Notes under the pieces: model-generated | Told to the model about the DNA's origin: nothing | The model's database searches: none | The model's input: the letters and a program-made list of their open reading frames with translations, nothing else | DNA from: Bacillota bacterium | Lineage (GTDB): Bacteria > Bacillota > Limnochordia > DTU087 | Length of the DNA: 36,301 nucleotides | Reading direction: 5' to 3' | NCBI GenBank assembly: GCA_012839845.1 | Contig: DUMM01000036.1 | Span: 1-36,301 of the forward strand | Program-made: the position numbers and the translations under genes | Shown: positions 1-36,301 of the stretch, one piece after another | How positions within the stretch are numbered: the first letter of the stretch is position 1 | How the letters are laid out: each line of letters begins with the position of its first letter

Positions 1-39
1 GGGCTTCGCCATCCCGCCAATGGGCGCAAGGCGAAGCCC
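1..39 (-). terminator. Hairpin downstream of the sugar-binding protein gene
   Basis: Bases 1-10 (GGGCTTCGCC) and 30-39 (GGCGAAGCCC) form a perfect 10-bp stem around a 19-nt loop, 24 nt past the stop codon of the minus-strand solute-binding protein gene. The bases that would hold a T-run on the minus strand lie outside the window. It may be an intrinsic terminator or an intercistronic hairpin before transporter permease genes. Confidence 0.5.
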
Positions 40-62
40 ACAGGGTCTTGTGCAGTAGTATG

Positions 63-1370
63 TTAGCCGCCGCATACACCCTGCTTTTTGAGCTCGGCGT
101 TGATCTTCTCATCATATTCAACTACGAGGGCATCGATATCTGTATTTGGATCCAAGAGGACAGCTTGCACTGCCTCAGCTGCCAGCAGTTTAACCGGGTA
201 GTAGTCTACGATGGGCTCCGGGAATCTGACCAGATTTCTGCGGAAGACCTCGACGAAGGGCTCCATGAGAGGCTGCCCAGACACTGCAGCAGTATCAACG
301 TCTGTTCTCACCGAGACTCGGCAGACGTTGGAGATCGGATTGGTAATGCCGAAAATCTGGGCCTCAGGCGAAGTCATGAACACCATCCACCGGTAGACTG
401 CTTCTGGATGTTTGGTGGTCTTGCTCATGTAGAGGTTCTCACCTTCGCCCAGGGTATAGCCTCCAGCAGGACCGGCGGGCATTAGAGCAGTACCGAGTTT
501 ATCTCCAAGGCGGGCGCTGTATTCGAGAATGCGATAGCCTGCGTGGAAGACCATGGCGGCCAGCCCATCCTGGAAAGTTCCGTAGACTGCGGAGGAATCC
601 GCGGTCTGGAATCCGGGCTGGAAGATCTTGTGCTTATGTGCCATGTCCCGTTCGAATTCCAGCGCCAGTTTTACCTCTGGACTGTTAAGGTTGGAAACCC
701 ATTTGCCGTTGCCAACCTCTCGAAGGAGGCTGCCGCCAGCTTGCCAAACCCAATCTTGGAAAGTCCAGTAGGCATATCCCCGGTTGGTAGAGCCGTATAC
801 GGAAATACCGTAAGTATCGTCTCTGCCGTTTCCGTCGGGATCGCTATAGGTGGCATACTTGGCGAACTCAATCATTTCGTCCCATGTGGTGGGGACAGCC
901 TGGCCGAACTTGGTGAGCCAGTCATGGCGATAGTACATTGCCTGACCCTGTACAGACCAAGGCACTCCGTAGTACTTCCCGTCGGATGCCCGGCAGGTGT
1001 CCCAGGCTACGTCGAGGATCTTGTCGCTGTCGGGGAAGCTGTCCTTGTCTATCTCAGCCACAATGCCATACCGCACCCACCGGCCAGTGGTGACAGTATC
1101 CATGATCCATGCATCAGGCAAGGCGCCTGCTAGAGCAGAGGTCAGCAGCTTATCCTCCAAGTCTTGATACAAACTGAAAGACAGCTCGATATCTGGATTC
1201 TGTTCCATGAATATTTCGCCCAGCGCCTGATAGGCCTCCAGGTACTGAGGATTGCCCCTGAGCCAAATACTAATGGTCGTTTTCTCAGCTGCCAAAGTCC
1301 CGGCGGACAAGGCAGCCACCAGACTCAGCAACAGCAGAAGGAGAACTGCTCTTTTCACGATGATTGTCAT
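63..1370 (-). CDS. Extracellular sugar-binding protein of an ABC transporter (family 1)
   Basis: This 435-residue protein looks like the periplasmic substrate-binding subunit of a carbohydrate ABC importer. Residues 1-28 form a signal peptide (basic start, leucine-rich core, LAA before the mature end). The mature start ISIWLRG, the 'DAWIMDT' segment and the aromatic-rich middle are typical of family 1 solute-binding proteins, and the length is normal. There is no lipobox cysteine, which is the usual anchor in single-membrane Firmicutes, so a free periplasmic protein is likely. The ATG at 1370 has AAGGAGG about 13 nt upstream, a long spacing, and that site overlaps the stop codon of the LacI-type gene, so the two are probably cotranscribed. 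The permease genes, if present, lie beyond the window start. The exact sugar cannot be read from the sequence. Confidence 0.9.
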   Translation of the reverse strand: MTIIVKRAVLLLLLLSLVAALSAGTLAAEKTTISIWLRGNPQYLEAYQALGEIFMEQNPDIELSFSLYQDLEDKLLTSALAGALPDAWIMDTVTTGRWVRYGIVAEIDKDSFPDSDKILDVAWDTCRASDGKYYGVPWSVQGQAMYYRHDWLTKFGQAVPTTWDEMIEFAKYATYSDPDGNGRDDTYGISVYGSTNRGYAYWTFQDWVWQAGGSLLREVGNGKWVSNLNSPEVKLALEFERDMAHKHKIFQPGFQTADSSAVYGTFQDGLAAMVFHAGYRILEYSARLGDKLGTALMPAGPAGGYTLGEGENLYMSKTTKHPEAVYRWMVFMTSPEAQIFGITNPISNVCRVSVRTDVDTAAVSGQPLMEPFVEVFRRNLVRFPEPIVDYYPVKLLAAEAVQAVLLDPNTDIDALVVEYDEKINAELKKQGVCGG

Positions 1371-1380
1371 TTTCGCGTGA

Positions 1381-2427
1381 TTACCTCCTTATGCTCGTTG
1401 TTGGCATGCCGCTCCACTCATCACTTTTGGCTTTGCTCGTTGAATCTCTCTGTACCGGTACTGACGGGATGACCACCTCCTTCGGTTGAAGATCTTCTTG
1501 AAACATATCCAAGAGGCACTGCATAGCTGCATTGCCGATATGGATCTTGGGGATGACGAATGTTGTCAGACTGGGATAGACTCTGGCTGCCATCTCAATG
1601 CCGTCGACACCTACAATGCTCACATCATCAGGAACCCGCAATCCGTGCTTGGCAATAGAATCCAAAGCACCTACAGCCATGAGGTCATTGAAGCAGAAAA
1701 CCCCTACTGGCAAAGTAACTCCGGCCAGCAGCTGATCCATAGCCTCACGCCCTTTGTTGACGGTGGGAACTCTGTGGAGTGAAGAAGTGATCTTAATAGT
1801 TTCCAGCTGCAGCTCTGACGCCCTTTTGCTGAAAGATTGCCAGCGGAGTTCATTGGATTCGGAAGTAACAGGCCCGGAAAGGTAAGCTAAGCAGCTGGGT
1901 TTGCCCGCGGCGAGGATATCTGCTGCCTGTCGGCCGATTTCTCGGTTGTTAGTGACGAAGGATGTGATGCCTAAATGGATCCAAGATCTATTGACAACAA
2001 TCACCCGGCGGTCGTCTCGAAAAATCCGAGCTGCAGTCTCGTTGGAGAGGCGGGGTGATACAAGTATGAGGCCGTCTACCTGCCGCTGGCGGAAGAGCTT
2101 TATGGAATGCTCCTCCTTATCCGGGTCTTCATCGGTGTTGCAGACGAAAATATGGTAGCCGGCTTTTGCTGCTACGTCTTCAATGCCTCTAAGGACTTCG
2201 GCGAAATACGGGTTGGCAACATCTGGGATAATAACTCCAAGTGTACGGCTCTGCTGGGTCGCCAGCCCTCGTGCCAGAGCGTTTGGTACGAAATTTAGTT
2301 CTTCGATGGCCTGCAGTACTCGTTCCCTGGTGAATCGACTGACGTTTGGGTGGTTGTTGAGTACCCGGGACACTGTGCGCACTGACACTCCAGCATGGCG
2401 AGCGACATCGTTGATAGTGACCCGCAA
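1381..2427 (-). CDS. LacI family transcriptional regulator
   Basis: This 348-residue protein starts with the LacI-type DNA-binding domain: residues 3-25 carry the helix-turn-helix pattern TINDVARHAGVSVRTVSRVL, followed by the hinge-helix region ARGLATQQSRT. A periplasmic-binding-protein-like effector domain follows (LGVIIPDVANPYFAEVLRGI, later DVSIVGVDG). I chose the TTG at 2427 because the HTH begins at once after it, as is normal in the family, and GGGGG lies about 10 nt upstream. An in-frame start at 2517 would add 30 residues unlike the family. The gene ends 10 bp before the sugar-binding protein gene, suggesting that it senses the same sugar or a product of it and controls that operon, perhaps also the divergent alcohol dehydrogenase. 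The effector is unknown. Confidence 0.88.
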   Translation of the reverse strand: MRVTINDVARHAGVSVRTVSRVLNNHPNVSRFTRERVLQAIEELNFVPNALARGLATQQSRTLGVIIPDVANPYFAEVLRGIEDVAAKAGYHIFVCNTDEDPDKEEHSIKLFRQRQVDGLILVSPRLSNETAARIFRDDRRVIVVNRSWIHLGITSFVTNNREIGRQAADILAAGKPSCLAYLSGPVTSESNELRWQSFSKRASELQLETIKITSSLHRVPTVNKGREAMDQLLAGVTLPVGVFCFNDLMAVGALDSIAKHGLRVPDDVSIVGVDGIEMAARVYPSLTTFVIPKIHIGNAAMQCLLDMFQEDLQPKEVVIPSVPVQRDSTSKAKSDEWSGMPTTSIRR

Positions 2428-2506
2428 GTTATCTCTGCCCCCATATAGCGAAATAAGAAGATAGTTCGCATTAGTTCGTAAATGGCCATCGGTGGAAAAT
2501 TTGTCT

Positions 2507-2512
2507 AGCGCT
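2507..2512. promoter_or_regulatory. Candidate LacI-type operator core
   Basis: AGCGCT is the usual centre of LacI/GalR-family operators. Here it sits between the divergent LacI-type gene and the alcohol dehydrogenase gene, with partly symmetrical flanks (TTGTCT left, GGCAA right). Only some flanking positions pair, so this is a weak candidate. Confidence 0.25.
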
Positions 2513-2690
2513 GGCAAGTACTAATTCTGCAACAATAGAGAAGATCTTGCTGGTTTCAGAAAAAACACAAAAAGCAAAAGATGCGTTAACATCCGATTGC
2601 TGCAGGATAAGAGGTTTCAAACAGCGTAAGTATACAAACAGGGTCCGATTGGTATTTTGGCTGCACAACACCAAGTGGAGGGATGACATA

Positions 2691-3977
2691 GTGACTGAAG
2701 TTCAGAAGGCCCGTGAACTACTGCGCCAGTGGAAGGGCGATACTTATGCCTTTGGTCTGGGTGTTCTGGGCAAGACGGGAGAATTCGCCGCTGAGCTGGG
2801 CAAAACGGCGATGGTTATTGCTAATCGGGCAGACTGGCTGAAGCCGACTGTAGATGCAGTAGTCAATTCACTGAAGGAAAATGGGGTAGAGCTGGTTCCC
2901 AACGAAATAGTGCAAGACGCTGCGCCTAATGCCCCTCGGGAGGACGTATATCGGCTGGAGACATACATTCTCCACTATCAGCCTGACGTGATCATAGTCA
3001 TCGGCGGAGGCAGCAGCATCGATGCCGCCAAAGCTGCCAACGTGCTGGCAACCCTCGGAGGCGTCTATGATGCCAACATTGATCGGTATTTCGGTACCGG
3101 CGAGGTGACCAAGGCCATTGAGGCGACTGGCAAGAAGCTTCGTCCGCTGATCGCTGTGGCTACTGCCGCCAGCTCGGGAGCTCATCTGACCAAGTATTCC
3201 AATGTCACAGACGTTGTCGCCGGACAAAAGAAGCTCATCGTCGACGATGCCATCGTACCGGATCGGGCAGTCTTTGATTATTCCGTCACCAAGACTATGC
3301 CCAGGGGATTCACTGCTGATGGCGCATTTGACGGCGTTGCCCACTGCTTGGAGGTTTTCTACGGCGCATCGGAGGAGACCTTTGACAAGATCAAGGAGGT
3401 AGCTCTGTTAGGCATCGAGCTGGTTGTCAAGAATCTGGAGAAGGTTATGGCGAATCCCGCTGATGAAGAGGGCAGAGAAGCTCTGGGTTTGGCCACTGAC
3501 TTGGGAGGCTATGCCATTATGATCGGCGGTACCAACGGTGCCCATTTGACGAGCTTCTCCCTGGTAGACCTTACCAGCCACGGACGGGCGTGCGCGCTGA
3601 TGAACCCGTACTACACCGTGTTCTTTGCACCGGCTGTAGAAAAACAGCTCCGGCTGGTCGGCGAGATCTACCGCCGGGCCGGCTTGATCAAGGAAGACCT
3701 GGATAAACTCTCCGGTCGAGACCTTGGAATCGCGGTAGCTAACGGCATGGTAGAACTGAGCCGCCGCGTCGGCTTCCCAACTACGCTCACCGATCTGGAA
3801 GGGTTCACTGATGAGCACATTAAGCGGGCTCTTACCGCGGCCAAGGACCCGCAGCTGGAGATGAAGCTAAAGAATATGCCGGTGCCCTTGAATGCCGATC
3901 TGGTGGATGAGTACATGGGTCCGATTCTTGAAGCGGCCAAGGTCGGCGATTTCAGCTTGATCAAGAACATGCAATAA
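2691..3977 (+). CDS. Iron-containing alcohol dehydrogenase
   Basis: This 428-residue protein belongs to the Fe-dependent (type III) alcohol dehydrogenase family and should interconvert an alcohol and an aldehyde or ketone with NAD(P)H in the cytoplasm. The nucleotide-binding loop GGGSSIDAAKA lies near residues 103-113. Metal-ligand regions are FDGVAHCLEVFYG and GAHLTSFSLVDLTSHGRA, which replace the more common DALTHAIE and HG..H forms, so it is a divergent subgroup. The GTG at 2691 is chosen because GGAGG lies 9 nt upstream; an upstream ATG in the same frame would add 48 residues with no family character. It is divergent from a LacI regulator and a sugar-binding protein, so a role in sugar-derived alcohol or lactaldehyde metabolism is possible. 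A strong terminator follows. Confidence 0.9.
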   Translation: MTEVQKARELLRQWKGDTYAFGLGVLGKTGEFAAELGKTAMVIANRADWLKPTVDAVVNSLKENGVELVPNEIVQDAAPNAPREDVYRLETYILHYQPDVIIVIGGGSSIDAAKAANVLATLGGVYDANIDRYFGTGEVTKAIEATGKKLRPLIAVATAASSGAHLTKYSNVTDVVAGQKKLIVDDAIVPDRAVFDYSVTKTMPRGFTADGAFDGVAHCLEVFYGASEETFDKIKEVALLGIELVVKNLEKVMANPADEEGREALGLATDLGGYAIMIGGTNGAHLTSFSLVDLTSHGRACALMNPYYTVFFAPAVEKQLRLVGEIYRRAGLIKEDLDKLSGRDLGIAVANGMVELSRRVGFPTTLTDLEGFTDEHIKRALTAAKDPQLEMKLKNMPVPLNADLVDEYMGPILEAAKVGDFSLIKNMQ

Positions 3978-4032
3978 GAGTAAGGCTGCGTAAAGTACAG
4001 GTATGAGAGCCATCTGAGGGCCGATGACGGTT

Positions 4033-4072
4033 AAAATAGGCAGGGGATGCTTTATTTCCGCCTGCCTATTTT
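4033..4072 (+). terminator. Intrinsic terminator of the alcohol dehydrogenase gene
   Basis: AAAATAGGCAGG (4033-4044) and CCTGCCTATTTT (4061-4072) form a perfect 12-bp stem with a 16-nt loop, ending in TTTTG. The A/T-rich outer arms could end transcription in either direction. The rest of the 320-bp gap before 4298 holds no gene that I can support. Confidence 0.8.
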
Positions 4073-4218
4073 GCATTCTCTCCATAGTGAATGTTCTCGC
4101 CGGAATAGATTGGGCAACAGCGCGAGGAAGAGCAAAGATTTGCTTGTACTAATATGTAAAAAAGAAGCAAAAAAGACTGTAGAAATGTAGATATCTGCAG
4201 TTAGATGAGAAAACTGGC

Positions 4219-4232
4219 AGGACATTTGTCCT
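4219..4232. promoter_or_regulatory. 14-bp palindrome upstream of the GGDEF/HD-GYP gene
   Basis: AGGACA-TT-TGTCCT is a perfect inverted repeat with 6-bp arms, 66 bp upstream of the TTG start at 4298. It could be a repressor site or a chance palindrome. No matching regulator is identified. Confidence 0.25.
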
Positions 4233-4297
4233 AGGAGTGGAAGCCTACAATAAGGCCTTCGGTCGACACGTGGACACACACTGGAGGTGGCACTGGC

Positions 4298-5941
4298 TTG
4301 ACCCTCGGTAAGCTGGACAATGAACAGGTACTGCGGCACATCCGCTGGCGTTCCATCGCACATTTCCTGGGGGATGATTCCAGCTTTCCACGCCTTCTCT
4401 GGGCCTTTGTAATCTTCATTATGGTATTGGTTGCTCTGCATAGCCGGGATCTTGAGCCTAGAACCTGGATTCCCAGTTTCTTGTGGGTGCAGGCCGCGGT
4501 CAGCTGTGCAGTTTGGGTCTTAGCGAATGCGAGGGGGAATTGGGCGGTAGGGTGGGCTGGTTATTATTCCGCCTGGATAGCTCTCTGTGGAATTGTGGTC
4601 AGCTCTCCTGCCACTATGGTACTCGGGTATGTATTGATGCTGGTGGGCTTGGCATTGTCGGCTTTGGATATGCCTTCCCGCAGCGGCTTTATGACCATGG
4701 CTCTTTGGGCAGCGGTGGTCCTCATGGCCGTTGAGCAAAGGGAGCTTTACGGCGTTTTGTCTCCCAGCACCGCCAGCATGGGGCTCCTCATCTTCGTCTT
4801 GATCAGTGTGCTGCTGCTCCAAAGCTTGAGTTTCTTAGAAAACCTGTACAAGCGGGGTTTCTGCGATGATTTAACTGGCGTGGGCAGCAGGCAGCTTCTG
4901 AGGTGGATGAGCAAGACGGCATTGATGGAGGCCCAAAAGCGGGGGGAGAGCGTCAGCCTCTTGCTCTTGGACTTGGATAACTTCAAGCAGGTTAATGACC
5001 AGGGCGGTCATGCGTTGGGAGATACGGTATTGGGGCAGTTGGCCAGGTTTATTCAGCGGGAGGTTCGGGGAGACGATGTTGTCTGCCGCTACGGCGGCGA
5101 TGAGTTCGCCATTTTGATGAAAAACACAGATCACGAGTCGGCTGTTGCAGCAGCCCAGCGCTTAAGAAAGCGGGTGGCAGAGGTTTTCAGCCGGGAGCTG
5201 TCGGAGTATCCGGTCAGCGTATCCATAGGGGTAGCCACTTACCCTGAACATGGCACCACTTTAGCAGAGCTTTTGACCAAGGCGGACCAGGCGCTGATGA
5301 GTGGAGCCAAACTTCGGGGGAGAAATAGAGTGGCCACTGCCAACGCTTTCTACCAGGGAAATCCCTGGCAAATGCTGCAGGGTGTCTTGTCTCCCAGTAT
5401 GATGCGGCTTCTGGAGATTGCCATGCAGGTGAGTGACGAGAGCGTAGAACATATGACCCGCCTGGTGCCATTGGCAGAGGCTTTGGGAGCGGCCGTGGGC
5501 CTACCGGAAGAGATGCAGCTTGCCGCCGTTCAAGCCGCTGCTCTTCACGACGTGGGCTGTATTGCTGTGCCAAGGGAGATACGGACCAAGTGGGACCCCT
5601 TAGATGTGAAAGGGTACCACACGCTGATGCGCCATGCCGATGTGGGAGCTGACATCCTGGCAAATCTGGGCATTGAGGAGAACATTACGAGAACCATCCG
5701 CCATCATCATGAGTGGTGGAACGGCACAGGCTATCCCGATGGACTCCGGGGAGAAGAAATTCCCATCACTTCAGCTATCCTGGCGGTGGTAGAAGCTTAC
5801 GATATCATGCTGCGGCCGGGACCCCATGGAAGGGTCCGCACCCCGACAGAGGCTGTACAAGAGATTCTAAGGCTCTCAGGTCTGCAGTTTAACCCCTACG
5901 TAGCGTCCCAGCTGCCCAAGGTTCTGGAATTGGCAACGTAA
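4298..5941 (+). CDS. Membrane GGDEF / HD-GYP protein (c-di-GMP turnover)
   Basis: This 547-residue protein has a hydrophobic N-terminal half (about residues 33-180, six or seven membrane segments) and two c-di-GMP domains. The GGDEF domain spans about 185-347 with a canonical GGDEF motif at 266-270 and an I-site RGDD at 257-260, five residues before it, so it should be an active diguanylate cyclase with product inhibition. The HD-GYP domain (about 370-545) has H417-D418, HHHE at 469-472 and GTGYPDGL at 476-483. However, the usual HDxGK lysine is Cys421 and the later aspartate of the VxDAYD region is Glu499, so phosphodiesterase activity is uncertain. The TTG start has GGAGGTGG just upstream. 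It is a likely local source of the c-di-GMP sensed by the riboswitches near 26,150. Confidence 0.93.
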   Translation: MTLGKLDNEQVLRHIRWRSIAHFLGDDSSFPRLLWAFVIFIMVLVALHSRDLEPRTWIPSFLWVQAAVSCAVWVLANARGNWAVGWAGYYSAWIALCGIVVSSPATMVLGYVLMLVGLALSALDMPSRSGFMTMALWAAVVLMAVEQRELYGVLSPSTASMGLLIFVLISVLLLQSLSFLENLYKRGFCDDLTGVGSRQLLRWMSKTALMEAQKRGESVSLLLLDLDNFKQVNDQGGHALGDTVLGQLARFIQREVRGDDVVCRYGGDEFAILMKNTDHESAVAAAQRLRKRVAEVFSRELSEYPVSVSIGVATYPEHGTTLAELLTKADQALMSGAKLRGRNRVATANAFYQGNPWQMLQGVLSPSMMRLLEIAMQVSDESVEHMTRLVPLAEALGAAVGLPEEMQLAAVQAAALHDVGCIAVPREIRTKWDPLDVKGYHTLMRHADVGADILANLGIEENITRTIRHHHEWWNGTGYPDGLRGEEIPITSAILAVVEAYDIMLRPGPHGRVRTPTEAVQEILRLSGLQFNPYVASQLPKVLELAT

Positions 5942-5950
5942 AAGACTTTG

Positions 5951-6274
5951 TTATTCCTCTTTTTTCATGGCGATGACTGCGTCTGCAGGCAGTGCCAGTT
6001 CGCAGAAGGCTTCATAGGCCTTAATAATTCCCGTTGGTACCGGACAAGCAGCGTGGAGTCTGCAGGCCTCTGCTGCTTGGAAAACCGGATTTTTGCTGAA
6101 GCGGCCAACGGCGGCCATCAATTGGTCAATTTGCTCCAAGTAAGGTGCCAGGCTTTGGACCAGCTGGCAGTCACTTTTCAGCAGAATTCTGTAATCCCCC
6201 TCCATGGAACCGTTGAGCTCAATCTCGCTGTTCATGCCGCAGATCCCAGCTGCTATCTTTACCGTGATCCGCAT
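5951..6274 (-). CDS. Small conserved Cys-rich protein, function unknown
   Basis: This is a 107-residue cytoplasmic protein with no signal peptide. It begins MRITVKIAAGICG and has five cysteines (GICG, SDC, EAC, HAAC, FC). The segment HAACPVPTGIIKAYE, followed by ALPADAVI, matches a small protein type that I recall from methanogens and anaerobic Clostridia, but I cannot name a function. Cysteine and histidine placement could suit metal or Fe-S binding. The ATG at 6274 is chosen over an in-frame TTG at 6280 because GAGGAGG lies 9 nt upstream of the ATG. It converges with the GGDEF/HD-GYP gene, ending 9 bp after that gene's stop, and no clear terminator lies between them. Confidence 0.75.
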   Translation of the reverse strand: MRITVKIAAGICGMNSEIELNGSMEGDYRILLKSDCQLVQSLAPYLEQIDQLMAAVGRFSKNPVFQAAEACRLHAACPVPTGIIKAYEAFCELALPADAVIAMKKEE

Positions 6275-6441
6275 TGGCAACTGCCTCCTCTACGAAGTCT
6301 TCCCATTTCTGTGGAGTCTCTCCTTTGGGTTACGCATAACCAGTACTTTGGGGCTGCAGGGGCAGAGTCCTGCATCTAGCTGTATTTTTTAGGGGAAAAT
6401 CAGTAAGACCCGCAGCAAGACAGAAAGATGAAAAACAAGGC

Positions 6442-6477
6442 TTGACAGTATTTAGGTATTTCGGTATGCTAATACCG
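6442..6477 (+). promoter_or_regulatory. Promoter and inverted-repeat operator of the Rrf2 gene
   Basis: TTGACA (6442-6447) and TATGCT (6465-6470) are separated by exactly 17 nt. An inverted repeat CGGTAT-GCTA-ATACCG (6462-6477) covers the -10 box and fits a repressor site, most simply autoregulation by the Rrf2 protein encoded next. Confidence 0.65.
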
Positions 6478-6494
6478 GAATAGGGGTGAGGCAT

Positions 6495-6911
6495 ATGGCC
6501 GGGGTTGTGGCGGTATCGGAAATGCTGTCATTGGCCCTTCACAGCATGGTGCTCATTGCCCTAAGGGATCAGGAGTACCTCAGTGTCAAGGAGATCGCAG
6601 CCGCCACCGGTGCGTCAGAAGCTCATCTAGCCAAGGTCCTGCAGCGGCTGACCAAGGCAGGCCTGCTGCGTTCTGTCCGGGGGCCCAAGGGCGGATTTGC
6701 TTTGACCAAACCGCCTGAAGAAGTGACCTTGCTGGATGTGTATGAAGTCATTGAAGGGCCGATAGTGGAACGAAGATGTCCCACCGGTCGGCCGATTTGT
6801 CCCTTTGCTACGTGCATATTGGGAGGAATGCCGGAGCGGCTCAACAAGGAGTTCACCGACTATCTGCGCAGCAAAACCTTGGGGGACCTTTCCTTTAGGC
6901 TCAAAGACTGA
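6495..6911 (+). CDS. Rrf2 family regulator with three cysteines
   Basis: This 138-residue Rrf2/IscR/NsrR-type winged-helix repressor has its DNA-binding region at about residues 28-70 (SVKEIAAATGASEAHLAKVL, then RGPKGGFAL), typical of the family. Cys95, Cys102 and Cys107 sit where IscR and NsrR hold an Fe-S cluster, so it probably senses Fe-S status, oxygen or nitric oxide. The ATG at 6495 has AGGGGTG 6 nt upstream; an alternative GTG at 6486 overlaps that site. It lies 108 bp before the hybrid cluster protein gene on the same strand, a known pairing in anaerobes, so it likely controls both genes. Confidence 0.9.
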   Translation: MAGVVAVSEMLSLALHSMVLIALRDQEYLSVKEIAAATGASEAHLAKVLQRLTKAGLLRSVRGPKGGFALTKPPEEVTLLDVYEVIEGPIVERRCPTGRPICPFATCILGGMPERLNKEFTDYLRSKTLGDLSFRLKD

Positions 6912-6974
6912 GGGACAGCTGTGCGAACCGATAACAAAACCGGCAAGGCACCGCGGCTTAATTGTTTAGCGAGC

Positions 6975-6987
6975 AAATTAGTAATTT
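6975..6987. promoter_or_regulatory. AT-rich palindrome upstream of the hybrid cluster protein gene
   Basis: AAATTA-G-TAATTT is a perfect 13-nt inverted repeat, 33 bp before the start codon at 7020. It may be a regulator site, but it does not resemble the inverted repeat at 6462-6477. Confidence 0.25.
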
Positions 6988-7019
6988 AACTATATGCAAG
7001 CAGCAAGGAGGAAAACTGA

Positions 7020-8318
7020 ATGGCGCTGGATATGTTTTGCTATCAATGCTCACAGACTGTGGGAGGGACAGGCTGCACCAGGATGGGAGTCTGCGGCAAG
7101 AACCCGCTGGTTGCCAGGCTGCAGGACAACCTGGTCATCGCAACCAGGGGCATGTCGGCTTATCTGTACCATGCTCGGGAGCTGGGCTACACCGACCCTG
7201 AGACTGCCGAGTTCATGGAAAAGGTCTTATATTCCACCTTTACTAATGTGAATTTCGATGCCGAGAGTTTTGTCGAGATGGCTCTTGAAGCCGGCCGCCT
7301 GAATGTGAAAACTATGAAGATGCTCAAGCAGGCTCTTATCGAGACTTACGGTGAACCTGAGCCGACGCAGGTAAACACCGGAATTGTCAAGGGCAGGGGG
7401 ATTGTGGTCACTGGTCACGGACTGAAGGCGTTGGACGAGCTCTTGAAGCAGACAGAAGGTACGGGCATCAATGTTTACACCCACTCGGAGCTGCTGCCTG
7501 CCCACGGCTATCCCAAGCTGAGGAAGTACCCCCATCTAGCAGGGAATCTGGGCAAGTCCTGGACCGATCAGAAGCAGCTGTTCAGCCGCTATCCGGTGGC
7601 GATTCTCGGTACATCCAACTGCGTGCTGATCCCCCAGCCGGAGTACAGGGATCGGATGTTCACCACAGGGCCGGCCCGTTTGCCGGGAGTGGTCCACATC
7701 GATGGCTACGATTACAAACCGGTGATTGACACGGCCATGTCCCTGCCGGAGCTCCCCGAGGAACCCGGGGATACAGTTCTTACTACCGGGTTCTCTGCTT
7801 CTACGGTACTGGGGCTTAGGGATAAACTAAAGGAGCTCATAGAATCCGGCAAGATTCGCCATTTCTTCCTAGTGGGAGGCTGTGATTCGCCCCACCGGAG
7901 GCTGGGTTACTATCGGGAGTTTGTTGAGCAGCTGCCTAAGGATACCATCGTCCTCACGTTGGGCTGCGCCAAGTTCCGGTTCAATGACCTGGATTTAGGC
8001 GACATCGAAGGCGTGCCGCGGCTCATCGATTTGGGTCAGTGCAATGATTCCATCGTGGCGGTGGAAATTGCCTTGGCCCTGGCAGAGATGTTTGGTGTCG
8101 GCGTCAATGAACTGCCTTTGACCCTGGTCCTGGCTTGGATGGAGCAAAAAGCCGTTGCCATCTTCTGGAGCCTTCTTTCCCTGGGACTAAAGGGCATTTA
8201 TTTGGGTCCCATTCTCCCCGCTTGGGTAAATGACGACATTCTTAAGGTCCTCCAGGACAACTACGACGTCAGGCTGATCGGCGAGCCCAGGGAAGACATC
8301 GAGAAGATGCTGGCCTAA
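7020..8318 (+). CDS. hcp: Hybrid cluster protein (hydroxylamine reductase), short class III form
   Basis: This 432-residue protein carries the two Fe-S clusters of the Hcp family, which reduces hydroxylamine in vitro and protects against nitric oxide in anaerobes. The N-terminal cluster cysteines are C7, C10, C19 and C25. Hybrid-cluster ligand regions are all visible in order: [56 protein letters not shown] and EQKAVAIF. Bacterial class I/II proteins have about 540 residues; the missing hundred or so, in the first helical region, mark the short class III form. AAGGAGG lies 8 nt before the ATG. The upstream Rrf2 gene and the gap of about 108 bp suggest nitrosative or redox control. Confidence 0.95.
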
Positions 8319-8390
8319 GTGCGGCTGGAATTTGAGCTAGTAAACAGTTAAGACGACGGTCCAATCAAGAACTAAAGATCGTTCACGCAG

Positions 8391-8414
8391 GGGGCAGTCT
8401 TCAAAGGCTGCCCC
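8391..8414. terminator. Weak hairpin between convergent genes
   Basis: GGGGCAG (8391-8397) pairs with CTGCCCC (8408-8414) across a 10-nt loop between the convergent hcp and ABC permease genes. No T-run follows on either strand, so termination here is only a suggestion. Confidence 0.3.
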
Positions 8415-8440
8415 TGATCTGCTTCTGGTCAATTCCCCTT

Positions 8441-9184
8441 CTACAGTATCCACTTCCTTTGGATATTGTACTGACAAATAACAAACAATCCAGCGGCATA
8501 TCCCACCAAGACCAAAATACACAGCTCAGAAGGCAGCATGCTGTTGCCCAAGATCCAGCGGTTGAGAAGGTCAGTCCCGTAGGTTAAGGGCAGCAAGAAC
8601 GATACAGGTCTCAGATAGACCGGGAGGCTTGTAACAGGTATAAACAACCCGCACAAGAACAGCATAGGAAATCGGAAGAAGTTGGAGAAGGTTTGGGCTT
8701 CAAATACTTCCCGCGCGGAAACGGCTATCATGAGTCCCAGGAGAGTAGAGTTTAGGGCTATGAGAAACACTGCTCCAAGCACAGCACCCCACTTGACTCC
8801 GGCAAGGTCGACAAGGAGAGCAGCAAGAATCGCCGGCACAAAGGCATTGAACATTCCGAAGATGACGGCGCCGGAAAGCTTAGCAGCCACCATTGCGGAG
8901 ATGGGAATCGGAGCAAGGAGCAATCTCTCAAAGGAACGTCCCCGCCTTTCAAAGGTAATGGTGACCGCCAGCATCGAGGTGGTGCCGAAAAGCACGCTCA
9001 TGGATATCAAGCCGGGAAGAAGGCGTCGGATCTCGGCGAAATTTACGTCCCCGTAAGAGCGGAGCATCTGCATCAGCGTCCATGACAAAGGGAAGATGAT
9101 ACCCCAGCTGATGTTAGGCGGCTTGAGATAGTAGTTGCGCACATCTTTCATGAGGATGTTCCAGAACGCGATCCACGTTCTCAC
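8441..9184 (-). CDS. ABC-2 type transporter permease
   Basis: This 247-residue membrane protein has about six hydrophobic segments, with the first soluble stretch after residue 20, and matches the ABC-2 permease fold of drug and polysaccharide exporters. The middle segment ERRGRSFERLLLAPIP is the typical coupling region, followed by FSNFFRFPMLFLCGLFIPV. It overlaps the ATPase gene by 4 bp, so the two are translated together and should form one exporter with two copies of each subunit. The substrate cannot be told. The ArsR regulator at the start of the operon suggests a toxic metal, metalloid or stress signal. Confidence 0.9.
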   Translation of the reverse strand: MRTWIAFWNILMKDVRNYYLKPPNISWGIIFPLSWTLMQMLRSYGDVNFAEIRRLLPGLISMSVLFGTTSMLAVTITFERRGRSFERLLLAPIPISAMVAAKLSGAVIFGMFNAFVPAILAALLVDLAGVKWGAVLGAVFLIALNSTLLGLMIAVSAREVFEAQTFSNFFRFPMLFLCGLFIPVTSLPVYLRPVSFLLPLTYGTDLLNRWILGNSMLPSELCILVLVGYAAGLFVICQYNIQRKWIL

Positions 9185-10161
9185 TTTCCGAGGCCTCCCT
9201 TTTCCTTTTCGGTGTCTAGAACTGTCGCTTCAATGCCGGTGATCTTGACGAAGACATCTTCTAGGGTGGGCCGCAGCTCCCTGGCTTCAAAGATTGAGAC
9301 CCCCAAGCCGTCAAGATACTGAAGGATGGGCGAAAGGGGAATCCTCTCCTTGGAGGTGAGGGTAAGCCCGTTGTTTTCCTGAAGCTCAACAGTACAGATG
9401 GCAAAACGCTGCGCCAACTCCTTCACAAACGGGGTCAGGTCCCTATCAGCAGTCAGTCTAATTGTGTGCCCGGGGGTGATGCTGTCCATCAGCTCGGATA
9501 CTGTACCCTTTGCTGCAATCCGACCGTTGACCATAAAGGCGATCCGGTCACATACTCTCTCAGCTTCTTCGATGTAGTGGGTGGTTATGAGTACGGTAGT
9601 GCCTTTCTCTTTGAGGTCCAGCAGGAGCTGCCGGATCTGCCGGGCGCTTTCCACATCGATCCCGGTGGTAGGCTCATCGAGGAAGAGGATTTCCGGCTGG
9701 TGGATGATACCAGCCGCTATAGTGAGCCTCCGCTTCATTCCTTTGGAATAGGCTCTAAAAGGACGCTTTCCGGCTTTGGCGAGGTGAAACTGCTCCAGCA
9801 GCTCCCGTGCGCGCCTTTCTCGGGCAGCCTTGCTCATGCCGTAAAGGGCCCCGCAAAAGCAGAGGTTTTCGAAGCCGTCCATTTCACCGTAAAGATTGCT
9901 TTCATCGGGAACAATACCGATGATGGCCTGAACCTGTTTGGGGCTTTTCACAACATCTATGCCTTTGATAAGAACAGTCCCGGCAGTGGGCCTGGCAAGG
10001 CCGATCATCATATTGATGGTTGTAGTCTTCCCAGCTCCGTTGGGGCCCAGCAGCCCGAATATTTCTCCACGGCGGATGGAAAATGAGATGTTATCTACTG
10101 CAGTAAGATTTCCATACCGCTTGGTTAGATTCTTAACAACGACAACTTCCTGGTCATTCAT
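9181..10161 (-). CDS. ABC transporter ATP-binding protein (DrrA-like)
   Basis: This 326-residue ATPase powers the ABC-2 permease encoded next. Walker A is GPNGAGKTT (39-47), the signature is YSKGMKRR (138-145, where YSGGM is common), Walker B is ILFLDEP (158-164), followed by the TTGID segment and the switch histidine His195. The 100-residue C-terminal extension, with an LxxVF motif near residue 300, is typical of DrrA/CcmA-like exporters. It begins 3 bp after the ArsR gene stop, so ArsR, ATPase and permease form a single operon on the minus strand. Confidence 0.93.
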   Translation of the reverse strand: MNDQEVVVVKNLTKRYGNLTAVDNISFSIRRGEIFGLLGPNGAGKTTTINMMIGLARPTAGTVLIKGIDVVKSPKQVQAIIGIVPDESNLYGEMDGFENLCFCGALYGMSKAARERRARELLEQFHLAKAGKRPFRAYSKGMKRRLTIAAGIIHQPEILFLDEPTTGIDVESARQIRQLLLDLKEKGTTVLITTHYIEEAERVCDRIAFMVNGRIAAKGTVSELMDSITPGHTIRLTADRDLTPFVKELAQRFAICTVELQENNGLTLTSKERIPLSPILQYLDGLGVSIFEARELRPTLEDVFVKITGIEATVLDTEKEKGGLGK

Positions 10162-10164
10162 GAC

Positions 10165-10575
10165 TTACAGCTCCTTGGCTCGTCCGCTGATCTTTGAGTC
10201 GATACAGCCGCACTCCATCATAACTCCGCAACCGGCCGCCCGCCCGTCTTCCGTGCTTTCATCTTCTCCATCAGGCTGACATCCCCCGGCAGGTGGAATG
10301 CAGGGCTGCCGCTGGATGAAGGCCAGCTTCTCTATCTCTGCCGCCAAGCCCTTCAATGCATCCTGGCTGACCTCATAGTGCATAAGTCTACCCTTGCGCT
10401 TGCCGGTAACAAGTCCTACTTCCTTCAGGACCTTAAGATGCTGAGACACCGCGCCTTTAGAGAGATTAAGCTCCCTGGCTAGGGCGCCAACACAGTAGTT
10501 GTGCCGAAGAAGCAGGATTACGATCTGCCTGCGGGTATCGTCAGCTAAAGCCTTAAGTACGGCGGAGTTCTGCAT
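10165..10575 (-). CDS. ArsR family metal- or stress-sensing repressor
   Basis: This 136-residue protein has the ArsR winged-helix fold: LADDTRRQIVILLL, then NLSKGAVSQHLKVLKEVGLV (helix-turn-helix, about 37-56) and the wing RKGRLMHYEV. Cys28 sits in the position of the first thiol of the ArsR CxC motif. An unusual tail after residue 90 has five more cysteines (92, 99, 116, 122, 124) that may bind a soft metal or metalloid. AGAAGG lies 7 nt before the ATG. It heads an operon with an ABC exporter, and its promoter carries an 18-bp perfect palindrome, so it most likely represses its own operon until the inducer binds. Confidence 0.9.
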   Translation of the reverse strand: MQNSAVLKALADDTRRQIVILLLRHNYCVGALARELNLSKGAVSQHLKVLKEVGLVTGKRKGRLMHYEVSQDALKGLAAEIEKLAFIQRQPCIPPAGGCQPDGEDESTEDGRAAGCGVMMECGCIDSKISGRAKEL

Positions 10576-10617
10576 GGCATTACCTTCTTTCTGGAAAATT
10601 TAGTGGGTGCTGAATTA

Positions 10618-10653
10618 ATTATACGCCAGGGAACTGTTTAGTCAAGACTAAAC
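10618..10653 (-). promoter_or_regulatory. Promoter and 18-bp palindromic operator of the ArsR-ABC operon
   Basis: On the minus strand TTGACT (10645-10640) and TATAAT (10623-10618) are 16 nt apart, a strong promoter. GTTTAGTC-AA-GACTAAAC (10636-10653) is a perfect palindrome with 8-bp arms over the -35 box, a normal position for an ArsR-type repressor. Confidence 0.75.
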
Positions 10654-10751
10654 TGAAGTTCAACAAGTCCATCCCATAGATGGTAATAGGCGGAGACAGT
10701 TTGAGGTTCTTTGGATGTTCGTCTATAGAATGGGTTCGAAGGTGTAATTGA

Positions 10752-10946
10752 GTTGGCAGGACAACACTTGAATTGGAGGATGTAAGTACGAAGGCTGGGA
10801 CCTTTCATGCCTTGAAAGTTACTGCCAGATCCCCGCTTTACAACGAGAACGGTACCTGGTGGTTGGCACCAGGAGTAGGGATGGTTCGTTATAGAGGCGA
10901 ACAAGATGGTGGTGCCAAGGATGGATTGGAACTAGTAGCTTACTAA
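10752..10946 (+). pseudogene. C-terminal remnant of a secreted/lipoprotein-like gene
   Basis: An open frame of 64 codons with no start, directly behind a TGA, ends in TAA at 10944. It reads VGRTTLELEDV, KAGTFHALKV, NGTWWLAPGVGMVRY and LELVAY. The order 'AGTF-x-LKV ... WxxAPGVGMVxY' is the C-terminal signature of a family of secreted bacterial proteins that I recognise by pattern only. The upstream part (10,655-10,751) has stops in every frame, so this looks like a decayed gene. It is the only coding signal in the 390-bp gap between the ArsR promoter and the HMA gene. Hairpins at 10802-10818 and 10855-10873 lie inside it. Confidence 0.45.
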
Positions 10947-10994
10947 CTTAGAAGAAGTCTTTCTTGGTGATCTACTATCCGTATCGTCTGAAAG

Positions 10995-11026
10995 GCCGGT
11001 GCGTTTCCTCGTAGACACGCACCGGC
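10995..11026 (-). terminator. Hairpin after the HMA gene
   Basis: GCCGGTGCGT (10995-11004) and ACGCACCGGC (11017-11026) form a perfect 10-bp GC-rich stem with a 12-nt loop, 20 bp past the HMA gene stop on the minus strand. Only CCTTTC follows, a poor T-run, but the position suits a terminator. Confidence 0.6.
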
Positions 11027-11045
11027 ATACTGCACTTAATTGATT

Positions 11046-11279
11046 CTAAGCCAGTTTTACTCTAGAATCCCGAACCTCATAGCCGATTCTCGTGATTGCG
11101 CTTGCGATTTCTTCAATGGAAATCTTGTCTTCATCAAAGTTCAGCTTCACTTTGCTGGTATTGAAAGACACTTTTACCGAATCCCGCTCGACGCCCTCCA
11201 GTCCCTTCACTGCTGCTTCTATCTTCTGCATGCAGGACGGGCAGGTTAAGGTTTCCAGCTGGATGGTTGCTGCTTTCAT
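11046..11279 (-). CDS. Heavy-metal-associated (HMA) domain metallochaperone
   Basis: This 77-residue protein is a single HMA ferredoxin-like domain. The metal-binding loop is TCPSCMQKIE with Cys13 and Cys16, and the fold ends ITRIGYEV, where the tyrosine is usual for Cu(I) chaperones such as CopZ. It lies downstream of a P1B ATPase that lacks its own HMA domain, so it could deliver metal to that pump or act as its detached regulatory domain. A separate promoter with a Crp/Fnr-type box precedes it, so its level may change independently of the pump. The metal is uncertain, because the pump motif is not the standard copper CPC. Confidence 0.9.
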   Translation of the reverse strand: MKAATIQLETLTCPSCMQKIEAAVKGLEGVERDSVKVSFNTSKVKLNFDEDKISIEEIASAITRIGYEVRDSRVKLA

Positions 11280-11329
11280 GTTATCTTCTCCTCTCAGTCA
11301 GTGGATTGGTTCTTGAGGCTGTCAGTTCA

Positions 11330-11372
11330 ATTATATCCCCAGCATCTTGTCCAAAACCTTGATCTAGGTCAA
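11330..11372 (-). promoter_or_regulatory. HMA gene promoter with Crp/Fnr-type box at about -41.5
   Basis: On the minus strand the -10 TATAAT is at 11335-11330. The near-palindrome TTGATCTAGGTCAA (11359-11372, plus strand) lies 23 nt upstream of it, which places its centre about 41.5 bp before the expected start point. That is the standard class II activation position for Crp/Fnr-family proteins. No good -35 box is present, consistent with activator dependence. Confidence 0.6.
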
Positions 11373-11391
11373 CTTCTCCAATTGGAAAGCC

Positions 11392-13254
11392 CTACGCAAG
11401 CCGCCGGGGAAGACGATATCTCAGCAGCCGCATGCCGTTCAGGATTACCGCCAGGATGCTGCCTTCGTGGACCAACATACCGATGGACATATTCATCCAA
11501 TCGCTGAAGAACAGACTAGTCAAGAGTACCAGTACAACCCCCACCGCGATTAAGATGTTCTGCTTCATGTTTCTCGCCGTCGCCTTGGCAAGTCCCAGGG
11601 CATGGGGCAGCCGGCTGAAATCGGAATTCATCAGCACCACATCCGATGTCTCAATAGCTACATCTGTACCGCCTCCCATGGCTATGCCGATATGGGCCGA
11701 TGCTAAGGAGGGGCTGTCATTGACACCGTCACCTACGAAGGCAACAGTTCTGCCTTCCTCAATGAGCTTCTGGATAAATGCCGCCTTTTCTTCCGGCAGC
11801 ATATTCCCGTGGGCTTCCGTTAGTTCCAGTTCCCGGCTGACAACATCGACGGTTCCCTGATTGTCGCCGGAGAGCATGATCAAGTGTTTTACTCCCAGCC
11901 TTTTCAGCCGCTGCAGATCCTTCTTGATACCAGGTCGGATCTGATCTCGGACTCCCATTAGGATCGTCAGCTCACCGTCGACTGCCGTCAGCACCAGGGA
12001 GTTGCCCTTCATCTCGAATTGGGTTATGTCTGCTTTCGCCTTCTCATCAAGCGTCACCTGTTCCCGTTCCATTAAAGCAGCGTTCCCAACAGCGATTCTG
12101 TGTCCGTTAACCGTTGCTACGATACCTTCGCCCTTAACAACCTCCGTATTTTCCACCGGCCAAAACGTCGTCTCTCCGATTTTTTCCAAAACCGCTTTCG
12201 CAAGGGGATGGTCTGACTCCCGTTCAATGCTGGCCAGATACCCCAGGGCTTCTTCTATGTTATCCCCGTAATATTCGACTTCTGCAACCGAAGGCTTTCC
12301 CACGGTCAATGTGCCTGTCTTGTCAAAAACGATGGTGTCCAACCTGCTGAAGTCGCCGATGACTTCACTGCCCTTAAGCAAGATGCCGTGGCGGGCACCG
12401 TTGCCGATGCCGGCAACACTGGATACCGGCACTCCAATAACCAGCGCACCGGGACAGCCCAAAACCAGAACGGTAATGGCAAGCTCAATGTCTCTTGAGA
12501 TCAGCCATACCAGGAAGGACAGCACCAGCACCGCCGGTGTATAGTATCTAGCAAAACGGTCGATGAAGCGCTCTGCTGCAGACTTGGCATCCTGGGCTTC
12601 CTCTACCAGTTGGATGATCTTCGCAAAGGTTGTATCTTCCCCGACCCGGTCAGCAGCAATCTGGATGGTGCCGTTGTCTAGAATTGTGCCGGCGTAGACC
12701 TTTGAACCTGGTTCCTTGGCAGCGGGGATGGACTCCCCAGTAATGCTGGCTTCATTGACGCTGCCTTCACCAGACAAGACCGTCCCATCTACCGGCACCT
12801 TGGCACCGGTCTTGACCAGAAGCACGTCGCCTACAGCCACTTCATCCACATCGACTTCTACATACTCCCCGTTTTCTGTTAGTTTCAATGCTGTTTCCGG
12901 CGCCATATCTGTAAGTTCTTTGATGGCAGAACGGGTTTTGTTCAGAGTCCGCTGCTCTAGATATGCGCCGAATAAGAATAGGAAAGTGACTATCGCCGAT
13001 TCCTCATAGTTGCCGATGATAAAGGCCCCTAAGACAGCGATGGTAACCAGCACATCGATACTTACAACTCTTACCCTCAGGGCCTGGTATGCTTGAAAGG
13101 CGATGGGCGCGGCACCCAAGATGGAGGCAGTGATCAGTGCCCGTTCAAAGAAGCGGGTATTGCCTGCTGTCCATTTGCTGAGAAAAGCTGCGGCAACTAA
13201 GACTCCGTTGAGGAGGGTGATCTTATCTTTGTTTTTGAAGATCAACCGCTGCAC
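11392..13254 (-). CDS. P1B-type heavy-metal-transporting ATPase with CPG motif
   Basis: This 620-residue membrane ATPase exports a transition or heavy metal. Visible landmarks are TGE (172-174), the membrane ion-site motif CPG (267-269), phosphorylation site DKTGT (311-315), nucleotide-site SDHP (347-350), and GDGVNDSP late in the P-domain. The last membrane helices contain MLVHEGSILAVILNGMRLL, the HEG..L.VxLN pattern of Zn/Cd-type and related pumps. Copper and zinc pumps normally carry CPC; CPG is a minority form, so the substrate is open. No N-terminal HMA domain is present; a separate HMA gene lies 113 bp downstream. The GTG start has GGGAGGAG 5 nt upstream. The RIC-like gene upstream, on the same strand, links this region to iron or redox stress. 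Confidence 0.93.
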   Translation of the reverse strand: MQRLIFKNKDKITLLNGVLVAAAFLSKWTAGNTRFFERALITASILGAAPIAFQAYQALRVRVVSIDVLVTIAVLGAFIIGNYEESAIVTFLFLFGAYLEQRTLNKTRSAIKELTDMAPETALKLTENGEYVEVDVDEVAVGDVLLVKTGAKVPVDGTVLSGEGSVNEASITGESIPAAKEPGSKVYAGTILDNGTIQIAADRVGEDTTFAKIIQLVEEAQDAKSAAERFIDRFARYYTPAVLVLSFLVWLISRDIELAITVLVLGCPGALVIGVPVSSVAGIGNGARHGILLKGSEVIGDFSRLDTIVFDKTGTLTVGKPSVAEVEYYGDNIEEALGYLASIERESDHPLAKAVLEKIGETTFWPVENTEVVKGEGIVATVNGHRIAVGNAALMEREQVTLDEKAKADITQFEMKGNSLVLTAVDGELTILMGVRDQIRPGIKKDLQRLKRLGVKHLIMLSGDNQGTVDVVSRELELTEAHGNMLPEEKAAFIQKLIEEGRTVAFVGDGVNDSPSLASAHIGIAMGGGTDVAIETSDVVLMNSDFSRLPHALGLAKATARNMKQNILIAVGVVLVLLTSLFFSDWMNMSIGMLVHEGSILAVILNGMRLLRYRLPRRLA

Positions 13255-13371
13255 GCTTTCTCCTCCCTTCTATTGATAGTTGACTGCTGCAAAGGGGCTT
13301 GCAGAGCCATCCGCCAGTCCAGGCTACGGTATCCGACGTATCAAGATCTATACACTTTGCCCGCAGGCGGT

Positions 13372-13662
13372 TTACGCCCAGTAAGCTGCATCTAGTTCAG
13401 CAAGCATGTTATATACCGCTGCATAAGTCTCACAGACGTCAGGAGGTACAGTGTAGTCATCGGTGATCTCCCGCAGCTTTTTGAACTCGCTTTCTAGATC
13501 GGGTTTGCTTGTGCCCGCTGCCTTTATTTTTGCCGCAATGGCATCGTACACTCTCCGCACCTCGTGGAATTCGGGGTGGCTGTCTCCATGAACCCGTGCT
13601 ACGACCGGCACATAGATCTCCAATCTTGCGAGGTTTTCCTTAACGCGGTTGAAATCGGACAT
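13372..13662 (-). CDS. Small RIC/ScdA-like (di-iron Fe-S repair) protein
   Basis: This 96-residue helical protein has the segment VARVHGDSHPEFHEVRRVY with His25, His29 and His33, then FKKLREITDDYTVPPDVCETY and YNMLAEL. I match it by memory to the short 'ric' type iron-sulfur cluster repair proteins of Clostridia, which look like half of a hemerythrin-like ScdA domain; a dimer could hold the di-iron site. Its role would be repair of Fe-S centres after nitric oxide or oxidant damage. The ATG follows AAGGGGGAATGACTG, a strong ribosome site. A Crp/Fnr-type box lies upstream. No signal peptide. The family call is probable rather than certain. Confidence 0.7.
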   Translation of the reverse strand: MSDFNRVKENLARLEIYVPVVARVHGDSHPEFHEVRRVYDAIAAKIKAAGTSKPDLESEFKKLREITDDYTVPPDVCETYAAVYNMLAELDAAYWA

Positions 13663-13714
13663 CAGTCATTCCCCCTTACTTTTCATCAGCTAGTCTGTGA
13701 ATGCTCCTATAGAC

Positions 13715-13756
13715 ATTGTTCCACAGCCTCCCGTGGGGAAAAATGACTTAGATCAA
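13715..13756 (-). promoter_or_regulatory. Promoter with Crp/Fnr-type box upstream of the RIC-like gene
   Basis: ATGACTTAGATCAA (13743-13756 on the plus strand; TTGATCTAAGTCAT on the coding strand) is close to the box before the HMA gene. A -10-like AACAAT (13720-13715, minus) lies 22 nt downstream, nearly the same spacing as there. The shared geometry supports a real site. Confidence 0.5.
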
Positions 13757-13771
13757 GATTCGAAAAGACAA

Positions 13772-13830
13772 GGTTCCGGGAGTCAGTCTCTTGCCGCCAA
13801 AGGCCAAGCAAAGAGCACCATCCCGGAACC
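13772..13830 (-). terminator. Long hairpin after the flavodoxin gene
   Basis: GGTTCCGGGA (13772-13781) and TCCCGGAACC (13821-13830) form a perfect 10-bp stem around 39 nt that can pair further (CTCTT with AAGAG, GCC with GGC). On the minus strand TTGTCTTTT follows, so it probably terminates the rlmD-flavodoxin transcript. The rest of the 306-bp gap at 13,663-13,968 shows only the RIC-like gene's control region and no further gene. Confidence 0.55.
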
Positions 13831-13968
13831 CTCGATTCTTGCTTTTTTTAGGCTTCTCTCTCTTGGTTTCCACTACCCTCGGTTTTGACGCGGATAACAC
13901 CTATTCCACATAGAGGGGAACCGGAAGAGGGCATCTGACTGGAGGGGGTTATGGAAAGCAGGGGTTTG

Positions 13969-14412
13969 TCACTGGGCAATGATGTTCTTGAAGAACTCCA
14001 CTGCCCCCTTCACGTCTCTCTCGTTAGGGTGTCCCTTGGCTATTCCGCCGATTAACTTCAGAGGACCGAAGGTACAAAAGCCTCTGCAGCTATACATGCC
14101 GAGGAGCCGGCAGGACCTTGCGGCAAAGATCTGTTCTAAGTCTCTTGTACGAGCAGCCCACAAACCATAGGTACTAATGAGGAATACCCGCTTATTGCTC
14201 GGCAAATTGTCTTTGGCAAACTCTATCACCGCTGGGCTGAATCTACCGCCATAGGTACCGGATGCAAAGCCGATGATGTCGTAAGTGGATAGGTCTGCCC
14301 CTTTACAGCAGCCTGCATCGATCAGCGTTACGTCACCCAACTCTTTCACAGCATCCAGCAGTTTTTTCGTATTCCCGTGATGCTCGGAGTAGTAGACTAT
14401 AGCAATTCTCAT
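13969..14412 (-). CDS. Flavodoxin family protein
   Basis: This 147-residue protein has the flavodoxin fold: beta strand MRIAIVYYS, then the FMN phosphate loop SEHHGNTKKL (residues 9-18), and the aromatic/glycine loop FASGTYGGRF near 54-63 that would flank the flavin ring. The cysteine-rich part ARSCRLLGMYSCRGFCTFGPLKL resembles an iron-sulfur flavoprotein or flavodoxin-like oxidoreductase, so it is more than a plain electron carrier. It starts 37 bp after the RlmD-type gene with AGGAGGGG 5 nt before the ATG and may share its transcript. Electron partner unknown. Confidence 0.88.
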   Translation of the reverse strand: MRIAIVYYSEHHGNTKKLLDAVKELGDVTLIDAGCCKGADLSTYDIIGFASGTYGGRFSPAVIEFAKDNLPSNKRVFLISTYGLWAARTRDLEQIFAARSCRLLGMYSCRGFCTFGPLKLIGGIAKGHPNERDVKGAVEFFKNIIAQ

Positions 14413-14449
14413 GAGAACCCCTCCTGGTTGGTTTTGCTGTGCGGCTTTC

Positions 14450-15802
14450 TTATGCTTTGCATATCAAGGCCACAGTCTCCACGTGGGGAGTGTGGGGGAA
14501 CATATCGACGCACTTTACCTTGACGGCCCGGTAGCCGCTTTCGGTGAGTACCTGAAGATCTCTTGCCAAAGATACCGGCTGGCAGGAGACGTAGACCAAC
14601 CGAGGCGGCGCTGAGGCTATCAGCTTCTGCAGAGCTTTGGGATGGATGCCGCTGCGGGGCGGGTCAAGGATGACAAGGTCCGGCTGCTCTATTAGGTTAT
14701 CCAATTCTGTGAGAACATCCCCGACAATGAACCGGCAGTTGTCCAATCTGTTCAGCTTTGCGTTCTGCCGGGCTGCCTCGATGGCTTCTGGCACTATTTC
14801 GATCCCAATGACCTTTTCAGCCTGCGGGCTGATGATTTGCGCAATGGTGCCGGTACCGCAGTAAAGGTCAAAGACGACTCCAAGATTCTCGCCGGCAAAG
14901 CCCCGGACCAAGGCAAAAAGCTCCTGGGCCCCGTGCGAGTTGGTCTGGAAGAAGGAAAAGGCAGTGATTCTGAAGGTAAGTCCCAGGATCGCCTCGGTTA
15001 TGCAGTCCTTTCCCCAGAGGAGATGGACGGCATCTGCCTGGATAGTATCAGCCCTGCCGTCATTGATAGTATGGAGAATTCCCTTAATGCTGCCGGCAAG
15101 GGTAAGCTGAAGGAGCGCATCTACCAGTTCTCCCAGTTCCAGCTTCTGCTGGGATGTGGTGATGAGATTCACGAGAATCTCGCCAGTAGTCCCCGCTTTG
15201 CGGATGACTAGATGCCGCAGGACGCCTTGATGGCTTTTCTTGTGGTAGAAAGGCACCTTCGCAGCGCGGAAATAGGCCAAGACTGCGTTCAAAATGGAAA
15301 GGAAATCCTCATCTACCAGCTGGCAGCCGGTGACGGGGGAGACTTCGTAACGCATCCGCTTCTTGTGCAGACCCAGGGTCAGGGTGCCGTCTCCGCTGTC
15401 GCCGAAAGTATATTCCATCTTGTTGCGGTAGCCGGTTATGTTGGGGCTGGGTTGGATGCCCAAGAAGTCGAACCCTTGGATGCCTGCATCGGCGAGGAGC
15501 TTTAGGACTTGGCGGCTTTTGATTTCCAGCTGGGTTTCATACGGTACATTCAAGTAGGTGCAACCGCCGCAGGTGCCGAACTGAGCACAAGCAGCTTCTT
15601 TTTCCAGGGGGGATTTCTCCAAGATGTCCAAGATTCTAGCCTCGACTTTTTCTCCACGCTTCTTGGTGACTTTAATCCTGACCCTCTGTCCCTCCAAGCC
15701 ATCATGGACGATGATCCTCTGCCCATCGACGTAGGCCACGCCTTTATTGGGAAACACTGTATCGGTGATGGTTGCCGTGTGAATAGAACCTTTCTTGACC
15801 AT
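14450..15802 (-). CDS. rlmD: 23S rRNA (uracil-C5)-methyltransferase, RlmD/RumA family
   Basis: This 450-residue enzyme methylates a uridine of 23S rRNA (U1939 in E. coli; some Firmicute members also modify U747) with S-adenosylmethionine. An N-terminal TRAM domain (about 1-60) precedes the 4Fe-4S cysteines Cys72, Cys78, Cys81 (CAQFGTCGGC) and a fourth in VTGCQLV. The methyltransferase part has DLYCGTGTI, IGIEIVPEAIEAA, LDPPRSGIHP and the catalytic cysteine in VYVSCQP. The ATG at 15802 is chosen because AAAGGAG lies 8 nt upstream; a start 7 codons earlier would run through that site. The product assignment is firm; the exact target uridine is inferred. Confidence 0.93.
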   Translation of the reverse strand: MVKKGSIHTATITDTVFPNKGVAYVDGQRIIVHDGLEGQRVRIKVTKKRGEKVEARILDILEKSPLEKEAACAQFGTCGGCTYLNVPYETQLEIKSRQVLKLLADAGIQGFDFLGIQPSPNITGYRNKMEYTFGDSGDGTLTLGLHKKRMRYEVSPVTGCQLVDEDFLSILNAVLAYFRAAKVPFYHKKSHQGVLRHLVIRKAGTTGEILVNLITTSQQKLELGELVDALLQLTLAGSIKGILHTINDGRADTIQADAVHLLWGKDCITEAILGLTFRITAFSFFQTNSHGAQELFALVRGFAGENLGVVFDLYCGTGTIAQIISPQAEKVIGIEIVPEAIEAARQNAKLNRLDNCRFIVGDVLTELDNLIEQPDLVILDPPRSGIHPKALQKLIASAPPRLVYVSCQPVSLARDLQVLTESGYRAVKVKCVDMFPHTPHVETVALICKA

Positions 15803-16001
15803 GGTCTTCTCTCCTTTCCCCAAAGTGAGGCATCCTTTCTCCGCAGCGCACCAGCATGCTGCTGAGCACTGTAGACTAAGAAGGATCCCGGGGATACTGT
15901 GCTTGCTTGCCAGCCCGCGGCGGTACCTACCTTTTCTCAGCTTTCTTCAGATCTCCTTTGCCTATTTTTCCAACACGAAGCCGAGATTGTTCACAGCTCT
16001 A

Positions 16002-16010
16002 TGGTACAAT
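16002..16010 (+). promoter_or_regulatory. Extended -10 promoter of glnS
   Basis: TGGTACAAT (TGn plus TACAAT) lies 107 bp before the glnS start in the divergent region 15,803-16,116. No convincing -35 box lies 16-18 nt upstream, which an extended -10 tolerates. I looked for T-box features and saw none. Confidence 0.4.
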
Positions 16011-16116
16011 ATGAAAGCGGTAGTGGGAGAAGTTTTGCATGGGGCGCCAAGAGGAGAGGAATCATAGGCGTGAACTAGAATAGAGTATTAGCTAGTTGGG
16101 AAGGGAGTCGTCGTCA

Positions 16117-17802
16117 GTGAGTGAAGCAGTGCAGCCCGGCAATTTTATCGAGAGTATTATCACCGATGACCTAAGAAGCGGCAAGCATAAAGAGATCGTC
16201 ACCAGATTTCCGCCTGAGCCCAATGGTTATCTCCACATAGGCCATGCCAAGGCCATATGCTTGAACTTCACCTTAGCCGAGAAGTTCGGCGGCAGGTGCC
16301 ACCTCCGCTTTGATGATACTGACCCCGAAAAGGAGTCCATGGAATATGTGGAGTCCATCATGCGGGATGTTAAGTGGCTCGGTTTCGATTGGGGCAAGCA
16401 CCTCTATTTTGCTTCCGACTATTTCGAGCAGCTGTATGAATTTGCGGTTGAGCTGATCAAGAAAGGATTGGCGTATGTGGATGATCTCTCACCGGAGGAG
16501 ATCAGGGAGTATCGGGGAACCTTGACTGAGCCAGGCAGGGAAAGCCCGTACCGCAACCGTTCGGTAGAGGAAAACCTCGACCTTTTCCAGCGGATGCGGG
16601 ATGGGGAGTTCCCCGATGGTTCCAAGGTGCTTCGGGCTAAGATCGATATGGCTTCGCCCAACATGAATATGAGGGATCCGGTTTTGTACCGCATCAAGCG
16701 GGTGAACCACTATCGTACCGGGGAGAAGTGGTGCATTTATCCCATGTACGATTTTACCCATCCAATTTCCGACGCGTTGGAGGGCATCACCCACTCCATC
16801 TGTACCCTGGAGTTTGAAGATCACCGTCCGCTCTACGACTGGGTGTTGGAGAATGTGAGCGTGCCCTGCCGCCCTCAGCAGATCGAGTTTGCTAGACTCA
16901 ACCTTTCATACACAGTGACCAGCAAGCGCAAGCTGCTGAAACTCATCGAAGACGGTTATGTCACAGGCTGGGATGATCCCCGCATGCCGACGATAGCCGG
17001 AATCCGCCGCCGGGGATACACCCCTGAGTCTATTCGGGATTTCTGCGAGCGGGTGGGGGTTGCCAAGAAAAACAGCGTGGTGGACATAGCGATGCTTGAG
17101 CACTGCGTGAGAGAAGACCTAAACCGTCGGGCCCCCCGGCGTATGGCCGTACTGCGGCCGCTCAAAGTAGTGATCGAGAACTATCCCGAAGGGAAGGTTG
17201 AGGAGCTGGAGGCAATCAACAATCCCGAGGATCCCAGCATGGGAAGCAGGAAGGTGCCTTTCTCCAGGGAGGTCTACATAGAGCAGGAAGATTTTATGGA
17301 GGACCCTCCCAAGGGATATCGCAGGCTTGCTCCCGGCCGAGAAGTGCGCCTGCGGTACGGATATGTGATCAGGTGCGAGGACGTAATTAAAGATGAAGAC
17401 GGCAACATAGTTGAGCTGCGGTGCACCTACGATCCAGAGACTTTGGGGGGTGCTACTCCCGACGGTCGAAAAGTGCGGGGGATCATCCACTGGGTTTCAG
17501 CGCCCCATGCGGTGTCCGGTGAAGTACGGCTCTACGACCGCTTGTTCACCATAGAAAACCCCGGAGAAGTAGAGGACTTTTGGAACTATGTCAATCCCGA
17601 GTCCTTAATCGTACTCAAGGACTGCAAGCTTGAGCCGTCCTTGGCCGATGCAGAGCCTGGCAGCTTCTACCAGTTTGAGCGCCAGGGGTATTTCTGCGTC
17701 GATTTAGTAGATTCTAAGCCCGACCGTCTGGTTTTCAACAGGACTGTGGCCCTGAAGGACAGTTGGGCTAAGATACAGCAGAGGCAGCAGGAACAGGGAT
17801 AG
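16117..17802 (+). CDS. glnS: Glutaminyl-tRNA synthetase
   Basis: This 561-residue class I aminoacyl-tRNA synthetase attaches glutamine to tRNA-Gln. It has the GlnRS catalytic start [15 protein letters not shown] with HIGH at 40-43, FDDTDPEKE, and the KMSKS equivalent VTSKRKL at 267-273 (VMSKR in E. coli). A C-terminal beta-barrel anticodon-binding domain follows from about residue 340. The length is close to the E. coli enzyme. The GTG at 16117 is chosen because AAGGGAG lies 9 nt upstream; an in-frame TTG at 16096 would put that site inside the gene. Most Firmicutes use the GatCAB route instead, so a dedicated GlnRS suggests ancient transfer. An intrinsic terminator follows. Confidence 0.95.
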
Positions 17803-17893
17803 GCTCGGATCTCAAAAAAGCTGCGTCCAGGTATATGGGAAAAAGAAAAGAGAACAGAAAAAGACTTTAGCGTATGGTGATGAACTGCAGCAA

Positions 17894-17930
17894 AGGGAGG
17901 GCGTAAGATTTGCTCTCCCTATTTTGTTCT
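17894..17930 (+). terminator. Terminator after glnS
   Basis: AGGGAG (17894-17899) pairs with CTCCCT (17915-17920), with additional GC pairing inside, followed by ATTTTGTTCTT. It ends the glnS transcript and insulates the export cluster that begins at 18,155. Confidence 0.7.
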
Positions 17931-17986
17931 TGACAGTAGGCTGTTTGTTTGGACGGTAATGGAAAGCTGGGCATCGGCGGCGGCTT

Positions 17987-18025
17987 CTGTCAAACATGCT
18001 GCTTTTTTGGGGCGAGGTTTGACAG
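17987..18025. repeat. 9-bp inverted repeat upstream of the export cluster
   Basis: CTGTCAAAC (17987-17995) and GTTTGACAG (18017-18025) are perfect inverted copies separated by 21 nt. A third TTGACAG occurs at 17930-17936. The pair could be a hairpin or a two-site regulator target 130 bp before the first cluster gene. The remainder of the 352-bp gap shows no gene. Confidence 0.4.
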
Positions 18026-18154
18026 CAGCCCGAAATTCGTCTGAAGTGTTATTAGTCTTTGAGTTGTCTTTGAGAAATTATCCCTATGGTTGAGCTAGGA
18101 AAAAAAGGATACAGACAAGCAATGGAGAAAATTGTGAACAAAAAGGGGTGCCCC

Positions 18155-18697
18155 ATGAAGCGCTGCAAATTGATGGGCTTTTGCCTGCTGTTAGTGCTGT
18201 TGTTGGGTGTCTGTTCTGCGGAAGCTGAGGTGTTGGATAGAGCTGAAATTCAGGTTATTGTGACCATCCCCCAGGTGCTGTGGGTACGTGTTAATGCCAC
18301 CCAGTTGGAGTTTACTGAAGAAGACTTTGATACAACCAAGAATGCTGTGATGCTGGACGAGGGCATCTTAGCAACCAAGACGGAAGCTGTGCAGATTGAA
18401 GTTGCCGGAAATGTGCCCCATGCCTTGTATATTTCGGCAGCCGACGAAGCCTTTCAAGGGCCCAACGGCAGCAGCCTGCCCAGTTCCCAAATGACTTTTA
18501 GGTTATATGGTCCTACCTGGCAGGGCAGTTGGCATACCTTGAGAACCAGGGGTGCCACTCAAGACCCCGTTTTTGCCAGCAACACGCCGGGGAAGAACAT
18601 CCTCACTATGGATGTTCAGCTTTTGGCAACATGGTTGGACACTCCTGGTACCTATGAAGGAACTATCGTCTACACTGTGGCACCGTTGGCGGGCTGA
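18155..18697 (+). CDS. Secreted beta-rich subunit-like protein 1
   Basis: This is a 180-residue exported protein. Residues 1-24 are a signal peptide (KRCK start, leucine core, SAEA). The mature start RAEIQVIVTIPQVLWVRV shares its pattern with the two other small secreted proteins of the cluster, and the end TYEGTIVYTVAP has the Y-x-G-x-hydrophobic strand typical of pilin-like and spore-coat-U-like beta sandwiches. The ATG at 18155 follows AAGGGG by 7 nt; an upstream start at 18086 would bury the signal peptide behind 23 extra residues. The bases GGGGTGCCCC just before the start may weaken ribosome access. I do not recognise a named family. A structural subunit or adhesin is the best inference. 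Confidence 0.8.
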   Translation: MKRCKLMGFCLLLVLLLGVCSAEAEVLDRAEIQVIVTIPQVLWVRVNATQLEFTEEDFDTTKNAVMLDEGILATKTEAVQIEVAGNVPHALYISAADEAFQGPNGSSLPSSQMTFRLYGPTWQGSWHTLRTRGATQDPVFASNTPGKNILTMDVQLLATWLDTPGTYEGTIVYTVAPLAG

Positions 18698-18735
18698 AGA
18701 ACGTAGATTGGGTCTAATATTTGGGGGGTAGAACA

Positions 18736-19926
18736 GTGGGAAAATGTAAATTGCAGTTAAGATTGTGTTTGTGGGCTCTAGTGCTGGTGTTCTTTGTTGG
18801 CGGAGTCGGCTTTGCCCAGGAAGAAGAGGAACCGCTGGTCAACATCATGTTTTTTGAAACAGATCTTAGAGAAGCTCTTAACGAGATCTCGCTGCAGACC
18901 GGCGTGACGATTATCGCCGATCAGACGGTAAGCGGTCAGGTAACGGCAGACCTGCAAGACGTGCCCTTGGAAAAAGCTCTGCGGATGATCCTCTTTACCG
19001 GAGGCCTTTCCTTCCGCAAGGTGGATGACTATTACATAGTTGGGTTACCTGACCCCCGGAATACTACCTTCAGCGCATTGGTGGAGACCGAGATTGTCCG
19101 CCTGAGTAACGTTACAGTCCAGGAAGTCATGGATCAGCTTCCCACCTTCTTGACTTCTTACGTACGTGGAACGCCTGACCGGAATCTTCTCACCATCTCA
19201 GCACCGCCGTTGGAGCTGGAGAGGATCAAGGAACTGATCCGGCAGATTGATACGCCCCGGAGGACTGTAGAAATACAGGTTCTGGTAACTGAGGTGTCCT
19301 CGCAAGCCTTGAAGGAGTTGGGGAACAGTCTGTTACAGTTCTCCGCGGAGAAAGGTCAGAGCGTCGGTGATAGCTGGTACGGAAGAGTTGAGTACGACGG
19401 CAACGTTCTGACTCTGAGTACCAACATTTGGGGGGAGCTAGTGACGGAGCTAAAAATGCTGGAACAGAAGCAGGAAGCCAGAATCCACGCTGACCCCCGG
19501 GTGATAGTTGCCGACCGGGAAACCGCTGAGCTGTTTGTCGGCGACCTGCAGATCCTGCCCATCTCCTCGGAGAACGAAGAGACTACCCGGATTGAACGGG
19601 TCGAGGTGGGAGTAGTCCTTGAGGTTACCCCGACTATTTTGCCGGATGACCAGATACTCCTTAAGCTCGCACCGGAGGTCAGCCATTTCGTCAGTGAAGC
19701 AAGGCCAGATCTGGTGGTGAAGCGGAACTCGGTATCCACTACGGTGCGGCTGGCCAACGGGCAAACGGCGGTGTTGGCAGGCATGACTATGCAGGATTTT
19801 TACGACTTGTCTCGGAAAGTGCCCATTCTGGGGGATATACCCATCATCCGCTGGCTGTTTAGAAATGATGTCAAGCGGGAGGGCGATCGGGAAGTCCTGA
19901 TATTCGTCACCCCTGTCATCCAATAG
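18736..19926 (+). CDS. Compact secretin (outer-membrane export pore)
   Basis: This 396-residue protein has a signal peptide (1-28, GFAQ), an N0/STN-like domain (about 34-105, with FFETDLREALNEIS and LEKALRMIL), one N1-type secretin_N domain (about 115-175) and a secretin core (177-396). The core shows VGVVLEVTPTI, NSVSTTVRLANGQTAVLAG, VPILGDIPIIRWLFR and the terminal VLIFVTPVI, all family hallmarks. Secretins form multimeric outer-membrane pores for type II, III and IV-pilus systems, so a second membrane is implied. It is shorter than PilQ or GspD (600-700 residues). No ATPase, inner-membrane platform or pilin genes are near. The GTG at 18736 follows GGGGGG by 7 nt. It lies 39 bp after subunit gene 1 and 15 bp before the next gene, so it is in an operon. 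Confidence 0.92.
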   Translation: MGKCKLQLRLCLWALVLVFFVGGVGFAQEEEEPLVNIMFFETDLREALNEISLQTGVTIIADQTVSGQVTADLQDVPLEKALRMILFTGGLSFRKVDDYYIVGLPDPRNTTFSALVETEIVRLSNVTVQEVMDQLPTFLTSYVRGTPDRNLLTISAPPLELERIKELIRQIDTPRRTVEIQVLVTEVSSQALKELGNSLLQFSAEKGQSVGDSWYGRVEYDGNVLTLSTNIWGELVTELKMLEQKQEARIHADPRVIVADRETAELFVGDLQILPISSENEETTRIERVEVGVVLEVTPTILPDDQILLKLAPEVSHFVSEARPDLVVKRNSVSTTVRLANGQTAVLAGMTMQDFYDLSRKVPILGDIPIIRWLFRNDVKREGDREVLIFVTPVIQ

Positions 19927-19940
19927 GGGAGGTAACATAA

Positions 19941-21266
19941 GTGGGCAAACGACAAAGGATATGCTCGCTCCTCGTCTTGGTACTGTTCTGCGGTGCTGCT
20001 TTAGCAGGCGGCACCATTGGCGTTTTCGCAGCAGAAGCAGATATTGATGACGTACCCAAGCAGCTCACGGCTCCAGGCTGGGAGGTGCTTCCAGCTCCCA
20101 AGGAGGAGCCGGTGATTGTATATGAGCTCAACCTCGTTGAGCTGCGCTATGAAATGGGGCGCATCGTGGAGGTCAGTGTCGAGTATTCTAAAGGGGAAGA
20201 CCTCGAGGGCGGGTATGCGATTATCACCGATGAGGCCGTTTTGAGGCTGATAGGCGATTTCCCGGCTTCCTTTACCGTCAGGTCGTCCGGGGAAAAAACC
20301 AGTTCGGCGGCGGCTTTTGAATATAATGCTTGGTTGGTTACCATGGGCAATCAGCCTGTATCCATTGAGGTTATGGAAGATACCATCGTAGCCGCTGAGG
20401 AGGAAGAGGAGACTGAATACGGGCTGAGGATTACCTTAACGCCGGAGTATTACGGAGACCCCGACAGTGGAGTTCTGACGGAGATCGATCTGGAGTACGC
20501 AAGCCGCGAGAATGCAGTAGGCAATGTCCGCCTTACGGACTGGCTTTCTGCAGAGAAAGACCGTCCCCTGGCCGTGATAGTCCGCGACCTCAACTACACC
20601 AAGGAACAAGCACGGAAGTATTTCGCCCTCTATGCCTCCGCAGAGGTTATGAGCCCCAGAGCTTTAGCTGATCAAGGGCCGGTAGTCTCCATTGGTTCTA
20701 TTAAGGGGTTACAGGAGCTGATGGCCCGGCCTCAGAGCCAAGCAGGCACCAATGCGGAGCTTCGGATGGCCGTTGGTGTAAAAGACGCCAAGGTCGGCCC
20801 AATGGGCAAGTTACTGCTGGAGAGGGAGCAGTATAAGCTGAGTGCTGAGGCTGAAGGCTTCCCAGGCGGTGTGTCTTACAGAATAGGCGGAACGTATTAC
20901 CTCTATGAAGAGTTGGGGCTTGCAGCTCATGTAGACAAGAGGGCTGGCAGTGAGGCTTTAATTCGGTGCGGAGTTGCCGACCAGGTGCAGTGGGGTGATG
21001 TAGAAGTAGAAGCCGTGTGGCTTCCCATTGCCTATGCCCCTGATGAGGGCCGCTTTATCGGGTCAGTGTGGCTGCAGTGCAGCGCTGCCCTGGATGTGAA
21101 CAGATGGCGGTTCCAGTACGACTTCACCTACGACAGCGGAGAGATTGGACACGAGCTGGCGGTGATGAGAAAAGCCAGTGCCGATTGTGCTGTAAGCCTG
21201 GAGTGCGCTCAGCTTCCGACCAAGGAATCGCTGTATGCTCTCGGCCTGGTGTTCTGGCTGGAGTGA
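19941..21266 (+). CDS. Secreted protein with barrel-like C-terminal part, unknown
   Basis: This 441-residue exported protein has a signal peptide ending near residue 32 (GVFAA). The first half (about 40-230) is beta-rich with repeated ExxYG/ELNLVEL-type strands and an acidic linker EEEEETE near 153-159. The second half (about 270-441) consists of alternating hydrophobic strands joined by short turns and ends LGLVFWLE, as many outer-membrane barrels end in an aromatic-rich strand. The GTG start lies 9 nt after GGGGAGG, 15 bp behind the secretin gene. I recognise no family. A partner of the secretin in the outer membrane is a reasonable inference, not a demonstrated one. Confidence 0.75.
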   Translation: MGKRQRICSLLVLVLFCGAALAGGTIGVFAAEADIDDVPKQLTAPGWEVLPAPKEEPVIVYELNLVELRYEMGRIVEVSVEYSKGEDLEGGYAIITDEAVLRLIGDFPASFTVRSSGEKTSSAAAFEYNAWLVTMGNQPVSIEVMEDTIVAAEEEEETEYGLRITLTPEYYGDPDSGVLTEIDLEYASRENAVGNVRLTDWLSAEKDRPLAVIVRDLNYTKEQARKYFALYASAEVMSPRALADQGPVVSIGSIKGLQELMARPQSQAGTNAELRMAVGVKDAKVGPMGKLLLEREQYKLSAEAEGFPGGVSYRIGGTYYLYEELGLAAHVDKRAGSEALIRCGVADQVQWGDVEVEAVWLPIAYAPDEGRFIGSVWLQCSAALDVNRWRFQYDFTYDSGEIGHELAVMRKASADCAVSLECAQLPTKESLYALGLVFWLE

Positions 21267-21306
21267 GCAGCGTGAGGCTGTAAGTTGGTTTAGGAGGGGC
21301 TGATCG

Positions 21307-22509
21307 ATGATATCAGACTCACCTCGAATTAGGGTGAAGGTTTGGTTTTTGGGACCCTTTGCCCTGGAGGTTAATGCGAAAGAAGTACCAGTATCTCAGT
21401 GGAAATCTAAAAAAGCTCTTAACCTCTTTCGATATCTAGCTTCTCGCCGGGGAGAGAAGGTCCCTAAGGATGTCTTAAATGAGTTACTTTGGCCGGATAC
21501 CGATCTAGATGCCTCTACGGAGCAGAACTTACATACATGTGTGTATTTTGTCCGGCGGATTATTGACCCCGATCTGAAGCGCTATGCCAAGTCAAATCTC
21601 CTTACCTGTTCAGGAGGCCTTTACTGCCTGGAAAGAACAGATGAATGCTGGGTAGATACTGAAGAGTTCGAGGAGCTCTACACCGAGGGCAGGAAGCTAG
21701 AGAAAATCGATCCGGCAGCAGCCATCGCTTCATTTCGCGGAAGTCTAGAGCTGTATCGAGGAGATTTCTTGGTTGAGGAGCCGTATCTTGACTGGACTAT
21801 CGAACTGCGAGAATACTACCGAGAAATGTTTATAGACGGTACGCTGCGTCTGGCTGAGCTTTTGGCCTCATACGCCGACGATCTAGGGGAGGCAATCAGG
21901 ATCTGCCGGCAGGGGCTGAGAAAGGACCCGTATCGGGAGGACCTTTACCATGCGCTGATAGGATACCTCATCGATGCCGGTCGCTATACTGAAGCGGCCA
22001 CCCAGTACACCGCGTATGCCAAGATGATGCATGATGAATTCGGTTTAGATCCCAGCCGCGAAGCCCGGGCTCTTTTGGAGAGAATCCACAGCGGGGGCCG
22101 GATAGACGCTCATGAGCTGGCTAAGTCCGTGCCCACCCGTTCCGGGGGAGCTTATGTCGGCGACAGGGCCTTCTTTGAGGCGGTTTGTCACCTTGAAGCT
22201 CGCCGGCGGGATAGGAGTCAAGAACCTGTTACTCTGATGATGATATCGGTCTACGGCTCAAAATCCATGGAGAAGTCCGCTGACGTTACCGCCTCCGTTT
22301 TGCGGAAAGGCGATGTGGTGTGTCAGTGGGATCAAGACAAACTGGGCATCTGCCTCTGGGGTACAGATGAAACCGGAGCCAAGGTGGTCGGCCGGCGGGT
22401 AAAGCGGGAGCTGGAGAAGACCAGCGGTGTACGAGTGGGAATCACTTATGAAGTTCTGAAAAGCGGCAGTGAACGGCCGATCCTGGGGGCCCTGGAAAGG
22501 GCTTTCTAG
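21307..22509 (+). CDS. SARP/BTAD regulator with degenerate GGDEF domain
   Basis: This is a 400-residue cytoplasmic protein of three parts. Residues 8-110 form an OmpR-like winged helix in SARP form (VWFLGPFALEVN, SKKALNLFRYLASRRGE, LWPD, HTCVYFVRR). Residues 112-262 are a helical BTAD/TPR-like domain ending EFGLDPSREARALLERI. Residues 283-400 resemble the second half of a GGDEF domain: LRKGDVVCQWDQDKLGICL aligns with RGDDVVCRYGGDEFAILM of the protein at 4298. The catalytic motif is lost (DQDKL), but the I-site RxxD (R333, D336) is kept at the correct distance, as in non-catalytic c-di-GMP receptors. It probably activates the surrounding cluster in response to c-di-GMP. It lies inside the cluster, 40 bp after the previous gene. 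Confidence 0.88.
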   Translation: MISDSPRIRVKVWFLGPFALEVNAKEVPVSQWKSKKALNLFRYLASRRGEKVPKDVLNELLWPDTDLDASTEQNLHTCVYFVRRIIDPDLKRYAKSNLLTCSGGLYCLERTDECWVDTEEFEELYTEGRKLEKIDPAAAIASFRGSLELYRGDFLVEEPYLDWTIELREYYREMFIDGTLRLAELLASYADDLGEAIRICRQGLRKDPYREDLYHALIGYLIDAGRYTEAATQYTAYAKMMHDEFGLDPSREARALLERIHSGGRIDAHELAKSVPTRSGGAYVGDRAFFEAVCHLEARRRDRSQEPVTLMMISVYGSKSMEKSADVTASVLRKGDVVCQWDQDKLGICLWGTDETGAKVVGRRVKRELEKTSGVRVGITYEVLKSGSERPILGALERAF

Positions 22510-22534
22510 GAATCTTTTTTAGAGAAATTCCTAG
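22506..22534 (+). repeat. Inverted repeat across the stop of the SARP-type gene
   Basis: CTAGGAAT (22506-22513) and ATTCCTAG (22527-22534) form an 8-bp stem whose loop contains six T residues. It covers the stop codon and may be a processing or weak termination site. No T-run follows the stem. Confidence 0.35.
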
Positions 22535-22619
22535 GCCTGGGTTTGAGCCGTTTTATAGATAAGTTTTAGTCCTCGCGTTTACAATGAGACCAGGTTACGG
22601 TATAGGGGGGCAGTTATCG

Positions 22620-22832
22620 ATGACACCTTCCACCTTTGTAGTACGGATCATCCGATGCGCCAACGGAACCTGGCAGGGACGGATCGGCCACACCCAAACC
22701 GGTGAAATGAGACCATTTCAAAGCTGCCTGGAAATGATAAAGATAATGGATGAATTTGTCGGGACCGGCAGGCAAGTGGAAAGGGAGACAAGGCGTGATG
22801 CAGACCAATGGTCGACGAGCTTTAGGGGTTAG
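22620..22832 (+). CDS. Small cytoplasmic protein, function unknown
   Basis: This 70-residue protein has no signal peptide. It has the pattern FVVRIIRCANGTWQGRI...GEMRPFQSCLEMIKIMDEFV, which I recall from short hypothetical proteins of Firmicutes that share a 'WQG ... PFRSxLELIKLID' core. Their function is not known to me. The ATG at 22620 has GGGGGGC 9 nt upstream. Its last 35 bp overlap the start of the next, secreted protein gene in another frame, implying translational coupling. It sits just after the SARP-type regulator and could be an accessory regulatory factor of the cluster. Confidence 0.6.
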   Translation: MTPSTFVVRIIRCANGTWQGRIGHTQTGEMRPFQSCLEMIKIMDEFVGTGRQVERETRRDADQWSTSFRG

Positions 22833-23727
22833 AAATATCTCAATAGTATTTGCTCTGGTGTTGTTTATGGCACTGAGCGGTATGGCAGAGGGCCGAAGCG
22901 CAGTAAAGGCCAGCAAGAGCTCGGTCAGCATCCGTATCGATACCAGACCCGCCATAGACGAGGAATATCTAGATGGCGGCACTCTAACCTTGGTCTGGGA
23001 GCCAGTGAACGTTGACTTGTCGGATAAGGAATCTGAACCTGTTGAGGAGAGAAAGAACATATGGTATCAAGCAGCTGGTGATCTGTACTTTGGGGATAAA
23101 AAAATGCCGGCGGAATACATTGAGGTCTCAACGCCTTATTCGGGTGGTTTTCAGCCCCTCAACCGGCCTGTGCTTTTCCTAAAGGCCGATGAGGAAAGAC
23201 CCGTGCAGGTCAAGTTCCGCATCCGGCGGGAAGCCTGGCAGCACGCCGGCAAATTCACCGGTTATTTGAGCTCAGACTCCCCCCTTGCAAAAGCCATTGA
23301 GTTGATTGTCGAGGTGAAGGAGTATACGGCTCTTGTAATGGATTCAGGTTCAGGTGAAAGCAGCACGGTTGTTATCAATGCTGACCGCGGTCCGGGAACT
23401 TACAAAGCAGAACAAAAGATCTCCGTCAGAGCTATTACAAATACCGGAGGCTCTAACCTAGTAGTTTCGTCCACAGGGTTGAGGTTTATCAGCAATGAGG
23501 ATAAGACTAAGACTGGGTGGGACGCAGACTCGGTGCCCACAATCGAACCCAGTGCTATTTCGCTCAAGAAGAGCGGAGAAAAGCAGAAGTACAATTTGGC
23601 TAATCAGCTGGTGTTTCACTGTCCTAACGGGGTGACAGAATATACTTTCGAAGTCGAGGTAACAACGGAGCTCAAGCACATAGCCGGCCTCTATAAAGGA
23701 AACATCCATTTTACGCTGGCCAACTAG
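22798..23727 (+). CDS. Secreted two-part beta-rich protein
   Basis: This 309-residue exported protein has a signal peptide at about residues 1-32 (basic start, VFALVLFMALSG). Two beta-rich parts follow. Part one (about 40-175) ends GKFTGYLSSDSP...IELIVEV; part two (about 178-309) ends GLYKGNIHFTLAN. Both finish in the '(Y/F)xG' strand pattern of the small subunit proteins, so this may be a fused or tip-like relative. The middle holds AITNTGGSNLVV, an Ig-like strand. The ATG at 22798 overlaps the end of the preceding small gene by 35 bp; GGGAG lies 10 nt upstream and AAGG 4 nt upstream. A GTG one codon earlier is also possible. No family recognised. Confidence 0.72.
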   Translation: MQTNGRRALGVRNISIVFALVLFMALSGMAEGRSAVKASKSSVSIRIDTRPAIDEEYLDGGTLTLVWEPVNVDLSDKESEPVEERKNIWYQAAGDLYFGDKKMPAEYIEVSTPYSGGFQPLNRPVLFLKADEERPVQVKFRIRREAWQHAGKFTGYLSSDSPLAKAIELIVEVKEYTALVMDSGSGESSTVVINADRGPGTYKAEQKISVRAITNTGGSNLVVSSTGLRFISNEDKTKTGWDADSVPTIEPSAISLKKSGEKQKYNLANQLVFHCPNGVTEYTFEVEVTTELKHIAGLYKGNIHFTLAN

Positions 23728-23760
23728 ACAGTGACGGTGATGAGTTAATCGATGTTGCTT

Positions 23761-23867
23761 TCCTCATTGGAGGCGATGAGCCGCTGCCCATATGTGGTCA
23801 CCTTACGGCGGCGGTTGAGCCAGTGGTGAAACCGGCCAATGGGATAAGACCAGAAATCCAATGAGGA
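23761..23867 (+). ncRNA. Three-way-junction leader RNA that can mask a ribosome site
   Basis: P1: TCCTCATTGGA (23761-23771) pairs perfectly with TCCAATGAGGA (23857-23867), and two further T-G pairs reach 23869, covering the GGAGG of the next gene. P2: CCGCTGCC (23781-23788) with GGCGGCGG (23807-23814). P3: TTG/GCC (23815-23821, one bulged A) with GGC/CAA (23834-23839), capped by GGT-GAA-ACC. P2 and P3 are directly adjacent and could stack. Junction strands are GGCGATGAG and a 17-nt stretch at 23840-23856. It matches no riboswitch class that I know. The pairings are visible; the switching role is inferred. Confidence 0.5.
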
Positions 23868-23876
23868 GGAGATTTT

Positions 23877-24401
23877 ATGCGGAAAACATGGGGGATTATC
23901 GCCTTATTTGCGTTGATTCTGGGAGCTTTATGCGGGGGTGTGCCGGCGACCGCTTCATCCGAGGGAGCACCGCCCATAGAACAGACAGTTGAGCTCCAAG
24001 TCACAGTTGAGAAATGGGCCAAGATGAGCGCTCTTGAGAGTATGGAGCTTGACCTTGCGCAGCCGGGGACCCGCAGAGAAACGTCTCAAAAAATCACTGT
24101 TGCCACCAATACAAAGGTACGAGTCACTGTGTCTGATCCCACGCTATCTCTAATTGAGGAAGACGCAGCTGCGCTAGGGTTCAAAGCTGCCGATGACTTG
24201 CCGCTTAAGTATGGTGTAGGGTTTAGAGGTCCAATTACTTCCAGCATGAACGGCGTGAAGGAATATGAAGTAGAGGCCGGCACGGAAGACACCAGAGAGT
24301 TGGTGTTTTGGGCAGAGTGGCTCGACAGCGACAACTGGTACCGCCTGGTGGCGGGGAAATATAAGGGCAGCGTGACCGTTACGGTTGCCGCAATCAACTG
24401 A
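23877..24401 (+). CDS. Secreted beta-rich subunit-like protein 2
   Basis: This 174-residue exported protein has a signal peptide at about 1-26 (GGVPATAS). The mature start TVELQVTVEKWAKMSALESMELDL repeats the strand pattern of subunits 1 and 3, and the C-terminus KYKGSVTVTVAAIN carries the same Y-x-G strand. The middle (TVATNTKVRVTVSD) matches the subunit 3 part 'RVQSNADWALTV', so the three are probably distant paralogues, as expected for major and minor components of one surface structure. The ATG has GGAGGAG 6 nt upstream, and that site can be paired into the outer stem of the leader RNA just before it. There is no lipobox and no cysteine in the mature protein. Confidence 0.8.
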   Translation: MRKTWGIIALFALILGALCGGVPATASSEGAPPIEQTVELQVTVEKWAKMSALESMELDLAQPGTRRETSQKITVATNTKVRVTVSDPTLSLIEEDAAALGFKAADDLPLKYGVGFRGPITSSMNGVKEYEVEAGTEDTRELVFWAEWLDSDNWYRLVAGKYKGSVTVTVAAIN

Positions 24402-24457
24402 CCTAGTGTTACTAAGTTATCCCTATTGAGGGCAATGCATGTGAAGAGGGTGATTAT

Positions 24458-25987
24458 GTGAAGCCTACCGTACGGGTGATACTGCTTGGCCTGACGGCAG
24501 CTGTGATCGTAGCTGCTGTGTGCCAAGTGACTTTGGCCTTCGGGGTGCGCCCCTTGGTAATCGACATTGACTGCAAACCCGGAGACACTAGGGATTTTGA
24601 GATCATCCTGAATCCGGGCAATACCGAAGAGACAGTGCAGCTTTCATTGTATCAGCCGGTTCAGATGCTGAGTGGGAATCTGGCTTACCAAGAACCGGTT
24701 CCGGAGACGTTTCCCGCTGTTAACTGGGTGCGCCTCGACTCCTACGAGGTCAGAGTCTATCCCGGTGAAGATACATACGTAAGGGGTACCATCAGGGTTC
24801 CCTTCGATGCCGGGGGCTCCCATACGGTAGTGCTCATGGCTGAGCCGAGGGTGGCACCTGATCAACCGGGTATAACCCTGATCGTCAGGTACGCCATTCG
24901 GATCAATATTCGGGTAGACCGGCCGGGGCTGAGGACCTTTGCTGAACTAAGGGAATTCGACTTGGTTCCAGGTCCGGAAGGCGAACCGGTGATCCGGGCG
25001 CTGGTTGCCAATCCGTCAGCTTGGGACTATCTGGTGTCAGGAGAGGTTACCGTCCGGGATTCTGAGCGGCGCCTGGTGGAAAGAATTCAGCTGAACAGCG
25101 AGGCTGGTGCCAGGGCCAATTTAACCGAGACCCGGATCTATCCCGGCAGTGAAGTAGAATATACCGGTACTGTTACCAAGAGGCTGGAGCCTGGAAATTA
25201 CACTCTGAGATTGTTCCTCCGTTACGGGGAACGGGGGCAGATCATCCAGACGAAAGAGATCACCGTGGTTGAGGGGCAGTTCAAGTTCCCTGGCGCCGAA
25301 GAGTTGGGCGCTTTCAGTGTGGAGCCTGAGACTATCTCTATGGAAATCAGGGCAGGGCAGCAGCGCAGTCAGGTACTGCAGCTGACCAGTGAGATTACAG
25401 AGCCTGCGCTCATCCTAATTGGCGGTAGAGACGTCGAAGCTGACTATCCCTACTCGCCCTTAAGCTGGATCGAAGTGCGGGGACCTTCTGAGATTAACCT
25501 TCCCGGACGGGGCAGAGGCAGGATAGTGCTGACTGTGGCTGTGCCTAAAGATGCGGTCGATGCCTCTTACAATGGTTATCTCTTGCTGGGCGCCTTCAAC
25601 CCCGATACCGGCGAGCCGCTCAGTCAAAGGGAGATCCCCATTACAGTCTTGGTCGGAACTGAGCACGTCTACGCCGTAGAGATTAAGAGCTTACAGGCTG
25701 AAAAAGTCGAAGAAGGGCATATGCTGTATCTGGATCTTGCCAATACCGGGAACGTAGACCTGATGCCGCGGGCCGATCTTGTTATCACAACGGAAGCTGG
25801 GGAATTCGTGGAAAGGGCCGTGTTGGTCCTAGGGGAAGGCGCCGAAAAGGTAATGCCGCTGCAGAGGCAGCAGCTGGAGGGTCTTGCCCAAGGCCTTGAA
25901 CCCGGCTCGTATCAGGTACGGGTTACTATCTCCGATGGAAATAGGGAGCTTCTCGTCAGCGACATGGCGTTAGAAGTTGCGGATTAG
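24458..25987 (+). CDS. Secreted Ig-like protein with internal duplication, chaperone/DUF916-like
   Basis: This 509-residue exported protein has a signal peptide at about 1-28. Four beta-rich segments follow in an A-B-A'-B' order: A 29-155 (VRPLVIDIDCKPG, VYPGEDTYVRGTIRVP), B 160-272 (LEPGNYTLRLFL), A' 285-400 (VEPETISMEIRAG, LPGRGRGRIVLTVAVP) and B' 403-509 (LEPGSYQVRVTI). The A segments, with 'PG...R...L..P..A' strands, recall periplasmic pilus chaperones and the DUF916 peptidoglycan-binding domain of WxL-system proteins, though I see this only by pattern. The GTG at 24458 has AAGAGGGTG about 8 nt upstream. It could hold or anchor the small subunits at the cell envelope. A terminator and the tandem riboswitch region follow. 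Confidence 0.78.
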   Translation: MKPTVRVILLGLTAAVIVAAVCQVTLAFGVRPLVIDIDCKPGDTRDFEIILNPGNTEETVQLSLYQPVQMLSGNLAYQEPVPETFPAVNWVRLDSYEVRVYPGEDTYVRGTIRVPFDAGGSHTVVLMAEPRVAPDQPGITLIVRYAIRINIRVDRPGLRTFAELREFDLVPGPEGEPVIRALVANPSAWDYLVSGEVTVRDSERRLVERIQLNSEAGARANLTETRIYPGSEVEYTGTVTKRLEPGNYTLRLFLRYGERGQIIQTKEITVVEGQFKFPGAEELGAFSVEPETISMEIRAGQQRSQVLQLTSEITEPALILIGGRDVEADYPYSPLSWIEVRGPSEINLPGRGRGRIVLTVAVPKDAVDASYNGYLLLGAFNPDTGEPLSQREIPITVLVGTEHVYAVEIKSLQAEKVEEGHMLYLDLANTGNVDLMPRADLVITTEAGEFVERAVLVLGEGAEKVMPLQRQQLEGLAQGLEPGSYQVRVTISDGNRELLVSDMALEVAD

Positions 25988-26017
25988 AGGAAATAAATGC
26001 TAAGTTTGTGTAAATAT

Positions 26018-26039
26018 TCCGCTGCGCAGCAGGATTTTT
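26018..26039 (+). terminator. Terminator of the export operon
   Basis: TCC-GCT (26018-26023) pairs with AGC-A-GGA (26028-26034) around a GCGC loop with one bulged A, directly followed by TTTTT. It closes the transcript after the Ig-like protein gene. Confidence 0.55.
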
Positions 26040-26054
26040 CCAGGCCGTGTAGAA

Positions 26055-26063
26055 TGGTATAAG
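26055..26063 (+). promoter_or_regulatory. Candidate extended -10 promoter of the riboswitch transcript
   Basis: TGGTATAAG has the TGn extension and a good -10 element 83 nt before the first aptamer. The -35 region is poor. A second TATAAA at 26113-26118 is an alternative. Confidence 0.35.
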
Positions 26064-26145
26064 CGCAACATGAAGTTGAGCATGAGAAAGTTTCAGCAGC
26101 GTAGATTGCGGGTATAAAGTAACTGGAGAAATAGAATAACGTAAA

Positions 26146-26240
26146 CCTCTACCGATAAAGGCAAACCCTCCGAAAGGTGGGGACGCAAAGTCCACGGGCC
26201 TAAAGCATTGAGCTATGGCGGCCGGACTGCCGAAGAGAGG
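26146..26240 (+). ncRNA. Cyclic di-GMP-I riboswitch (GEMM), first of two
   Basis: The conserved GEMM blocks are present in order: GGCAAACC, a GAAA tetraloop hairpin (CTCC-GAAA-GGTG), GGGGACGCAAAG, CCACGGGCCTAAAG, the receptor-side CTATGGCGGCCGG and ACTGCCG. P1 is CCTCT (26146-26150) with AGAGG (26236-26240). The base equivalent to G20 of the Vibrio Vc2 aptamer is G, which favours c-di-GMP over cGAMP. An intrinsic terminator starts 19 nt after P1, so control of transcription is likely. Confidence 0.93.
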
Positions 26241-26258
26241 AACGGGATGATCTTTTAA

Positions 26259-26295
26259 GGAGCCTGTCTCTCTCTCGGTGAGCAGGCTCCTTTTT
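26259..26295 (+). terminator. Riboswitch-associated intrinsic terminator
   Basis: GGAGCCTG (26259-26266) pairs with CAGGCTCC (26283-26290), followed by TTTTT. The loop holds CTCTCT, which is complementary to the AGAGAG of the first aptamer's P1 3' strand; that pairing could compete with P1 or the terminator. Confidence 0.88.
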
Positions 26296-26343
26296 CAATC
26301 TGGTAAAAGGAGCGAGTTGCAGCAGAAGACAAAGGCTCATAGA

Positions 26344-26441
26344 TTTCTCCAGAAAGGGTAAACCCGACCGAAAGACGGGGGCACAAAGCCACGGGCCTAA
26401 GAGGGACAAACCTTATGGCGGCCGGGCTGCCAAAGGAGGAA
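26344..26441 (+). ncRNA. Cyclic di-GMP-I riboswitch (GEMM), second of two
   Basis: The blocks GGGTAAACC, CGAAAG, CACAAAGCCACGGGCCTAAG, CTTATGGCGGCCGG and GCTGCC follow the GEMM pattern. P1 joins TTTCTCC (26344-26350) to GGAGGAA (26435-26441) with one G-U pair. That 3' strand is the ribosome binding site of the next gene, whose ATG is at 26447, so ligand binding should hide it and switch translation off. The G20-equivalent base is G. Confidence 0.92.
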
Positions 26442-26446
26442 TACAA

Positions 26447-26917
26447 ATGAAAAGATTCTCGGTGCTGATTGTGCTGACAGCGTTGCTGGTGGTTGCTGCA
26501 GCCGGGGCCGTGCAGGCCAAGGAGTTGGCAAGGGCTGAGCTCAAGGTTCGGATAGAGATTCCAGTCATGCAGCGGCTGACGGTACTTGAACCTGCCGATA
26601 TATATTTCCAATATCCAGGCGATGGGCAAGCAGTGGAACTTAAGAACGTAGGACGGATTAGGGTTCAGAGCAATGCCGACTGGGCATTAACAGTAGGTGC
26701 CGTCACTGACGGAAATGTGAAGGTAGCGGTAAGGCCTGCGGGTGACAGGACAGCTCGGTGGCAGTATGTCGACGGAACAGGCGGTGTATTTACCGGCCCA
26801 TACGGCGCCCATGACATCAGCTGGGATGTGAGAATCGAGGCCAATAGGTTTGGCAACGCCGGCAATCAGAATCAGCAGGGTAGGGTGCAGCTCTACTTTA
26901 CCTTAGGGCGTCTGTGA
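26447..26917 (+). CDS. Secreted beta-rich subunit-like protein 3, c-di-GMP riboswitch target
   Basis: This 156-residue exported protein has a signal peptide at 1-24 (VQA before KELARAEL). The mature start RAELKVRIEIPVMQRLTVLEP is close in pattern to subunit 1 (RAEIQVIVTIPQVLWVRV), and the end GRVQLYFTLGRL mirrors its last strand. It has no cysteine and no anchor. It is the only gene between the tandem riboswitches and the next terminator, so it forms its own c-di-GMP-controlled unit. Its ribosome site AAAGGAGG lies inside the P1 stem of the second aptamer. An adhesive or structural subunit lowered when c-di-GMP is high is the simplest reading, but the sign of control should be measured. Confidence 0.83.
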   Translation: MKRFSVLIVLTALLVVAAAGAVQAKELARAELKVRIEIPVMQRLTVLEPADIYFQYPGDGQAVELKNVGRIRVQSNADWALTVGAVTDGNVKVAVRPAGDRTARWQYVDGTGGVFTGPYGAHDISWDVRIEANRFGNAGNQNQQGRVQLYFTLGRL

Positions 26918-26979
26918 AGCACAGCGAGCTCGATTCATAGAAGAATCATACAGATAGAGGGTTAGATCTAGGAAGCACT

Positions 26980-27015
26980 TCAAACAAGCCCAGGCAAAGG
27001 CCTGGGCTTGTTTGA
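26980..27015 (+). terminator. Terminator after the riboswitch-controlled gene
   Basis: TCAAACAAGCCCAGGC (26980-26995) and GCCTGGGCTTGTTTGA (27000-27015) form a perfect 16-bp stem with the tetraloop AAAG. The T-rich 3' arm serves in place of a T tail. It may work in both directions. Confidence 0.75.
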
Positions 27016-27080
27016 TCGATTACTGTTGGATCTTTGTTCGGGGATTCGTACCGCTCCTTACGACTATCAGTAATACGATC
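27014..27080 (+). ncRNA. Structured leader element upstream of the Wzz-like gene
   Basis: GATCGATTACTG (27014-27025) pairs with CAGTAAT-A-CGATC (27068-27080), 12 bp with one bulged A. Inside it TCGTA (27046-27050) pairs with TACGA (27059-27063). It overlaps the preceding terminator by two bases. It matches no class that I know and could be an untranslated-leader structure. It is the only signal in the 308-bp gap besides the terminator. Confidence 0.35.
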
Positions 27081-27225
27081 ACAGCCTCCGTTCGCCGCAG
27101 AGCTTCCCAAGACTACTTAAGGTGATACTCGGATTGTGAAGGAAATTTCATCTAATCGTAGAAGCATTTACGAAGACCATCCGAAGTTTCCGGTTCTACC
27201 TTACCGGTTGTAAGGAGGAAGGGAA

Positions 27226-28989
27226 TTGGATCTTCAACAACCTGTGGTTATGGAGGATGAAATCGATCTAAGAGAGATTTTGTTGGCTTTATGGAGAGGT
27301 AAGTGGATTATTTTAGGTCTAATGATTGCTGCTGCTGCAGTGGCCGCTATAGGAGGTCGTATACTTCTAACACCTAGTTATGAAGCAGTGGCAGCCTTGT
27401 TGATTGTGCCGCCTACATATCAAAGTGCTATCGAACCCGAGCCGCTGCCGTTGGAAACTTACAGGGCTTTGGCTCTGACTCCCTCGATAGCTAGCCAGGT
27501 GATAGAACGGTTGCAGCTGACAGATGAGGGGAATAAGCCACTCGGGGCAAGTGACGTTCTTAAGGCAGTTCAAGTAGATGTGTCCGCGGGGCCAGACTCG
27601 TCGGGTGGTAGAGCCGGAATGCTTAACATAAAGGTGTCTTGGAGTGACCCGGTTATAGCCAGAGATATCGCCAATGCCTGGGCAGATGTGTTCATGAGGG
27701 ATACAGCCTGGATCCGAAAGAGTGAGTCTGACGAAATAGCAAGAGTAATTCTCAACCAGTTCGTTGCTACTGAAGAGGCACTCAATGAGGCTGAAGACCA
27801 GCTTCTGAGGTTCCGCATCGCGAATAGCATTCCCCGAGCCAGTCAACAAGTGGAACTCCTTAGTTCGCATTTGGGAGAACGCCACAGATATATGCTTAAG
27901 CTTCAGGCTGACTTGGAGATAAAGCGAAACAGGTTAGATACCCTCAGCGGCCAGTTGTCCGCCCTAGAACATGAGGGGCAGTGGTTAGGGCTGCTTACCC
28001 ATGATATCGACAAACTCAGCGATAATGGCAATGCTGCAAGGAAGCGAATCATTGATGCAGTGCGGCAGCTTGTCGCTGCGAAGAAGGCCTTGAGAGATTT
28101 TGAAGATAATGCAGAGATTGCCCTTCTGGAACAGGAATTAGCATCGGAACTAGAGGCTCTAAGTTCATACAAAAAAGGACTGACTGTCTTGGTTGCTCAG
28201 GTCCCACAGCTTGAGGCTCGAGCTCGCGCTTTGACTGTGTCTTTGGAGAAACATGATAAGACTATGTTTCTTTCCCGCAGCTTGACAACAGATGCTATGT
28301 GGACAGCCATAAGTAGCGGCAGTGAAGCGTTGGAACAGCTTCAAGACTTCCGTCTCGTAGATGAAGTTCCTAATCCGACCTATCAGGAGTTGGAAAAGTC
28401 TTTAGCAAACACGGAGACGGAGCTAGCTAGTCTCCCAGAGAAAATCCAGGGTTATGAGAAACTGATCAATGCCTCTGTACAGCGCATTGTCGACTTGAAT
28501 CAAACTTTGAGAGAGCTATATTCTCAGAGGGAGGCTTTGGAAGAAGAAGTTGCCGTTACTGCCGATGTATATGATTCTCTAAAAGCCCAATACCTATCTT
28601 TAAAGAAAGAGTGGTTGGAGCTGGCTAATGAGGTCTCACTCTTGGAAGCTGAACTAAAGCTAGCTTCGGAGCAAGTAAGAAGAAATGAGGAAGAATTTGT
28701 AAATGCTGAAGGTTCGCTGCTGCAATTGACACTTGAAGAAGAACAACTGACACGCAATGTCGCGTCTTTGAAACAAACATATAAGGTGTTGGCGGAGCAA
28801 GCGGAGAATGCCCGCCTTGCGGAAATGCAGGCCACTGGTGATGTCCGGTTTGTCTCGCCGGCCGTAGCTCCCCGGACACCGTCTGGCCCTAACCATAAGC
28901 TCAATATAGTAATCGCTGCGCTGTTGGGTGGGATGATTGGACTGGGTGTAGTATTAGTGAAGAACATGCTGATGGAGCCGGCTAACTAG
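27226..28989 (+). CDS. Wzz/GumC-type polysaccharide chain-length or export co-polymerase
   Basis: This 587-residue inner-membrane protein has the polysaccharide co-polymerase layout. A short cytoplasmic start (DEIDLREILLALWRGKW) leads to a first membrane segment at about 27-48, then a periplasmic part with SYEAVAALLIVPP, and extensive coiled coil (about 180-530). The proline-rich APRTPSGPN segment sits just before the second membrane helix (about 558-580), typical of the family. It has no C-terminal tyrosine kinase. It would help set polymer length or gate export of a surface polysaccharide. The TTG start has AAGGAGG 7 nt upstream. No polymerase or glycosyltransferase gene is adjacent; the nearby c-di-GMP elements suggest a biofilm-related role by context only. 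Confidence 0.88.
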   Translation: MDLQQPVVMEDEIDLREILLALWRGKWIILGLMIAAAAVAAIGGRILLTPSYEAVAALLIVPPTYQSAIEPEPLPLETYRALALTPSIASQVIERLQLTDEGNKPLGASDVLKAVQVDVSAGPDSSGGRAGMLNIKVSWSDPVIARDIANAWADVFMRDTAWIRKSESDEIARVILNQFVATEEALNEAEDQLLRFRIANSIPRASQQVELLSSHLGERHRYMLKLQADLEIKRNRLDTLSGQLSALEHEGQWLGLLTHDIDKLSDNGNAARKRIIDAVRQLVAAKKALRDFEDNAEIALLEQELASELEALSSYKKGLTVLVAQVPQLEARARALTVSLEKHDKTMFLSRSLTTDAMWTAISSGSEALEQLQDFRLVDEVPNPTYQELEKSLANTETELASLPEKIQGYEKLINASVQRIVDLNQTLRELYSQREALEEEVAVTADVYDSLKAQYLSLKKEWLELANEVSLLEAELKLASEQVRRNEEEFVNAEGSLLQLTLEEEQLTRNVASLKQTYKVLAEQAENARLAEMQATGDVRFVSPAVAPRTPSGPNHKLNIVIAALLGGMIGLGVVLVKNMLMEPAN

Positions 28990-28996
28990 TTGTTAG

Positions 28997-29035
28997 AAGA
29001 CTACCCCAGCACATGGAAAACGCTGGGGTAGTCTT
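28997..29035. terminator. Terminator between convergent genes
   Basis: AAGACTACCCCAGC (28997-29010) and GCTGGGGTAGTCTT (29022-29035) form a perfect 14-bp stem with an 11-nt loop between the convergent Wzz-like and Ig-like genes. It may serve both. Confidence 0.7.
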
Positions 29036-29071
29036 GATCAATAAAGCCTTACAGGTTTCGTATTCGATCTA

Positions 29072-29377
29072 CTATCCCAAAGTCAGTGGCACAGAGACCT
29101 GCGGCCCTCTGATTCCATCTTTACTCACCGCATAGACTCTGATATTTACTTTGCCGAAGGGCGCTCCGTAGGGTACTGTTTCGGTGAGGCGCCAAGTGTC
29201 CTCCCCAAGGCTGCGCAGAGTGCTCCACCATCCGTACTCAGGAATGGAGGCTTGAACTGAACTGATCTCCCCGCCGGTGATGTCAGAGATACGCACAGTT
29301 AGAGTCACGGGCGTTCCTACCGTCGCGGTTGTGGGGTTTATCTCTGTCTCCATCCTATAGTTGAACTCTTCAGCCAT
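29072..29377 (-). CDS. Small Ig-like protein without signal peptide
   Basis: This 101-residue protein begins MAEEFNYRM and then reads as one immunoglobulin-like beta sandwich: INPTTATVGTPVTLTVRISD, GEISSVQASIPEYGWW, TWRLTETVPYGAP, GKVNIRVYAVSKDG, VSVPLTLG. No signal peptide is present, so it is cytoplasmic, exported by another route, or a surface-protein fragment. The ATG at 29377 is chosen because AAGGAGG lies about 8 nt upstream; a GTG at 29386 overlaps that site. It stands alone on the minus strand between the Wzz-like gene and the efflux operon. Function unknown. Confidence 0.7.
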   Translation of the reverse strand: MAEEFNYRMETEINPTTATVGTPVTLTVRISDITGGEISSVQASIPEYGWWSTLRSLGEDTWRLTETVPYGAPFGKVNIRVYAVSKDGIRGPQVSVPLTLG

Positions 29378-29540
29378 CGCTCTCACCTCCTTGCTTTCTA
29401 CTAAATTGTACCATTATTACTAAAATAGATAAACCACGCTTTGAATACTTCCCTAACGATGGCCATATTGTCAGAGAGAGAACTCGGTGCACCACAAGAC
29501 AATGTGCTTAGGTTCCGCGATTTTAACCCAGCACTAGTTC

Positions 29541-29569
29541 TTGACAGCGCAACCAGACATATATATGAT
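29541..29569 (+). promoter_or_regulatory. Promoter of the RND efflux operon
   Basis: TTGACA (29541-29546) and TATGAT (29564-29569) are 17 nt apart, a near-consensus vegetative promoter 55 bp before the adaptor gene. Confidence 0.75.
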
Positions 29570-29578
29570 TGAAAGTAA

Positions 29579-29598
29579 ATGACTGACCCGTCAGTCAT
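29579..29598. promoter_or_regulatory. 20-bp TetR-type operator of the efflux operon
   Basis: ATGACTGAC-CC-GTCAGTCAT is a perfect palindrome with 9-bp arms, starting 10 nt after the -10 box. TGACTGAC repeats of this kind are typical TetR/AcrR operators at efflux operons. No TetR gene is in the window. Confidence 0.7.
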
Positions 29599-29623
29599 AT
29601 GGCGGTAGGTTGGAGGAGATAGC

Positions 29624-30898
29624 TTGAAGAAGTGGATAGCTGGAATCGCAATTGTTGTTATCGTGATAGCAGTTGGAGGACTGCTCTTGAGTCGGCAGTC
29701 GGGGACAAAACCGCCCGAGGTTGACGCAGTACAGACGGCTGCCGAAGTGCGGCGGCAGTCGGTCAGCGTTGCTGCGGCTGTCCCCAGGAGAATGCAGGAA
29801 CGGATATCGCTCCACGGTATTTTCAGCCCTTGGGCGCAGGTGAATGTTGTCCCCAAGGTACCCGGGAAGGTAGCAGAAGTCCCGGTTGAGGTAGGGCAGA
29901 GGGTAAGAGCAGGAGATGTCTTAATCAGGCTGGAGACCGATGAGCTTGCGCTGCAGCTCAAACAGGCGGAGGCAGCGCTGGCTGCTGCTCGGGCAACACT
30001 GGCCAAGGTGGAGGCCGGCGCGCGACCCGAGGAAATTGAACAGGCGGAGGCCGCCCTGAAGCAGGCGCAGGCAGGATATGAGAACGCCCGATTGACCTAT
30101 GAGCGGGCAGCTAAGCTCCATGAAGCCGGAGTCATGACGGGTCAGGAATGGGATGCGGTGAAGGCGCAATATGAAGTGGCAAAAGCCCAGCTGCTGACAG
30201 CAGAAAAGACTTTAGAGCTTGTGCGCAAAGGTGCGAGGGAGGAAGACCTGATCAGTGCTAGAGCCGGAGTTGCCCAAGCGGAGGCAGCAGTAGCCCTTGC
30301 TAAGCTGAGTCTGGACAATGCAGTGATCAAGGCTCCCATATCCGGTGTGGTCAACCAGGTTAATGTCCAGATAGGAGATATGGCTGGCGCCGGCATGCCA
30401 GTGGTTCACCTTGTAGACATTGATAAAGTCAAGCTCAATCTCCAGGTCAGCGAGCGTGAAGTTGTCTTGCTGAGACAGGGCCAGGAAGTATTGGTCACTC
30501 TGGATGTCCAGCCGGATTTGGAACTTCGGGGCCGCATCAGCAGTGTAGCACCTGCGGCAAGTCAGACTGGACTCTTCTCTGCCGCCGTCGAGCTGAATAA
30601 CCCTGATGGGAGAGTAAAGCCGGGCATGTACGGCACAGCCCACGTAATCGTCAGGGAAGTTGAAGAAGTTCTGGCAGTACCCGAACGGGCGGTGTTTACC
30701 GCTGACGGCAGATCGGCAGTGTACGTGGTTAAGGACGATACTGCCCATCTAGTACCAGTGGAGGTGGGAATGCGGTCCGATGGGTTTGTGGAGATCAAGT
30801 CGGGTCTTGCGGCCGGAGATGAGGTGATTGTTCGCGGTAGAGAATTTGTCACCGATCAAGCATTGGTCCGGGTGGTGGAACGGGGGATTTCGCAATGA
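29624..30898 (+). CDS. RND efflux periplasmic adaptor (membrane fusion protein)
   Basis: This 424-residue protein joins the inner-membrane pump to a TolC channel. One N-terminal membrane helix (about 3-24) is followed by the first lipoyl half-motif VPKVPGKVAEVPVEVGQRV, a long coiled-coil hairpin (about 110-220) with repeated AEAALAAA and EQAEAALKQAQAGY heptads, and the second lipoyl half IKAPISGVVNQVNVQIGD. A beta-barrel and membrane-proximal domain complete it. The TTG start has GGAGGAG 5 nt upstream. Its last 4 bp overlap the pump gene. Control is probably by the TetR-type operator just upstream. The substrates are unknown. Confidence 0.93.
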   Translation: MKKWIAGIAIVVIVIAVGGLLLSRQSGTKPPEVDAVQTAAEVRRQSVSVAAAVPRRMQERISLHGIFSPWAQVNVVPKVPGKVAEVPVEVGQRVRAGDVLIRLETDELALQLKQAEAALAAARATLAKVEAGARPEEIEQAEAALKQAQAGYENARLTYERAAKLHEAGVMTGQEWDAVKAQYEVAKAQLLTAEKTLELVRKGAREEDLISARAGVAQAEAAVALAKLSLDNAVIKAPISGVVNQVNVQIGDMAGAGMPVVHLVDIDKVKLNLQVSEREVVLLRQGQEVLVTLDVQPDLELRGRISSVAPAASQTGLFSAAVELNNPDGRVKPGMYGTAHVIVREVEEVLAVPERAVFTADGRSAVYVVKDDTAHLVPVEVGMRSDGFVEIKSGLAAGDEVIVRGREFVTDQALVRVVERGISQ

Positions 30899-33800
30899 AG
30901 CTAGCAGCACTTGCGGTCAAACGCCCAGTTACCAGCCTAATGATGATGGCGATCATAGTATTGCTGGGATGGATAAGTTTATCTCGGCTGCCCATTGATC
31001 TGTTCCCGGACATTGAAGTGCCGGTTATTGGTGTACTGACTACCTATCCGGATGCAGGCCCCTTTGAGGTAGAAAACCTGGTCACCCGGCCTATGGAGGC
31101 GGCCCTGGCTACCGTTAATAATGTCAAGAACATCACCTCCTTTTCATCCCGGGGCTCTTCTACGGTTATCGCTGAGTTTGACTGGGGCATCAATATGGAT
31201 TTCGCCTCTCTGGATGTCAGGGAAAAGGTAGACCAGGTGCGGGGTTATCTGCCCGATGAGGCTGGGGCACCGATCGTGATCAAATACGATCCCGGCGCCA
31301 TGCCCGTGATGCAGCTGGTGCTGAAAGGCAGTCGACCTGCCTATGAATTGAGATACATCGCCGAAGATACCGTAAAGAGCCGTTTAGAGCGGCTGGACGG
31401 CGTGGCCTCTGTGGATATAACCGGAGGGCAGGAACGGGAGATTCGCGTGGTGCTGCACCCGGGACTCTTGGCTGCCCACGGCATATCCATTGACACGGTG
31501 TCCCAAGCACTGCGGGCCGCCAGCCTTAACCTGCCCGCTGGGTCTATCCGGGACGGGGGCTTGGAATACACCCTGAGGACAGTGGGAGAGTTTGCAACAG
31601 TCGATGAGATCCGCTCAGTCAAGGTGCCTACCGCCGGGGGAGGCTTGGTGAACCTTTCAGACATTGGAGAAATAGTAGACGGCTACAAGGATGTTACCAC
31701 GATAAGCCGCCACAACGGCCAGCCCACCATTATGCTGTCCGTCCAAAAGGAAGCAGGCAGCAACACCGTGAGGGTAGCAGAGGCTGTTCGGAAAGCTGTT
31801 GAGGGGCTGAACCGAGAGCTGGGCGGGGACCTGTCTTTGGAAATCGCCATGGACTCATCGGTGTATATCCAGCAGGCCATCAAAGAAGTTGCCGGTAATG
31901 CTGTCACCGGTGCAGTGCTGGCTGTTGCTATACTGCTTCTTTTCCTGCGCAGCATCCGACCGACATTGGTAATCGGCGTTGCGATTCCCATTTCTATCCT
32001 GGCGGCCTTTGTGATGGTGTATTTCAGCAAAACCACGTTAAACTTGCTGTCTCTGGGCGGTCTTGCCCTGGGGGTCGGCATGTTGGTAGACAATTCCATA
32101 GTGGTCTTGGAGAGCATTTTCCGCCACCGGGAGCTGGGCAAAAAGGCGAGAGAAGCTGCCGTGATCGGAACTGAGGAAGTGGGCATGGCGGTAACGGCAT
32201 CGACTTTGACCACTATATCAGTCTTTGTCCCCATTGTCTTTGTCTCAGGTCTCACCGCCGAGATCTTTAGGGATCTGGCTCTGACCGTTACTTTTTCCCT
32301 CTTGGCCTCTCTCTTGGTGGCCGTGACCTTGGTGCCTATGCTGGCTTCCCAAGTACTGGGAAACAGCAGGTTAGATGCCAAAGACAGCCGCTTTACGCTG
32401 GTCAGGTGGATGTCCCAAATGAGCGACCGGATGCGTAAGGGATACAGCCGCTTGATCGCCTGGGCTCTTCGCCATCGGGGGGCAACCATAGGTATCGCCG
32501 CTGCTACCTTGGTCGTCAGTTTGCTGCTGGTTCCTCTTGTGGGGATGGAGTTTATGCCCAGCATGGATCAGGGGACTATCAGTATATCTGTCTCCATGCC
32601 CCGCGGTACGAGGCTAGATGATACCGATGCCATCGTTCGGGATATTGAAGATTTCCTTGCTGCCATCCCGGAAATCGACACAATCTCATCTACGCTTGGA
32701 TCCGGCGGAACAGACAGAGCCAGCATCTCTGTTCAGCTGGTTCCCATCGCCCAGCGGACTCGGCAGACAAGGGATATCGCGACCCTTATCCACGATTTTA
32801 CATCCCAAATCCCAGGAGCGGAGATCACTGTTTCCAGTGATACCCTTATTACCGGCGCTTTTGGTCAGGCCATCCAGGTGCGGCTCAGGGGAGATGACCT
32901 GGACATGCTGGAGCTGGTTTCCCAGGAATTGATCGGAGCCTTAAAGGAAATCGAGGGGACCCGGCAGTTTACCACCAGCTTGGATGAAACCAGCCCGGAG
33001 ATTCAGGTACAGATCAACCGGGATAGAGCAGCTGCCCAGGGCATTTCCGTTGCGCAAATTGCTTCCACTTTGCGGGCGGCGGTCAGCGGCACAACTGCTG
33101 CCAAGTTCCGCAGCGAAGGGAAAGAGATCGATGTGACTGTCTGCTTGGGCGAAGAATGGCGAGACAACCCTCAGGCTGTGGGTAATATACCCATTCCTAC
33201 CTTGAGGGGTACGCTGGTGCCGCTCAAAGATGTGGCCACTCTCCAGTACGGCACGAGCCCCATCCAGATTACTCGCAGCGGCCAAAGCCGCACGGTCACT
33301 GTCACCGGTGATGCAATTGGCCGTCCTCTCAATATGGTGATGGAGGATGTCCGCAAGGTGGTAGATAGTTTCCCCTTCCCGGAGGGAATTTCAGTCGAAT
33401 ACGGCGGTGAATACAGCCAGATGACGGAGTCGTTCGCTGACCTAGGTCAGGCCATGCTGCTTGGTATTCTTCTGGTCTATATGATCCTGGCATCCCAATT
33501 TGAGTCCCTGGTTCAGCCGTTTATCATCATGGTGACACTGCCACTTTCCATCGTGGGAGTGATCCTAGGGCTGCTGATCGGCGGCTGTACCTTCAATGTG
33601 GTCTCCTTTGTGGGAGCTATCATCTTGGTGGGTATCGTGGTGAACAACGCAATAGTCTTAATCGACTATATCAATCAGCTGCGGGCGCAGGGCATGGAGC
33701 GCAATGAAGCAGTTGTCACAGCGGGTGAAGTCAGGCTGAGGCCCATCCTGATGACGACCCTGACCACTGTTTTGGGTCTTGTGCCGCTGGCCCTGGCAAC

Positions 33801-33990
33801 TGGTGAAGGCAGCGAGATGGGCAGACCTCTGGCCTATACGGTTATGGGTGGTCTCACTACGTCCACCCTCCTTACCCTTATAGTGGTGCCTGTGGTTTAC
33901 ACCTTAGTCGACGGGCTTGGCAGAAGGATTGCTCGGCTTCTGGGAGGCAGCCGCAAAGGTGCCGCCAGTGGAGCCGAGGCGGTGCAGTAG
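30895..33990 (+). CDS. RND efflux pump, HAE1/AcrB type
   Basis: This 1031-residue inner-membrane proton-driven exporter has the full AcrB layout: RPVTSLMMMAIIVLLGW (first helix), LPIDLFPDIEVPV, two large periplasmic loops, and twelve membrane segments in two repeats. The proton-relay helix carries GVGMLVDNSIVVLE (about 395-410), so the second aspartate of AcrB's Asp-Asp pair is Asn here, a change seen in many non-proteobacterial members. The late helix LVGIVVNNAIVLIDYINQ has Asn where AcrB has Lys940. It overlaps the adaptor gene by 4 bp and is followed by two TolC genes, giving a complete tripartite exporter. Confidence 0.95.
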   Translation: MKLAALAVKRPVTSLMMMAIIVLLGWISLSRLPIDLFPDIEVPVIGVLTTYPDAGPFEVENLVTRPMEAALATVNNVKNITSFSSRGSSTVIAEFDWGINMDFASLDVREKVDQVRGYLPDEAGAPIVIKYDPGAMPVMQLVLKGSRPAYELRYIAEDTVKSRLERLDGVASVDITGGQEREIRVVLHPGLLAAHGISIDTVSQALRAASLNLPAGSIRDGGLEYTLRTVGEFATVDEIRSVKVPTAGGGLVNLSDIGEIVDGYKDVTTISRHNGQPTIMLSVQKEAGSNTVRVAEAVRKAVEGLNRELGGDLSLEIAMDSSVYIQQAIKEVAGNAVTGAVLAVAILLLFLRSIRPTLVIGVAIPISILAAFVMVYFSKTTLNLLSLGGLALGVGMLVDNSIVVLESIFRHRELGKKAREAAVIGTEEVGMAVTASTLTTISVFVPIVFVSGLTAEIFRDLALTVTFSLLASLLVAVTLVPMLASQVLGNSRLDAKDSRFTLVRWMSQMSDRMRKGYSRLIAWALRHRGATIGIAAATLVVSLLLVPLVGMEFMPSMDQGTISISVSMPRGTRLDDTDAIVRDIEDFLAAIPEIDTISSTLGSGGTDRASISVQLVPIAQRTRQTRDIATLIHDFTSQIPGAEITVSSDTLITGAFGQAIQVRLRGDDLDMLELVSQELIGALKEIEGTRQFTTSLDETSPEIQVQINRDRAAAQGISVAQIASTLRAAVSGTTAAKFRSEGKEIDVTVCLGEEWRDNPQAVGNIPIPTLRGTLVPLKDVATLQYGTSPIQITRSGQSRTVTVTGDAIGRPLNMVMEDVRKVVDSFPFPEGISVEYGGEYSQMTESFADLGQAMLLGILLVYMILASQFESLVQPFIIMVTLPLSIVGVILGLLIGGCTFNVVSFVGAIILVGIVVNNAIVLIDYINQLRAQGMERNEAVVTAGEVRLRPILMTTLTTVLGLVPLALATGEGSEMGRPLAYTVMGGLTTSTLLTLIVVPVVYTLVDGLGRRIARLLGGSRKGAASGAEAVQ

Positions 33991-34026
33991 ATGAGCAGTT
34001 GCTAACTAATACGCGGAGGGAAAGAA

Positions 34027-35112
34027 ATGGGAGTGATTACTTTGCAAAAGCGAAGCTGGTTGATTGGGTTATTGGTGGTTGTGTTGATGGCGGTCTTTGC
34101 TGTAACAGCTGCCGCTGAGGAAAGGGAAGTCCGGTATGTGACCTTGGAAGAAGCTGAGCAGATTGCCTTGGAAAACAGCGTGAAGCTCAAGCTGGCCAAA
34201 CTGGCAGTGGAGGAGGCGGAATTTCAGTACAAACAGGCGGAGGCGGCGATGATCATGAAGCCTTCACCAGTTGTGCTGATGCAGGCCCAGGCTGGGCTGG
34301 ACATAGCCCGGCAGCAGTACCTTACTGCCTTGGATGAGCTGGCCTTAGAAGTGCGAACTGATTATTTCAACGCCTTGAGGATGCAGAATCTCCTGCAGAT
34401 CGCTCAGGAAGGCTTGGAGTCCGCCCGCCGGCATGAGGAGGTTGCCAAGAAAAAGCTGGCAGCGGGAACCGCTACCCGGCTCGATGTGATTAAGGCCACC
34501 CGCAACGTGTTAAACAGCCAGGCCAGTGTTTCCCAAGCAAGGCACGGCCTTGAGCTGGCACAGATGAAGTTCCGCCAGACGTTGGGCCTTGAGCTCGATG
34601 CTGCGGTCCTGCCTAAGGAAATCGATTTGGATGTAGAGCCCCAAGAGGTCGATCTTGAGAAGGATATCGAGTATGCCCTGGCCAACCGCGATGAAATCAA
34701 GCAGCTTGTCTTGGCCATTCAAGTAGCCGAGAAAAACGTTGAGATCTCAGATAACGACTACACGCCGGTCCTTACTCTAGAACAGGCGAAGCTCAACCTG
34801 GCCAAGCTGAAGCTGCAGCTGGAGCAGGCAAGACAGGGCTTAGCACTGCAGATCAGGCAGAGCTACACTGACTGGAAGCAAGCGGAAGAGCGCATCCCTG
34901 TCCTCCAGAAAGGGGTCGAAGAAGCTGTGGAGATGCTGCGGCTCTCCGAGCTTTCCTATGAAGCCGACATGATTACCAGCAACGATCTCCAAGATGCCCA
35001 ATTGGGGGTGCTGTCGGCTAAGAATGATCTGATCAATGCCATCTACGATTACAATTTGGCTAAGGCCAGATATTTCCACGCCGTGGCCCGGCCGTTGGCA
35101 GGGCAGCAGTAA
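34027..35112 (+). CDS. TolC family outer-membrane efflux protein, short form
   Basis: This 361-residue protein has a signal peptide at about 1-31 (VTAAAEE) and then TolC-type coiled-coil repeats: VTLEEAEQIALENSVKLKLA, GTATRLDVIKATRNVLNSQA and the second-half match YEADMITSNDLQDAQLGVLSA. Typical TolC proteins have 430-490 residues; here little sequence separates some helices (near 80-90, a KPSPVVLMQAQ junction, and near 245), so part of the barrel or helices appears shortened. GGAGGG lies 5 nt before the ATG. The gene follows the RND pump by 36 bp and should form or contribute to its outer-membrane exit duct. Confidence 0.88.
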   Translation: MGVITLQKRSWLIGLLVVVLMAVFAVTAAAEEREVRYVTLEEAEQIALENSVKLKLAKLAVEEAEFQYKQAEAAMIMKPSPVVLMQAQAGLDIARQQYLTALDELALEVRTDYFNALRMQNLLQIAQEGLESARRHEEVAKKKLAAGTATRLDVIKATRNVLNSQASVSQARHGLELAQMKFRQTLGLELDAAVLPKEIDLDVEPQEVDLEKDIEYALANRDEIKQLVLAIQVAEKNVEISDNDYTPVLTLEQAKLNLAKLKLQLEQARQGLALQIRQSYTDWKQAEERIPVLQKGVEEAVEMLRLSELSYEADMITSNDLQDAQLGVLSAKNDLINAIYDYNLAKARYFHAVARPLAGQQ

Positions 35113-35126
35113 GGAGCTGCTGAATA

Positions 35127-36301
35127 ATGCTGCAGAGAAAGCTTAGGGAATGGATGAAGAGGAAAAATGGAGACTTGGGGCTGGCTACTGCTCTCTTGTG
35201 CCTAGTGCTGCTGACCGCCGCCAGCCAGGGGTTAGTCCTGGCAGAAGGCTCAAGTGCTGAGCTTTCACAGACAGCCGGGGTACCGGCAGCACTCGACCCG
35301 CGGCTGGCAGATATCCGGTCCCTGGAAGATATTCTGAAGGTGGCGGTTGCTAACAATCACAGCGTCAAGATCGCTGAGATAAGCATTGAGGAGGCTTTGG
35401 CCAGCGGCAGGGAGGTTGAAGCCGCCCTTCGTCCTCAGCTGAATCTGGCGGGGCAGTATGTGAGGGAGAATGTGGCTAATAATCCGGCTGTTATGAATCA
35501 GTACTATAATGCGGTAGACAAGATCGAGAACCGACTTGATCTGCCTGCTCAATTAGAAGAGTTGAGCGGTGACGAGCCTATCAGCACCACTGTCGGAAGT
35601 CTTACCTACTACCAACAGCTGGCGCCTACGGCGCAGATCCGGGGATTTCAAAGGCAGGCAGACATCGGTACTGACGTTGCTCGAATGGCCAAGGACCAGG
35701 CCGTGGCTAGTACTATAGTCACCGTCCAAGAAGGGTATTTCAACGTCCTGCGGGCGTACAGCGGCTTGCTGGCCGCTTTGGCTGCAAGAGATCACGCCCA
35801 GCTTAACCTTGAGGCAGTGGAAAGGCAGCTGGAACTGGGCACAGCTACTCCCCTGGATGTTCTCAAGGGGAAAACTGCAGTTCTTGAAGCTGAAAACAAC
35901 CTGCAGATGGCCAGCACCGGCTTGGAGCTTGCCGTATTGGGACTGCTGAACAGCATGGGATTTTCATCGGTAGATGGTGAGACTGCCATCGCCTGGGCTG
36001 AGCAGCTGGCCCAAAGCAGGGACAGCAGCATCATACCTTGGGAGATTGAACTTAATGAGGCTTATGCCTATGCCCTGGAGCACAAGCTGGAGCTGGCCAT
36101 GGCGAGAAAGCAGCTGGAGATGGCAGAATCGGCATATAGGGTTGTGAAGGAAGAGCGGGATTGGACTCTAAGCTTGACTGGGAAGTATCAGCCGGCAGAT
36201 GATATAGTCCTAAACTCATCCATTGATTCTAACCTGGCCCTGATGATCACCGCTGCAAAAAGCAAAACGGAACTCCCGGAAGCATTTGATACTCTAGACG
36301 A
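35127..36301 (+). CDS. Second TolC family protein, cut by the window end
   Basis: The visible 391 codons stay open to the end of the window. Residues 1-43 form a signal peptide with an extended basic start (RKLREWMKRK, then LATALLCLVLLTAA). The mature part has LEDILKVAVANNHSVKIAEI (first TolC helix), a barrel-like stretch with LRPQLNLAGQYV, and the hallmark LELGTATPLDVLKGKTAVLEAENNL. The barrel segments are longer than in the preceding short TolC gene, so this may be the fuller channel protein. AAGGAG lies about 10 nt before the ATG, and the gene begins 14 bp after the first TolC stop, so the two are in one operon. Confidence 0.88.
   Translation, partial: MLQRKLREWMKRKNGDLGLATALLCLVLLTAASQGLVLAEGSSAELSQTAGVPAALDPRLADIRSLEDILKVAVANNHSVKIAEISIEEALASGREVEAALRPQLNLAGQYVRENVANNPAVMNQYYNAVDKIENRLDLPAQLEELSGDEPISTTVGSLTYYQQLAPTAQIRGFQRQADIGTDVARMAKDQAVASTIVTVQEGYFNVLRAYSGLLAALAARDHAQLNLEAVERQLELGTATPLDVLKGKTAVLEAENNLQMASTGLELAVLGLLNSMGFSSVDGETAIAWAEQLAQSRDSSIIPWEIELNEAYAYALEHKLELAMARKQLEMAESAYRVVKEERDWTLSLTGKYQPADDIVLNSSIDSNLALMITAAKSKTELPEAFDTLD

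Follow-up and report, generated by a model that had tools for sequence, protein, structure and literature searches.

The window, a 36,301-nucleotide stretch of DNA, corresponds to contig C13 in an assembly that totals 2.06 Mb over 135 contigs, with completeness listed as 100%. Its source belongs to the Limnochordia, a class of Bacillota with an outer membrane (PMC11456536); the relatives held in GTDB are MAGs labelled "Bacillota bacterium" and "DTU087". Positions 18155-26917 hold nine genes, all on the plus strand, and every gene named in an earlier interpretation made from the letters alone (the sequence-only reading) was found in the ORF list. From 5' to 3' these are s180, a compact secretin, a 441-aa secretin-like protein, a SARP regulator, a conserved ORF of 70-82 aa, p310, s174, P509 and s156 (Table 1). 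Pfam thresholds are exceeded by just two of the products, the secretin and the SARP regulator.

Table 1. Genes and RNA elements of the cluster, in order along the window.
Feature	Position	Strand	Description
s180	18155..18697	+	small secreted subunit-like protein; ORF with Sec-type signal peptide
Compact secretin	18721..19926	+	401 aa; N0, one N1 and core; proposed outer-membrane port
441-aa secretin-like protein	19941..21266	+	degenerate secretin core and C-terminal beta-rich extension
SARP/BTAD regulator with degenerate GGDEF domain	21307..22509	+	BTAD 2e-19; GGDEF 6.5e-5
Conserved small ORF, 70-82 aa	22620..22832	+	overlaps p310 start; 55-90% identity within genus and family
p310	22795..23727	+	secreted, two domains; C-terminal domain in the small-subunit superfamily; tip-like candidate
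Alternative pairing, class II leader	23759..23869	+	23759-23771 (TTTCCTCATTGGA) with 23857-23869 (TCCAATGAGGAGG, ribosome site)
c-di-GMP-II aptamer, before s174	23760..23846	+	Rfam 70 bits (gathering 53.5); predicted ON switch
s174	23877..24401	+	small secreted subunit-like protein; superfamily links by signal-free profiles
P509	24458..25987	+	509 aa; tandem two-Ig modules, WxLIP-like; proposed chaperone
c-di-GMP-I-GGC aptamer, first of tandem before s156	26151..26235	+	67.1 bits (gathering 59); ligand putative
Intrinsic terminator after first aptamer	26257..26296	+	AAGGAGCCTG...CAGGCTCCTTTTT; loop complementary to aptamer 3' strand
c-di-GMP-I aptamer, second of tandem	26347..26434	+	73.8 bits (gathering 35)
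s156	26447..26917	+	small secreted subunit-like protein; AlphaFold2 beta sandwich; profile match

P509 serves as the marker of the cluster in other genomes. As a single-sequence query it hits 43 of the 61 relatives; as an alignment it finds matches in 58 of the 73 genomes of the class and, at phylum scale, in 64/398 genomes at 1e-8. Loci were picked by P509 alone and their neighbors then annotated with profiles. The sequence-only reading had left room for these genes to stand apart in other Bacillota genomes; they were found together. Among the 63 loci whose P509 reaches 400 aa or more, small-subunit genes lie close by on the same strand in 61 and a secretin is present in 54 (52 by script annotation, plus intact frames in L142 and L143), and seven of the nine loci lacking a secretin are situated at contig ends. 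The SARP regulator occurs in many related loci. Because the order of the cluster recurs across the class and in 20 more loci in the phylum, it is not due to chance: the cluster is conserved.

The compact secretin proposed from the letters is a genuine one, matching Pfam Secretin (2e-39), one Secretin_N and one STN domain. It falls below the cut-offs of all named secretins, PilQ being the nearest and GspD also among the closest. The 441-aa protein that follows had been read as a barrel-like secreted protein, a description that may hold for its C-terminal extension, probably a barrel. The rest is a degenerate secretin core, an ancestry that had been overlooked. Compared with a clean secretin set (free of a barrel protein), the part of the 441-aa family before the C-terminal region aligns with the secretin core over 181 collinear columns (4.9e-6; controls: reversed sequences 0.58, C-terminal region 0.26). 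Probable counterparts in other families (L144, L145) score as secretins. Judged by this collinear core and by these counterparts, the 441-aa protein is a secretin paralogue that has degenerated and carries an extension at its C-terminus.

P509 had been recognized as a secreted protein in two parts, and these prove to be two copies of a two-Ig module; its WxLIP-like nature had gone unnoticed. The halves are homologous to each other (2e-24, against 0.27 for reversed sequences), and each matches (7e-29 and 1e-21) separate proteins of 226-391 aa that contain a single module. Such single-module relatives adjoin small subunits in loci without a secretin, one pair of this kind lying in the same genome as the cluster, and some P509 relatives stand beside other secreted proteins, again with no secretin there. 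The P509 profile matches the WxL-interacting protein of Enterococcus faecium (EfmWxLIP1, solved structure) at 5.9e-6, and the AlphaFold2 model of P509 (pLDDT 90.9) compares with the WxLIP structure at TM 0.57-0.59. Multi-Ig ciliary proteins, which gave the top Foldseek E-values for P509, were set aside since their TM is about 0.2. Among 35 members of the P509 family, Pfam WxLIP_PGBD is matched by eight with weak E-values only (best 9e-4) and PapD by none, all matches being WxLIP-like or generic Ig. A PDB search with the single-module relatives returned nothing useful. The C-terminal transmembrane helix of WxLIP is not found in P509, the model of which ends in beta strands. By profile and model, P509 consists of a WxLIP-homologous two-Ig module repeated in tandem. 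WxLIP binds WxL domains, and in published models a hairpin strand of WxLIP is inserted into WxL (PMC10599100). Because of this strand insertion and the homology, a chaperone-like role may be proposed for P509 by analogy.

Signal peptides may create false links in the iterative clustering of small proteins, so the comparisons were made on alignments stripped of them and checked against reversed sequences. The hazard is illustrated by one PDB search, in which antibody constructs appeared as a leader-peptide artefact. The signal peptides of the subunits read as Sec-type, with AxA-like ends. A profile of the small-protein group matches 120/758 ORFs at E < 1e-3 and no reversed sequence. With signal peptides removed, the C-terminal domain of p310 is matched by s180 (1e-10) and by s174 (2e-7), s174 matches the "GPYA" group (2e-6), this group matches p310 (6e-5), and s180 matches s156 (2e-4, 121 collinear columns), the best reversed control reaching 0.0025 over 14 columns. 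The remotest member, s156, is also matched by the signal-free profile A8 (3e-5). The duplication suspected in p310, described before as Ig-like, is confirmed, its two domains being related to each other (1.3e-5). On these profiles, s180, s174, s156 and the C-terminal domain of p310 form one beta-sandwich superfamily, to which s156 is loosely linked. The kinship of the three small proteins, which the sequence-only reading had staked its case upon, thus holds for s180 and s174 and weakly for s156.

The superfamily weakly resembles the subunits of chaperone-usher pili. The best PDB match of profile A8 is CsuE (0.0026, C-terminal pilin domain), followed by Caf1 sequences (~0.15-0.18), and its best matches are all chaperone-usher subunits; a PDB search with the s156 family gave nothing useful. 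AlphaFold2 models s156 as a beta sandwich (pLDDT 87), with no assigned strand in the mature N-terminus to about residue 41 (ELARAELKVRIEIPVM). Foldseek returns weak matches to this model (best E 1.7e-3, low TM), including FimG, FimA, type 1 pilus rods and archaeal fiber subunits. A simple test for an alternating N-terminal strand, a possible sign of donor-strand exchange, showed no enrichment in the subunits, and no WxL Pfam match was detected in subunit sets of 28 and 60 members. Orthologues of s156 occur in 20 of the 73 class genomes. Subunits differ widely among loci in number and in size (77-420 aa).

Two kinds of component for regulation by c-di-GMP had been read from the letters, and both are present. 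The SARP protein carries a BTAD domain and a GGDEF domain slightly under its cut-off (23.2 vs. 23.8 bits), and the window contains three c-di-GMP aptamers, called by Rfam scores at or over gathering. What had been missed is the linkage of the switches to subunit genes and their predicted opposite signs. Every one of the 38 aptamers assignable to a gene in the loci stands 5' of a gene for a small subunit (three others are cut by contig ends), a count biased toward s156 by the inclusion of some loci fetched with its profile. Most are placed 10-35 nt before the subunit start or in tandem with an aptamer so placed. The class II aptamer is kept before s174 orthologues and s156 orthologues stand mostly behind class I aptamers; in L123, L124 and L125, class I or I-GGC aptamers are kept before s156 orthologues with no secretin in view.

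In the class II leader, the 13-nt alternative pairing of 23759-23771 competes with the pairing of this strand to 23836-23841 inside the aptamer, and it is kept in relatives. In class II leaders the 5' strand has two potential partners, one inside the aptamer and the other the Shine-Dalgarno region (over 10-13 nt in close relatives), and in L045 both sides of the pairing are altered together. Because the 5' strand could alternate in this way, the class II riboswitch is predicted to turn s174 ON in response to c-di-GMP. Most class I leaders have a terminator after the distal aptamer. Cognate pairs of terminator loop and aptamer 3' strand beat swapped ones (13/20000 permutations, with segments chosen by hand and relatedness included). 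In addition, the ribosome site of s156 (26435-26442) has a potential pairing partner in 26343-26350, at the 5' end of the proximal aptamer. From these two pairings, the class I tandem is predicted to turn s156 OFF. The predicted signs agree with those of C. difficile, in which the class I riboswitches before surface-protein genes act as OFF switches and those of class II as ON switches (PMC6200980). Unlike in C. difficile, the two classes would here control related subunits encoded in a single cluster, and the messenger would thereby exchange one subunit for another.

The absence of an usher, a secretion ATPase and an inner-membrane platform, proposed for the cluster, extends to whole genomes. 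The outer-membrane usher (PF00577) is found in 0/73 class genomes, with the E. coli control detected, which rules out that an usher was merely missed locally. No type II/IV ATPase, platform or type IV pilin lies within the cluster. Elsewhere in the same genome, a Tad locus (Flp pilin, TadE/G, RcpC) accounts for a second secretin and for a TadZ-TadA-like ATPase, which is the sole GspE-family protein over cut-off. GspF-family matches are confined to the extremities of contigs C106 and C8, as would be expected if the assembly had broken a Tad locus in two. Further searches addressed ten relatives chosen for their faint or missing GspE-family signal. None of the ten has a GspF-family platform over cut-off and nine have a secretin, adjoining P509 or within about 2.3 kb of it in eight (by coordinates). 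Among these nine, which include two single-contig genomes (G026 and G032), no GspE-family ATPase exceeds the cut-off except for one partial, marginal match in G047 (26.6 bits vs. 24.9). Many other relatives do carry full-length ATPases of the GspE/PilB type. The verdict that the cluster is neither a chaperone-usher, a type II nor a type IV system is therefore sustained.

Each part belongs to a known superfamily, and the resemblances point in several directions. The cluster shares with the WxL/WxLIP (DUF916-DUF3324) clusters of monoderm Bacillota the WxLIP-homologous modules and their setting among genes for several small secreted proteins of beta-sandwich fold. It differs in lacking a WxL domain and the C-terminal membrane helix, in the duplication of the module, and in having a dedicated secretin, a secretin paralogue and an outer-membrane host. 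Archaic Csu-type chaperone-usher systems likewise dispense with an ATPase and combine a chaperone-like protein of Ig type with several beta-sandwich subunits and a tip-like protein of two domains; CsuE and Caf1 are weakly matched by the subunit profile (0.0026 and ~0.15). The cluster would work most like such a pathway, yet it stands outside the family: there is no usher in the class but a secretin instead, no PapD-family match, and no clear pilin family for the subunits. With PilQ and GspD of type IV pilus and type II secretion it has in common a secretin of N0, N1 and core. In contrast to these systems, there is only one N1, scores stay below named cut-offs, and ATPase, platform and type IV pilins are missing alongside, the first two also from several whole genomes by the cut-offs used. 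The combination is not a described system but a new organization, and no account of one like it was found in the literature (open-licence papers).

The components can be arranged into a self-contained, usher-less and ATPase-less chaperone-secretin system for export and assembly, with c-di-GMP driving subunit exchange, a reading for which the chances of being right or wrong appear evenly balanced. In this scheme, s180, s174 and s156, together with the tip-like p310, would reach the periplasm via Sec. There P509, through two WxLIP-like and broadly PapD-like Ig modules, would hold and stabilize them, probably by strand complementation. The subunits would leave through the dedicated secretin, aided by the 441-aa protein, and be displayed or polymerized on the surface as a fiber or adhesin, the product that the sequence-only reading had surmised. 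Filamentous envelope structures have been observed in cultured Limnochordia (PMC11456536) and may, as a conjecture, be candidates for the product of the cluster. Because neither an usher nor a GspE/PilB-type ATPase takes part, the driving force would likely be folding or strand exchange, as for chaperone-usher pili. The messenger would select the subunit: the class II switch would open s174, and the class I tandem would terminate transcription and hide the ribosome site of s156. Several observations speak against this scheme. The pilin match of the subunits is weak in both sequence and structure, s156 is loosely linked, the N-terminal strands show no donor-like enrichment, and P509 lacks a PapD match. 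A secretin ring is far wider than a single subunit, and no secretin is known to function without an inner-membrane partner. Some relatives of P509 also occur with other secreted proteins and no secretin.

Part of this evidence can be accommodated by export in which nothing polymerizes, the secretin releasing or displaying single beta-sandwich adhesins or matrix proteins with P509 as their periplasmic or surface carrier. The wide variation of the subunits, their faint likeness to pilins and the missing donor-strand signal all favor such a system; related paralogues next to a chaperone-like and a two-domain tip-like protein are instead the layout of a fiber operon, and the top PDB sequence matches are all fiber subunits. 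Export without a fiber is unlikely, if still deserving of weight. The homology of P509 to WxLIP also invites comparison with a WxL-like surface platform retained by a cell that has an outer membrane. P509 would then attach the small proteins to that membrane or to the cell wall, and the two secretin-related proteins would be structural anchors or play an unrelated role. Pairs of P509 relatives and small proteins without a secretin, including that of the same genome, would suit such a platform. It is nonetheless improbable, as secretin and P509 stay together across the phylum, P509 lacks the membrane helix of WxLIP and WxL domains were not detected among the small proteins. Least credible, and nearly refuted, is the idea of a type IV pilus or type II machine with its other genes elsewhere, to which the secretin would supply the outer-membrane component while the rest of the cluster would be accessory. 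The proximity to PilQ and GspD and the full-length ATPases of many relatives would favor it, but the sole ATPase and platform of the same genome can be ascribed to the Tad locus, where another secretin is encoded, and in nine secretin-bearing relatives neither a platform nor, one marginal case aside, an ATPase exceeds the cut-offs.

A more far-reaching version of the chaperone-secretin scheme holds that a PilQ-derived secretin replaces the usher, needs no ATPase and receives its subunits from a duplicated WxLIP-like chaperone, that the WxL/WxLIP clusters of monoderm Bacillota are the remnant of such a pathway after loss of the outer membrane, and that riboswitches of opposite sign exchange the subunits. 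As a whole it is possible, though rather doubtful. To our knowledge, every well-studied secretin is paired with an inner-membrane engine, and every diderm chaperone-subunit pilus pathway uses an usher. If true, the present scheme would provide a new route for chaperoned subunits across the outer membrane, as single-contig genomes with the cluster show neither engine nor usher. It would also suggest that the WxL and WxLIP proteins of lactobacilli, listeria and enterococci may derive from a system for export across an outer membrane. Such an ancestry bears on the transition from diderm to monoderm cells and renders that question testable. Finally, riboswitches of opposite sign on related subunits would constitute a compact c-di-GMP switch by which these bacteria exchange their surface proteins.

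Relatives of P509, the proposed chaperone of the cluster, also occur at loci that lack a secretin. A second P509-type locus, lacking a secretin, is found in the window's own genome (L099, on G000:C90), where a small subunit and a P509-like protein are accompanied by a protein with CarboxypepD_reg/SdrD_B domains. A gene trio, likewise without a secretin, is conserved across four loci and adjoins a gene that reads as S-adenosylmethionine synthetase. It comprises a small subunit, a P509 relative with only one two-Ig module, and a secreted protein of ~680 aa that has no Pfam match and could be another outer-membrane partner.

The arrangement of riboswitches varies among relatives. In one of them three c-di-GMP aptamers precede three successive subunit genes, in a different one class II and II-GAG variant aptamers stand in tandem, and at L048 a II-GAG aptamer occurs alone. 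In one family (L036/L121, L122 and L130), a SAM riboswitch lies beside orthologues of s156, the last gene of the cluster, and upstream of a methionine-type ABC transporter; at L122 and L130 the s156 orthologue is without a c-di-GMP aptamer. Within the window, the GGDEF and HD-type protein is a candidate enzyme for both making and breaking c-di-GMP.

Coordinates of features in the window and at related loci
Locus	Position	Strand	Feature
Window	4298-5941		GGDEF + HD-type (HD-GYP-like) protein, GGDEF motif intact
Window	27226-28989		Wzz/GNVR chain-length-determinant protein
Window	29624-36299	plus	Efflux operon: HlyD-like, AcrB-like, OEP, second OEP-like frame
L099	85-3214		Small subunit (182 aa), P509-like (391 aa), 456-aa protein
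L092	5452-8626		Trio: subunit (~155 aa), P509 relative (~230 aa), secreted protein
L093	5453-8657		Trio
L094	3887-7109		Trio
L098	1474-4693		Trio
L139	6316-7853		Three subunit genes, three aptamers
L138	10525-10703		Tandem aptamers
L048	12813-12900		II-GAG aptamer

After s156 comes a Wzz/GNVR protein, and Wzz-like proteins are also encoded near the cluster in relatives (L030, L031, L032 and L033). The second OEP-like frame of the efflux operon is incomplete, running past the window end. The OEP proteins of this operon are consistent with an outer-membrane-bearing cell.
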